Part shown: one piece after another, positions 1-34,637 of the stretch
Layout of the letters: every line of letters starts with the position of its first letter
Position numbering within the stretch: position 1 is the stretch's first letter
Source of the DNA: a virus
Strand: one strand, 5' to 3'
Length of the DNA: 34,637 bases
IMG/VR virus record: IMGVR_UViG_3300021091_000224
Span: 1 to 34,637 of that record
The notes under the pieces: model-generated
What the model saw: only the letters and a program-made list of their open reading frames with translations
Database searches by the model: none
What the model was told of the DNA's origin: nothing
Made by a program: the position numbers and the translations under genes

Positions 1-105
1 CACAATCGGGTGGATAGCTTGCCATAGTGCTAGGCACTCATGGAATCCTAGGGTAATGTCACCCTTGCCAGCGTGGAGCAGAATTTCCCTTTGTTGGGGC
101 GTGAT
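1..105. repeat. terminal direct repeat, left copy
   Basis: These 105 bases recur at 34533-34637 with four substitutions, at positions 40, 46, 51 and 55. The repeat lies inside a coding sequence that reads through the join, so the simplest reading is a circular or circularly permuted genome with an assembly overlap. The mismatches suggest that two strain variants were sampled. A true fixed terminal repeat would normally be identical in its two copies. Confidence 0.9.
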
Positions 106-147
106 TTTGCGCCTGAAATCCCTAGTATCTGTACGCGGTCGGGCCAT
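1..147 (-). CDS. small DNA-binding-type regulator, N-terminal part (gene crosses the genome join)
   Basis: Reading starts at ATG 147 and runs off the window at base 1 after 49 codons. It continues in frame in the other copy to TAA at 34415, giving an 88-aa protein. The N-terminus is basic (MARPRTDTRDFRRK). The following segment, QQREILLHAGKGDITLGF, resembles small phage and plasmid regulators of the ribbon-helix-helix type; that assignment is an inference from look and size. No clear ribosome binding site precedes the ATG. The gene sits next to a regulatory region containing CCCTATTAGGG, the core of the 34.2 kb repeat array, so it is a candidate binder of that motif. Three of the four differences between the two terminal copies fall at third codon positions, which supports real coding. 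Confidence 0.7.
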   Translation of the reverse strand, partial: MARPRTDTRDFRRKITPQQREILLHAGKGDITLGFHECLALWQAIHPIV

Positions 148-240
148 GTAAATAGTCGCTGACTTAAGGGTTATCCCTATTAGGGTTTAAGTAGGGTTTT
201 CACCTATTCTACAGCGTGTAGTTAGCTATACAATACATCC
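148..240. promoter_or_regulatory. divergent regulatory region between the 88-aa regulator and the 241-1632 operon
   Basis: The minus strand shows a plausible sigma-70 promoter for the 88-aa gene: TTGTAT at 233-228, a 16-base spacer and TAGAAT at 211-206. Its -35 overlaps the -10-like element of the plus-strand promoter (TACAAT 229-234), so the two promoters probably exclude each other. Between the minus -10 and ATG 147 lies a cluster of AGGG/CCCT motifs at 165-200. It includes CCCTATTAGGG at 175-185, the same core as the array at 34227-34400. This suggests autoregulation through that motif. All of this is prediction from sequence. Confidence 0.5.
215..240 (+). promoter_or_regulatory. promoter P1 with operator-like site O4
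   Basis: The block TAGTTAGCTATACAAT at 219-234 is repeated exactly on the minus strand in front of TerS (33852-33837). Bases 215-232 read CGTGTAG-TTAG-CTATACA, a weaker match to the 18-bp dyad TGTTYAG-N4-CTAYACA seen around cro. The -10-like TACAAT ends at 234 and an ATG follows after exactly six bases, at 241. No good -35 is visible. Confidence 0.5.
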
Positions 241-288
241 ATGCCGCACAGCAACATGCATAGCGGTCTGATCGGAGAGCTAAAATGA
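241..288 (+). CDS. possible leaderless 15-aa leader peptide
   Basis: ATG 241 lies six bases after the TACAAT element, where transcription would be expected to begin, so translation would be leaderless. The frame encodes MPHSNMHSGLIGELK, and its TGA (286-288) overlaps the ATG of the next gene (285) as ATGA. That overlap is the main argument for a coupling role. It could also be chance, because 15 codons carry little statistical weight. Confidence 0.35.
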   Translation: MPHSNMHSGLIGELK

Positions 289-497
289 AAGTCAATACAT
301 CAGAAGTCAAGCGCAGCCCCTGGGCCAAAGAGGTGACCGTTAGCCGCACACAAAATGGCCGTTGGATCATTGACCGGGTTACCAACAAAACAATTTTGCC
401 CGCCAAAACCTTTGCCTGTTGGCAACACGCAGAATGGACGGGCAACGCGTGGGCCAATCAAGCGTTAGAACAGGCCCTATCCCAGGAAAGCACTTAA
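285..497 (+). CDS. hypothetical protein, 70 aa
   Basis: I do not recognise this protein. It is a small basic soluble polypeptide with several Trp residues and no membrane segment, signal peptide or metal motif. GGAGAG at about 274-279 gives a usable ribosome binding site, and the ATG overlaps the stop of a 15-codon leader frame. It is the first substantial gene of the plus-strand cassette ending at the terminator at 1637. By position it is an early accessory gene, perhaps acting on the host; that is inference only. Confidence 0.6.
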   Translation: MKVNTSEVKRSPWAKEVTVSRTQNGRWIIDRVTNKTILPAKTFACWQHAEWTGNAWANQALEQALSQEST

Positions 498-580
498 CAA
501 TCCAGCCTGTAGCATCTCTCCGGGTGCTATGGGCTGCACTGTCGCACGTTCGCCCTTCGGGGACTATTTAGGAGGTTTTC

Positions 581-979
581 ATGTCAGACGTTATCAACTC
601 GCTTCCAGTTCGGATTGTGTATTGCGGGGAAACTAGGCGCGATGATTGGCAATGTGACCAGTGGAGAGTAGAGATTTCCACCAATGCCGGATTCTGGTCT
701 ACAGACTATTTCACTGGTCTAGGACTGCGCCATAAGATCCGGAAAACGCCTGTAAAGCCCTCGGTCCTTGGCATCATGGAAAGCCTGTTTTTAGATGCAG
801 GCGCTGCCGAATTGAATTTTTCTGATTGGTGCGCTGAATACGGCTATTCAGACGATTCAATCTCTGCCCTTAACACCTATAAAAAATGTCTGAATACAGC
901 TACAGCACTTCGCAAACACTTTAGCCCTGATGTGCGAGAAGCCATCCGCGCTGAAATCGAGAAGGCTAATCATGCGTGA
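581..979 (+). CDS. hypothetical phage protein, 132 aa
   Basis: An AGGAGG at 570-575 sits five bases before ATG 581, the best ribosome binding site in this cassette. The protein is soluble and looks like the conserved small hypothetical proteins of proteobacterial phages. Its N-terminal half (VRIVYCGETRRDDWQCDQW onwards) is beta-rich, and the second half is helical with a charged C-terminus. No catalytic motif is recognisable. Its last codons overlap the start of a 31-aa membrane peptide (ATG 972). The 83 bases upstream contain a weak hairpin (TAGCA/TGCTA) and a CCC-TTCG-GGG stem without a T tract. Confidence 0.75.
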   Translation: MSDVINSLPVRIVYCGETRRDDWQCDQWRVEISTNAGFWSTDYFTGLGLRHKIRKTPVKPSVLGIMESLFLDAGAAELNFSDWCAEYGYSDDSISALNTYKKCLNTATALRKHFSPDVREAIRAEIEKANHA

Positions 980-1067
980 GCAATTCCTCGACCTAGCCCT
1001 TGCAATCATCCTGGGGCTTGCACTTGCAACCCTGGCCCTGGCGTATTTTGACGTACTTTGGAGCTGA
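972..1067 (+). CDS. 31-aa single-span membrane peptide
   Basis: ATG 972 overlaps the TGA of the preceding gene (977-979), and the frame runs 31 codons to TGA 1065-1067. Residues 6-24 form one continuous hydrophobic helix rich in Leu and Ala, flanked by MREQF and DVLWS, which is the profile of a single transmembrane segment. The next gene starts four bases after its stop, so it fits the tightly packed operon. A membrane-acting early peptide is plausible. No family is recognised. Confidence 0.55.
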   Translation: MREQFLDLALAIILGLALATLALAYFDVLWS

Positions 1068-1071
1068 AACC

Positions 1072-1359
1072 ATGCAATCATTTTTCGAGCTTACTTATGA
1101 GCAGCGCTTTAAAGTTTACGATGCAATCAAAGCCCTCGGATGCCAAACCTACGACGGCGGTGGCTCTGGCCTGCTTTCGGTTGCTGTTGCAAAGGGAAAA
1201 TTTGGGGCTTTGATGCAAGCCTTAGATTTTCTTGGACTGAAACACCAGGATTTGTACAAATTCCCTCTTGGAACTGATAAGCCACCGTGCGAATTGCGTC
1301 ATGAGTCATACGGTCAACCCGACAGTTGCTGGCTTGTTGCAACCTTTAGGCCATACTAA
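1072..1359 (+). CDS. hypothetical protein, 95 aa
   Basis: ATG 1072 is chosen over a longer upstream frame because it follows the 31-aa peptide's stop by four bases, with GGAGC close upstream. The protein begins MQSFFELTYEQRFKVYDAIK and contains a Gly-rich turn (TYDGGGSG) followed by a helical segment. It has no transmembrane segment or known motif, and I do not recognise the family. It is the middle gene of the early plus-strand cassette, with one base separating its stop from the next ATG. Confidence 0.65.
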   Translation: MQSFFELTYEQRFKVYDAIKALGCQTYDGGGSGLLSVAVAKGKFGALMQALDFLGLKHQDLYKFPLGTDKPPCELRHESYGQPDSCWLVATFRPY

Positions 1360-1360
1360 C

Positions 1361-1597
1361 ATGATGACAGAATATCAGCACCATATCGGACCCGGCCTAA
1401 CCCTGGTCTGCGAGATCGAATACGATCCCGGCGAACCCGCTAATCCAGACACAGAGTCGGGCACTTGTTGCCCTGAAACACCGGCTCGGGCTTTTTTCTG
1501 CTCTGCAACTCTGCTCGGCGTTGACGTAACCGATATCCTGGCCGATCACCTTAAAACCTACATTGAAGAGAGGGCGCTATGCTCTATGCAACCATAG
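1361..1597 (+). CDS. hypothetical protein, 78 aa
   Basis: ATG 1361 (or ATG 1364) follows the previous stop by one base, so the longer open frame beginning at 1268 is not needed. The protein is acidic and contains a Cys pair (GTCCPE) and another Cys nearby, but no clear zinc-finger spacing. The family is not recognised. It is the last gene of reasonable size before the terminator at 1637-1656. Confidence 0.6.
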   Translation: MMTEYQHHIGPGLTLVCEIEYDPGEPANPDTESGTCCPETPARAFFCSATLLGVDVTDILADHLKTYIEERALCSMQP

Positions 1598-1632
1598 CCC
1601 TGGTTCTCAGGGTTATCCTGGGGAAACGCTAA
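1579..1632 (+). CDS. possible 17-aa hydrophobic peptide
   Basis: ATG 1579 lies inside the end of the previous gene and encodes MLYATIALVLRVILGKR, a hydrophobic peptide with a basic C-terminus. Its TAA is five bases before the terminator stem. GAGAGGG about six bases upstream could bind ribosomes. The very short length makes this speculative. Confidence 0.25.
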   Translation: MLYATIALVLRVILGKR

Positions 1633-1636
1633 ATCT

Positions 1637-1660
1637 GGCCCTTCGGGGCCGTTTTTATTT
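1637..1660 (+). terminator. intrinsic terminator of the 241-1632 operon
   Basis: GGCCC (1637-1641), a TTCG tetraloop (1642-1645) and GGGCC (1646-1650) form a perfect stem, followed by GTTTTTATTT. It lies between the plus-strand cassette and the convergent minus-strand operon ending at 1685. On the minus strand no T tract follows, so it is expected to act mainly on plus-strand transcripts. A 12-base palindrome (TATTTGCAAATA, 1656-1667) directly follows. Confidence 0.85.
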
Positions 1661-1684
1661 GCAAATAGCGAATGAGCCAATCCG

Positions 1685-1942
1685 TCATGAGACTAATGCC
1701 CGTATTGTGTCGTTTAAAACCGACATCTCGTCTTTTTTCATTACATTCCAGATTCGGCGCTGGCCGTGAATCCCATTAAATGCGCCCTGGTGACAGTCCT
1801 TGCATAACGGGATGCATAAGTATTGCTGATGCTGCTCGATATGATGTGCGTCCGACGGTCCTGGCTGACCGCAAACCCCACAAGGAAGCTCTTTAACCCT
1901 TGCAAGATGCCTACGCTCGGCAGGGCTGGGCTTGTTGTGCAT
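1685..1942 (-). CDS. HNH-type endonuclease-like protein (DUF968/Ref-like), 85 aa
   Basis: The protein carries CGVC (C21, C24), DAHHIEQ (H33, H34) and CKDCH (C47, C50, H51), followed by GIHGQRRIW. This is the zinc-stabilised HNH layout of small phage recombination nucleases of the DUF968/Ref type. It probably nicks or cleaves DNA during recombination or packaging, which fits its place at the end of the operon with RusA and the replication-like gene. ATG 1942 lies inside the last 32 bases of the upstream gene. The HNH-type fold is reasonably sure; the exact subfamily is less so. Confidence 0.8.
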   Translation of the reverse strand: MHNKPSPAERRHLARVKELPCGVCGQPGPSDAHHIEQHQQYLCIPLCKDCHQGAFNGIHGQRRIWNVMKKDEMSVLNDTIRALVS

Positions 1943-2156
1943 GGTAGCTAATTTTCAGTTTTTCCTGACCGTCTGCCGGGAACAATTCCTCCGCCATCAC
2001 TGCGCGTCCCTCTACATCATAGGAAATGCGCCCGTACATATTGCGGCGAACCCTGCTGACCCGACCGACGAACGGCTCACCCTTGAACGGATAGACCGCC
2101 GTTAACTGACCTGGGTTTAGGTAGCATTTCTTCCAATCTGCTTTTTTGTGATTCAT
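1911..2156 (-). CDS. hypothetical protein, 81 aa
   Basis: ATG 2156 overlaps the stop of the RusA-like gene (ATGA), and the C-terminal 32 bases overlap the HNH gene. The protein is basic (MNHKKADWKKCYLNPGQ), followed by a beta-rich stretch around GRVSRVRRNMYGRISYDVEG that could be a small barrel domain. I do not recognise the family. Its position between RusA and HNH genes suggests a role in DNA metabolism, by context only. Confidence 0.65.
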   Translation of the reverse strand: MNHKKADWKKCYLNPGQLTAVYPFKGEPFVGRVSRVRRNMYGRISYDVEGRAVMAEELFPADGQEKLKISYHAQQAQPCRA

Positions 2157-2572
2157 GGCAATTCCTCTCTGACCATAATATCCACGCCAGGATTGTGGTC
2201 ATAGACCTTGGTTATGTGCAGTATCACGATTTGAGCATCGTCCAGGTAAACCACGCCATTCATCCCGTCCAAAACGCTTTTCCCAAGATTATCGGCATCG
2301 GCTCTTGGCCACTCAAGACCGTCTAAACAAGCCTGTATGCGCTTTTTAGGGTAGCTCTTAGGGATTGGTAGCCTGAAATATAGAAAAGCCGCTAGAGGCG
2401 TTTCTAGCGGTTCTCTAGTCATGGCCTGCTTTGCTGCTTCCCGCACCTGGGTTTCGTAGTCACTGGTTTTCTTGGGCGTGTACGTTCTTACGAAACCGCC
2501 AACCTTTGAGAATTTTGGCCTACCTTTTGGTATTGGGTTTATGTCCAGATGGATCGTGATCGAGAAGGTCAT
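2153..2572 (-). CDS. rusA: RusA family crossover-junction endodeoxyribonuclease
   Basis: RusA enzymes resolve Holliday junctions as homodimers, using clustered aspartates and a lysine. Here NPIPKGRPK (residues 12-20) matches the N-terminal basic strand. D92 and D94 in ADADNLGKS, K98, D102 and D111/D112 in YLDDAQI match the catalytic region of the family. The length (139 aa) is normal. The start ATG overlaps the upstream stop, and the gene lies in the early minus-strand operon. It probably works with the ERF/YqaJ recombination pair on the other strand to process recombination intermediates before packaging. Confidence 0.93.
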   Translation of the reverse strand: MTFSITIHLDINPIPKGRPKFSKVGGFVRTYTPKKTSDYETQVREAAKQAMTREPLETPLAAFLYFRLPIPKSYPKKRIQACLDGLEWPRADADNLGKSVLDGMNGVVYLDDAQIVILHITKVYDHNPGVDIMVREELP

Positions 2573-2841
2573 TTTTCTTTTGCCATCCAGTAAAGCAATT
2601 CTGTAGCGGCCTTTTTTCCTCGCCTCTTTTCAATGTCCCCAATAACGCCTTCCCACCAGCCTCGAGCTTGCATAGACCCCTGCTCCTTCGCTTTCGCTCT
2701 GTAGCGTCTGATCCACTCCCTGGCCTCGCATCTTTTCATATGCTCCAAGATCTCCGGTGAGAAATAGGGCTTTGTCAACGATTGCAGCGGGGTAGTGGAC
2801 TCCATCTCTGACTCGATTGAGGATTTTTTGGGCTTGGTCAT
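2569..2841 (-). CDS. conserved small phage protein with CEAREW motif, 90 aa
   Basis: The C-terminal two thirds (CEAREWIRRYR, then RGWWEGVIGDIEKRRGKKAA) look like a small helical family common next to replication genes in proteobacterial phages. The function is unknown. The stop overlaps the RusA start (ATGA). ATG 2841 gives the longest frame. ATG 2739, preceded by GGAGCAT, would give 56 aa and remove most of the overlap with the other-frame gene at 2848-2630. The N-terminal 34 residues are less convincing than the rest. Confidence 0.65.
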   Translation of the reverse strand: MTKPKKSSIESEMESTTPLQSLTKPYFSPEILEHMKRCEAREWIRRYRAKAKEQGSMQARGWWEGVIGDIEKRRGKKAATELLYWMAKEK

Positions 2842-2848
2842 GGGTCAT
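2630..2848 (-). CDS. overlapping small phage protein with TGDL motif, 72 aa
   Basis: ATG 2848 overlaps the stop of the replication-like gene (ATGA) and has GGAGGGG just upstream, a better start context than the neighbour at 2841. Its first 35 residues (MTHDQAQKILNRVRDG... ALFLTGDL) resemble a small phage family usually encoded just before CEAREW-type proteins. The frame then runs to 2630 entirely inside the other gene. Either the genes genuinely overlap in two frames, or an indel in the assembly has merged two adjacent genes. Confidence 0.45.
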   Translation of the reverse strand: MTHDQAQKILNRVRDGVHYPAAIVDKALFLTGDLGAYEKMRGQGVDQTLQSESEGAGVYASSRLVGRRYWGH

Positions 2849-3198
2849 GATCCCCTCCTGATCTGTTCAAGTCGATCCCGAATGTGTTCAGGCATTGCAA
2901 CCACTCCCGCCATCCGCTCGGCGTACTGCTCTGCCATCGTGACCTTTTTGGGGGCTTCTGGGATCTCCGCACCATCCCAGCGCTGCTGGTTCAAGTAAAC
3001 GAGCGGCGCAGGAATGTATGCCCCATTGCTGGTTAGCCACTGGTCGGTGGTTTTCATCCACTCGACATGCTTCAGAATCTGGTCAGCACAATGTTCGTAC
3101 AGACCTTTTTTCCACTTAGCTAGACAAGCTGACTTTGCTCCCTTCCTGGGAGACTTGGGCCATGCTGCCCAGAATCTGTCAAACCCTGACTCGAACAT
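2845..3198 (-). CDS. phage replication-protein-like (C-terminal O/DnaT-type domain)
   Basis: The motif FDRFWAAWPKSPRKGAKSA followed by a conserved Trp-Lys pair is typical of the C-terminal part of phage replisome organisers, which recruit the host helicase. At 117 aa the protein lacks the usual N-terminal winged-helix DNA-binding domain, so origin recognition may be separate. ATG 3198 is preferred because GGAG lies six bases upstream; ATGs at 3204, 3210 and 3225 are in frame. Its place downstream of a cro-like gene matches the lambda cro-O arrangement. The replication role is inferred from the family and position. Confidence 0.65.
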   Translation of the reverse strand: MFESGFDRFWAAWPKSPRKGAKSACLAKWKKGLYEHCADQILKHVEWMKTTDQWLTSNGAYIPAPLVYLNQQRWDGAEIPEAPKKVTMAEQYAERMAGVVAMPEHIRDRLEQIRRGS

Positions 3199-3526
3199 TG
3201 TCATCTCCATCAGTAGGTGCAGCATATTTTTCGTAAAAGTATTGGTCGTAGTTTTTCTCTTTCAATTTATCTTCAAAATACTCGTAAAGAACCACAAAGT
3301 GAGCGCCCTCAATGTACGGGTCTTTTCCTCCCCAACGCCATGCTTTCACAATCTCATCAGAGCTTAAGCTAACCCATTTTTTATCAGGTCTAGTCACTCT
3401 TTCAAGTAAAGCACCTTCAACTAGATCCATCTCTTCTATAAGATCGACCGACAAAAGAGATTGCTCTCTAATTTTGTGAAAAAACTTTAGCACCTCATAG
3501 ATACATTGCGTGTCATCCATCATCAT
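3179..3526 (-). CDS. hypothetical protein, 115 aa
   Basis: AGGAG lies directly upstream of three consecutive in-frame ATGs (MMMDDTQCIYE). The protein is acidic, helical in its first 50 residues and rich in aromatic residues later (AHFVVLYEYFEDKLKEKNY). No motif is recognised. The sequence is visibly more AT-rich than the flanking replication and recombination genes, which suggests separate acquisition. It is the first protein gene after the structured RNA at 3931-3862, in the position of lambda N/cII-type genes, but shows no similarity to them. Confidence 0.65.
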   Translation of the reverse strand: MMMDDTQCIYEVLKFFHKIREQSLLSVDLIEEMDLVEGALLERVTRPDKKWVSLSSDEIVKAWRWGGKDPYIEGAHFVVLYEYFEDKLKEKNYDQYFYEKYAAPTDGDDNVRVRV

Positions 3527-3861
3527 CTACTCCTGCTCCTCCAGAAAGAACAGCGGCAGGAGGGAGGTTCTCTTTTCGGTCTGTTCATGACTCCAGACCT
3601 AGCCGTGTCCACAAAATCACTTAATTTCACCCAAAGACCCCCCTACCCCAATGAAGGGATAAAGAGGGAAGGTGTTTCACCCCTGCTATGCAGGATCGTC
3701 ATGCTACGGATTCTCACCGTATGCCCCAGGCTTGACGATTCGACCAGCCCAACGGATTGTTCGGGAACTGCCCCCTAGCTTACGCATACCGTCTAACCCT
3801 TTTCTTCCACGCCCCCAGGCTGAGGTCTTACTGTCGTGTGGAGTACGGTTGCTGAGGAAAC
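3527..3861 (-). other. non-coding leader with several potential hairpins
   Basis: No convincing gene is present in these 335 bases, only a 27-codon minus-strand frame near 3784-3704. On the minus strand several stems can form: AATCGTCA pairing with TGACGAT around a TACGG/CCGTA hairpin (about 3741-3692), CCTGC-ATA-GCAGG (about 3693-3680), and GGTG/CACC (about 3681-3670). It lies between the strong terminator at 3862 and the gene starting at 3526. It may be a structured leader, an antitermination site, or a second RNA. No promoter is identified with confidence. Confidence 0.4.
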
Positions 3862-3931
3862 AAAAAAGCCGGTTACTGCTGCCCTCGGTAGGAACCCTTT
3901 TTAACCAAGGGCGAGAGCATGAGTAACCGGC
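3862..3931 (-). ncRNA. structured small RNA / intrinsic terminator, C4-antisense-like candidate
   Basis: On the minus strand a closing stem GCCGGTTACT (3931-3922) pairs perfectly with AGTAACCGGC (3877-3868) and is followed by six Ts (3867-3862). Inside it GCCCTTGGT (3912-3904) pairs with ACCGAGGGC (3889-3881) through one G-U wobble. An alternative inner hairpin, CCCTT/AAGGG, is also possible. A stem followed by a T tract makes this a strong terminator downstream of cro, like lambda tR1. The long closing stem with an inner hairpin is reminiscent of phage C4 antisense RNAs, but I cannot confirm that family from memory. Confidence 0.6.
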
Positions 3932-3988
3932 CTTCACTTGTCGCTTCCTACGGCAACAGTTGGCATTCTATGGATCTCTTTGGACTTG

Positions 3989-4147
3989 TCAAGTCCCCGC
4001 AAACCACTGGGGCTTTAAGACCATCAACTGATACAGGCGACCCTTCGGGATCTTATCCCACTGCGATACAGCACCCCTGGAGATGCCCAGCATCTTTGCC
4101 AAATTGCTCTGGCTGCCTGCCCTCTTGATCGCCTCTTCTTTGGTCAT
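3989..4147 (-). CDS. Cro-like repressor, 52 aa
   Basis: This short frame encodes a helix-turn-helix at residues 13-31 (QSNLAKMLGISRGAVSQW), followed by DKIPKGRLYQL. That is the Cro/YdaS-type signature in which a Cro-like protein binds operators as a dimer and represses early promoters. The length of 52 aa is at the small end for the family. It is divergent from the sigma-like gene at 4234, and the gap between them contains two copies of an 18-bp dyad, the expected operator arrangement. TACAAT (4159-4154) lies exactly six bases before the ATG and there is no ribosome binding site, so the mRNA is probably leaderless. No CI partner or integrase is visible. Confidence 0.8.
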   Translation of the reverse strand: MTKEEAIKRAGSQSNLAKMLGISRGAVSQWDKIPKGRLYQLMVLKPQWFAGT

Positions 4148-4153
4148 GTGGGC

Positions 4154-4184
4154 ATTGTAATACACCTGTTCAGTAATCTACACA
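4154..4184 (-). promoter_or_regulatory. early promoter for the cro-like operon with operator O1
   Basis: TACAAT at 4159-4154 is followed by six bases and then ATG 4147. O1 (4167-4184, plus-strand reading TGTTCAG-TAAT-CTACACA) covers the region where the -35 and spacer should be. Binding there would repress the operon, presumably by the Cro-like protein itself. The -35 hexamer is poor, as at the other phage promoters in this genome. Confidence 0.55.
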
Positions 4185-4207
4185 TTAGGGAAAGCACTAA
4201 TGCATCT

Positions 4208-4233
4208 TGTTTAGCATCCTATACACTATTGGC
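4208..4233 (+). promoter_or_regulatory. promoter P3 with operator O2
   Basis: O2 at 4208-4225 reads TGTTTAG-CATC-CTATACA, an 18-bp imperfect dyad whose half-sites match at six of seven positions. Its right half overlaps the -10-like TACACT (4222-4227). ATG 4234 follows after six bases, with no ribosome binding site. The element TTAGGGAAAG lies about 40 bases upstream (4185-4194), and the same ten bases occur at a similar distance before P4. Confidence 0.6.
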
Positions 4234-4698
4234 ATGGCAAAGACAGGAAAAGCATCCCCGCTCTACGGCAAACTGATGACCGCAGAGCTTCCAAGCGCAG
4301 TCAAAAAACTATGGTATTCCCGCGACGAGGAACTGCCAGAGTTGCCCAGGCATGGCTGGTCATTCGATCTGGTCACGGACATGGAATCAGTGGAGAACAG
4401 AGATCTGTTGTTCAAGATCCTGGAGGACTGCCCATTGACAGACCGCGAGATGCTGGCGATCAAACTGATCGAGCATGAAGGCTACACACTTGATGAAGCG
4501 GCCCAGGAACTTGATTGCGGCAAAGAACGCGCCCGTCAGATCCATATGAAAGCCCTCAGAAGACTTCGCACTCATCAAGTAAAGATCACAGGCCAGAAGT
4601 TGTGGGAACTGGAGTGCATTGTCCAGACCTGGAGAACCTGGAAGTGGTCAAGAGTTTCGCCGTGGCTTAGGGAAAGTACCTATTCCAATGGTGTTTAG
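4234..4698 (+). CDS. regulator with sigma-70 region-4-like helix-turn-helix, 154 aa
   Basis: Residues about 65-113 (CPLTDREMLAIKLIEHEGYT, then LDEAAQELDCGKERARQIH and MKALRRLR) closely match the HTH of sigma factor region 4, which normally reads the -35 element. There is no region 2, so it cannot act as a complete sigma factor; it is more likely an activator, repressor or sigma-appropriating protein. ATG 4234 is six bases after TACACT without a ribosome binding site, so leaderless translation is expected. The TAG stop lies inside operator O3, which controls the erf operon. It occupies the divergent position opposite cro where lambdoid phages carry cI. Confidence 0.7.
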   Translation: MAKTGKASPLYGKLMTAELPSAVKKLWYSRDEELPELPRHGWSFDLVTDMESVENRDLLFKILEDCPLTDREMLAIKLIEHEGYTLDEAAQELDCGKERARQIHMKALRRLRTHQVKITGQKLWELECIVQTWRTWKWSRVSPWLRESTYSNGV

Positions 4699-4717
4699 AA
4701 CGCTATACACTTTCCCC
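4692..4717 (+). promoter_or_regulatory. promoter P4 with operator O3, upstream of erf
   Basis: O3 at 4692-4709 reads TGTTTAG-AACG-CTATACA. It has both half-sites identical to O2 and a different 4-base spacer, as expected for a protein-binding dyad. TACACT (4706-4711) is followed by TTCCCC and then ATG 4718. The upstream ten-base block TTAGGGAAAG (4667-4676) is shared with P3. The site overlaps the 3' end of the sigma-like gene, giving the recombination genes their own repressible promoter. Confidence 0.6.
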
Positions 4718-4719
4718 AT

Positions 4720-4745
4720 GCCTCCTAGTTCGGAGGGCTTTTCAG
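4720..4745 (+). promoter_or_regulatory. weak hairpin in the erf leader
   Basis: CCTCC (4721-4725) can pair with GGAGG (4732-4736) across a six-base loop, followed by GCTTTTC. It could act as a weak attenuator or influence translation of erf, whose own AGGAG begins at 4744. The stem is short and the T tract poor, so termination is doubtful. Confidence 0.25.
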
Positions 4746-4753
4746 GAGTAAAG

Positions 4754-5317
4754 ATGGAAAACGCAAAGATTGCTGCGGCTCTAGTCAAGGCACAAAAAGC
4801 CTTTGGCCCTGCGCTAAAGACCAGCACCAACCCACACTTTCGGAGCCGCTATGCAGACCTAGCAGCTTGCGTAGAGGCTGTGATGGACGGACTTACAGCT
4901 AACGGCATCTTTTTTACGCAAAAAGTAGCCCCTTCGGAATCGGGCGTCCTAGTAGAAACCGTGTTCATCCACGAATCAGGTGAGACTTTATCATGTGGGC
5001 AGATCCATGTGCCAGCATCAAAACACGATGCACAGGGGTTTGGATCTGCTCTTACCTATGCTAGGCGCTATTCCCTGATGGCAGCTTGCGGAATCGCCCC
5101 AGAGGACGACGATGGCAATGCAGCCTCTAAGAAGAGCAGCGCAGATGACCAGCAGTTTGAGCAAGCCTACCTTGACAAGCTCAGGGAATCGGCCATGAGC
5201 GGCCTGGACGCCTTGGCTGCGGCGTTCAAGGAGATCCCAAACAGCCCTGCCAAGTCTCGGGTCTGGGCAAAGCACCAGGAAAGCCTCAAACAAGCCGCCC
5301 AGCAGGTGAAAAAGTGA
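4754..5317 (+). CDS. erf: ERF family single-strand annealing protein
   Basis: ERF proteins coat single-stranded DNA and anneal complementary strands in phage recombination. Segments such as NPHFRSRYADLAACVEAV, LTANGIFFTQKV and GFGSALTYARRYSLMAA (followed by CGIAPEDDDGN) are the family's conserved core, here within residues 1-120. A variable C-terminus follows. ATG 4754 has AGGAG five bases upstream. An in-frame ATG at 4718, six bases after TACACT, would add 12 residues to a leaderless product. It overlaps the downstream exonuclease by four bases. Pairing with YqaJ makes a complete Red-like recombination module, probably used for replication-linked recombination and circularisation. Confidence 0.93.
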   Translation: MENAKIAAALVKAQKAFGPALKTSTNPHFRSRYADLAACVEAVMDGLTANGIFFTQKVAPSESGVLVETVFIHESGETLSCGQIHVPASKHDAQGFGSALTYARRYSLMAACGIAPEDDDGNAASKKSSADDQQFEQAYLDKLRESAMSGLDALAAAFKEIPNSPAKSRVWAKHQESLKQAAQQVKK

Positions 5318-5931
5318 CTGAGCAGCGGACAGACGAGTGGTTCCAGCAGCGCCTGGGCAAGGTCACGGCTAGTAGCCTATACAAGGTTCTGTCCAAGACC
5401 AAGACAGGCTACGGGGCTGACCGGGGAAATTACATGACCCAGCTTGTCCTGGAGCGAATTACGGGCCAGAAAGCCGAGTCCTACACCAATGCCTCGATGC
5501 AATTGGGCATTGACCAGGAGCCGCTTGCCAGGGCCGCCTACGAGGCTTCCAGGGGCGTTTTTGTAGAGGAAGTGGGGTTTATCCCTCACCCGACCATAGA
5601 AATGGCTGGAGCGTCCCCTGACGGCCTTGTGGAGGACGGGATGGTCGAGATCAAGTGCCCAGATTCCAAGACCGCTCTGGAGGCTTGGCTGTCCAAGAAC
5701 CCTGTCGAGAGCAAGTATTTTGCCCAGATGCAGTGGCAGATGGCCTGTGCCAAAAGACCGTGGTGCGACTATGTGATCTATGACCCACGGATGCCTGTCA
5801 AGGCTCAGTTGCTTGTCGTTAGGGTAAATCGGGATGACAGGTGGTTAGAAGAGGCTGAAACTGAGGTCAGGAAGTTCCTGGCTGAAGTAGATGAGAAAGT
5901 GCAATCGTTGAAATCAATCATTGGAGAATGA
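5314..5931 (+). CDS. YqaJ-type viral recombinase exonuclease
   Basis: This is the lambda-Exo/YqaJ fold, a 5'-3' exonuclease that produces single-stranded tails for the annealing partner. Visible motifs are DEWFQQRLGKVTAS (7-20), GIDQE with E69, SPDG with D103, VEIKCP with E112 and K114, and YFAQMQWQM with Q138/Q140. This order is the PD-(D/E)XK arrangement of the family. The length (205 aa) is typical. GTG 5314 overlaps the erf stop (GTGA), giving translational coupling. A T-to-A mistake about function is unlikely given the intact catalytic set. Confidence 0.93.
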   Translation: MTEQRTDEWFQQRLGKVTASSLYKVLSKTKTGYGADRGNYMTQLVLERITGQKAESYTNASMQLGIDQEPLARAAYEASRGVFVEEVGFIPHPTIEMAGASPDGLVEDGMVEIKCPDSKTALEAWLSKNPVESKYFAQMQWQMACAKRPWCDYVIYDPRMPVKAQLLVVRVNRDDRWLEEAETEVRKFLAEVDEKVQSLKSIIGE

Positions 5932-5932
5932 A

Positions 5933-6199
5933 ATGAGTAAAGTTTTGAAAGAAGTTAGCACAATTGTTGGTGAATATCGCAACGCAGCGGGAGAGACTAA
6001 AAAGCGTTATTTAAGAATTGGTTCAATAATTGAAACTAAAAGTGGCCCAATGCTCAAAATTGATGCAGCGCCAATGGTTGAAGGGGGTTGGGACGGATGG
6101 GCTTATCTCAACACGCCCAGAGTGACCGGAGAAGAAAAGCCCGCAAAGGCAGCATCAAAAAACTCGGGCTTCGATGATTTAGAAGACACCCCCTTCTGA
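5933..6199 (+). CDS. single-stranded-DNA-binding-like protein with SSB-type tail, 88 aa
   Basis: The body (residues 5-62) is a compact beta-rich domain (VSTIVGEYRNAAGETKKRYL onwards) resembling small phage proteins found with recombinases. The C-terminus ends GFDDLEDTPF, an acidic tip like the bacterial SSB tail (DDDIPF) that recruits DNA-processing partners. ATG 5933 is chosen because GGAG lies six bases upstream and it follows the exonuclease stop. A ssDNA-binding role in the ERF/YqaJ operon is an inference from the tail and the context; no OB-fold is provable by eye. Confidence 0.7.
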   Translation: MSKVLKEVSTIVGEYRNAAGETKKRYLRIGSIIETKSGPMLKIDAAPMVEGGWDGWAYLNTPRVTGEEKPAKAASKNSGFDDLEDTPF

Positions 6200-6201
6200 C
6201 C

Positions 6202-6411
6202 ATGAATGCAGCCAACATTGAACGCAGCGACCGTTTAGCACGGGTTGCCGATCTGCTGGCCCAGAGTGGGGAACTCTCTACTCTGGAGATCATCAAACAA
6301 GCCAATGTCTGCGCTGTCAATTCAATCGTTTCTGAGTTGCGCCAGAACGGCTATGACATTACCTGTCAACGCAGGGGAGAGAAATGGTTCTACAAGCTGG
6401 AGAAAGCATGA
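6202..6411 (+). CDS. small winged-helix/HTH DNA-binding protein, 69 aa
   Basis: Residues about 10-57 (RLARVADLLAQSGELSTLEI, then IKQANVCAVNSIVSELRQNG) followed by the beta hairpin YDITCQRRGEKWFYKL form a classic helix-turn-helix plus wing. It probably binds DNA as a regulator or accessory replication factor. The ATG follows the previous TGA by two bases, and its stop overlaps the next gene (ATGA), so it is part of the recombination operon. The target is unknown. The GGC-rich region downstream is one candidate, by proximity only. Confidence 0.75.
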   Translation: MNAANIERSDRLARVADLLAQSGELSTLEIIKQANVCAVNSIVSELRQNGYDITCQRRGEKWFYKLEKA

Positions 6412-6599
6412 CTGATACACGCAAAGAAGTTTTAATTAACCTGGACAACATGAAAAGCATCTTTATTTCAACGTCCTTTGACAACAAGCTAATGGTTTCC
6501 GTCAATATTCAGGGAGGATACGCCTATGTACACCTGACTGATGAGAAGGTCGATCAACTCATAGAAGCCCTCGTAGCCTTCAAAAAGGAACTTGCATAG
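6408..6599 (+). CDS. hypothetical protein, 63 aa
   Basis: ATG 6408 overlaps the previous stop. The protein is beta-rich in its first 45 residues (KSIFISTSFDNKLMVSVNIQ) and ends in an amphipathic helix (VDQLIEALVAFKKELA). No motif is recognised. It is the last gene of the erf operon before the terminator at 6696-6719. Confidence 0.65.
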   Translation: MTDTRKEVLINLDNMKSIFISTSFDNKLMVSVNIQGGYAYVHLTDEKVDQLIEALVAFKKELA

Positions 6600-6695
6600 A
6601 GGCAGCGCGCAGCAGCGCCCGGAGCGGCTAGGAAAGGCTCGGCATAGCGGCGCTCGGAACGGCAGGGATTGGCTAGGCTAGGTTATCAGCAGATC

Positions 6696-6719
6696 AGGCA
6701 TTTACCAAAGTGCCTTTTC
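6696..6719 (+). terminator. intrinsic terminator of the erf operon
   Basis: AGGCATTT (6696-6703) pairs with AAAGTGCCT read back from 6715, giving an eight-base-pair stem with one T-G wobble and an ACCA loop, followed by TTTTCT. It lies about 100 bases after the last gene of the erf operon. It is also the hairpin of the first repeat module. Confidence 0.65.
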
Positions 6720-6834
6720 TGGTGGTAATACCAATCGGCAGTGCATAGTTTGGCGGGGCATGGCTGGGCGGGGCGGTGCATGGCCGGGATAGGCTGGGCA
6801 AGGCTTGGCTTGGCAACGCAAGGATGTTTATAGC

Positions 6835-6875
6835 GATATGTATCTCAAATGATACATATCGGTGGAAACACCAAT
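6835..6875. repeat. perfect inverted repeat plus GGTGG hairpin
   Basis: GATATGTATC (6835-6844) and GATACATATC (6851-6860) form a perfect ten-base-pair dyad around a six-base loop. Immediately after, GGTG-GAAA-CACC (6861-6872) can form a second stem with a GAAA tetraloop, then AAT. No T tract follows, so a terminator is unlikely. A protein-binding dyad or origin hairpin fits better. Confidence 0.6.
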
Positions 6876-6954
6876 GAGCGCGGCTGGGCGTGGCTGGGCA
6901 GGGATAAGCTGGGCGCGGCAATGACTAGCAAGGCAAACTTAACGAAAGAAACTC

Positions 6955-7569
6955 ATGACAACTGCAACAACTTCAGACACACGACTCAACATTGTTCAGC
7001 GACGAATTAAACTCAAAGGGGTCACTCCCATGATGTTTGACCGATACGCTGGCGACAACCAAACGAAACTGGAATGGCATCAAAAAATCTACCTGCGACC
7101 AGGGACACAAAACCTGTGCCTCCCGACTCTAAACTTGGTTTCCTTCTTCACCGCACACAACACGAACTCAGCACCCAAGAGGCTGCGCGACAAGAGGATC
7201 TACAAGTCAATCTGCAACGCAATCCTGAGCTTCGTGAATATAACCGCTACGGACGGTAACGCAGAGAACATCCTGATACACCGCGATGGCAAACCAATCG
7301 AGGTCGGCACATTCACCGACCGCATAGACGAAACCAGCGGCATCTACCTCCACAGGGCTGTAGCACGCCTTGACAAGGGCATTCCAAACCCCAAAGAACG
7401 CCCCGTTCTGCCCTGCCCTTGGGAGCTTGAGTTCGATCTGACGATCTACCCAAACAAAGAGATCAAGGAACAGGAAATCAAGAACCTACTTAAAGAGGGT
7501 GGAATGGCAATCGGACTGGGGACTTTCCGTGGCGTCTTTGGTAAGTTTGAGGTCGTTTCTTGGGAATAA
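6955..7569 (+). CDS. conserved phage protein of unknown function, 204 aa
   Basis: The protein looks like a widespread proteobacterial phage family near recombination genes. Recognisable blocks are KGVTPMMFDRYAGDN (21-35), NTNSAPKRLRDKRIYK, the PKERPVLPCPWEL region, and a C-terminal Gly-rich segment GGMAIGLGTFRGVFGKFEV. The last block vaguely recalls the glycine-rich loop of RAMP/Cas7-type RNA-binding folds, but the evidence is too weak to name a function. ATG 6955 directly follows the GGC-rich region; the ribosome binding site is poor. It starts a new gene group after the terminator at 6719. Confidence 0.75.
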   Translation: MTTATTSDTRLNIVQRRIKLKGVTPMMFDRYAGDNQTKLEWHQKIYLRPGTQNLCLPTLNLVSFFTAHNTNSAPKRLRDKRIYKSICNAILSFVNITATDGNAENILIHRDGKPIEVGTFTDRIDETSGIYLHRAVARLDKGIPNPKERPVLPCPWELEFDLTIYPNKEIKEQEIKNLLKEGGMAIGLGTFRGVFGKFEVVSWE

Positions 7570-7571
7570 GC

Positions 7572-7772
7572 ATGATGGATAGCGACATCATTGAAATTTG
7601 GCGAAAGCACCAAGAAGTTCACGCCTTTGCTAATGAACTGCTGAACATTGAGCGCCGTATCTGTGCCGATCTTGCTGACAAGCATGAGAGAAAGCACGAA
7701 CACAGGCAGATTGATGGGAAGTGGGAGTGGATTAGCCCTGCGGCATTTGCTATCAGGGAGAGGATCAAATGA
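7572..7772 (+). CDS. hypothetical protein, 66 aa
   Basis: ATG 7572 (or 7575) follows the previous stop by two bases with GGGAA upstream. The protein is charged and helical, with a His-rich stretch (KHERKHEHRQIDGKWEW), and shows no classical zinc motif. Its stop overlaps the truncated copy of the 8910 gene (ATGA at 7769). The function is unknown. Confidence 0.6.
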   Translation: MMDSDIIEIWRKHQEVHAFANELLNIERRICADLADKHERKHEHRQIDGKWEWISPAAFAIRERIK

Positions 7773-7794
7773 CCGATAGAGACTTGATGCAGCA
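7767..7794 (+). repeat. 28-bp direct repeat, left copy
   Basis: These 28 bases are identical to 8908-8935. The pair brackets the 77-aa gene and the glycosyltransferase. Each copy contains the first nine codons of the same gene, intact only on the right. Confidence 0.9.
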
Positions 7795-7804
7795 GGAGGC
7801 GTGA
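7769..7804 (+). pseudogene. truncated 5' remnant of the 8910-9140 gene
   Basis: The frame [11 protein letters not shown] stops after 11 codons and repeats exactly the first nine codons of the gene at 8910. ATG 7769 still overlaps the upstream stop (ATGA), as expected for the ancestral gene order. The remnant supplies AGGAGG (7794-7799) as the ribosome binding site for the inserted GTG-start gene at 7806. It therefore marks the left edge of an insertion of about 1.1 kb. Confidence 0.75.
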
Positions 7805-7805
7805 A

Positions 7806-8039
7806 GTGAGCGATTTAGAACTTTTTGACACTGACGATCCGTTATGGCATCAGATGCCAGAGTTCAATCAACAAGATCATGGCCCAATGTTTACGGTCAA
7901 AATCCACTTTAGAAATGAAGCGGACATGAACGAGTTTTTTGACTTAATCAATCAGCGCCGCACAAAAAGAAAAAGTTACTGGCATCCTGCCGCTGAGGTT
8001 CGCAGGGTGGCTGACAAACTATGGGAGGACACGAAGTGA
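7806..8039 (+). CDS. conserved small protein paired with the glycosyltransferase, 77 aa
   Basis: GTG 7806 has a perfect AGGAGG six bases upstream, inside the truncated remnant. The core MFTVKIHFRNEADMNEFFDL followed by RTKRKSYWHPA looks like a small phage family that I associate with DNA-modification and glycosyltransferase cassettes; that association is from memory. The fold looks like one beta-alpha-beta unit. The stop overlaps the glycosyltransferase GTG start, so the two are coupled. The function is unknown. Confidence 0.7.
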   Translation: MSDLELFDTDDPLWHQMPEFNQQDHGPMFTVKIHFRNEADMNEFFDLINQRRTKRKSYWHPAAEVRRVADKLWEDTK

Positions 8040-8920
8040 TTCCGTCATATCCCGTCTATATTGTGTCAAAAGGTAGATGGGAATATCATTTGCGCCTTAC
8101 GGCGCGAGCACTTGATAACATGAAAATTCCGTATTTTATTGTTGTCGAGGACTCGCAGTTTGCTCAATACGCTGCCGTAGTTGGGGCTGATCGCTGTTTG
8201 GTGCTTCCTGAAAAATATAAGATTGAGTATGACCTTTTTGGAAAGTTTGAAGATGGCAAGACAGGACCTGGACCGGCTCGAAATTTTGCGTGGCAACACT
8301 CCATTGATAACGGCTACAAGTGGCATTGGGTCATGGATGACAATATCGGCTCTTTTAGAAGGTTACATAACAACCTTCAAATCCGAGTTTCTGGGGGCGC
8401 GATATTTTGCGCTATGGAGGACTGGTGTGGCCGATACGAAAATGTCGTAATTGGTGGTCCGCAGTATGATTTTTTCTTGCCAAGCAAATACGCTTTCCCT
8501 CCATATGTTTTGAACACTAGGGTGTACTCTTGTCTGTTGATAAGAAATGACATTGGACTCAGGTGGCGCGGACGGTATAACGAAGACACCGACTTGTGCT
8601 TGAGAGCGTTAAAGTCAGGTTTGGTGACTGTGCAGTTTAACGCTTTCATTCAAGAGAAAAAAGAAACTCAGGGTATGCGCGGAGGAAACACAGACGAGTT
8701 TTATTTACAAGAAGGAACTAAAGCAAAAAGCGAAATGCTCGCCGCCATGCACCCAGATTGTGCAAAAGTGATTCGGAAATATGGGCGATGGCATCACCAT
8801 GTAAATTACAAGGTGTTCAAACAGCGTCCTGCGCTACGAGATGGCATCGTCATCGAAGCGGGGTATAACAACTATGGTATGGAACTTTCTTCAAAAAACA
8901 ACTGGCAAAATGACCGATAG
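8036..8920 (+). CDS. GT-A glycosyltransferase of the TET/JBP-associated (TAGT-like) type
   Basis: The residue blocks PVYIVSKGRWE (6-16), TGPGPARNFAW (76-86), WHWVMDDNIGSF with MDDN at 100-103 as the nucleotide-sugar/metal motif, and YNEDTDLCLR (181-190) match the phage glycosyltransferase family. Members of that family are proposed to add sugars to oxidised or hydroxymethylated pyrimidines in DNA. The length (294 aa) is normal. GTG 8036 has GGGAGG seven bases upstream and overlaps the previous stop. No TET/JBP dioxygenase or hydroxymethylase is visible in this genome, so the acceptor is unclear. The gene is more AT-rich than its neighbours and is bracketed by a direct repeat, pointing to lateral insertion. 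Confidence 0.8.
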   Translation: MIPSYPVYIVSKGRWEYHLRLTARALDNMKIPYFIVVEDSQFAQYAAVVGADRCLVLPEKYKIEYDLFGKFEDGKTGPGPARNFAWQHSIDNGYKWHWVMDDNIGSFRRLHNNLQIRVSGGAIFCAMEDWCGRYENVVIGGPQYDFFLPSKYAFPPYVLNTRVYSCLLIRNDIGLRWRGRYNEDTDLCLRALKSGLVTVQFNAFIQEKKETQGMRGGNTDEFYLQEGTKAKSEMLAAMHPDCAKVIRKYGRWHHHVNYKVFKQRPALRDGIVIEAGYNNYGMELSSKNNWQNDR

Positions 8921-8935
8921 AGACTTGATGCAGCA
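8908..8935 (+). repeat. 28-bp direct repeat, right copy
   Basis: Identical to 7767-7794. It lies at the right edge of the glycosyltransferase cassette and overlaps both the end of that gene and the start of the next. This placement suggests the cassette arose by duplication or homology-driven insertion at the start of the 8910 gene. Confidence 0.9.
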
Positions 8936-9140
8936 AGCGCTAGAGGCGCTTGAGTTCGTAAGAGACACTCCGGCCAGCAAGGACGAGATACAGCGTGCCT
9001 GGATCGTGATTAACCTTTTGCAGAAACGGCTGGCGCGGCAAGAGCAGGAGTCGTATCAAACGGTAGATTCAATCAATGCCAAAACAACGATGCTATTTGA
9101 CGATTGGCAAGGCGGTTTCCCGTTTAAGGAGAGCAAATGA
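8910..9140 (+). CDS. hypothetical protein, 76 aa
   Basis: ATG 8910 lies within the last 11 bases of the glycosyltransferase gene. The protein starts [20 protein letters not shown], a helical opening frequent in small phage proteins, and continues as a charged helix before a short C-terminus ([15 protein letters not shown]). A truncated copy of its first codons lies at 7769. Its stop overlaps the next gene (ATGA). The function is unknown. Confidence 0.7.
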
Positions 9141-9322
9141 AGGCTAAAATTCTTGACCCCAGCTTTAAATATGTAAACGCCGCATCGACTAACATTCAAG
9201 AAACATGGAAAAAATTTGGCTGGAGGCCGTTAAGTGAAATGCCCAAAATGCGGAGCGTGGAGTCTAGTGAGAGACACACGACAGAAGAACGGAACAGTCA
9301 GAAGATTCAGAGAGTGCGGTAA
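9137..9322 (+). CDS. conserved small phage protein, 61 aa
   Basis: The segment [20 protein letters not shown] followed by KKFGWRP looks like a recurrent small phage protein family of unknown function. ATG 9137 overlaps the previous stop. The conserved part ends near residue 33. The remaining residues overlap, in another frame, the zinc-ribbon gene starting at GTG 9234, and the stop overlaps ATG 9322 as TAATG. Confidence 0.65.
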
Positions 9323-9488
9323 TGAACATCGTTTTACCACTGAAGAGCATGAAGTTCCCAAAAACAAACGAGGCGGGTCCAGACTTCGACGCCTGGAATC
9401 ACGAGAACTTAGCCCAGTTCGCCAAACAAGCGAACGAACGAATGAAGGCTCAGGAGGAGCAGATAGAGGCTCTGAAGATGGACGTTAG
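9234..9488 (+). CDS. small zinc-ribbon protein, 84 aa
   Basis: The N-terminus [17 protein letters not shown]...[14 protein letters not shown] carries C3, C6, C27 and H31, the half-ribbon seen in many phage NrdR-like zinc-ribbon proteins. GTG 9234 has GGAGG about ten bases upstream. Only the first 40 residues look conserved. The rest overlaps the gene at 9322 in another frame and is low-complexity and basic, so the functional protein may be just the ribbon. It may bind nucleic acid; no target is known. Confidence 0.6.
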
Positions 9489-9531
9489 GTACGCTATGGA
9501 TGCCTATAGAAAGGCCATTACGGGGCGCTAA
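9322..9531 (+). CDS. helical small phage protein, 69 aa
   Basis: The core [20 protein letters not shown] continues as [20 protein letters not shown], a single amphipathic, probably coiled-coil helix typical of a small phage family of unknown function. ATG 9322 overlaps the upstream stop (TAATG). An internal ATG at 9349 ([13 protein letters not shown]) is a possible alternative start. Its 3' end overlaps the convergent phosphoesterase gene by 14 bases, so the plus-strand operon and the late operon meet without an intergenic terminator. Confidence 0.65.
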   Translation: MNIVLPLKSMKFPKTNEAGPDFDAWNHENLAQFAKQANERMKAQEEQIEALKMDVRYAMDAYRKAITGR

Positions 9532-10492
9532 CGTCAATAATCTGACCCCTAAACTCGATCTCGTTATCACTCCACTGATGGGCCAGCTCAGGCCACAAAA
9601 GCCGCCCATCCTTAAAGGTGAGCACAGCAAAGCCAGATCTCCAGTTCACCGGATTGTCCTCAAGATAATCCGTGAATTGGGGTCCATTGGTGTCTGCTAG
9701 AGTTCCTGTATCTACACCGTATCTATTGCCTGTGTAATCGGCAAATGGCGTGACCTTCAGGCTGTGCAGATGGCCTGTGACAATGCTGATACCGGCATTA
9801 ACAGTATTGTTGTGCGCGGCATGGATGCCGCCCTTGTAGCGGTGCTTTACAACTACCTTTTCGGTAGGCCAGCACGACCAGCACGGTATCCAGGCTGGAA
9901 AGTGGTCTGACAGCTTAAAGCCGCCAACGTGCATATATTCCGGCACTGTATTGGCAAGCCTGTTCTCAAACCGCGCATCATGGTTGCCAAGCGACCATAC
10001 GAGCTTTGCCTTGCCAGCAGCGTCCTCGATCTCTCCCAAAGACATCTCACAAGCCTTTAGCTCATCAATGACAGATGGCTTAGAGTCCCAGCCAATCCTG
10101 GGGTGTCTGCTGATTGCGGCTCCATCAAAAGCGTCACCATTATTGATGATCGCTTTCGGCCTTAGCTCTTTGATAGCCCACAGCAGACCCTTAAAAGCTG
10201 TGCTACGGATTCCAGGCCAGAAATGAGCATCAGAGAAGACTAAGACGACCCCATTCTCTATGCCTAGATGATGTCGAGCAGCAGAGTTATAGGACGGTAT
10301 GTGGTGCTCAACGCCACGCTCTACTTTTGATGCAACAGAAGGAAGACGCTCGCCAGTTTTGCCCTCGATCTTCCTCCGACGAGACATTACCTGTCGTTCG
10401 CTGATGCCAAGCACCTTAGACATCTTGACCGGAGACTGATATTGCTTCCAGAGTTCAATAAACTCCGACTCAGAGATCGCCACCCTCGACAT
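9518..10492 (-). CDS. metallophosphoesterase with N-terminal HTH, 324 aa
   Basis: All calcineurin-type metal motifs are present: SDAH (87-90), NNGDAFDG (117-124), SLGNHDARF (167-175) and GHLHS (240-244). Residues about 13-42 (LWKQYQSPVKMSKVLGISER onwards) form a helix-turn-helix, an unusual addition suggesting a DNA- or RNA-directed phosphodiesterase or phosphatase. The substrate is unknown; phage DNA ends, RNA 2',3'-cyclic ends or host signals are possibilities. It is the last gene of the late minus-strand operon and overlaps the zincin-like gene by 23 bases. Confidence 0.85.
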   Translation of the reverse strand: MSRVAISESEFIELWKQYQSPVKMSKVLGISERQVMSRRRKIEGKTGERLPSVASKVERGVEHHIPSYNSAARHHLGIENGVVLVFSDAHFWPGIRSTAFKGLLWAIKELRPKAIINNGDAFDGAAISRHPRIGWDSKPSVIDELKACEMSLGEIEDAAGKAKLVWSLGNHDARFENRLANTVPEYMHVGGFKLSDHFPAWIPCWSCWPTEKVVVKHRYKGGIHAAHNNTVNAGISIVTGHLHSLKVTPFADYTGNRYGVDTGTLADTNGPQFTDYLEDNPVNWRSGFAVLTFKDGRLLWPELAHQWSDNEIEFRGQIIDVSAP

Positions 10493-10850
10493 ACAAAACC
10501 CTCTCCAGTACGTTGATAACGCGGTGCTCCACAGACTCTAGTTGCTCTGGAGTCGATGACCTGTCTTGGGCTGTTGTTATCAGGTCAAATAGGAAAACAT
10601 GAAGACACTCATGGAGGGCCGTCATGGATAAGGTGTCTTCGTTTATGGGAGAAGCACCAAAGTCTCCCAACTGATACACGCCAAGTCGCGCTTGGTTATC
10701 GCACTGCATGGAAGCCATTGCATTTTTTACTGTTTTTTGGCTTCTCTCTAGCCTCCAGTCCGCTATGTTGAGGACTGTCTGCCAGTGCCTTATGTACTCA
10801 TCAAATAACCTTGCCTGCTCTGCTGTTGGTTTATTTGAGGGTTTTGGCAT
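10470..10850 (-). CDS. zincin-like putative metalloprotein with HECLH motif, 126 aa
   Basis: TALHECLHVFLFDL contains H80-E81-x-x-H84, the zinc-binding motif of HExxH metallopeptidases. A conserved-looking EHRVINVLERVL follows at 108-119, which could hold the third ligand (E108 or H109). The N-terminal half (IRHWQTVLNIADWRLE) is a helix typical of small SprT-like phage proteins. It may be a minimal protease acting in lysis or virion maturation, but activity is unproven. It lies directly downstream of the endolysin, eight bases after its stop. Confidence 0.65.
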   Translation of the reverse strand: MPKPSNKPTAEQARLFDEYIRHWQTVLNIADWRLERSQKTVKNAMASMQCDNQARLGVYQLGDFGASPINEDTLSMTALHECLHVFLFDLITTAQDRSSTPEQLESVEHRVINVLERVLYVEGGDL

Positions 10851-10858
10851 ACGCCACC

Positions 10859-11368
10859 TTAGGCCATTTGCTTGCTCTCAGTCTCAATACCATCCAACCG
10901 ACGCATCCAGCCCTTACCAAAGGTGGCAAAGGTGTTCAAGCTCTTGTAGTGAGCCTCGCGCAGGTCACAAAATTTTTCCACGATCTCGTCGGCAGGGATT
11001 TTGGTTACCGCTTCCAGCGTCTTGGGACCAATTGCACCGTCAGCCACCACGCCCACAGCCTGCTGCAAGAATCGAGAAGCCCTCCCAACACCAGCATTAA
11101 CGGCACAATCAAAAACGCACAAATCCACACCGCTAGGAAGATCATCCCCACGAACAGCGTCCCAATAACGCTTCTTGTACAAAGGAGCAACCATCTCAAT
11201 GGTAAGTCCACGCATATCTGCTTCAGTCGCAGGTTTCCCGCTCCATTCTTCCCAGACACGCTTGGTCACCCCCAGATTGGTCATGCCGCCTGGATCAGAC
11301 GGATGATTGACATAGCCACCCTCCCACTTGAGGATGTGCTTGAGTGCTTGTTCCCAGTTCTGTTTCAT
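10859..11368 (-). CDS. endolysin, GH108 N-acetylmuramidase
   Basis: The N-terminus LKWEGGYVNHPSDPGGMTN (residues 13-31) holds the glycosyl hydrolase 108 catalytic Glu (E16) and is followed by LGVT. The central NAGVGRASRFLQQAV and DGAIGPKTLEAV form the peptidoglycan-binding domain 3 that normally accompanies it. The 169-aa length is typical. There is no signal peptide or signal-anchor, so a holin must release it. ATG overlaps the holin stop (ATGA). It degrades host peptidoglycan at lysis. Confidence 0.93.
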   Translation of the reverse strand: MKQNWEQALKHILKWEGGYVNHPSDPGGMTNLGVTKRVWEEWSGKPATEADMRGLTIEMVAPLYKKRYWDAVRGDDLPSGVDLCVFDCAVNAGVGRASRFLQQAVGVVADGAIGPKTLEAVTKIPADEIVEKFCDLREAHYKSLNTFATFGKGWMRRLDGIETESKQMA

Positions 11369-11781
11369 TTGTCTTTCCCGTACTTCATGTCGGCCAGCTT
11401 CTCAACCGTGCGTCCACCGAAATAAGCCAGGAAAATGATCTGGCCCCACTGCCCTAGCAGTTGGACATAAGTCTCCTGCGCGTGGTAACCAAAAGCGCTC
11501 ATCGCGGTAAACAGGAAATACGCCACGAAAATGGCGATCAGCGCAAGCGGCCTGATGTTCTTGGACAGCCATGAGTCGCTGCCCATATCAGAGCGCCACC
11601 GTTCGGTGATGCCGGTATGCTCGATCTCAAAGAGCTTGGTGTCGTTCGCCATCTTGGCAAGCTCACCGTCCTGCGCCATCTTTGCCAAATCCATCTGAGC
11701 CTTGGCTTTTGCCTCGGGATCGGGGATCAGCTTGTCGATGAGCTTGCCACCGACTTCAAGGAGTGCTGTTAGGGGGAACAT
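11365..11781 (-). CDS. 3TM-type holin family protein, 138 aa
   Basis: The charged N-terminal half (LIDKLIPDPEAKAKAQMDLA, then KMAQDGE) followed by hydrophobic helices at about 76-96 (IRPLALIAIFVAYFLFTAM) and 104-124 fits the GTA-type 3TM holin family. ATG 11781 (MFPLTALLEVGGK) is used because it follows the previous stop by one base; a longer frame would overlap that gene. It likely permeabilises the inner membrane for the GH108 endolysin encoded next. Confidence 0.8.
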   Translation of the reverse strand: MFPLTALLEVGGKLIDKLIPDPEAKAKAQMDLAKMAQDGELAKMANDTKLFEIEHTGITERWRSDMGSDSWLSKNIRPLALIAIFVAYFLFTAMSAFGYHAQETYVQLLGQWGQIIFLAYFGGRTVEKLADMKYGKDK

Positions 11782-11782
11782 A

Positions 11783-12262
11783 TCAGTGTTGCTTTTGAAG
11801 TGCTTCAAACACAAAATAAAAAGTGACACCCAGAAGAACAAGTGTCACAAGTACCGCTGAAATTATCAAAAGAGCTTCTTCGATCTCTTCTTTTTTTCGC
11901 TTGGCCTCTGCCTTGCGCCTGCCCTCAGCTTTTGCCGCATCGGCCTCCATCTGCTTTGCACGAGCGGTAATCCGCATCCAGACATCCATCTTGTTGCTCT
12001 GGAAAAACAGCATCTTTACAGACTCTTCAAACTCCCTGGCCTGCTCCAGAGCCATCTCAAGCTCCAAAGCCTTGCCAAGCGCTGAACCCTTGAACTCGCC
12101 CTTTTTAGACTTCTCAACAACCTTGATGGCCTGTTCTTTGGCGTCAAAGTACTTAGACAAGACTGGGCCTAGAGAGGCCACATCGTCAACCGTCTTGGAT
12201 ACTTTCTTGACTAAGGCAACAGCAGATGAGATGGCTGAAAGTGCGGTTATCGGGTCAATCAT
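11783..12262 (-). CDS. C-tail-anchored membrane protein in the lysis region, 159 aa
   Basis: The N-terminus (DPITALSAISSAVALVKKVS, then KTVDDVASLGPVLSKYFDA) looks like a conserved family of podovirus late genes of unknown role. A long charged helix, probably coiled coil, runs at 65-128, and one transmembrane helix occupies 130-153, leaving a short tail. It could be an inner-membrane lysis accessory protein or an ejected virion component. No lipobox is present for a spanin. It overlaps the upstream gene by eight bases. Confidence 0.7.
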   Translation of the reverse strand: MIDPITALSAISSAVALVKKVSKTVDDVASLGPVLSKYFDAKEQAIKVVEKSKKGEFKGSALGKALELEMALEQAREFEESVKMLFFQSNKMDVWMRITARAKQMEADAAKAEGRRKAEAKRKKEEIEEALLIISAVLVTLVLLGVTFYFVFEALQKQH

Positions 12263-12494
12263 CTACCTCTTTCCCCATCCTCTTCTCATGCTCTGCTTGT
12301 TCTCTTTTATCTTGTCTGTGTCGGTAGAACCAGTTGACCGCCAGACCAGCAACGCCCAGCAGGATACCAAATAAGACGCCAAATTCAGATGACAAAAACC
12401 AAGCAACAACACTCGTACTAGCGCCGGTGTAAGTGGCTTTAGACCCTGCTGCGGCAAGGCTGGCTTCAAGGGTGGCTTGTTGCTCGGGAGTCAT
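12255..12494 (-). CDS. small holin-like protein (one transmembrane span, charged tail), 79 aa
   Basis: A hydrophobic helix at about 36-57 (SEFGVLFGILLGVAGLAVNW) is followed by a strongly charged tail (FYRHRQDKREQAEHEKRMGK). This profile is shared with class II and pinholin-type lysis proteins. It stands first in the lysis group, upstream of the 3TM holin and the endolysin, so the phage may carry two holin-type proteins. Holin or antiholin roles cannot be separated by sequence alone. Confidence 0.7.
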   Translation of the reverse strand: MTPEQQATLEASLAAAGSKATYTGASTSVVAWFLSSEFGVLFGILLGVAGLAVNWFYRHRQDKREQAEHEKRMGKEVDD

Positions 12495-12504
12495 GGTTTA
12501 CTTT

Positions 12505-14562
12505 TTACTGATACCTAGATTCCAATTGACGCAACTCTGCCTCCTCTTCTGGAGTCAGTGTGCTCGGTCCTTGTGGTTGGACAATACCAAGATCTTCTTG
12601 AGTAACGCCAGCCTGTTCATAAGCAGAATTCATCAAGGCCGCTGTACGAATCATGGCCTGTCTGCGTTGCTCTGCTGGCAAATTCCCAATTGCACCAAAA
12701 GATCTTTCTGCTGCCAACAAATCGTTCACGGCTTTTCTGTTCGTGGCAAACTTTGCCAAAGCCTTTGGTGTCAACAAAACACCACCAGCAGCTAAAACGC
12801 CTCCAACAACGCCAAGTTCGTTGGAAGCGCCAGCGCCTCCTCCGGCCGCCATGTAAGCGCCAGCGCCTCCTACGCCCGCCAAAAATCCTTGTGCCAACGC
12901 GCCAATAGCCTCTGCTTCCCTAGCATTGGTTGCCAAAGAAAACTTGTTTTGAGGTCTTGCTTGAGACAACCTTGCCGCATTGGAAAGCAACTCAATGTTC
13001 TTGCGAGTCGCAGGATCAAAAGCGGCTTCAAACGTCCGCTTGAATTTTTTGTCTTCTTGCAACTTTTTGCCGATGTTAAGTAGCGAGTTAACAGAAACAT
13101 CAGTTGCTTCTTCTCCAATAAGACTGGACAAGTAGCCTCTTTGTATAGCTTCTCTGACTGCGGTTGTGTCTAAGTTCGGGTTAAGTTTTTTTGCTCTGTC
13201 CAGAGATTTATAGAAATCATTTACAGCAGAGACATTTCCAGATCTAAAAATAGTTTCGCCAAGCTTTTCTGCTTCAATTTTATTGATTTTCGCAAGAGTT
13301 TTTGGGAAGAGTTCGGTGATGCCTTTTTGATAAAATTTAGATGTTTCATCGTATTGAGCCTTTAGGGCTGGACTAAGGCTTGATGCTGCATTATCCATAG
13401 CTACTTGAATATCGCTTATGGTTTTAGACAAAAGCGCCACTTGAGGAGAATTTGGCCCAAATTCATCCCTAATAGCCCTTAATCTTGCGCCCAACTTTGA
13501 TCTGAAATCATGCGCCTCTGCAAAACTAATATTGTCTTTAATGTCGCCAAGCCTTCTTAACTCAGCTACAACTTCAGGCCCAAGACCTAAACTTGGATCG
13601 CCAGTTTTTGAAATTGCCTCTGCACGAGAAAGTTGGTTTCTTGCTGATTCTGCAATACCGCGTGTATTTACAGGCAAACCCAAATCACTAGACATCCTTG
13701 ATATGGCAGATGAAACTCCTGGACGAGTAGCGCCGGCAGAAAGATTTTCATAAAATGGTTTTACAGCAGCACTCAGCGCATCTTGACTTTGGCTTATGAT
13801 GTCTTTGTATGCTACTCCAGCATTAAGATCTTCTACAAAACGGCTTGAAACACTATCAAGAACCTCATCTCTTTTTAACTGAAGTGCGCGAAGATTTGCG
13901 TCTTCCAGCCGAGTAAAAACAGATTTACCAGTAATACCTGTGCGTCCGATGGATTCAGAAAGGCTGGCGATAGGACCGCCAGACACCTGATACTTGGTTA
14001 AACTCCCACCTTCTCTTTCCAAAAGACGCTGTACCTGGGCTTTTAGATCTTTTTCAGCAACTCCTTTACCAAAGAGTCCAAAAGAGGGCAGCTTATCTTT
14101 TGCAACTTTGTATAACTTGCCTCCCAGATTGAACAGTAAATTTCCACCAGCATCTAAGGCAACATTTGTTGCTGCATTACTAAGTTGTTCAGCCAAGGCG
14201 CTCTCAAGAGGCTGCGGTCTTCCCATGATGGCATCAACTTGTTGACGAGTAGCAGTTCCGGCAACAGTGCCAACACCAGTTCCCAAAAGTCCTCTTCCAA
14301 GACTGGCTAGTGCAGTTCTGCCTGCTGCGGCTCCAAATTCAGCGCCAACAGGGGTGCGTGTAGTAGCGGCGCCCAACATACCGCCAGCAAGTCCTCCGAT
14401 CTCCGGCAATGCTTGCAGAGTAAGCTGACCAGCCTGACGAGCTATGCGCCCTGCTTGTTGCAGAATACCTTTTTGTTGAGGAGCGGTATCCAGTACAGAT
14501 TGAGGGCCGTATTTGCTCTCAAGTTCTGCAAGCTCTTGACGTTCATTTTCAGTAAGCGCCAT
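12505..14562 (-). CDS. large internal virion / DNA-ejection-type protein, 685 aa
   Basis: Residues about 40-115 are rich in Gly and Ala with hydrophobic runs (GLAGGMLGAATTRTPVGAEF), and the middle is long helical. A second Gly/Ala-rich hydrophobic region lies near 560-600. This composition and the position as third of three consecutive large genes match P22 gp16-like ejection proteins, which pass through the tail into the cell. The two ends carry related motifs, LTENERQELAELESKYG at the N-terminus and LTPEEEAELRQLESRYQ at the C-terminus. No muramidase motif is seen. The role is inferred from context. Confidence 0.7.
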   Translation of the reverse strand: MALTENERQELAELESKYGPQSVLDTAPQQKGILQQAGRIARQAGQLTLQALPEIGGLAGGMLGAATTRTPVGAEFGAAAGRTALASLGRGLLGTGVGTVAGTATRQQVDAIMGRPQPLESALAEQLSNAATNVALDAGGNLLFNLGGKLYKVAKDKLPSFGLFGKGVAEKDLKAQVQRLLEREGGSLTKYQVSGGPIASLSESIGRTGITGKSVFTRLEDANLRALQLKRDEVLDSVSSRFVEDLNAGVAYKDIISQSQDALSAAVKPFYENLSAGATRPGVSSAISRMSSDLGLPVNTRGIAESARNQLSRAEAISKTGDPSLGLGPEVVAELRRLGDIKDNISFAEAHDFRSKLGARLRAIRDEFGPNSPQVALLSKTISDIQVAMDNAASSLSPALKAQYDETSKFYQKGITELFPKTLAKINKIEAEKLGETIFRSGNVSAVNDFYKSLDRAKKLNPNLDTTAVREAIQRGYLSSLIGEEATDVSVNSLLNIGKKLQEDKKFKRTFEAAFDPATRKNIELLSNAARLSQARPQNKFSLATNAREAEAIGALAQGFLAGVGGAGAYMAAGGGAGASNELGVVGGVLAAGGVLLTPKALAKFATNRKAVNDLLAAERSFGAIGNLPAEQRRQAMIRTAALMNSAYEQAGVTQEDLGIVQPQGPSTLTPEEEAELRQLESRYQ

Positions 14563-14563
14563 A

Positions 14564-16156
14564 TCAGCCGCCCCCTTCTTTTTTAGCTTTCAGTTGTCTG
14601 TACCTTGCAATCTCAGCATCAATCTTTTTTGATACCCTTGTTCTTGCTTCAACAAAGTTAAAATCATTCAGGCTTTTCTTCTGCGACTGCCAATCATTAA
14701 CTTCTCTATTTAATGCTGCATCTATTCTTGCGTTACGCTCAATGCGTTCCGCAGCAAACTGCAAAGCGGCTCTAGTAAAGCCACGAGTACCAATTGTCTG
14801 TTTCAAGAATTCACGATCCTTATCAGAAAGAGCGCCTTTAAGTTGACCAGCAGCGCCAATTGTCATTTGACCCAAAATTTGGTCAATGATCTCTGATTCT
14901 GTTGTACCAGTCACAGAGATGCCAAAAAGCTCTGCTACACGAGCCGCGCTAAGTTTCACATCTGCGCCAAGTCCAGTAAATGCCCGTGGCAATAAAGACA
15001 TCATATTTCTGGCTAATGTAATGCGATCCTCAGAATTTAGCGCTCCAGTCTCTATTTGTCCTGCCAAGTCGGCTTTATTAGCATTGATAGCCTTTTCTTG
15101 TCCACCAGGAACAGTGGTAGTTTGAGTAACTTGTGCCGCCTTACTTTGAATTGCTCCAGAGTACGGAGTTCTTACTTGTTTACCATCAACCATGTCATAA
15201 ACAAATAAGCCTTGGTCATCCAATAAAACCGGCTTTCCAGTTCCCACGGCAATCCCAATTTCTTTAACGGCAGCAACTCGTGATGGAGCCTCTCTTGGCA
15301 ATTGTCTCTCTAACGACTGAAGAACAGAAGTTGCTCTACGCAGTTGTGCATCCCTGGCTGGACTTGCTGGTTGATTTTGCAAAGCAAAAACCTGCTCTTG
15401 TGCATCAGCGATAGCAGTTGCTAGATTAACCTGAGCAGACGATCCTGCTGGTTTTTCCGGCTTTTGTAGTTGAGCAAGTTGAGCATCAATGATTTGAATT
15501 TGTCTAGTGGTTTGTCCTGTTTCATCTGGAATAGCAGATAGCGCTTCCCTTTGCTCAAGCAGTTTTGCAATTGACTGTGCAACACGAACAGATTCTGGCG
15601 CGGCTTCTGCGGCACGCTCTGGCTTAGTAGTCAACCTAGTCAGTTGAGCAATAAATTCTGCGTTGTACTCAGCAGATCCAGGCGCACCCTTTTGGGCAGC
15701 AAATTCACGAGCGATCCGCACATCATTAGGACTTTCTTCTGTACGCTGACGGCCAGCATCGGCTAATGATGCCTGAGCAGCGGCCAGTTTTTGCGTTCTT
15801 CCCGCCAATTCACCCTGTGCCTGCCTTAAGAATTGAGAAAGCTGCATTGCGCCAACAGTGTCTCCGGCATCAGCTAATGCTTGGACGCCAGAGGCCATAG
15901 ACTCTGGGTTTGTATAATCAACCTGCCTAGCAATAGCCTGACGGTTAGAGATCATTTGCAGCATGGGATCTTGACCACCAAGAGCGCCACCAAGTGCCCC
16001 AGCAAGTTCATAAGCACCACGACCAATGGCAAAACGTGCGCTCTGCAATGGATCTAGTTTTGCGTATTCAAGCGCCATGCGGTCAGCCGCAGTAGCCTGC
16101 TGTTGCCGGTATGCCTCTGGAGTGAGACCGAACAGTGATGAAACGATGTCTGCCAT
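14564..16156 (-). CDS. internal virion / DNA-ejection-type protein, 530 aa
   Basis: The protein is mostly alpha-helical and Ala/Gln-rich, starting MADIVSSLFGLTPEAYRQQQ, a beginning seen in podovirus internal virion proteins. Residues 50-65 contain a Gly-rich hydrophobic patch (GALGGALGGQDP). A central region of repeated short helices is followed by the C-terminal NDWQSQKKSLNDFNFVEART. There is one base between its stop and the next gene. By order it corresponds to P22 gp20. No enzymatic motif is seen. Confidence 0.7.
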   Translation of the reverse strand: MADIVSSLFGLTPEAYRQQQATAADRMALEYAKLDPLQSARFAIGRGAYELAGALGGALGGQDPMLQMISNRQAIARQVDYTNPESMASGVQALADAGDTVGAMQLSQFLRQAQGELAGRTQKLAAAQASLADAGRQRTEESPNDVRIAREFAAQKGAPGSAEYNAEFIAQLTRLTTKPERAAEAAPESVRVAQSIAKLLEQREALSAIPDETGQTTRQIQIIDAQLAQLQKPEKPAGSSAQVNLATAIADAQEQVFALQNQPASPARDAQLRRATSVLQSLERQLPREAPSRVAAVKEIGIAVGTGKPVLLDDQGLFVYDMVDGKQVRTPYSGAIQSKAAQVTQTTTVPGGQEKAINANKADLAGQIETGALNSEDRITLARNMMSLLPRAFTGLGADVKLSAARVAELFGISVTGTTESEIIDQILGQMTIGAAGQLKGALSDKDREFLKQTIGTRGFTRAALQFAAERIERNARIDAALNREVNDWQSQKKSLNDFNFVEARTRVSKKIDAEIARYRQLKAKKEGGG

Positions 16157-16165
16157 GATCCGTCC

Positions 16166-17221
16166 TTAGATAAACAGTCCGTAATCTTGATTTCCGTAAG
16201 TTAAGCCAGTGCCAAATCCAGAACTGCCAAGACCTGTCTTAGAGAATGCCGCCTGAGCGCCACCAAAACCACCGCCAAATGCATTCATAAGCGCAGGATT
16301 GCGAGATGCCATCGTCAAGAAATCAGCAAACGGGTTGTAGGCATTTGCAGCCTCTAGCGCCCGTGCAGCACTCATGCCGCCAGACAGAAGCGCTTGAGCA
16401 GCCGCAGGGCTAGCAGCACGACCACCCAACTGCGCCCCAATGTCCAGAGGTTGCTGTCCAAGAGCCTCAATAGCCTTCGCCTGACCCAGATAAGTCTCAA
16501 ACGGAGCCAAGGCACCAATCTGACCTTGATAAGCCCCACGCAGCAATTCGCCACCAGTGCCAAACAATCCAGCACCAAACCGAGTCTGCTCCATGCCAGC
16601 CCGTTGTGCATCTGCTGCTAACGCTGCATCTGCTTGTGCTATGGCGTTGTAATATGCCTCCATTTGCGGATTAGCAGCCGCAAGACCAGCAGCGCCACTT
16701 GGACGGGCACCAGTAGCGCCGACAGACAGGCCTTCAGTACCAGTCTGGAACAGGCGATTTTGCAACTTTGCAAACTCACGCTCTCGACTAGGAGCCAGCA
16801 ACTCTTGCTGACGGGCCATGTATTGCTGTGCAGCCTGTTGCGGAGATTCTGCAAGGTATTCAGCGCCTAAACCAAATAAGCGCGGGGCTGCGGCCATCAA
16901 TGGTTGATAAAGGCCAGGAGCAGCCTCTGCCTGGGTCAATCCCATGCCGGTCAGATCCATCAGGCGATCTTGATACGCCCTCAGTTCAGGAGACACCTCA
17001 TATCCAGCGCCAGTTACACGACCTTCCGGACCAGTCTCAAACATTGAGCGGCCAAAGCGTGTCGTGATGCCTACTGGTCGGAAGCGAGCCTCTTCTGCGG
17101 CTATTCGTGCCGCTTCAATTTGAGCTTGTGAAGATGCTTGTGCCGCACGTCGAGCGGATCGCCCACCAAGTAGTCCTCCCAGTATCTGGGAACCACCCAT
17201 AATTGCTGCTGCTATAGGCAT
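16166..17221 (-). CDS. internal virion / DNA-ejection-type protein with membrane-active N-terminus, 351 aa
   Basis: The first 20 residues (MPIAAAIMGGSQILGGLLGG) form a Gly-rich hydrophobic segment followed by an Arg/Ala/Gln-rich helix. This resembles the N-terminus of podovirus ejection proteins such as P22 gp7. The C-terminus is Gly-rich (NAFGGGFGGAQAAF, SKTGLGSSGFGTG). The family is common in environmental podoviruses. It is first of three ejection-type genes in a row and probably helps form the channel across the periplasm; the role is inferred. Confidence 0.7.
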   Translation of the reverse strand: MPIAAAIMGGSQILGGLLGGRSARRAAQASSQAQIEAARIAAEEARFRPVGITTRFGRSMFETGPEGRVTGAGYEVSPELRAYQDRLMDLTGMGLTQAEAAPGLYQPLMAAAPRLFGLGAEYLAESPQQAAQQYMARQQELLAPSREREFAKLQNRLFQTGTEGLSVGATGARPSGAAGLAAANPQMEAYYNAIAQADAALAADAQRAGMEQTRFGAGLFGTGGELLRGAYQGQIGALAPFETYLGQAKAIEALGQQPLDIGAQLGGRAASPAAAQALLSGGMSAARALEAANAYNPFADFLTMASRNPALMNAFGGGFGGAQAAFSKTGLGSSGFGTGLTYGNQDYGLFI

Positions 17222-17222
17222 A

Positions 17223-17516
17223 TCAAACCCCTATCAAAACTTCATCCACTTTTCCCACATCTTTTTCATTAGTGGCGTGGATACAAAACCAAACACAATC
17301 TTCCAAAGCCTTAATTCCATGCGTCACGCCAGCTTTTATCTCTATGCAAGCTGGTGCTTTCACGATTTCAACATCGTCGCCCATCATTACTGCAACCTTC
17401 CCATGAGCCAAGATTGACAAATGACTGAACTCATGTGTGTGCTTGAGAATGAGTGCGCCAGCAGGAAATCTTGCTTCTTTTGCATATAGACCATCACTAA
17501 AGTGATGTGAAATCAT
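17223..17516 (-). CDS. cupin-fold protein encoded beside the tail fibre, 97 aa
   Basis: H26 and H28 in LKHTHEFSH with H32, and H66 in AGVTHGIKAL, form the metal-binding histidines of a small cupin barrel. The rest alternates beta strands. ATG 17516 overlaps the collar-fibre stop (ATGA), and its coupling to that gene suggests a virion or fibre-assembly role. An enzymatic role on sugars is also possible. An in-frame GTG at 17531 is a less likely start. Confidence 0.75.
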   Translation of the reverse strand: MISHHFSDGLYAKEARFPAGALILKHTHEFSHLSILAHGKVAVMMGDDVEIVKAPACIEIKAGVTHGIKALEDCVWFCIHATNEKDVGKVDEVLIGV

Positions 17517-18226
17517 GCCGTCCTTTTCCACATAAACACAGTTATGTAGGGTTGATAGTTGGCATTGGTTCCGGAGGAGCCAGTCGAGCTTGTTGTGCCG
17601 GATACCGTGTGCGAGTGATCGCCCGCAGATGCGGTGGTGTAGTTGTAATCGCCGACAAGGCTCTCAGAACTAGATACAACTGCGGTAGGACCGGTGCCAG
17701 ATTTCGTACTCTGTGTCAGACTACCGCCGTGCTGGTGTGCTCCAGCGGTGTTAGTTGTTGTGCTAAAACTATGAGTGTGGCTGACCGTAATCGCATCTGC
17801 GGAACCGCCTGTTTCCTCTGCCGTATCGAACAGGGCATTACTAGAGTCAAAGCCAACAGGAACACGGCCAGCACCAAAAGCAGTCCATGTACCAAAGCCT
17901 AGCAATGTGCCAGGGTTGGTGGAATTGGTGGCGTTGATGTAGATAGAGCCGACTGGATGCAACGCGGCCATTGCTGCTTGCACAAAAGCAGTTGTTGCTA
18001 AAGCAGTTGTATTGTTCCCAAACGTCTGAGTAACACCAGTGGTGCCAGTCGGCAAAGATGGTGTGCCAGTAAAGGTTGGCGAAGCAAGATCGGCCTTGGT
18101 TGCAACAGCAGTAGCAATGTTATTGAACTCAGTGTCAATCTCAGTGCCCTTGACAATCTTTAGCGGATTGCCAGATGCAAGCGCATCTTTGGTAGCAAAG
18201 TTGGTGCTCTTTGTATAGTTACTCAT
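17513..18226 (-). CDS. tail collar-type fibre protein, 237 aa
   Basis: The N-terminus (SGNPLKIVKGTEIDTEFNNI, then ATAVATKADL) is the trimerising attachment segment of podovirus tail proteins. LHPVGSIYINATNSTNPGTL and GTWTAFGAGRVPVGFD form the phage tail-collar domain. Two HxH-rich loops (SHTHSF, AGAHQHGG, GDHSHTV) recall metal-binding receptor tips of short fibres. The C-terminus ends NYQPYITVFMWKRTA, as is usual for this type. It is probably a receptor-contacting fibre near the tail tip. Confidence 0.85.
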   Translation of the reverse strand: MSNYTKSTNFATKDALASGNPLKIVKGTEIDTEFNNIATAVATKADLASPTFTGTPSLPTGTTGVTQTFGNNTTALATTAFVQAAMAALHPVGSIYINATNSTNPGTLLGFGTWTAFGAGRVPVGFDSSNALFDTAEETGGSADAITVSHTHSFSTTTNTAGAHQHGGSLTQSTKSGTGPTAVVSSSESLVGDYNYTTASAGDHSHTVSGTTSSTGSSGTNANYQPYITVFMWKRTA

Positions 18227-19782
18227 GCTAGTTTCCCATCTTTGTATTGGATCTCAATTCGCTGGAAAGAGAGAGGAGATCCGTTGATGTCTGACTCATA
18301 GCCAGTTTGAACAATCTTTCCACTACCAGTTGCCGGTACTGACAAAACTTGAATCAAGATGCCTTCCGCATACTGTGCAACAGGAGATCCATTAGCTCCG
18401 TACTCAGCAGCGCCGTACTCTGAGATGCCCTGGATTGGAATCTGGGCACTGGAAGACTGATAGTTGGTAATGAGGTCAAATCCCCACTTCATTGTTACCG
18501 TCTGATTCGTACCACCAATCACCGTAGTCTTCAAGCGCTTCAGGATAGAGGTAACATTTTGGTTACCAAGATCCGAGTGATTGGTGTAGTACATCATCCG
18601 ATACAAAACACCATCATCTTGATAGGTGTTGTACTTTCCGACATAGCCCGTTTTGCCAATCAAGATGTCGCCATTCCTGCGCGACAAAAACGCCGTAGGC
18701 TCGATAGAGTCCCACACCGTCACCCTAAGAGACTTGTCTTGTAGGGTGCCTCGCGTATCAAAGCAATACACCTCTTTGACCGAAGGCAGCGTAAGCAGAT
18801 AGAAGGCTTCTTTTTCCGAATAGACAGACTTGATGTTGGCAAAAGTCTCGCCAGCCACAATGTCCATCAGATCATTTCGGACGTTCTTAGACAGATCTCC
18901 AAGAGGGGCAGACTTTTCAATGATCGTCCTGGCAAAAGACCGGACGCCTGAGTTGCTTAAAAACAATACATCAGTGCCGGTAGTTTGGATCGAGTCCCTT
19001 GCAATACACCCAATTCCACCCACTGTGTCTTGCAGTTGCATCGTAGCGGGGGTTGTAGCGTCTTGATACACAAGGATCTGACGCTTGCCAAAGATGATTA
19101 GGAAGCCGTTGTGGGCTGCTAGACCAGTGATCTCATCTGGGCCATTGGGCCACACACGGTCCACATTTAACGATCCAGAAGTTCCTGTAGACCAGACATG
19201 GCCTGTCAATAGGTCAGAAAAGTAGACCGTATTCTTGACAGTTGACGTATTGGCTACCCAAAGACGACCAAAAGCAGAAATAGCGATGTCTGCGCTTGGG
19301 ACGGTTGCAACATATCCTGACTTTTCGCTTACACGGCGATAAGTGGTTGTGCTGACAGCCGGATCGTAGATCAGCGGATCGTGACCAGTCTGGAAGAAGT
19401 AGGTAATACCGTTCAGAGAGGCGCAGGACCAATTATTTGCAGAGATGGTGGGCGCACTACCACCGCCGCCATAAGTAAGCTCTATAACCGCATTAGAGCC
19501 GTCCAACTTGAAGATCTTGTTGTTGCCAGCAAACAGGACGGTCAAAGTCCCATCGGACTGCACAAGCTCATGGATGACGCCAACAGGATTGGCTCCCAAG
19601 TCGCCAGACGAAGAGTTGACCTTAGACCAGCCCTTGCGAGATCCAATGCGACCGTACTGGTCGATGATGCAGTTCGTTGCGACCAGAGCAAAGCCAGACG
19701 CCAGATCCAACGGCGAGTCTTGCGTGTTCAGGCCAAAGAACCCTGGCGCTGAAACACTGGCGATCTGGAGCGGCTCACTCAT
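18223..19782 (-). CDS. P22 gp10-like tail/stabilisation protein, 519 aa
   Basis: The opening APGFFGLNTQDSPLDLASGF is followed by a cysteine-containing stretch ending in RIGSRKGW. This is the signature of a podovirus protein that closes the head-tail channel and forms the tail hub (packaged-DNA stabilisation, P22 gp10-like). The rest is a long beta-propeller-like array. It follows the adaptor gene with a four-base overlap, as in P22-like gene orders. The assignment to the gp10 role rests on family resemblance and synteny. Confidence 0.78.
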   Translation of the reverse strand: MSEPLQIASVSAPGFFGLNTQDSPLDLASGFALVATNCIIDQYGRIGSRKGWSKVNSSSGDLGANPVGVIHELVQSDGTLTVLFAGNNKIFKLDGSNAVIELTYGGGGSAPTISANNWSCASLNGITYFFQTGHDPLIYDPAVSTTTYRRVSEKSGYVATVPSADIAISAFGRLWVANTSTVKNTVYFSDLLTGHVWSTGTSGSLNVDRVWPNGPDEITGLAAHNGFLIIFGKRQILVYQDATTPATMQLQDTVGGIGCIARDSIQTTGTDVLFLSNSGVRSFARTIIEKSAPLGDLSKNVRNDLMDIVAGETFANIKSVYSEKEAFYLLTLPSVKEVYCFDTRGTLQDKSLRVTVWDSIEPTAFLSRRNGDILIGKTGYVGKYNTYQDDGVLYRMMYYTNHSDLGNQNVTSILKRLKTTVIGGTNQTVTMKWGFDLITNYQSSSAQIPIQGISEYGAAEYGANGSPVAQYAEGILIQVLSVPATGSGKIVQTGYESDINGSPLSFQRIEIQYKDGKLA

Positions 19783-20426
19783 ATCGCAACAAACTCCTGA
19801 TTCTCGGGATAACGAGTGCTCTCAAGAGCGATGTAATCTGATAGCATGGACCGATATAACTGGTAAGCCTCAGATGAAGCTAGACCACCGTCTTCCCCGC
19901 GCTCCACCAGGGCACGAGCATAGGCATTCTGGGCAACCAAAACATCAGGCACAAGTACAGAAGTGCTATCAGAAGAAAGTGTGGCCTGGGGCACAGTCAG
20001 GGCAAACTGAATTGTGTACACATTGTCCGGACGAGCGTACAGCACTACTTTTGTATCACCGTTACCATCAACGCCATCAAAGGTATATTGACTTGGGATG
20101 CCAGAAATCGCAGTGCTAAAGTTCTGGAGCCTGTTCATCTCTACAAAGCCAATATTGGTAAATCCAACATTGGCCGTGCTGTTGATGGCGTCCATAACTT
20201 GAAACTTCTGTCCAGCACCCGTCATGGAGTAGATGTACGTTCCAGGTACAGTATTGAACGCCAGGGTGGTGCCAAGCACGTTCCAGGCATACGCATCCTC
20301 AATCTGGCGCTTGGCATCATTAACAAACTTGCCGATCAGCGTAGAGTAAGGAGTTTCCGTTACGGTTGAAACTTGAGTCTCGCGCAACCGAATCAGGACA
20401 TCATTGACAAGTTCTAGGTAGGTCAT
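19779..20426 (-). CDS. head-tail adaptor (P22 gp4-like), 215 aa
   Basis: The N-terminus MTYLELVNDVLIRLRETQVS is followed by FVNDAKRQIEDAYAWNVL, the helical start of phage adaptor proteins that attach under the portal ring. The following part is beta-rich, and the C-terminal helices carry the YARALVERGEDGG segment. Length and position before the gp10-like gene support the call. It overlaps both neighbours by four bases. Confidence 0.78.
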   Translation of the reverse strand: MTYLELVNDVLIRLRETQVSTVTETPYSTLIGKFVNDAKRQIEDAYAWNVLGTTLAFNTVPGTYIYSMTGAGQKFQVMDAINSTANVGFTNIGFVEMNRLQNFSTAISGIPSQYTFDGVDGNGDTKVVLYARPDNVYTIQFALTVPQATLSSDSTSVLVPDVLVAQNAYARALVERGEDGGLASSEAYQLYRSMLSDYIALESTRYPENQEFVAI

Positions 20427-20758
20427 TGCCGTGTCAATCCTATTTGTTCAAAGGTGGCAAGAAAGGTAAAAACGCTACCGGATTCAGTCTCTATCTTGAT
20501 CTGATCGCCTTCTTCCAGCACTATGTATGCCCCACCATCAAACTGAAGGTAGGTTTTTGCATTCATTGAATACTGATTCAAGATTTCGTGAGTAGCCGTG
20601 GCGCTGCTGTCATACCACTGAACCGTAATGTGCTTAGACCCGCTACCAGCGTTGTGTATGTACATTAGATTCATCTTGGCATAGTAGCCAGTAGGCACGG
20701 TATACACAGTTGTGTTTACCCCTGCCGTTGGTTCTACACCAATTGAAACGGGCCTCAC
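20423..20758 (-). CDS. head/tail accessory protein, 111 aa
   Basis: The protein is an all-beta polypeptide (TVYTVPTGYYAKMNLMYIHN, then KHITVQWYDS) with a distal YIVLEEGDQIKIE strand pair. It is like small virion proteins found before the adaptor gene in environmental podoviruses. It may be a head decoration or fibre base, but the role is not established. Start and stop overlap the neighbours by four bases. Confidence 0.65.
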   Translation of the reverse strand: MRPVSIGVEPTAGVNTTVYTVPTGYYAKMNLMYIHNAGSGSKHITVQWYDSSATATHEILNQYSMNAKTYLQFDGGAYIVLEEGDQIKIETESGSVFTFLATFEQIGLTRQ

Positions 20759-21048
20759 TTCTTGTTCCTCTCCGAGATCGCCTTGGCTTTAGATCTTGCA
20801 TCTGCTTTGGACGATGCGCCCCAGGCTCGGAGGGATAACAGAAGGCGAGTGGGTTCGCCATTCTTATACTCAGGCCCGGGCATATTGCCCATACGCGCTA
20901 GAAAGGAGGCCCGTCTAGGGTTGTCGCCTGATTTGACGGGAGCTTTCAGATTCCCGCCTGTTGCTTGATTATAAGACTCTCTGCCCTTGGCATTCAAGCC
21001 GCCCTTGACATTTTTGCCCTCTTTTCGTTGCCAAGCCGGAGTCTTCAT
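20755..21048 (-). CDS. small basic phage protein (DUF6321-like), 97 aa
   Basis: The motif TPAWQRKEGKNVKGGLNAKG with SGDNPRRASFLARMGNMPGP and LLLSLRAWGASSKADA looks like a small conserved podovirus family; the DUF number is from memory. It is Lys/Arg-rich throughout, so DNA binding in the head is plausible. It is the last of a run of basic small proteins between coat and adaptor. Confidence 0.7.
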   Translation of the reverse strand: MKTPAWQRKEGKNVKGGLNAKGRESYNQATGGNLKAPVKSGDNPRRASFLARMGNMPGPEYKNGEPTRLLLSLRAWGASSKADARSKAKAISERNKK

Positions 21049-21055
21049 ATCTACC

Positions 21056-21286
21056 TCATCTGTATTTTGCTGTCTTTTTGGCTATCGCAGTTGGTTGCTT
21101 TACGAACTGCTTACCTTTCTTGTTCCCTGCGGCTTTAGAGCGGTTTGTAGCCGCCTTTTCAGCAGGACTGAGCGCATCCCATGCCGCATCTGGCAAATAG
21201 CGTTTACGGCCTTTTGACGGCTTGCCGTCAGATGTTCGCCATTTCTGGGCTGTCCAGTCTTTTAGCGATTTTTGGGGATCTTTCAT
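21056..21286 (-). CDS. small basic phage protein (DUF5872-like), 76 aa
   Basis: The blocks SLKDWTAQKWRTSDGKPSKG, RYLPDAAWDALSPAEKAATN and KQFVKQPTAIAKKTAKYR match a conserved family of basic phage and giant-virus-associated small proteins. ATG overlaps the upstream stop (ATGA). It is probably a nucleic-acid-associated virion or packaging component; the function is unknown. Confidence 0.75.
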   Translation of the reverse strand: MKDPQKSLKDWTAQKWRTSDGKPSKGRKRYLPDAAWDALSPAEKAATNRSKAAGNKKGKQFVKQPTAIAKKTAKYR

Positions 21287-21456
21287 TTATAGCCCCCGCC
21301 AGCCTTTTTGTATTCCATAGCCAACAGTTGAGCTTTTCTGGCAGACCATTCGCCAGGATCGCCACCCTTGGAGCCAGCCTTGATCTTCTCAAACAGCCGT
21401 TTCCGCATGGTTGGCTTGGTGTAGTTGCCAGCAGCGTTGACCGTGGACTTCTTCAC
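21283..21456 (-). CDS. small basic phage protein, 57 aa
   Basis: GTG 21456 overlaps the upstream TGA. The frame encodes KKSTVNAAGNYTKPTMRKRL, then the FEKIKAGSKGGDPGEWSAR block and LLAMEYKKAGGGYK, which together look like a conserved family. The stop overlaps the next ATG. The protein is strongly basic and soluble. The family resemblance and the perfect overlap chain give confidence despite the short length. Confidence 0.75.
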   Translation of the reverse strand: MKKSTVNAAGNYTKPTMRKRLFEKIKAGSKGGDPGEWSARKAQLLAMEYKKAGGGYK

Positions 21457-21611
21457 TTCTTCTTCCGGGCTTTCCCGGCCTCAGATAGTGCAATCGCAAC
21501 TGCCTGCTTAGGATTCTTGACAACAGAACCGCCTTTGCCAGAGTGCAGGGTTCCAGCCTTGTACTCTCGCATGACCTTGCTGATCTTCTTTTCGGTTTTA
21601 GTCTTTTTCAT
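21453..21611 (-). CDS. small basic phage protein (DUF6496-like), 52 aa
   Basis: The frame encodes KKISKVMREYKAGTLHSGKG followed by VVKNPKQAVAIALSEAGKARKKK, the pattern of a small family found in podoviruses and some bacteria. ATG 21611 overlaps the upstream stop (ATGA), and the stop overlaps the next GTG. It is highly basic, with a Lys-only tail. Confidence 0.75.
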   Translation of the reverse strand: MKKTKTEKKISKVMREYKAGTLHSGKGGSVVKNPKQAVAIALSEAGKARKKK

Positions 21612-21778
21612 TTGCCTTTCCCCATTTTCTTTACCATTTTGGGAGCTTTAGGCATTGCTTTGGGCTTACCAACAGCAACCATGATTGCCACAGGCATGCC
21701 CATCTTTTTGCCATACGCTTTGGCCTCTTTCTTGCCCTTGGCGTCATAGCCAAACTTTTTGTTTCCAACCATCGGCAT
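21608..21778 (-). CDS. small basic Lys/Met/Gly-rich protein, 56 aa
   Basis: The frame starts MPMVGNKKFGYDAKGKKEAK and ends MVKKMGKGK. Eighteen lysines in 56 residues and several Met-Pro pairs make it nearly histone-like in composition. AAGGAG lies seven bases before ATG 21778, and its stop overlaps the next ATG. It is likely a virion-packaged DNA-binding peptide, by composition only. Confidence 0.7.
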   Translation of the reverse strand: MPMVGNKKFGYDAKGKKEAKAYGKKMGMPVAIMVAVGKPKAMPKAPKMVKKMGKGK

Positions 21779-21779
21779 T

Positions 21780-21971
21780 TCATTTCTCCTTGGGTTTAGG
21801 TGGTCGTCCAGGTTTTTTGACCGGAGCGGTCATAGGAAGCGGACGCTCTTCCTCTTCTTTCTCTGGCTCATCAATCCGAATATAACCAGCATGGCCCTTC
21901 ATGGATTCAATATCGTGCGTGTAAGTGAACGATACTGTATTACCACTTACCAAACAACGAAAGGTTGCCAT
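21780..21971 (-). CDS. small phage protein with beta head and Pro/Lys tail, 63 aa
   Basis: The first 35 residues (MATFRCLVSGNTVSFTYTHD, then IESMKGHAGYIRI) look like a conserved compact domain of podovirus small proteins. The tail is acidic and then PGRPPKPKEK, an AT-hook-like patch. GGAG lies seven bases upstream of ATG 21971. It lies directly after the hairpin at 21993-22009. Confidence 0.7.
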   Translation of the reverse strand: MATFRCLVSGNTVSFTYTHDIESMKGHAGYIRIDEPEKEEEERPLPMTAPVKKPGRPPKPKEK

Positions 21972-21992
21972 TCAAATCTCCAATGAGAAACA

Positions 21993-22009
21993 GGGGGCTT
22001 GTGGCCCCC
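21993..22009 (-). terminator. GC hairpin, possible attenuator
   Basis: GGGGGC (22009-22004 on the minus strand) pairs with GCCCCC (21998-21993) around CACAA, followed by TGTTTCTC. The stem is strong but the T tract is poor, so partial termination after the 34-aa gene is likelier than a full stop. Confidence 0.45.
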
Positions 22010-22015
22010 CGTCCT

Positions 22016-22120
22016 TTACACAGCACGCCCGATAACGAGCGTCAGAGTGGTTGATGCCAGATTCACAAACCCGGCAGTCGGGTTATATGTAACGATAGTT
22101 ACCGTGTTGGCAGCAGCCAT
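22016..22120 (-). CDS. 34-aa small late peptide
   Basis: ATG 22120 has TAGGAG six bases upstream, an excellent ribosome binding site shared in style with the neighbouring genes. The peptide MAAANTVTIVTYNPTAGFVN continues to IGRAV and is beta-prone and neutral. It lies between the coat terminator and the GC hairpin. It might be a decoration peptide. The main support is the strong start signal and position. Confidence 0.6.
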   Translation of the reverse strand: MAAANTVTIVTYNPTAGFVNLASTTLTLVIGRAV

Positions 22121-22133
22121 TTCAATCTCCTAT

Positions 22134-22164
22134 AGAAAAAGATCCCTCCCCCGAAGGGGAGGGG
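22134..22164 (-). terminator. terminator after the coat gene
   Basis: CCCTCCCC and GGGGAGGG (22144-22151 with 22156-22163) form a perfect eight-base-pair stem with a four-base loop. On the minus strand ATCTTTTTC follows. It lies ten bases after the major capsid stop. It probably reduces transcription into downstream genes, giving coat protein the highest mRNA level, as in many phages. Confidence 0.85.
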
Positions 22165-22173
22165 ACAACTGCA

Positions 22174-23148
22174 CTAGGCCGGAACTGCCAGAGCAAACGC
22201 AGCAGAAGCGTCAGCAGCAGTGCTGGTAGCGTTGGTACGCAGAGCCTTCACACCGTAGATGGTATCAGCGGTGAACAAGGTGCCCAGGTACTCTTGCTTG
22301 TACTGAGTCTGCGAACGGATGCCCAGCTGCTCCACCAGAACCATGGCGTCACGATGACCCATCAGGCAGATACGGTCAGCGCCGCTATTGCCAGCGCCAG
22401 TATCAGCGTTGGAAGAAGCAAACACAGCCATACCGTACAACTGACCGATCTCACCGTTGCGGATAGCATCACCGTTGCCAATGAATGCCTGCTCGGTGTA
22501 ACGGGCCAGACCCATCAGGGTATTGCGGCTCGACGGAGGAATCAGGAAGAAACGGCCATCCATCGGGATGTCGTTGTCGTCCAGGCGCTGAATCGTGCGG
22601 CGAATTGCCGCATCGGTCAGAGCAGCGGCGTTAGAGGTCGTGCTGTTGTAAGCAGTCGTACCATCGGAGCCGATAAACGCCTTGGTCGAGGCGTTGCTGG
22701 TGGCGTAGTCGTTGGTGCCAACGGTTGCGCCGTTGAAAGCGCGGCCCAGTTGAACCAGATCGGTATCCATGCGACGAGCCAAAGCATAACCGGCATCGTC
22801 CGTGTAGAACGAACGCAGACTGGTCAGAGCTTGCACTTCAACGATGTCCTCGATTAGTCGGCTGTACTCAAAGTGCTTGTTGATGAGCACTTGAATGTTG
22901 GTGTCGCTCTCTGCGATCAGAGTAACGGCATCAGTAGCCACTTTGGCCGAGGCATTGCCACGAGCGGGAGCGGGGATATTAACGGTATCGCCCTTCTTGC
23001 CTTTGAAAGACATACGCTTGACGAGGTTCGCCAGAACGAGGTTCTTTTTAAAGGCAGCAACAATTTCATCACTCCAAATCTCGGGGATGAAATTAGCTGC
23101 GGAGGTTACGGTTACCGCATTATCGGGTGCGAATTTTTGATTAGCCAT
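22174..23148 (-). CDS. major capsid protein, 324 aa
   Basis: The N-terminus (NFIPEIWSDEIVAAFKKNLV, then LANLVKRMSFKGKKGDTVNI) and the long helix region VLINKHFEYSRLIEDIVEVQ match HK97-fold coat proteins of podoviruses and related phages. RFFLIPPSSRNTLMGLARYT and the C-terminal DTIYGVKALRTNAT complete the fold. It follows the scaffold gene with GGAG seven bases before the ATG and is followed by a strong terminator, the usual coat layout. The identity is well supported by size, order and motifs. Confidence 0.9.
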   Translation of the reverse strand: MANQKFAPDNAVTVTSAANFIPEIWSDEIVAAFKKNLVLANLVKRMSFKGKKGDTVNIPAPARGNASAKVATDAVTLIAESDTNIQVLINKHFEYSRLIEDIVEVQALTSLRSFYTDDAGYALARRMDTDLVQLGRAFNGATVGTNDYATSNASTKAFIGSDGTTAYNSTTSNAAALTDAAIRRTIQRLDDNDIPMDGRFFLIPPSSRNTLMGLARYTEQAFIGNGDAIRNGEIGQLYGMAVFASSNADTGAGNSGADRICLMGHRDAMVLVEQLGIRSQTQYKQEYLGTLFTADTIYGVKALRTNATSTAADASAAFALAVPA

Positions 23149-23170
23149 GTTAAATCTCCAAAAAAGTTAA

Positions 23171-23893
23171 TTACCGGACTCGCCCTTCAGCATACGCTTG
23201 CATGATCTCATCACTGAGGCTCTCGTACCTAGCTGGGTCTGTCATTTTTAGCTTAATCAGGTCGGCTCGGCGGTAAATCCTTTTAGAACTCTCTCCAGAT
23301 CCACCTACATCCACTTGTGCCGCCTTCATAGTCTTTGCTCGTTCGGTCGATGCCTCTACTTGCTTAGACTTCATGCCACGCAACTGTTTGTAAGTAGACA
23401 ATAGCTCATTAGCACTATCGTAGTCAAATTCTGCATCAGCTTTTGCATACAGCCCAAGACGAACGGATGAACCTTTCACCCAGTCCTGGAATCCTGTGTC
23501 GCCAACAATGTCAGCGTAGTCAGGATGCTCTTTAGCCAGCTTCTGCTGAATCTGAATCCTCTTTAGTTCCATGCTGGCTTGACGCGCAGCGAGAACGTCT
23601 GGATGATTCTCAATAGTCTTCTGAACCGCTTTCTGAGGATTCTCAAAAAAGTCTACTTCCGGTTCTTCCTGTTTTGCCTCTTGCTTAGAACTGAGGTTTT
23701 GCTTGATAAGCTCATCGGCTAATTTACGGACTTCTCCGACCTCTTGGGCCTGCTTGCCAATCAGCTTTTCAGCTTCTTGGTGCATCCGTATAACTTCATC
23801 CAAGCTCTTGTCCCTGTATTTGTCAGGGAGAGATGGCTTCTGTTGTTCAGCCTCGATTTCGCCTAGCGGCTCAGGTTCTTGGTCAATCAGCAT
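23171..23893 (-). CDS. capsid scaffolding protein, 240 aa
   Basis: The protein is acidic and helical with an early LPDKYRDKSLDEVIRMHQEA motif that is common at the start of podovirus scaffolds. Charged coiled-coil stretches follow, then a basic C-terminus (KRIYRRADLIKLKMTDPARY) that would bind the coat. ATG 23893 with AGGA six bases upstream is used; the longer frame would overlap the FmdB-like gene. It lies directly before the coat gene. Confidence 0.82.
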   Translation of the reverse strand: MLIDQEPEPLGEIEAEQQKPSLPDKYRDKSLDEVIRMHQEAEKLIGKQAQEVGEVRKLADELIKQNLSSKQEAKQEEPEVDFFENPQKAVQKTIENHPDVLAARQASMELKRIQIQQKLAKEHPDYADIVGDTGFQDWVKGSSVRLGLYAKADAEFDYDSANELLSTYKQLRGMKSKQVEASTERAKTMKAAQVDVGGSGESSKRIYRRADLIKLKMTDPARYESLSDEIMQAYAEGRVR

Positions 23894-23942
23894 ATTAGTT
23901 CCTGCCAAAATGGTTGTAGGAGATTCAACTCGGTCCAATGAC

Positions 23943-24170
23943 TTATGAGTTGGCTTTGCGCTCCGCTTTGAGCTTTTCCAGATGTTTACGCTCAAACCTC
24001 CCATGTTCAGAGGGGAAGTTGCCCGACCATCCTTCAAGTTTAAAGTTAGGAGCACTTATGACGCGGTGGGCGATACCACCGCATCCACACTCAACGGTAG
24101 TTGTCTCATAACCAACTAGACGTTCAGTGCGCTGTCCGCATGAGCAGACAAATTCATACATTCTTCTCAT
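23943..24170 (-). CDS. FmdB-type zinc-ribbon protein, 75 aa
   Basis: C9-x-C11 and C28-x-C30 with the pattern MYEFVCSCGQ...VECGCGGIAHRVISAP resemble the FmdB/CxxC zinc-ribbon family. GAGG lies six bases before ATG 24170; ATG 24161 is an alternative. The C-terminal part is Lys-rich. It overlaps the previous gene by 17 bases. The role in the phage is unknown, possibly transcription-related or structural. Confidence 0.75.
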   Translation of the reverse strand: MRRMYEFVCSCGQRTERLVGYETTTVECGCGGIAHRVISAPNFKLEGWSGNFPSEHGRFERKHLEKLKAERKANS

Positions 24171-24393
24171 TCAAGTCCTCGTATGCATCTTCGCTGACCT
24201 TTTTCAAGGTTTTTAGCCAAGTAAGAATCGAGATCTCACCTTTACGAAATTGTAAACTTTTCTCATCAGCAATTGTGCTTACATTGTTCATAGAGGTCAA
24301 CATATTGTCTACATCCTCCATAAGATCAATCCATCCCCGATGAGAAAAGAGATCAAACCTGTCTTCGTAGTACTTTTGTAGCTCTGGCGACAT
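24154..24393 (-). CDS. conserved small phage protein, 79 aa
   Basis: The protein starts MSPELQKYYEDRFDLFSHRG and continues WIDLMEDVDNML, a helical pattern seen in a small conserved podovirus family. A LQFRKGEISILTWLKTL helix follows. The function is unknown. It belongs to the group between the fibre genes and the scaffold. Confidence 0.7.
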   Translation of the reverse strand: MSPELQKYYEDRFDLFSHRGWIDLMEDVDNMLTSMNNVSTIADEKSLQFRKGEISILTWLKTLKKVSEDAYEDLNEKNV

Positions 24394-24408
24394 TATTGTA
24401 CTAAAGTG

Positions 24409-24639
24409 TTATACAGGCATCAAGGCTTTGAGTTGGTCAGGAGTCTGGGCAGCGTCCATCTGGGCCTGTAGAGCAGCGTACTTTTCCCGAATCTTCTGAC
24501 GCTCTTCTTCAGCCCCAGAGACTTGCCCCGGAATCTGCTTGGCAATGGCGTTGTCAAACGGCTCAAACTCAGCAGCACGGGCAGCACGCCGAGCGTTATG
24601 GGCAATTTCTTTTGCCTTGGTCATGTTGATGGTGATCAT
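24409..24639 (-). CDS. tail-fibre-associated helical protein, 76 aa
   Basis: ATG 24639 (MITINMTKAKEIAHNARRAA) overlaps the upstream TGA and has GGGAG five bases upstream, so it is chosen over ATG 24651. The sequence ends in an Ala/Gln-rich helix (YAALQAQMDAAQTPDQLKAL) typical of small proteins downstream of phage fibres, which may be assembly chaperones. No enzymatic motif is seen. Confidence 0.7.
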   Translation of the reverse strand: MITINMTKAKEIAHNARRAARAAEFEPFDNAIAKQIPGQVSGAEEERQKIREKYAALQAQMDAAQTPDQLKALMPV

Positions 24640-24824
24640 ACGTACTCCCATGCGTTGCGGAATGTGCGGTCTTCTGGAATGTCAGAGACATCCACGATTT
24701 TAAAAGGCTTACCCGCCGGTACATCTTTGGCTGCGATTTCTTCAATCGTCAAGCCGCACTCGGGGGCGGGAACAATGACGGACACGCCGCCTTCGTCTGT
24801 GGGATAAATGATTCTTGAGTTCAT
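24636..24824 (-). CDS. tail-fibre-associated small protein, 62 aa
   Basis: The protein reads MNSRIIYPTDEGGVSVIVPA, then IEEIAAKDVPAGKPFKIVDV and DIPEDRTFRNAWEY. Such a protein is regularly encoded immediately after fibre genes and before the AAEFEPFDNAIA-type helical partner, as here. It may aid fibre folding; the function is not established. It overlaps the next gene by four bases. Confidence 0.7.
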   Translation of the reverse strand: MNSRIIYPTDEGGVSVIVPAPECGLTIEEIAAKDVPAGKPFKIVDVSDIPEDRTFRNAWEYV

Positions 24825-24833
24825 GGCTGTCCT

Positions 24834-25535
24834 TTAGCGGAAGATGGAAATGCAAACATATTTTGGATCGTATGCTGCACCAGCAGTATTCCCAAAGAAT
24901 ACTCGTGCTGCGCTAGTTGTAGGAGCAGTTTCTGTTGGTGTTCCGTTTGAAAATAATCCTGCTCCACAAGAAAACGCTCCTGCAAAATTAGGTGAGTTGT
25001 TAGCATTTACAGAATAATTCGCATCCGGCATCGCAGTCGTGAAGTTCACCGTATAGTCGCCCGTCCCGTTGTCCGTAATACTCGACACATTCCCACTTGC
25101 GCGAATGACTGTGGCAAGCGTACAGTTGCCACTTGTGGTCCTAGATGTTGCCGAAGTAACAACAAAAACATTTGCGTTGGTTACTGATGTAACAGTAAAA
25201 GCCTCCGCAGAGGCTGCGCCAGTTTGGAATGTGATGTAAACAGATTGACCTTGCGACAAACCATGACTTGTTATTGTAACAGTTATGGTAGTGCCAGACT
25301 GACTATATGTCCCTGTTAATGTTCCAGCGCCATTGAAGTTGACCCAAGCCCTACAGCCGTATGCTGTTGCTACAGAGCCGTAACCGGAGTTGAATTGGAA
25401 CAGGCCAGCAGCAGTGATCGTTGCCTGTGTAGTGCCATTCTGTTGGAAGTTGGTAATGCCATCATTGCCACCAGAGGTCTTTAGCCCTGATGTGCCGGAG
25501 ACTATGCCATTGTCTGAATTTATTGTGCTGGGCAT
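24834..25535 (-). CDS. fibre/receptor-binding-type protein, 233 aa
   Basis: The N-terminal TTQATITAAGLFQFNSGYG segment is a shaft-like beta repeat used in phage fibres. The middle (SGTTITVTITSHGLSQGQSV, then YITFQTG) is an Ig-like or fibre-tip domain. The C-terminus contains the FTTAMPDANYSVNANNSPN module seen in many phage tail tips. It is one of several fibre-type genes in tandem. The receptor is unknown. Confidence 0.75.
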   Translation of the reverse strand: MPSTINSDNGIVSGTSGLKTSGGNDGITNFQQNGTTQATITAAGLFQFNSGYGSVATAYGCRAWVNFNGAGTLTGTYSQSGTTITVTITSHGLSQGQSVYITFQTGAASAEAFTVTSVTNANVFVVTSATSRTTSGNCTLATVIRASGNVSSITDNGTGDYTVNFTTAMPDANYSVNANNSPNFAGAFSCGAGLFSNGTPTETAPTTSAARVFFGNTAGAAYDPKYVCISIFR

Positions 25536-25543
25536 GGTTGCTC

Positions 25544-26191
25544 TTATTGATAAAGGATGTTAATTGTTCCGGCATCAAACGCATCTGTGCCATTAACCGT
25601 GTTGAGGCGAATTTGAGTTAATGTGCCTGATAGTGTTTTGGTGCCAGAAGTTAAATATGAAAACCCCGATCCGGCCCCTGTGCCGGTAAATATCCCCTGC
25701 GCCACCCATGTGTTTGAACCTAGCAAAGAAATAATTAGGCTCCCAGACATACCGTGCGTTGCTGAAGCGCTTCTGATTCCATAACCCGCAGTCTGATTAG
25801 TGCTACCCGATGAACTGCCAACAGCGGTTGTCACGCTAGTGTAGCCAGTGACTTCATACCCACCGGATGTACCTAGTTGAACAAGCCACTGCGAAGAACC
25901 ATTACTACTTATATCACTCAACATCATGGTAATTTGTTTAACCCAAGATGGAATGCCGGTAAATGGAATCGTAGTGCCTGAGCCTGCACTTGCGACACCG
26001 GATTGAACTGACGCCCCCACAAACCCAGTTGAATTAAATCGCCCAACCTCTACTCCTCCAGCAGAAACCCCCACCACACCAGGGGAAGAAAAATAGACGC
26101 CAGTGTTAGTGTTCGTACCACGAATGGCAGGGGTTGCAGCAGAGCCGTCGATGTCCGACAAGCCGTCCGTTCCGCTCAGAATCAATGTCAT
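25544..26191 (-). CDS. fibre/tip-type protein, 215 aa
   Basis: The protein begins MTLILSGTDGLSDIDGSAAT, and the motif TGVYFSSPGVVGVSAGGVEV followed by GRFNSTGF is a fibre-shaft N-terminus common to marine and freshwater phages. The C-terminal domain starts at about residue 75 (IPFTGIPSWVKQITMMLSDI) and is a beta-sandwich known from phage tips. It overlaps the previous gene by four bases. Confidence 0.75.
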   Translation of the reverse strand: MTLILSGTDGLSDIDGSAATPAIRGTNTNTGVYFSSPGVVGVSAGGVEVGRFNSTGFVGASVQSGVASAGSGTTIPFTGIPSWVKQITMMLSDISSNGSSQWLVQLGTSGGYEVTGYTSVTTAVGSSSGSTNQTAGYGIRSASATHGMSGSLIISLLGSNTWVAQGIFTGTGAGSGFSYLTSGTKTLSGTLTQIRLNTVNGTDAFDAGTINILYQ

Positions 26192-26382
26192 GTTTGTTCT
26201 CCATCAGCGGCTTGCCCATCAGGGAATTCCTCGTCTGCGCCATAGACCTTGCCACCTTCAGTTTGGTACTTTAAAAAGGCTTGGTAGTCGGTGTTCGCGG
26301 GGTCTATCGGAATTGCTTTAGACCCAAACAAGATACACGCAAGGTTTCCGTTGCGGTCTTGATATTCTTTATATTGATTCAT
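26188..26382 (-). CDS. small fibre-associated protein, 64 aa
   Basis: The sequence MNQYKEYQDRNGNLACILFG leads to IPIDPANTDYQAFLKYQTEG, a pattern found in small proteins interspersed with tail fibre genes. The C-terminus is acidic (FPDGQAADGEQT). It may be an assembly factor. The stop overlaps the ATG of the next fibre (ATGA). Confidence 0.65.
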   Translation of the reverse strand: MNQYKEYQDRNGNLACILFGSKAIPIDPANTDYQAFLKYQTEGGKVYGADEEFPDGQAADGEQT

Positions 26383-26385
26383 GGT

Positions 26386-27486
26386 TTATAACTCCGCAGA
26401 AACTTGGCAAAGATTAGTTGGCGGTGATGCAGTGATGTTTGCGGCTGTTGCGGCAATATAGTAAGGACGGTTCGTTGTTAAACCACTAAAATTACCAAAT
26501 CCCGGTTTCATTCCTAAATAGCTTGCTTGTTCTAAAGTTGATGTTGCTGAACTTTGGTTTAAAAAACCCACTGAAACATCCTCAATTTTCATTAAGCCAA
26601 CTATATTTAATGTAGGCGCTGCTCTCATCGGAACAGGATGTTGGTAATACAACTCCATTTTTGTTGTGCTTGCTGCCGAACCTGCTGCTGCAACTAAATT
26701 ATAAAAATACCTCTGACACAACATCAACTCCGTCCCATACGGTCTGTAATCAAATGATGTGGCTGTGCTGCCCTTCTCTAACTGCACTCCGGTGATGTAG
26801 AAGGTTGCGCCGTTGGTGCCAACTACGCTGGTTGCACCTGTTGCTGAACGATAATCTGCTGCTGCCCAAGCACCAGCAGTACCACTGGATGTTGACCCGA
26901 CACCCAAGCCAAACCATAAACTTGCAGTACCAGCATTACTTGCGCCTACCCATGTGCCAGAAGTATCGCCAGTAATATTTACTGTTTTTTGCTCCCAAGT
27001 ATTAGCAACAGAAATTGTATAAGTGAATGGATATGATCTTGTTGCTGCATAATTTGTTAATGATCCACCAAAAGTTCCTGTTAGTGAACTACGAACCCAA
27101 AATGATAATGTAACTGTAGCAGCAGATGCAGTTCCAAATCCAAGATCGCAAAAGTTAAATCCTTCAATTGATTGTCTTATAACAAATACATCAGATGAAG
27201 TAATAGAATATGCTGACGATGAAGTAATTAATAATGAATTTGTGAACCCAATTGCTGCTGTTGTAGATTGCCGAGTAGTAAGTTTGCTATTTTGAGTAAC
27301 GGTTACTAGAAATCTATCAACCGGAAATCCGTTCGCTGTCGTTGTCGGAGTAACACTCGCCCCAGCATTCCTCTGGTCGATCACCATCGCACCGTTAATG
27401 ATGCGGTTTTTGAAGCCGTACAAACCAGAAGAACTCACCCCATCAGAGGTAGTCATCACATCCGCATTTAATGTCCCGTATGGCAT
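26386..27486 (-). CDS. receptor-binding-type tail protein with carbohydrate-binding-like domain, 366 aa
   Basis: FKNRIINGAMVIDQRNAGAS (25-44) is the hallmark opening of a widespread phage tail protein. A lectin-like jelly roll follows (TVTLSFWVRSSLTGTFGGSL) and ends with FYITGVQLEKGSTATSFDYR before the LCQRYFYN stretch. The C-terminus is more divergent and the DNA is noticeably AT-richer than its neighbours. It is probably a sugar-binding receptor protein; module swapping is likely. Confidence 0.8.
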   Translation of the reverse strand: MPYGTLNADVMTTSDGVSSSGLYGFKNRIINGAMVIDQRNAGASVTPTTTANGFPVDRFLVTVTQNSKLTTRQSTTAAIGFTNSLLITSSSAYSITSSDVFVIRQSIEGFNFCDLGFGTASAATVTLSFWVRSSLTGTFGGSLTNYAATRSYPFTYTISVANTWEQKTVNITGDTSGTWVGASNAGTASLWFGLGVGSTSSGTAGAWAAADYRSATGATSVVGTNGATFYITGVQLEKGSTATSFDYRPYGTELMLCQRYFYNLVAAAGSAASTTKMELYYQHPVPMRAAPTLNIVGLMKIEDVSVGFLNQSSATSTLEQASYLGMKPGFGNFSGLTTNRPYYIAATAANITASPPTNLCQVSAEL

Positions 27487-27495
27487 TTCTTCTCC

Positions 27496-29466
27496 TTACA
27501 GCACCAGCCAACGCTGGCCCGAAGACACAGTAACAGTCACGCCAGAGTTCACAGTAACCGGCCCTATACTCATGCCGTTCTGTCCAGAAGCAATGGTGTA
27601 ACTTGCTGAGACTGTGGTGCTATTAACCATGATGCCATTGCTTGCAATCAAGGCAGAAGACTGAAGCTCTCCAGTGCTCGGCTTGTACAAGAGTTTGGCG
27701 TTGCTGGTATTGATCGTGGACAGCGATCCAGATGTAGCATCTACAAATGTTGGATAAACGTTTGTTGATGTACTGGTGTCATTTGTTATTGTTGCACCGC
27801 TACCACCGGACGCTGGAGAAGAGGTCCATGTTGTACCGTTGGAGGTCAAGACATTACCGTTTGTGCCCGGAGCGACAAATTGAACGGCGCTCGTCCCGTT
27901 GCCCAGTATGACGTTGTTGGATGTGAGGGAGCCGACCCCAGTGCCACCGTTGGCAACCGCCACCGTGCCTGTAACGTTGGCTGCGGTTCCAGTCGTGTTC
28001 TGATTCAAAGTCGGAATGTCAGCCGCAACGATGGCCCTAAATGTCGGAACGCCAGAAGTTCCGTTGGGCGCAGCAAGAACAAAGTTGGCGGTCTTGCTGT
28101 CATAGGGGTTCTGTGTATCTCCGTACCCAGAAGCCAATCCAATTGCAGGAGTTGCGCCGCCGCTAGATGTGACGGGAGATGTTCCAGTAACGCTTGTAAC
28201 CGTTCCCTGGTACTGGTCAGCAGATGTAATCGTAAAGTTGGGGTACGTTCCAGCAATCGTGGTAGTACCAGCGCCAGTCAGGCTAACAGTCTGATCCGGC
28301 GCACTGTTCGTGATTGTGAAGTTAGGATATGTGCCGCTGATCGAGATACCAGTGCTGGCTGTCAAAGCGACCGTTTGGTCCGGGGCAGTGTTGGCAATCG
28401 TAAAGTTGGGGTATGTGCCAGTAGTGCTAATGCCGGTGCCAGCCGTAAGCGCAACTGTCTGATCGGGGGCCGAGTTTGTTATAACACCCGTGCTGTTATC
28501 GTAGCTAATTCCTGTTCCGGCACTCAATGCTTGACGGGCACGAGAATCAAGATAGTAGAGGTTCGTTCCCTCATTGATGTTTGTGGTGGTAAGCACCACA
28601 GCACCAGTCTGCCCATTGACAGAAGTCACCAGATTGGACTGGTCGATCTTCTGCCAAACCGTGCCGTTGAACATCAGCCAATCACCGATCTGCCAGTCGG
28701 TAATACCATCTAGATTGGTAGATCCAGCGGTTGCAACAATGTAGTAGTAGCCATTAACGCCAACACCGGATGCTAAAGCGGGTGTGTTGGTTGACGCATT
28801 CCAGGTGCCTTGGTAACTCAAGCCCCCAGCGACAGAACCCCAAGACAATACAGAGCCATTGGTGGTAAGGAATTTTCCTGATTGCCCAGTTTGACTAGGA
28901 ATCAGATTGTCAATCTGGGTCTGTAGACTGGCTAAAGTATCCAGAACCGTCTGACTTGTGCCGCCGCCATTGGTAATGACCTTGATCTTCTCGGCAAGAT
29001 CAGGCGCAACAACCTCGCCAACATTGATTGTGCGACCAGATGACAGGCTAATGATAAGACTGCCATCAAAGTCGATGTGAGCATCCGTTACGGATACGCC
29101 ATCTACACCATCACGGCCATCTTTACCGTTCAGGCCATCCTTGCCTCGCTGACCTTGAGGACCAACAGAACCATCTCGACCATCGCGGCCATTGGCTCCG
29201 TTTTTTCCGTCTTTACCGTCCTTACCGTCCTTGATACTCGCTACGCGCCGCTCAATCTTGTTGCCTAGATCATCGTACTTGGAGCGTATATCGGCCTCAA
29301 TCTTCTTGAGAGCCTGGACAACTTGCTGGACGTTCTCTGTGACCTTCTGTTTTTGGAGTTGACGAGTCTTTTGCAGCGACTCACGAATAGACGCCAGAAC
29401 AGCTTTCTGCTGTTCCGGGGTCATGTTCTGTAGGATTAACTGCTTGGCAAGGCTTTCAACGTCCAT
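27496..29466 (-). CDS. tail fibre with collagen-like shaft and repeated beta segments, 656 aa
   Basis: Residues 15-75 form a coiled coil. Residues 79-123 are 15 uninterrupted Gly-x-x triplets (KDG, RDG, PQG types). A knob with a GYYYIVATAGSTNLDGITDW region follows. Three to four imperfect 30-residue repeats containing APDQTVALTAGTGI and GTYPNFTI lie in the middle. The C-terminus has GTVAVANGGTGVGSL shaft motifs and ends SSGQRWLVL. This is a classic modular fibre that trimerises through the N-terminal coil. ATG 29466 overlaps the portal stop by 11 bases. Confidence 0.88.
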   Translation of the reverse strand: MDVESLAKQLILQNMTPEQQKAVLASIRESLQKTRQLQKQKVTENVQQVVQALKKIEADIRSKYDDLGNKIERRVASIKDGKDGKDGKNGANGRDGRDGSVGPQGQRGKDGLNGKDGRDGVDGVSVTDAHIDFDGSLIISLSSGRTINVGEVVAPDLAEKIKVITNGGGTSQTVLDTLASLQTQIDNLIPSQTGQSGKFLTTNGSVLSWGSVAGGLSYQGTWNASTNTPALASGVGVNGYYYIVATAGSTNLDGITDWQIGDWLMFNGTVWQKIDQSNLVTSVNGQTGAVVLTTTNINEGTNLYYLDSRARQALSAGTGISYDNSTGVITNSAPDQTVALTAGTGISTTGTYPNFTIANTAPDQTVALTASTGISISGTYPNFTITNSAPDQTVSLTGAGTTTIAGTYPNFTITSADQYQGTVTSVTGTSPVTSSGGATPAIGLASGYGDTQNPYDSKTANFVLAAPNGTSGVPTFRAIVAADIPTLNQNTTGTAANVTGTVAVANGGTGVGSLTSNNVILGNGTSAVQFVAPGTNGNVLTSNGTTWTSSPASGGSGATITNDTSTSTNVYPTFVDATSGSLSTINTSNAKLLYKPSTGELQSSALIASNGIMVNSTTVSASYTIASGQNGMSIGPVTVNSGVTVTVSSGQRWLVL

Positions 29467-31480
29467 TGCTCAACTCCCTGGAAAGCTCATCCAAGAAGTC
29501 TTCTTCCATGCCCGTTACTTTGTTCTGCTTTTCGGCCATCTGAAGTTCAACAATCTTAGATTTGTTCTTAATGTCCGCCTCTTTGAGCATCAACTCGGCA
29601 ATCTTGACCCGCTTGTCAAACTCGCTGGCTTCTTGGCCTTGCGGCAGGTTAGTCGTAGTTGATGCGATGACCTTGGCTCGCACTTCTTCAGGCATCAATT
29701 GCGCTTCAGTCAACAGTTTCTGCGCTTCGGCACGATTGTTTTCTGCCTGAGTAGTCTTGACCGCAATATCAGCTTGAGCAGCCTGGAGTTGCAACTGTTG
29801 AGCCGCCATAGCCAACTGCTGCTGCTCAGGATTGGGCTGCGACATCTGATCCAAAGCCGCCATCAACTCATACCTGTTGGACAGGCTAGAGTTAGACAGG
29901 ATTCCCTTGAGAATCAACGGCAGGACAGGCGTATTCGGCCCAAGAGTCTGTAGCAAACCAATGAACTGCTGCTGTTCGTACTCACGAGCAATGATGCCAA
30001 GCGTTGCAGTCGGGATGAACTTCATGTCCACAGACGGGTAACGCTCAGGATCGAACTGCATATACCTGAAAGCCGCCTTCTGGATGAACGGGATCAGGAA
30101 GTCCTCTTGGAAGTTGACCAAGGTGCGCTTGTACTTCTTGATGATCGTGGCAACTGCCATCGACATCCCTTGACCATCCCGCGCTCCTTGAGTTACAAGA
30201 CCCTGGCTGTCCAGAGTACCCGTGGCCTGGAGCAGCATACGCTCAAACTCATTGGCTGTACGGAGGTTATCAGGACTAGACTGCCCGAACTTGAACGGAT
30301 ACAGGATCTCGGCTGGGTTGCCGTTGACCATGAAGGCTTTGCCTGGGCGGACCTCAAACTTAGCGCCTCTTGGAAGCCGAGTTGCGTCCATGCCCATCAT
30401 GGGAGCAGTGGTGAGGGCCAGAGAATCCAGATGCGAGCGGATCTGGGCATCAATGGCCTTCTGCATATTGTAGGATTTCTCGACCGTACCCCTGCCCAGC
30501 AAGCGGTTGGGGACCGTGTCATCTTGATAGGAGATGACAGGACGATCTTTCATCATATACGGGTTCTCTTCTGCCTTCAGAAGTAGCCCGTTGTTGGCGA
30601 TCACGACAATCGCCTCAACCATATCGGTGTATTCTTCTGCCGCAGCGTCATCGGGGAACAACTCCTCGACTTCTCCCTCTTCACCCAACAGGTATTCACG
30701 AGGCACAAGGCCATAGTAGGTCAGAAGAACTACTTTTTCGTCCTGATACTGGGTAAGTTCTTGTGTCGGCTCAAGGTCAGAATCCTCATAAGTAGGAGTA
30801 ATGTTGACCTTGCGGTAGATGCCTTTCTCAATTCCCTCCACGATCTTGTGGATTGAGACATACTTTTCGATTGCAACGCCCATGCAGTCGTCAATCGACG
30901 TACCATTGGGGTCAAACAAGAAGTTTTTCGGGTTAACAGGCATCAGCTTGATAGCGACCCTGTTCTTTTCTACCACCCCAATCGCTGCTTCCATCTGACC
31001 AGGAATGGCTTGGGTAGCAGGCTCAAAGACTTTCTCGTTCTTGACGACAATTTCACCGATGCCAGTACCGTAAATCTCTGCCATCAACTCAATCTGGTCG
31101 ATAGATTTGCGGATCTTGTCCTGTTTGAAGTCCTCCATCAGTTGTGCCTTCAGGATAGACACATCTAGAGGGTTGCCGTTTACATCCCGTAGGTCATCTT
31201 GGATGTCAAAGAACTCGCCCTGGCCGAAAATGGCCTCCATGATCTCTGCATGGCGGGTTTCAACGGCTTGCTGGGTAGCGGGAGTGACGATTCTGGATCG
31301 CTCAGAGTCACGAACTTTGTCTTCTGGTGCCCATTCGCCCCGATAGATGCGCTCGTATTCAAGCCAAGAGTCTAGAAAATTGGTATCGCGGTAGTTGCGC
31401 CACCGCTCACAGTGGTCGAGGACGAATGCCGTCAGTTCCTTGTCGTTTTCTGTCGGCTCGTAGAACTCGTTTTGCTCCAT
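29456..31480 (-). CDS. portal protein, 674 aa
   Basis: The N-terminus is DKELTAFVLDHCERWRNYRD, with LEYERIYRGEW and RSRIVTPATQQAVETRHAEI following. Together with MDATRLPRGAKFEVRPGKAF in the middle these blocks match large podovirus portal (head-tail connector) proteins, which form the dodecameric DNA gateway and bind terminase. The C-terminal region has a long Gln/Ala helix (QQQLAMAAQQLQLQAAQADI), the barrel-type helix seen in P22-like portals. ATG 31480 with GAGG six bases upstream replaces an upstream TTG. It is the next-but-one gene after TerL. Confidence 0.9.
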   Translation of the reverse strand: MEQNEFYEPTENDKELTAFVLDHCERWRNYRDTNFLDSWLEYERIYRGEWAPEDKVRDSERSRIVTPATQQAVETRHAEIMEAIFGQGEFFDIQDDLRDVNGNPLDVSILKAQLMEDFKQDKIRKSIDQIELMAEIYGTGIGEIVVKNEKVFEPATQAIPGQMEAAIGVVEKNRVAIKLMPVNPKNFLFDPNGTSIDDCMGVAIEKYVSIHKIVEGIEKGIYRKVNITPTYEDSDLEPTQELTQYQDEKVVLLTYYGLVPREYLLGEEGEVEELFPDDAAAEEYTDMVEAIVVIANNGLLLKAEENPYMMKDRPVISYQDDTVPNRLLGRGTVEKSYNMQKAIDAQIRSHLDSLALTTAPMMGMDATRLPRGAKFEVRPGKAFMVNGNPAEILYPFKFGQSSPDNLRTANEFERMLLQATGTLDSQGLVTQGARDGQGMSMAVATIIKKYKRTLVNFQEDFLIPFIQKAAFRYMQFDPERYPSVDMKFIPTATLGIIAREYEQQQFIGLLQTLGPNTPVLPLILKGILSNSSLSNRYELMAALDQMSQPNPEQQQLAMAAQQLQLQAAQADIAVKTTQAENNRAEAQKLLTEAQLMPEEVRAKVIASTTTNLPQGQEASEFDKRVKIAELMLKEADIKNKSKIVELQMAEKQNKVTGMEEDFLDELSRELSNGR

Positions 31481-31496
31481 AGCGCACCTCAATCAG

Positions 31497-31754
31497 TCAA
31501 AGTTTTTTCCATTCTTGGAAAGAAAGATTTAGGGCATTAGGATCACCGGCTTCCTTTTCCATCAAATATTGCCGGTATGTGTTAACTTCAGGCATTGGAA
31601 CAGCTTGGCCTACATCTGACTGCAATGATCTGGCATCCATCGACTTACCTTTGCCAAGATCATCGGATTGCAATGATCTAGCATAGAAAGGACCTTTTTT
31701 CATTACAGCTTTACGAACAGCGCGATCAATCTCATCAGAATCATACTTGTCCAT
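31497..31754 (-). CDS. hypothetical protein, 85 aa
   Basis: An internal repeat is visible: ARSLQSDDLGKG at 25-36 and ARSLQSDVGQAV at 41-52. The N-terminus is basic and helical, and the C-terminus ends LNLSFQEWKKL. The family is not recognised. It lies between TerL and portal, a place where small packaging accessory proteins are common. The DNA is AT-rich relative to TerL. Confidence 0.65.
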   Translation of the reverse strand: MDKYDSDEIDRAVRKAVMKKGPFYARSLQSDDLGKGKSMDARSLQSDVGQAVPMPEVNTYRQYLMEKEAGDPNALNLSFQEWKKL

Positions 31755-31771
31755 AATTAACTCCCAAAATG

Positions 31772-33028
31772 TTACACACCACTTACAACGTCAATAGGCT
31801 CCCAGTCATCGTCTTCCTGTTCATAGTAACTGGTCACGGCCAGTTGGTCGATGTAACTGAGTGCATCCGGTAGGTCGTCGTGAACTCCCACGGCGGGAAA
31901 CATCAGAAGTTGGTCAACAAAGTCGTCCCAATTCTCTTCACTGTTCAGCACAATTCTGCCGTGTTCAAATCGGCCTTGCAATGCCCATATGATTCTATCC
32001 GCTTTCTTCCGATTTCCATGCGTTAGATCGACAATATGGGAGTAAATGTTATTCTTTCGCATTAAATCGCTCAAATACGGCAAAACAGCGTTCTTGAGCG
32101 CCCCCCGCTCAATCCCAACCGATAGTGGCCGGTAATCTCGCATTGCCACTAGTATCTTTGTCGCCGTTTCCCGTATGTCCCAGCGTCCGCGGACGATCTC
32201 CTTGACGAACCATTTGCCCTCGTCAGTGACCTTAACAACTGCGATTGCAGACTCATCGAGCCGTTTCTTGGAGTTAGCCGCCTGTTTGGCGACCTCTTCA
32301 AACCCAGCCAGATCAACCGCCACAAAGTAAGAGCCGTACTGAGGTTCCTCGCCGTATTTGATCCATTCTTCCTTAAAGACATCTGAGCCAGCGTTTGAAA
32401 AACTAGCGAGGTACTCCTGCTTGAAGGCAAAGCTTGATAGCGTTTTCTTAGCAGACTCAATCTCATCTGGGTCAATCAGTGGGTTGTCTTTGGTTGTAAA
32501 GTGCCAGGACTTCCAATCTTTGTCGTTGCCCTCTTGGCCTAGGTTCCACAGGTCGTAGAACCAGTTCCTGCCCTTTGGCGTACCAATAAAGATCGCTTTC
32601 CCCTTCTTGTCAGAAAGAGAAGCTCGGATAACCTGCTCCCAGGCTTGAGGTTTGATGTCGGCAACCTCGTCCAGCACGGCAAAGGTCAATGACACCCCCC
32701 GCAGGGTATCAGGCCGATCAGCGCCACGGACATAGATCCTGGCCCCGTTTATCAGGGTGATGTCCAGGTTATTGACGTTACTGGTCTGGATGACCTCGCG
32801 CCCCAGGTCCAAGAGCAGATCCCAAACAATCTGGCGCGACTGTCCCATAGTGGGGCTGACGTACAGCACGGCAGAGCCTTGTGGACAGCGCAGCCCCTCG
32901 ATAATGAGCATGGTTGCTGCCAAGCGGGACTTCCCACACCTGCGACCAGCAGCGATAACCTTGAATCGGGTTGGGTCTGTGTAGACCTCTTGCTGCCAGG
33001 GTAGGAGTGAGAAGTTGAGATCAGACAT
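31772..33028 (-). CDS. terL: terminase large subunit, 418 aa
   Basis: The ATPase motifs are AAGRRCGKSR (26-35, Walker A) and TFAVLDEVAD (115-124, Walker B with D120/E121). The nuclease acidic residues are D239 (FVAVDLAG), E307 (GIERGA) and D384/D388 (HDDLPDALSY). The length is normal for the compact TerL group. It cuts and translocates DNA through the portal. The ATG shares one base with the upstream stop (TAATG). Confidence 0.95.
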   Translation of the reverse strand: MSDLNFSLLPWQQEVYTDPTRFKVIAAGRRCGKSRLAATMLIIEGLRCPQGSAVLYVSPTMGQSRQIVWDLLLDLGREVIQTSNVNNLDITLINGARIYVRGADRPDTLRGVSLTFAVLDEVADIKPQAWEQVIRASLSDKKGKAIFIGTPKGRNWFYDLWNLGQEGNDKDWKSWHFTTKDNPLIDPDEIESAKKTLSSFAFKQEYLASFSNAGSDVFKEEWIKYGEEPQYGSYFVAVDLAGFEEVAKQAANSKKRLDESAIAVVKVTDEGKWFVKEIVRGRWDIRETATKILVAMRDYRPLSVGIERGALKNAVLPYLSDLMRKNNIYSHIVDLTHGNRKKADRIIWALQGRFEHGRIVLNSEENWDDFVDQLLMFPAVGVHDDLPDALSYIDQLAVTSYYEQEDDDWEPIDVVSGV

Positions 33029-33522
33029 TATGGAGCCGCATACGGCATTGAGTCAAATGGATCCGAATAGAACGGGTTTGCTATAGGAGCTTTGTTAAGC
33101 GTCCAATCTATGGCTTTATCGTAAGTGTTCAAACCAAGTTCGTCAGGGTCTACTGAATACTGACGCATGAAGAACTCTTTCCAGGCCGTAGGGTGCTGCG
33201 GGTTTTTAAGCATTACACCTTTTTCAGTAGAAGACGGCCAGTGCGGAAGATTATCATATGGACTTATTTTTTCTTTAATACCAGCCTTCCAAGCGCCACG
33301 ATAATCGTAGTCACCAGAACTTATGATCATTTCTAAAACACGCGAGTTGTTTAGTCTGTTTACTGGCAAGTTTTGCTCGTCAGCAATCTGTTTTTTAATA
33401 GAGTTAAACAATTGAGTTTTTTGCATCCAAGACCGAAAGGCTTTCTCCTCTTGGCTGGACAAGGCCGTTGGACTCCAAGGCTTATTGACAAAAGTCTTGT
33501 ATTGATCAATCCAGTTATCCAT
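33028..33522 (-). CDS. conserved phage protein encoded beside terminase, 164 aa
   Basis: ATG 33522 overlaps the TerS stop by eight bases; a longer frame upstream lies inside TerS and is not needed. The motif SGDYDYRGAWKAG followed by LPHWPSSTEKG and LKNPQHPTAWKEFFM marks a recurrent phage family of unknown function that is also found fused to other virion proteins. It may be a virion or packaging accessory. Confidence 0.7.
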   Translation of the reverse strand: MDNWIDQYKTFVNKPWSPTALSSQEEKAFRSWMQKTQLFNSIKKQIADEQNLPVNRLNNSRVLEMIISSGDYDYRGAWKAGIKEKISPYDNLPHWPSSTEKGVMLKNPQHPTAWKEFFMRQYSVDPDELGLNTYDKAIDWTLNKAPIANPFYSDPFDSMPYAAP

Positions 33523-33829
33523 TTTTAAACTCCACATCCTCGATGTCTGCCTCATAGGTGGGCTGCTCTTTGACTTCGACGCCGATACCAGAGATGGTAA
33601 TGTTGACGGCGCTGCGCTGGGCAGAAGTCTTTTCAAACAGGCTGACAGGAAGGGCGCGTTCCATGCACATCTTGAGCGCAGCCATCTGCATAGGATGGTC
33701 GTCATTCATGGCGATGTCAATGACTTTCTTGACCACGGCCTCACCCTTGCTCTCAACCAGCATACGCTTGAGTTCCTTGACTCGTTGGAACTCAGTCTTC
33801 GGCAGGATGGCAGGTGGCTTGTATCCCAT
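33515..33829 (-). CDS. putative terminase small subunit, 104 aa
   Basis: The helical protein EFQRVKELKRMLVESKGEAV continues KKVIDIAMNDDHPMQMAALK and resembles small proteins that precede TerL in podoviruses. The C-terminal tail is acidic. ATG 33829 is preferred over ATG 33838 because it lies seven bases after TACAAT and no ribosome binding site precedes either, which suggests a leaderless late transcript. DNA recognition for packaging is the expected function. The assignment rests on position and general resemblance. Confidence 0.68.
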   Translation of the reverse strand: MGYKPPAILPKTEFQRVKELKRMLVESKGEAVVKKVIDIAMNDDHPMQMAALKMCMERALPVSLFEKTSAQRSAVNITISGIGVEVKEQPTYEADIEDVEFKNG

Positions 33830-33852
33830 AGCAGGCATTGTATAGCTAACTA
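33830..33852 (-). promoter_or_regulatory. late promoter P2 in front of TerS
   Basis: TAGTTAGCTATACAAT (33852-33837) is identical over 16 bases to the element of promoter P1 at 219-234. TACAAT is followed by seven bases and then ATG 33829. The left operator half seen at P1 is not conserved here, so this promoter may share the polymerase-binding element but not the repressor control. It probably starts the 24-kb late operon. Confidence 0.55.
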
Positions 33853-34226
33853 GCGTATTCCCCAATAGGGTAAACCATGATAGAGTACGGCAACGGGGCT
33901 ATGACCCAGCCCTCTATGCGGTTGAGCCGACCAAGTAGGATAAACGTGACGAACTGGGTGAGTCTCAAGTAACCCTCTGCCAACGCTGTGACAGCGCCGC
34001 AGACCAGGTGAACAGGGCAAGCGACTCAGGCGCTAACAAGCGTAGTCTAGATAAACGAGAGGCTCCCTTTTCAAAAGGACTACCCACACCACGGGTCCCC
34101 GGGTATTCCTCTCTCCCCCTTTTTTTACAGCCAAACTTGCAATTGGCGAAAACCTTATTTCACTTTTTCGGAGGGAATGGGGGACCACAAATATTTCACA
34201 GCAGCGCAGACCCCTCCCCCCCCATA
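33853..34226. other. non-coding region upstream of the late operon
   Basis: No gene is supported in these 374 bases; the open frames here are not conserved-looking. Visible elements are AATAGGGTAAACC next to P2, a hairpin GGGCT/AGCCC near 33895-33915, and a 13-base palindrome CGCTGTGACAGCG (33984-33996). There are repeated GATAAACG words, GCCAA/TTGGC near 34130, and a run of Cs just before the repeat array. It may hold packaging or origin signals. Confidence 0.4.
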
Positions 34227-34400
34227 CCTAGGGTAAACCCTAACAGGGCCAGCGAGCATAGGGTAGACCCTAATAGGGAAAACGAGCACAGCGCTAACCC
34301 TTGTTGCGTCTGCGCCACAGGGACAAACCCTAATAGGGTTAAGTACTGATAGGGTAAACCCTGATAGGGTAAACGAGCATAGGGAAAACCCTGATGCGCG
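34227..34400. repeat. 30-bp tandem repeat array (iteron/operator-like)
   Basis: Five to six tandem units of 29-31 bases lie at about 34227, 34257, 34287 (degenerate), 34316, 34347 and 34378. The core is ATAGGGTAAACCCTAATAGGG, given here as its halves ATAGGGTAA and ACCCTAATAGGG, with a CGAG or CATAGGG linker. ACCCTA-A-TAGGG is a dyad. Units are contiguous with no unique spacers, so this is not CRISPR. The array is typical of iterons bound by an initiator, or of a multi-site operator. Confidence 0.85.
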
Positions 34401-34412
34401 GGATGCGTGGGG

Positions 34413-34637
34413 TTATGTGGATTTTGCATGGGACCGTTTCATAGGTGAAACGCGGGTAGATGGGGGCGATGCACCATTTTCGGGGTACTCTTGGGGGTGC
34501 CTAGTCCCTGATGTTTCACGTGGAACAGTTGTCACAATCGGGTGGATAGCTTGCCATAGTGCTAGGCACTCTTGGAAACCTACGGTTATGTCACCCTTGC
34601 CAGCGTGGAGCAGAATTTCCCTTTGTTGGGGCGTGAT
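34413..34637 (-). CDS. small DNA-binding-type regulator, C-terminal part (gene crosses the join)
   Basis: This is the in-frame continuation of the gene that starts at ATG 147. From the window edge it encodes ITPQQREILLHAGKGDITVG and ends KRSHAKST at TAA 34415. This copy carries V and Q where the left copy has L and H, plus two silent changes. The C-terminal 40 residues are Pro/Ser/Arg-rich and probably disordered. It is encoded immediately beside the repeat array, which supports a role in binding it. Confidence 0.7.
   Translation of the reverse strand: MTPQQREILLHAGKGDITVGFQECLALWQAIHPIVTTVPRETSGTRHPQEYPENGASPPSTRVSPMKRSHAKST
34533..34637. repeat. terminal direct repeat, right copy
   Basis: Matches positions 1-105 at 101 of 105 bases. 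Collapsing the overlap gives a circle of about 34,532 bp. The four substitutions are confined to a 16-base stretch. Confidence 0.9.

Follow-up and report, generated by a model that had tools for sequence, protein, structure and literature searches.

Promoter architecture of the window

The window, that is, the whole stretch of DNA analysed here, is the record of an uncultured virus (34,637 bases) and carries a 105-base direct repeat at its ends (96% identity). Its protein-coding genes are organised in five transcription units, with boundaries read from the map of open reading frames (ORFs), which are headed at 241 (+), 4147 (-), 4234 (+) and 4718 (+) and, in the case of a long late unit, at 33829 (-). 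Exactly at the heads of all five units lies one arrangement, a -10 hexamer followed by six bases, or by seven at 33829, and an ATG, and each example is located where a preliminary description of the window had placed it. The five promoter elements are as follows:

229..234 (+): -10 TACAAT (in CTATACAAT), promoter of the operon of the gene at 285; counterparts in relatives
4154..4159 (-): -10 TACAAT, 6 nt before the ATG of the cro-like gene
4222..4227 (+): -10 TACACT, 6 nt before the ATG of the sigma-like gene
4706..4711 (+): -10 TACACT, promoter of the ERF operon, 6 nt before the ATG at 4718
33837..33842 (-): -10 TACAAT, 7 nt before the ATG of the late operon

The pattern TACA[AC]T-N6-7-ATG occurs five times in the window, each time at the head of a unit, as compared with 0.92 ± 1.01 occurrences (maximum 4) in dinucleotide shuffles (n = 100). 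The same spacing is found in relatives, for which 249 loci (1.52 Mb) fetched by protein similarity, without reference to promoters, were surveyed. Here an ATG lies 5-7 nt downstream of 49 of the 55 distinct CTATACA[AC]T elements, and exactly six nt downstream of 30 of them. The hexamer TATAAT gives the same peak in these loci (17/60 at six), and permuted control hexamers are mostly flat, without a comparable peak. In a census of 12,575 ATG-started ORFs of at least 44 aa from the relatives, -10 hexamers stand at a gap of six bases in 69 cases, seven in 18 and five in 7, with 0-9 cases at each of the other gaps up to 40. The relatives are non-independent samples, yet the genes that begin directly at this ATG (class A, below) comprise 12 protein clusters unrelated at any detectable similarity (21 clusters at 70% identity). 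The -10-to-ATG geometry is real, selected and far above chance. Comparison of this distance across related phages had been proposed in the preliminary description as a means of refuting the leaderless reading, and the start codons are in fact kept at that distance.

An internal control is provided by the window's own predicted promoter of a small RNA (TTGACA-16-TAGAAT, 3992-3965, minus strand), which has no ATG at the corresponding place, so that the AUG would not simply reflect the preference of the polymerase for a particular +1 base.

Class A: genes predicted to be leaderless

At three of the five heads, the ATG of the geometry is the predicted start codon of the gene itself (class A):

3989..4147 (-): P22-Cro-like repressor gene, predicted leaderless; Pfam PF14549, 49.4 bits against a cut-off of 30.2; homologues have the -10 at 6-7 nt
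4234..4698 (+): sigma-70 region 4-like gene, predicted leaderless; Pfam PF04545, 42.1 bits against a cut-off of 24.1; gap kept in L002-L010
33515..33829 (-): leading gene of the late operon ('TerS'), predicted leaderless; close relatives have the -10 5-7 nt before the ATG; N-terminus conserved from M1

The lack of a ribosome binding site at 4147, 4234 and 33829, to which attention had already been drawn, is confirmed by the absence of a Shine-Dalgarno (SD) sequence at these genes, and no SD core is present at -16 to -5 in any of 74 distinct class A starts. In essentially all relatives in which the orthologue is promoter-proximal, the -10 is found at 5-7 nt from the ATG, with a spacer of variable sequence. 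Homologues of the cro-like gene keep the gap of 6-7 nt down to about 50% identity, while the -10, the spacer and the protein all diverge. In the distant L061 and L063, the late gene has a TAGAAT at a gap of 7 or 6 bases from the same ATG (accompanied in L063 by a TTGACC -35 some 17 bp upstream), and conservation in the alignment of the late-gene protein begins at the initiator Met. Conservation of the -10-to-ATG distance in the absence of sequence conservation supports the leaderless reading, and class A mRNAs are very probably leaderless, with the refinement that some of their starts could lie about 1 base off the A, given that base -1 is a G in 25 of 82 cases.

L290 and its kin provide what amounts to a natural experiment, in which a 44-codon gene is located between the same promoter and cro. 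The ATG of this gene takes the six-base position, and the L290 cro overlaps this preceding small gene as ATGA. Outside the group, the sigma-like gene (L011/L012) and the late gene (L066 and beyond) are not leaderless at this position. The absence of the geometry where the gene is not promoter-proximal, as for the sigma-like gene of the distant phages L011/L012, indicates that it is a property of the mRNA head and not of a gene family.

The preliminary description had attributed the leaderless design to the genes that it calls cro-like, sigma-like and TerS. This design is strongly supported for all three, whose distance to the -10 is kept where the sequence is not; the name TerS finds no support in Pfam or PHROGs. 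What the sequence supports for the gene at 33829 is a place at the head of the late operon, with TerL two genes further on. The gene at 4234 has little that is recognisable besides its sigma-70 region 4 domain.

Class B: an upstream AUG and a hairpin leader

The mRNAs headed at 241 and 4718 had also been proposed to begin at the start codon of their genes, and for these two the proposal fails. Leaderless genes at 241 and 4718 are rejected on account of SD-led starts downstream and of an upstream ORF that is not conserved, and the gene starts proposed at these positions are corrected to 285 and 4754, respectively. The features of the two leaders (class B) and of the genes that follow them are:

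241..243 (+): predicted 5'-terminal upstream AUG, class B, opening a 15-codon ORF and not the gene start; AUG before the hairpin kept in relatives
244..267 (+): leader hairpin with a CCGC...GCGG core, followed by UCU; 48 nt fold to -9.2 kcal/mol, and the stem covaries across the family
285..497 (+): first SD-led gene after the class B leader (SD ggagag), 70 aa, no assigned function; one relative found
4718..4720 (+): predicted 5'-terminal upstream AUG, class B, in frame with ERF here; several relatives have it in another frame or ended by a stop
4721..4736 (+): hairpin of the leader, CCUCC/GGAGG, with GCU instead of UCU after it, from the fold; covarying versions in L288 and L289
4754..5317 (+): gene for an ERF single-strand annealing protein (SD aggag); Pfam PF04404, PHROG 2324

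The class B layout consists of the AUG, a CC...GG hairpin, UCU, a spacer and an SD that leads to the true start codon, in a leader of 30-50 nt, and it is present in well over 100 IMG/VR phage contigs; L118 and L138 have three copies each. An SD-led ORF is found 30-50 nt from the first AUG in 63 of 64 class B leaders of relatives. The base directly before the ATG is C in 86 of 87 leaders, and UCU follows the stem in 56 of 57. The first 40 nt have a mean minimum free energy (MFE) of -8.9, as compared with -6.5 for shuffles. Among 85 distinct sequences, position 3 of the stem forms a pair in 83 (50.6 ± 3.3 when shuffled), by means of five types of pair (C-G, G-C, A-U, U-A and U-G), a pattern which indicates that the class B stem is an RNA stem.

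The initial class B scan contained ATGCC and GGTCT, a bias from which three follow-up scans are free. A structural scan of the protein-fetched loci with the triplet left free returned ATG in 57 leaders and six exceptions, all of which retain the A, namely AAT (L235, L262), AAG (L284, L354), ATC (L248) and ATT (L216). Two scans of IMG/VR, whose pattern described the hairpin alone and was free of ATG and promoter, yielded at least 147 distinct cases, the leader being commoner than counted. Among the matches listed, ATG immediately precedes the hairpin in 101 of 103 for the first scan and in 44 of 44 for the second (145 of 147 in total), and the other triplets in this list are ATT and ACG. A TANNNT -10 is located at a gap of 5-8, mostly six, in 134 of the 147 matches listed, and most of the listed exceptions have GATAAT or AACAAT at the same place. 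With this promoter placement, class B transcripts would in all likelihood start at the upstream AUG or within a few bases of it.

The ORF opened by the upstream AUG is mostly 2-20 codons long and encodes a variable peptide. As a leader peptide it is rejected: its commonest form is Met-Pro-stop (2 codons, 31/63), its length runs from 2 to 25 or more codons, and it occurs in all three frames (28/18/17). The unpaired AUG is nevertheless near-invariant before the stem; this invariance, together with the lack of conservation of the reading frame, points to a ribosome-binding signal and not to a coding start. A role of the hairpin and U-tract as a terminator or attenuator is disfavoured, some stems having three pairs and the U-tract often being broken (GGUCUAAUC, GGUCUAUUC).

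No Rfam covariance model matched the window leaders at the gathering threshold, nor those of L118, L103 and L138 at E<=1, and a limited literature search found no earlier description of the class B leader. Searches for cultured relatives returned none for the late gene and none for the leader, one environmental record for the sigma-like gene and a few distant ones for the cro-like gene. A search of host genomes for the leader gave 7 pattern matches, with the promoter in place in L370 only, a phage-like contig within a Comamonadaceae bin (MAG). As the single host-genome match with a promoter is a phage-like contig, the class B leader looks phage-borne. The host is possibly a member of the Comamonadaceae, to which L370 is the sole, and weak, pointer, and we infer a freshwater origin of the phage from this lake contig, not from the sample label of the window.

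Proposed mode of initiation and alternative readings

Taken as a whole, the arrangement suggests a sigma-70-type promoter for each unit, with a -10 that ends six (5-8) bases before the ATG, and a transcript that would very probably be AUG-first. In class A, the 5' AUG would itself begin the gene, and the leaderless mRNA would be translated by a 70S (or IF2-assisted) route of initiation. In class B, the upstream AUG would encode no useful peptide and would most likely be a landing or standby site for ribosomes, which would then initiate at the SD-led codon 30-50 nt downstream, while the hairpin would shorten the leader in space and protect the 5' end. In this phage and its relatives, an AUG appears to stand exactly at the 5' end of each of the five predicted mRNAs, of which three would be leaderless and two have a conserved hairpin leader.

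We infer transcription starts, leaderless initiation and ribosome loading from sequence, and the joint statement of AUG-first mRNAs, a leaderless class A and a ribosome-loading AUG in class B is moderately probable. For the ribosome-loading role of the class B AUG, taken by itself, we see about even chances. More tentative, and in our judgement rather doubtful, is the proposal that class B is an undescribed, widespread phage RNA element in which the 5' AUG-hairpin captures 70S ribosomes and passes them to the SD-led start. RNA structure close to a start codon is inhibitory to leaderless initiation (PMC9031893), and the hairpin right behind the class B AUG is for this reason a difficulty for the loading role, which leaves as a serious rival the view that the class B motif as a whole stabilises the mRNA or binds a protein.

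The first of these rivals sees in the class B leader mainly an mRNA-stabilising 5' stem-loop that would block RppH and RNase E, the AUG being merely the start preferred by the polymerase. Consistent with this are the covariation of the stem and the position of the stable hairpin, which starts from base four of the transcript and leaves just three bases unpaired ahead of it (and has the MFE values given above), as well as the literature listed in PMC3997798, according to which 5' stem-loops stabilise mRNAs. We nevertheless regard it as unlikely: the U and the G are as invariant as the A (in the 145 of 147 matches listed), and a start-site preference needs no UG; some stems have just three base pairs (CCGGAAACGG, CCCUAACGGG); and for the near-invariant UCU after the stem there is no stability reason.

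Similarly improbable is a protein recognition site in which AUG, stem and UCU would be read as a unit, as in a put/nut site or a translational operator. Here the unpaired flanks and the closing CC-GG are near-invariant, the inner stem varies by compensation and the leader is repeated within a genome (L118, L138) in the manner of regulatory sites. Furthermore, it is not the AUG alone that is conserved, as the base before the ATG and the UCU are conserved too, so that a sequence-specific binder retains some likelihood. A phage translational regulator, an anti-termination factor or a ribosomal protein might be imagined in this role, each with little probability. However, no candidate protein was identified, and the AUG, always at the predicted 5' end and with a short ORF directly behind it, has a simpler explanation in translation.

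That the genes are not leaderless, with starts farther upstream and a -10 match that arises simply from the compactness of the intergenic regions, is very improbable, for although -35 matches are weak at the five promoters of the window and a generic promoter scan (1-9700) left four promoters there unlisted, with no excess over shuffles, the gap of 6 ± 1 is maintained across highly diverged sequences, the SD is absent before class A starts (0/74) and a TTGACA-like -35 lies at 16-18 bp in many relatives, mostly in class B.

Relation to known systems and significance

The mRNA of lambda cI transcribed from PRM is a known leaderless mRNA of a phage repressor. The cI and cro mRNAs of phage PY54 begin at the AUG, as determined by RACE (PMC4488713), and the leaderless transcripts of the betaproteobacterium B. 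cenocepacia are enriched for regulators (PMC4603805). Class A resembles lambda cI and the PY54 genes in its -10 directly before the start codon, the lack of an SD and the presence of a Cro/CI-type regulator. It differs from lambda and PY54 in that it also includes a sigma-region-4-like gene and the first late gene, so that a single genome has it at several operon heads, and in its occurrence in uncultured phages.

The ompA and papA leaders of E. coli are 5'-terminal stem-loops that stabilise mRNA. Class B resembles them in having a hairpin within a few bases of its predicted 5' end, but is distinguished by its conserved AUG and UCU flanks and by its fixed link to one promoter geometry. Its AUG finds a parallel in E. 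coli ptrB, rcnR and pcnB, among others, which likewise have an AUG at the 5' end, a short leader (26 nt in ptrB), an SD-led gene and a variable upstream ORF (PMC4965119). The 5'-terminal upstream AUGs of E. coli bind 70S ribosomes, and a change of the ptrB upstream AUG to AUC lowered expression by 93%; a standby role was proposed for it (PMC4965119). Compared with these cases, which are individual genes without a reported common sequence or structure (PMC4965119), class B is a single element, marked by its covarying hairpin, that recurs within genomes and in many different phages.

For this group of phages, AUG-first mRNAs, with two of five start codons corrected and a structured upstream-AUG leader that has no Rfam entry, constitute a strong prediction, which extends to transcription starts and corrected start codons across a large group of uncultured phages and which takes the leaderless design beyond a repressor alone to several operon heads in one genome. 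The AUG-hairpin-SD arrangement also offers a compact natural element for direct tests of the role of 5'-terminal upstream AUGs that was raised by reporter studies in E. coli, and, if its loading role holds, the class B leader would be a small portable expression leader. If the proposed capture of 70S ribosomes by the class B leader is true, this leader would, together with the leaderless genes, make all mRNAs of the phage AUG-first and have them served by a 70S, AUG-at-end route of initiation unlike that of most host mRNAs.

Palindromic boxes and promoters

The motif TAGGG-N4/5-(C/A)CCTA forms palindromic boxes that lie approximately 25-40 bases upstream of the -10 elements at 229 and 4706, which belong to the promoters of the 285 and ERF operons, respectively, and are also found within the array at 34229-34420.

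Palindromic boxes, TAGGG-N4/5-(C/A)CCTA, in the window
192-206, palindromic box
4668-4682, palindromic box
34229-34272, palindromic boxes

Half boxes of the CCCTA type are found upstream of the window's remaining promoters. The palindromic boxes may serve a phage regulator as its operator or as an iteron.

Predicted RNA elements downstream of the cro-like gene

Directly 3' of the P22-Cro-like repressor gene, on the minus strand, there is a predicted promoter, TTGACA-16-TAGAAT, for a predicted small RNA of ca. 95 nt (3861-3992 with the promoter), whose long hairpin (-48 kcal/mol for a 103-nt stretch) ends in a T-tract. Sequences resembling it occur in L293, L301 and L370, the last a phage-like contig from a Comamonadaceae bin. 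Also downstream of the cro-like gene is a sub-threshold match to the Rfam int-alpA RNA (3538-3609, minus strand; 29.6 bits versus a cut-off of 35.8), a position shared by all three relatives checked for it (L288, L332 and L360). These relatives, together with L103 and L138, likewise give sub-threshold matches (27.9-34.6 bits), and the sequence is probably a diverged member of int-alpA.

Late gene start, repeats and a glucosyltransferase-like gene

At 33838 (minus strand), an ATG in frame with the first gene of the late operon overlaps the -10 element of that gene (TACAATGCCTGCTATG), nine bases ahead of its conserved start; in the relatives examined, an ATG at this element is missing or mostly out of frame.

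The two ends of the record form a direct repeat of 105 bases (1-105 and 34533-34637) with 96% rather than 100% identity. This would reflect either strain variation in a genome that is circular or terminally redundant, or else assembly overlap. An exact 28-base direct repeat, AAATGACCGATAGAGACTTGATGCAGCA, is present in the early operon (7767-7794 and 8908-8935). Finally, the gene at 8021-8920 (plus strand) matches PHROG 842 (beta-glucosyl-HMC-alpha-glucosyltransferase), and this match is suggestive of DNA modification or other glycosyl transfer.

Follow-up and report, generated by a model that had tools for sequence, protein, structure and literature searches.

The early region of an uncultured phage raises a regulatory question: which protein recognizes the 18-bp palindromes that surround its cro-like gene, and which promoters does that protein control? 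The window, that is, the stretch of DNA analyzed here, is the whole virus record of 34,637 bases. The initial annotation had proposed three operators with shared seven-base half-sites and differing central bases, a fourth, weaker site at a promoter denoted P1, and the Cro-like protein as candidate ligand, thus placing four transcription units in one regulon. The sites and genes concerned are:

215-232, plus strand: O4 (P1), weaker putative Cro operator, overlapping the -10 element of the first plus-strand operon; rank 4 in the matrix scan
3989-4147, minus strand: cro, 52-aa P22_Cro-family protein (Pfam P22_Cro, 5.6e-13)
4167-4184, minus strand: O1, putative Cro operator over the -35/spacer of the cro promoter; exact motif
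4208-4225, plus strand: O2, putative Cro operator overlapping the -10 of the sigma-like promoter; exact motif
4234-4698, plus strand: lineage-specific protein with sigma region 4 only, divergent from cro (Pfam Sigma70_r4, 6e-11, no other match)
4692-4709, plus strand: O3, putative Cro operator overlapping the -10 of the erf operon promoter; exact motif
4754-5317, plus strand: erf, Erf single-strand annealing protein (Pfam ERF, 4.1e-22)
5314-5931, plus strand: YqaJ-like exonuclease, gene 2 of the erf operon (Pfam YqaJ, 1.3e-23)

The coordinates and the motif of the three strong sites proved exact: O1, O2, and O3 are the only copies of TGTTYAG-N4-CTAYACA in the record. In symmetric form, the half-sites read TGTWTAG and CTAWACA, making up an 18-bp palindrome with a free N4 center. 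When the window was simulated 300 times with a first-order Markov model, the exact motif never arose, and the relaxed form TGTNTAG-N4-CTANACA arose at 0.003 per simulated window on one strand; the O1-O3 sites are real, far beyond chance. When a matrix built from these sites was used to scan the record, as the initial annotation had suggested, the four proposed sites came out on top (O3 > O2 > O1 > 215-232), followed in fifth place by a match at 12102 within a coding region, with a score of 14.6 compared to 17.0 for 215-232. By matrix score alone, the 215-232 site is marginal, modestly above the best coding-region match. The -10 elements overlapped by O2, O3, and the P1 site are of the form TACACT/TACAAT.

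The same sites were sought in relatives collected from viral contigs (33 loci encoding a Cro relative, 80 loci with erf) and were found conserved at homologous promoters. Sites related to O1 are present at cro in L001, L019, and L036; O2 is kept in L003-L008, L019-L023, and L037-L042, with differing N4 centers; and O3 is kept upstream of erf in L001, L007, L019, L023, L036, and L054. The fourth site is marginal on the matrix, but the P1-homologous promoter of L002, L006, and L022 bears CGTTCAGCTACCTATACA, CGTATAGATGGCTATACA, and TGTTTAGAAAACTCTACA, respectively; with this recurrence, the proposed regulon of four promoters (cro, the sigma-like gene, the erf operon, and the P1 operon) stands. 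The overlap of O3 with the end of the sigma-like gene, to which attention had been drawn, is genuine in that the TAG stop codon lies inside the site; in L003, L007, and L036, however, the site is located downstream of the stop, so that the overlap appears incidental, without a meaning of its own.

The product of the 52-codon gene belongs, by sequence and model, to the P22_Cro family. It matches the Pfam profile (PF14549) with 48.9 bits, above the cut-off of 30.2, and its best PDB match by both sequence and fold is P22 Cro (1RZS). The AlphaFold model (pLDDT 94.8) adopts an all-helical Cro fold that superimposes on 1RZS at 1.3 A over 45 columns; the next match was 6ON0, the N15 Cro bound to its operator, and Xfaso 1 Cro was also among the top fold matches. 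The predicted recognition helix is SRGAVSQW.

The case for this protein as the ligand comes mainly from covariation between the recognition helix and the half-site. A Cro profile search brought in many further distinct Cro proteins adjoining erf, and the set used for covariation consists of 34 Cro clusters. Helices of the type SRGAV(S/N/H/W) or SRAAVH are accompanied by TGTNTAG-type palindromes in the cro region, SQAAV by TATAAG-N4-CTTATA, and TRAAVS by GTTAAG-N4-CTTAAT. The AAG-N4-CTT core was detected in only 1 of the 8 RGAV/RAAVH clusters compared to 22 of the 26 other clusters (Fisher p = 4e-4), and the contrast for the TAG core is weaker (4/8 vs 2/26, p = 0.018), the 80% identity clustering being the only control for relatedness in both comparisons. 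A Cro from a Comamonadaceae genome bin, with the helix TRAAVHNW and the site TGTTTAG-TTTG-GTGTACA, appears to obey the same rule; two exceptions, L033 and L025, both temperate and CI-bearing, combine an RGAV helix with the lack of a TAG site. Together with the family, the predicted fold, and the P22-type layout of the operators, this covariation across many lineages, indirect but strong evidence, supports the Cro-like protein as the ligand of the sites, as originally suggested.

Judged from sequence, the window operators are of a known kind, namely, P22-type Cro sites. The Cro protein of phage ES18 fully matches P22 Cro across the 45 residues searched, and its annotated operators, ATTTAAG-ACTT-CTTAATT, AGTTAAG-TCAT-CTTAAAT, and ATTTAAG-TGTT-CTTTAAT, can be read as an 18-bp ANTNAAG-N4-CTTNANT. 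The window system thus resembles Cro and OR/OL of P22, ES18, and HK629 in the protein family, the all-alpha fold, the 18-bp palindrome with a free N4, and the overlap of operators with early promoters. It differs in the half-site core (TAG, in contrast to AAG in those phages), in the lack of a nearby C2/CI gene, and in the position of cro, which is divergent from the region-4 gene and the erf operon rather than from a repressor gene. The P22 repressor senses the operator center indirectly. The Cro proteins of N15, phiKO2, and PY54 likewise have the P22-like fold predicted for the window Cro; the PY54 and phiKO2 proteins have one operator each, beside the prophage repressor gene (PMC4488713, PMC4997575), as opposed to the several sites in the window, where no such gene was found. 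Correlation of Cro helix residues with half-site bases has been described (Hall, Lefevre and Cordes 2005, as cited in PMC4997575 and PMC4488713); the pairing of helix and half-site observed here is alike in principle, at the level of helix type and half-site class, whereas the pairs themselves come from uncultured phages, with the helices SRGAV, SQAAV, TRAAV, and TRQAI.

The phage seems, by gene content, to be CI-less, that is, to encode Cro without the partner repressor. Neither a second HTH_3 protein nor a Peptidase_S24 repressor was detected in the record, and no match to tyrosine (PF00589) or serine (PF00239) recombinases was found in it, the record being possibly incomplete; thus, neither the cro/CI pairing of a lambdoid immunity region nor an integrase pointing to a temperate life style was found. 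Among 28 records, CI-type HTH_3 proteins are encoded in G003, G004, and G010, exactly the three that carry an integrase, and two of these three also encode S24 repressors; the searches detected neither CI nor an S24 repressor nor an integrase in most of the relatives, as in the window phage. A literature search for CI-less Cro phages returned nothing relevant. The two ends of the record form an imperfect direct repeat (1-104 vs 34534-34637, 99 of 103 bases identical; the ends were not recognised as repeats), which suggests a near-complete, terminally redundant genome; its completeness is not certified, so that there is a residual chance of a CI gene outside the record.

Several other features lie near these ends or elsewhere in the record. 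A non-coding region that separates the late genes from the end of the record contains an array of 15-bp units of the TAGGGTAAACCCTGA type (34229-34397), possibly an origin or a binding array. A small protein of ribbon-helix-helix appearance (MARP...ITPQQREILLHAGKGDIT...) is split by the record ends (1-147 and 34413-34637, both minus strand); it is kept in the close lineage, with TAGGG boxes on its flanks, and a family search with it gave no match. The gene at 8021-8920 encodes a glycosyltransferase akin to beta-glucosyl-HMC-alpha-glucosyltransferase (phrog_842, 4.9e-47), perhaps with a role in DNA modification.

In relatives, operators recur at the promoters of cro, the sigma-like gene, and erf, and L002, L006, and L022 have one at the P1-like promoter as well. 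Together with this recurrence, these observations point to a small Cro-family repressor that very probably shuts off four promoters of its own phage through 18-base sites. A Cro dimer would contact the two TGTWTAG half-sites via the helix SRGAVSQW, leaving the four central bases free. As O2, O3, and the 215-232 site cover the -10 of the sigma-like, erf, and P1 promoter, respectively, while O1 covers the cro -35/spacer, bound Cro would block RNA polymerase. Early in infection, the four promoters would fire, and the rising level of Cro would then silence the recombination functions, the gene for the region-4 protein, the P1 operon, and cro itself, in a Cro-only shut-off of early genes in which CI would take no part. 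We infer binding, repression, timing, and transcription starts, and hold this explanation as a whole with high confidence. From the positions of the -10 elements, the cro and sigma-like mRNAs are predicted to be leaderless. The cro and cI mRNAs of PY54 are leaderless as well (PMC4488713).

The designation of the gene divergent from cro as sigma-like holds in part: region 4, responsible for -35 recognition, is present, but region 2 (core and -10 binding) was not found, with no Sigma70_r2 match at E 0.1. The protein was aligned with 12 relatives, and its AlphaFold model is confident in region 4 only (the N-terminal half is poorly modeled); it is full length in only 5 of the 25 other records searched.

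A second element, a box of the TAGGG-N6-CCTA type, accompanies the three plus-strand promoters of the window (sigma-like, erf, and P1), all of which match the -35 consensus in only 2-4 of 6 positions:

192-206, unstranded: putative activator site of P1, a TAGGG box with the sequence TAGGGTTTTCACCTA that matches the consensus exactly; the -10 lies 30 bp below
4186-4200, unstranded: TAGGG box assigned to the sigma-like promoter, flanked by O1 and O2, TAGGGAAAGCACTAA; 27 bp above the -10
4668-4682, unstranded: TAGGG box of the erf promoter, TAGGGAAAGTACCTA, exact; 29 bp above the -10

No box of the 192-206 type was found in 30 simulations. Of 58 distinct 130-bp regions upstream of cro in relatives, 31 contain a box; for stretches drawn at random from the same contigs, the figure is 12%. 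In a set of 53 promoters, comprising leader-bearing ones and two window promoters added by hand, 31 carry the box, its center lying 27-31, 39-42, or 50-52 bp upstream of the -10. When positions were drawn at random from a uniform distribution (n = 31 or 15), none of the 5000 sets reached this periodicity, and promoters with the nearest box have a poorer -35 than those with a far box (p = 0.003), these p-values being optimistic because homologous promoters are not independent; most of the box-less promoters have a TTGACA-like -35. In CRP-type activation, activators occupy class I and class II positions, and by analogy, the helical phasing combined with a weak -35 when the box is nearest would be the signature of an activator at such positions. 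Half of a TAGGG box, together with the -10, is also kept in the promoter before the terminase genes (~33840-33880, minus strand), where only half of the Cro operator is present; with a single operator half, this late promoter is expected to be Cro-insensitive.

Three candidate explanations of the box were rejected: an origin in a host regulon, as three bacterial genomes with Cro relatives contain the box pattern no more often than its reverse; the ribbon-helix-helix-like gene as a general binder, as it is found only in the close lineage of the window; and the sigma-like protein, as the box-bearing G002, G009, G020, and G021 lack it. When six phages with the box were compared with five lacking it, gene content singled out an ORF family (2630-2848, minus strand) found in 6/6 and 0/5, respectively, a small ORF that overlaps 2569-2841 in another frame and gave no match in a family search, and an NrdR/Ogr-Delta-like zinc-ribbon family (9234-9488, in the plus-strand operon) found in 5/6 and 1/5; given shared ancestry, these associations are only a lead.

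The box allows a different view of the operators, namely, that Cro binds them but mainly antagonizes the box activator instead of simply shutting off transcription. The location of the box between O1 and O2 and its fixed phase above the controlled promoters fit this possibility; we nevertheless regard it as unlikely, considering that 27 of the 58 distinct cro upstream regions have no box and that the activator is only putative. A quite improbable alternative is that the sites mainly serve another dimeric repressor, of the CI/C2 type or a host regulator, with Cro secondary or unrelated: lambdoid CI/C2 and Cro do share operators, as in the ES18 annotation, but no CI-like gene is found in the record, and the half-site shifts with the helix of the adjacent Cro. 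Hardly tenable is the view of the CTATACA(AT) half as a mere -10 element, with the palindrome arising secondarily from promoter conservation or serving as the element that the sigma-like protein recognizes. In its favor, the right half overlaps the -10 in O2, O3, and P1, and a good -35 is missing from the window promoters. Against it, the left half TGTTTAG shows equal conservation and is no known promoter element, O1 lies off the -10, L054, L078, and L089 retain palindromes in records from which the sigma-like gene is absent, and the AAG-core class has another half-site at the same place.

Direct repression by Cro thus remains the preferred reading, and downstream of two of the promoters concerned, there is a further conserved element:

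241-284, plus strand: predicted 5' hairpin leader of the P1 transcript, of the same leader family as that of the erf transcript
4718-4753, plus strand: 5' hairpin leader predicted for the erf transcript, from a set of 34 leaders that share a stem-loop and show compensatory changes

The 34 distinct leaders, located directly after early -10 elements, share CAUGCC...GG[UG]C...GGA and fold as a 5' hairpin with the layout CAUGCC-stem-loop-GG[UG]C-(U-run)-AGGA. At the fourth pair, the combinations are C-G in 19 leaders, G-C in 9, U-A in 2, and A-U in 1, and the bases are unpaired in 3 (n = 34). A comparison with Rfam gave no match. Judging from this pattern, the P1 and erf transcripts should start with a conserved 5' hairpin.

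The CI-less wiring and the phased second box would make this system a variant of P22-type Cro control. Beyond the Cro shut-off itself, we see an even chance that a group of CI-less uncultured phages shares a two-part early switch, turned on by the box activator and off by P22-type Cro at the -10, followed by the common 5' hairpin on transcripts of the P1 and erf types. In such a switch, the activator would bind TAGGG-N6-CCTA-type boxes on one helix face, at about -42, -53, or -64, and replace the -35 element when closest. The phased boxes, together with the 5' hairpins, suggest a type of promoter module for which the searches made gave no match, and the many natural pairs of helix and half-site give the known Cro recognition code a new body of data. 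For the phages themselves, the presence of a P22-type Cro-operator code in a group without detectable CI or integrase implies that Cro would act alone, as an early shut-off.

What the first reader, a model, noticed from the sequence alone, without database searches (positions are those of the whole stretch)
7806..8920. TAGT-type DNA glycosyltransferase without a visible base-oxidising enzyme
TAGT enzymes are proposed to glycosylate oxidised pyrimidines made by TET/JBP dioxygenases. None of the other genes here looks like a dioxygenase, thymidylate-synthase-like hydroxymethylase or nucleotide kinase. The enzyme may use a host-provided base, act on another acceptor, or pair with the unknown 77-aa protein or the 204-aa protein at 6955 in an undescribed modification route.
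Basis: partly seen in the sequence, partly recalled or inferred. Interest (0 to 1): 0.7.

Follow-up and report, generated by a model that had tools for sequence, protein, structure and literature searches.

The report
Mobile two-gene phage DNA-sugar cassette
This phage carries a recently acquired pair of overlapping genes, a sugar-transferring enzyme and a small protein that almost always travels with it, which probably decorate the phage's DNA although no known helper enzyme that prepares the base is present.

Summary
The glycosyltransferase is real. Window 8021-8920 encodes a Pfam TAGT protein (E 2.2e-39) with a conserved DDN/NED/H core. The finding's coordinates also hold a second gene, the 77-aa ORF 7806-8039. 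No TET/JBP, C5-methyltransferase, thymidylate-synthase-like, ParB or alpha-glucosyltransferase gene was found in the window, whose ends overlap by 105 bp, so it is probably complete.

The 77-aa protein is the enzyme's partner. Its domain (labelled MPEF here) is fused to, or encoded just upstream of, TAGT in 78 of 80 relatives; the other two start at contig ends. A reciprocal search gave 80 of 80, and a second 79 of 80. The 204-aa protein is not a partner: TAGT occurs in 0 of 25 of its relatives' records.

The pair is one mobile cassette. It is the only DNA shared with an unrelated 36-kb phage (80% identity), it is flanked by an exact 28-bp repeat, and two close relatives show the empty site.

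Elsewhere MPEF is often joined to a ParB-like domain, and such genes also precede phage TET genes, pointing to DNA as the target. The acceptor base is unknown. The enzyme is not close to T6's TAGT. Solitary TAGTs are already in print; I found no description of the partner module.

The parts
7806..8039 (+). 77-aa partner protein ('MPEF' domain: W..MPEF.Q ... F.N..D...F..LI.Q..T..K..W.P)
   Evidence: homologous to N-terminal extensions fused to TAGT and to separate upstream genes; no Pfam or PHROG hit; codon-position constraint
8021..8920 (+). TAGT-family GT-A glycosyltransferase, 299 aa (probable start GTG 8036, overlapping the stop of the 77-aa gene)
   Evidence: Pfam PF20691 2.2e-39; phrog_842; conserved D106 D107 N108, N187 D189 T190, H259; overlap read from sequence
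7767..7794 (.). left copy of exact 28-bp direct repeat flanking the cassette
8908..8935 (.). right copy of the 28-bp repeat; supplies the last TAGT codons and stop and the start of the downstream gene
7795..8907 (.). acquired cassette; G+C 0.449 against 0.495 for the window; aligns to an unrelated phage at 7792-8856
   Evidence: empty site in L291 and L294
8910..9140 (+). downstream gene (MTDRDLMQQ...), whose first codons are the duplicated target
   Evidence: intact orthologue follows the upstream gene directly in L291 and L294
6955..7569 (+). 204-aa protein, tested and NOT part of the system
   Evidence: 0 of 28 relatives have TAGT, MPEF or TET in the DNA held; 0 of 25 whole records

Best explanation
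The 77-aa protein and TAGT form a two-subunit enzyme encoded by one self-contained, mobile cassette. Translation of the two genes is coupled by their overlap. TAGT is a GT-A, probably metal-dependent transferase that takes a sugar from a host nucleotide-sugar pool and places it on bases of the phage's own DNA, which would shield the DNA from host nucleases. The MPEF subunit presents DNA or completes the acceptor site; in other phages it is hooked to a ParB-like domain that would bind or slide on DNA. No TET or hydroxymethylase is needed from this phage, so the acceptor is either an unoxidised base group or a base altered by something outside the known enzyme families. Shown: family, conserved core, module, mobility, absence of known oxidases. 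Inferred: complex formation, DNA as target, anti-restriction role. Unknown: acceptor and sugar.
For: Module: 78 of 80 TAGT relatives have MPEF fused (21) or upstream on the same strand (57); the two misses start 3 and 191 bp from a contig end. Reciprocal MPEF searches: 80 of 80 and 79 of 80, the miss (L337) being cut by a contig end. The loci form 75 TAGT clusters at 80% identity. Among 163 cassettes the stop-to-stop frames overlap in 122 and are fused in 25. Cassette: sole DNA similarity to an unrelated 36-kb phage, 28-bp flanking repeat, empty sites. DNA link: a ParB_N-like protein, mostly with MPEF as its tail, is present in 33 of 81 and 19 of 80 loci; ParB_N-like genes precede phage TET genes in 29 of 36 loci, the other seven being cut at the contig edge, and precede a second TAGT type in 60 of 69. 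HTVC112P gp17-gp18 are ParB_N-Tet_JBP. A Rhodococcus phage thymidine-hypermodification operon also holds ParB and TET-like genes (PMC11955845, passages). T6's TAGT is a DNA enzyme according to PMC13216743.
Against: No experiment. The nearest solved folds are protein and polysaccharide glycosyltransferases (ColGalT1, GalNAc-Ts, cellulose and hyaluronan synthases), so the fold does not point to DNA. The window itself has no ParB domain. T6's TAGT is distant: best window-type match to T6 is E 0.0034, against 1.9e-16 for TET-linked TAGTs, so its substrate cannot be carried over. The MPEF link to ParB was read by profiles that I built here. A direct acceptor on an unoxidised base has no precedent that I know of.
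Confidence: 0.55

Rival explanations
1. TAGT acts on DNA, but on an oxidised or hydroxymethylated base supplied from outside the known families: by the host, by an unrecognised oxidase in this phage, or from free 5-hydroxymethyl nucleotides. The cassette is then a second-step enzyme.
For: T6 TAGT is a second-step enzyme beside gene 42 dCMP hydroxymethylase (PMC13216743). Three TET loci carry ParB, TET and TAGT together (L209-L211). Many window proteins have no Pfam hit. Two relatives have an unclassified gene between MPEF and TAGT that looks 2OG-oxygenase-like by eye (L039, L048; the L039 copy has no Pfam hit). General 2OG oxygenases occur in 6 of 31 records.
Against: TET 0 of 48 records over cut-off (one weak match), thymidylate-synthase family 0 of 41, C5-MTase 1 of 41. 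Named phages phiAS5, henriette, 1.076.O and 1.124.O lack TET and lack a second, divergent PF00303 member. The cassette moves alone, so a needed oxidase would have to be present in every recipient.
Confidence: 0.25
2. TAGT-MPEF glycosylates a protein, for example a virion protein or a host defence protein.
For: Best fold matches include collagen hydroxylysine galactosyltransferase and polypeptide GalNAc-transferases. In many relatives the genes lie just before terminase genes.
Against: Recurrent tie to ParB-like proteins that also precede TET dioxygenases. The cassette is found with unrelated virion gene sets. In the window it lies in the ERF/YqaJ recombination region.
Confidence: 0.15
3. Cell-surface (LPS or O-antigen) modification, as in seroconversion.
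For: A sugar epimerase gene lies near some relatives and a second DxD-type transferase in L144 (weak).
Against: No lipid-carrier or flippase-like partner found in the window scans. Partner domain is joined to ParB in many phages. Only 5 relatives in 84,980 cellular genomes against 375 in viral contigs, with the same near-relative patterns.
Confidence: 0.05

Closest known systems
TAGT / beta-glucosyl-HMC-alpha-glucosyltransferase of phages T2 and T6 (PF20691)
   Same: Same Pfam family and, by prediction, GT-A fold (PMC13216743).
   Different: T6 enzyme groups with TET-linked TAGTs, apart from the window type (tree with long-branch warnings; phmmer 1.9e-16 against 0.0034). T6 has gene 42 and alpha-GT; the window has neither and has the MPEF partner.
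Phage TET/JBP hypermodification operons with ParB-like gene (HTVC112P; Rhodococcus phage Tonitrus)
   Same: ParB-like gene directly upstream of the modifying enzyme, or in the same operon (PMC11955845 passages).
   Different: No TET here; the window keeps only the MPEF part and no ParB domain.
ParB-TAGT of Lactobacillus phage jlb1
   Same: ParB_N gene overlapping a TAGT gene without TET.
   Different: Different TAGT clade; no MPEF domain detected; different ParB tail (profile comparison E 0.59).
Solitary TAGTs of PMC13216743
   Same: TAGT without alpha- or beta-GT (288 of 753 phage genomes in that paper).
   Different: In the passages and Discussion that I read, that paper does not mention a partner protein, ParB link or mobile cassette.

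Membership tests
TAGT (PF20691) | Match to the family profile over its curated cut-off | tested here: met
   136 bits against 27.5, profile 1-205 of 205
TAGT (PF20691) | GT-A fold with conserved acidic (DxD-like) core | tested here: met
   Core residues 66 of 66; AlphaFold2 model of the fused relative L054, pLDDT 89.3, matches GT-A enzymes, Z up to 13.9. The window protein itself was not modelled.
TAGT (PF20691) | Association with TET/JBP dioxygenase (the source of the name) | tested here: not met
   None in window; 0 of 48 records over cut-off. Not required by the Pfam definition.
TAGT (PF20691) | Glycosylates a DNA base | not testable with these tools
   Needs LC-MS or enzyme assay
T6-type HMC disaccharide pathway | dCMP hydroxymethylase and alpha-GT in the same genome | tested here: not met
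   No PF00303 and no PF11440 (T6 control positive) in the window
T6-type HMC disaccharide pathway | Enzyme falls with T6 TAGT | tested here: not met
   T6 joins TET-linked TAGTs; long-branch warnings
ParB-linked base-modification operons | ParB_N domain encoded beside the modifying enzyme | tested here: not met
   No PF02195 in the window; only the MPEF domain that is ParB-fused elsewhere
MPEF-TAGT module (defined here) | MPEF domain fused to or directly upstream of TAGT | tested here: met
   77-aa ORF hit, E 9.9e-20; the window sequence is itself one of the nine seeds; relatives as

The most novel reading that the evidence does not exclude
MPEF-TAGT is a self-sufficient two-gene DNA hypermodification system that puts a sugar on an unoxidised DNA base in one step, guided by a dedicated recognition subunit that is often tethered to a ParB-like clamp. 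It spreads between unrelated phages as a plug-in cassette.
Probability: 0.25. Interest if true: 0.85.

Novelty: new variant of a known kind. Interest (0 to 1): 0.6.

Why it matters
Solitary TAGTs are common in phages, but what they act on is unknown. A defined partner, an exact mobile unit and a natural with/without pair of close relatives make the question testable: two small genes, expressed together or one at a time, should show whether a DNA sugar can be added without a base-oxidising enzyme. It also suggests that ParB-like proteins are a common accessory of phage base-modifying enzymes.

Tried and rejected
204-aa protein as partner: rejected. Cupin-like ORF as hidden oxidase: matches tail-fibre families. 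MPEF as the same domain as the tail of TET-linked ParB proteins: profile comparison E 0.055, not significant; tail of jlb1-type ParB E 0.59. Flanking repeats as a general feature of the cassette: only the window has the 28-bp repeat; exact repeats of 15 bp or more occur in 4 of 145 cassettes against 4 of 2900 control spans, the other three being AT-rich 15-mers. Promoter/terminator scan 6600-9700: 2 promoter-like sites (3.6 expected) and 4 terminator-like sites (3.1 expected), none informative. No PDB sequence relative of TAGT. Window 77-aa tblastn against phages: no match at E 0.1; 204-aa: none. Degenerate DNA pattern for the motif: no match in the window, a poorly written pattern. Gene-level clustering first merged TAGT and a methyltransferase through a fusion (L029); separated. 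Alignment A3 misplaced the short MPEF rows and was not used. Papers by DOI or id (Iyer 2013, Burke 2021, Lee 2021) are not held. The statement that the partner module is not in print rests on the searches and the passages read only.

Full report
What is there. The range 7806-8920 holds two overlapping genes on the + strand. The second (8021-8920, 299 aa) is a TAGT-family glycosyltransferase: PF20691 at E 2.2e-39, full profile, 136 bits against a cut-off of 27.5; phrog_842 at 4.9e-47. A GTG at 8036 overlaps the stop codon of the first gene and lies behind GGGAGGA (sequence), so that start is likelier than the ATG at 8021. In 66 aligned relatives the residues D106-D107-N108, N187, D189-T190 and H259 of the window enzyme are conserved in every row. 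The first gene encodes 77 aa with no Pfam or PHROG match. Differences from relative L002 fall at codon positions 1/2/3 as 6/1/29 for the 77-aa gene and 33/10/135 for TAGT, so both are real coding genes under constraint.

Is an oxidase really missing? Family searches of the window found no TET/JBP, C5-methyltransferase, thymidylate-synthase family, ParB_N, 2OG-FeII_Oxy_3 or alpha-GT. Pfam scans of 40 window proteins found none either. The search for beta-GT rang nowhere, so it says nothing. The window's first and last 105 bases agree at 101 positions and a minus-strand frame reads through the joined ends, which suggests that the genome is complete; the four mismatches leave some doubt. Among relatives, TET was over its cut-off in 0 of 48 records, with one weak match, PF00303 in 0 of 41, PF00145 in 1 of 41, and general 2OG oxygenases in 6 of 31; many of these records are fragments, and they are part of the 80 contigs. 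Of the named phages with this TAGT type, phiAS5 and henriette have one ordinary strong PF00303 match, 1.076.O and 1.124.O none, and PTm1 has a second, divergent one (E 1.5e-10); T6, the control, shows its gene 42. TET is absent from all of these. 1.124.O has a weak PF00145 match (E 2.5e-8), and the deposited records of 1.076.O and 1.124.O call themselves partial genomes.

The 77-aa protein is the partner. Reading upstream of TAGT in relatives showed N-terminal extensions with the same W..MPE[FY]...W.P pattern. A profile from nine seeds (the window protein and eight fused extensions, no neighbouring genes) found this domain fused to TAGT in 21 of 80 relatives and in a separate upstream gene in 57; the two misses, L023 and L059, begin 3 and 191 bases from a contig end. 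These sets overlap in part; the loci with the named phages form 75 TAGT clusters at 80% identity. Among 163 cassettes the stop-to-stop frames overlap in 122, are fused in 25, have one gene between in 14, and in 2 are otherwise placed.

It is a mobile cassette. Against the 36-kb contig of relative L005 the only DNA similarity is window 7806-8856 (80%; 7792-8856 with more sensitive settings); at protein level one further short protein is clearly related (59% over 83 aa) and the terminase only weakly (25%). An exact 28-bp direct repeat, 7767-7794 and 8908-8935, flanks the pair. In L291 and L294, collinear relatives whose 204-aa protein is 99% identical to the window's, the upstream gene runs straight into an intact copy of the downstream gene: the empty site. 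The right repeat supplies the last codons and stop of TAGT and the start of the downstream gene. The repeat is peculiar to the window: only 4 of 145 cassettes have any exact flanking repeat of 15 bp or more. The G+C of the cassette (0.449) is at the 6th percentile of the window.

The 204-aa protein is not involved: 0 of 28 relatives have TAGT, MPEF or TET in the DNA held, and 0 of 25 whole records searched have TAGT.

Why DNA is the likeliest target. In 33 of 81 and 19 of 80 loci a ParB_N-like protein is present beside TAGT, mostly with MPEF as its C-terminal domain (Pfam ParB_N 9.2e-8 for L037; PDB relatives are ParB, Noc and sulfiredoxin). A second, distant TAGT type, that of Lactobacillus phage jlb1, has ParB directly upstream in 60 of 69 loci. 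Phage TET/JBP genes have ParB directly upstream in 29 of 36 loci, the other seven being cut at the contig edge, and three of these loci also hold TAGT. In HTVC112P the pair is ParB_N (2.9e-10) and Tet_JBP (1.1e-29). My ParB profile included the jlb1 and HTVC112P proteins among its seeds. A Rhodococcus phage thymidine-hypermodification operon with ParB- and TET-like genes is in print (PMC11955845, passages). Relatives of TAGT are rare in cellular genomes: 5 in 84,980, against 375 in viral contigs, with patterns that find near relatives only. Auxiliary neighbours fit a sugar on a polymer without naming which: a SAM methyltransferase adjacent in 13 loci and fused to TAGT in L029, an epimerase, and a possible second transferase in L144 (below cut-off).

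Against. The predicted structure of the fused relative L054 (pLDDT 89.3) is GT-A and closest to protein and polysaccharide transferases. T6's enzyme is distant: the tree joins it to TET-linked TAGTs (support 99, with long-branch warnings), phmmer E 1.9e-16 against 0.0034 for the best window type. So neither the T6 substrate nor DNA specificity can simply be carried over. The ParB-MPEF model is less certain (pLDDT 79.1, pTM 0.55).

Compared with what is known. PMC13216743 (passages, Discussion) reports that T2/T6 TAGT adds a second glucose, that TAGT is GT-A and that 288 of 753 phage genomes carry TAGT without alpha- or beta-GT. PMC13390438 (passages) says the same of the second-glucose step in T6-like phages. 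In what I read and searched I found no mention of the MPEF partner, the ParB link of solitary TAGTs or the mobile cassette. I therefore rate it a new variant of a known kind: membership in PF20691 is met, membership in the T6 pathway is not.

Noticed in passing
window 1-105 and 34533-34637: Terminal 105-bp overlap with four mismatches clustered at positions 40-55; a minus-strand ORF reads through the join, suggesting a circular or terminally overlapping genome.
   Followed up: partly
window 34229-34395: Imperfect 15/30-bp tandem repeats of AACCCTAATAGGGT type near the right end.
   Followed up: no
L029:2615-4291: TAGT fused to a SAM-dependent methyltransferase; the same methyltransferase lies next to TAGT in 13 other loci, possibly methylating the sugar.
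   Followed up: partly
L185-L220: Phage TET/JBP genes have a ParB-like gene directly upstream in every locus where the contig reaches that far (29 of 36).
   Followed up: partly
L039:9437-9979 and L048:9442-9978: Small protein with a 2OG-oxygenase-like HxD look between MPEF and TAGT; the L039 copy has no Pfam hit (L048 copy not scanned); candidate oxidase for that lineage.
   Followed up: no
L144:3430-4422: Possible second glycosyltransferase (Gly_transf_sug, below cut-off) between ParB-MPEF and TAGT.
   Followed up: no
window 4207-4698: Small protein with a sigma-70 region 4 domain (E 6.7e-11), upstream of the recombination genes.
   Followed up: no
window 17226-17531: Cupin-like protein that matches tail-fibre adhesin families.
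   Followed up: partly
NC_049340.1 123231-123866 (Tenacibaculum phage PTm1): Second, divergent thymidylate-synthase-family match with one in-frame TAA, in a phage with fused MPEF-TAGT; possibly a hydroxymethylase.
   Followed up: no
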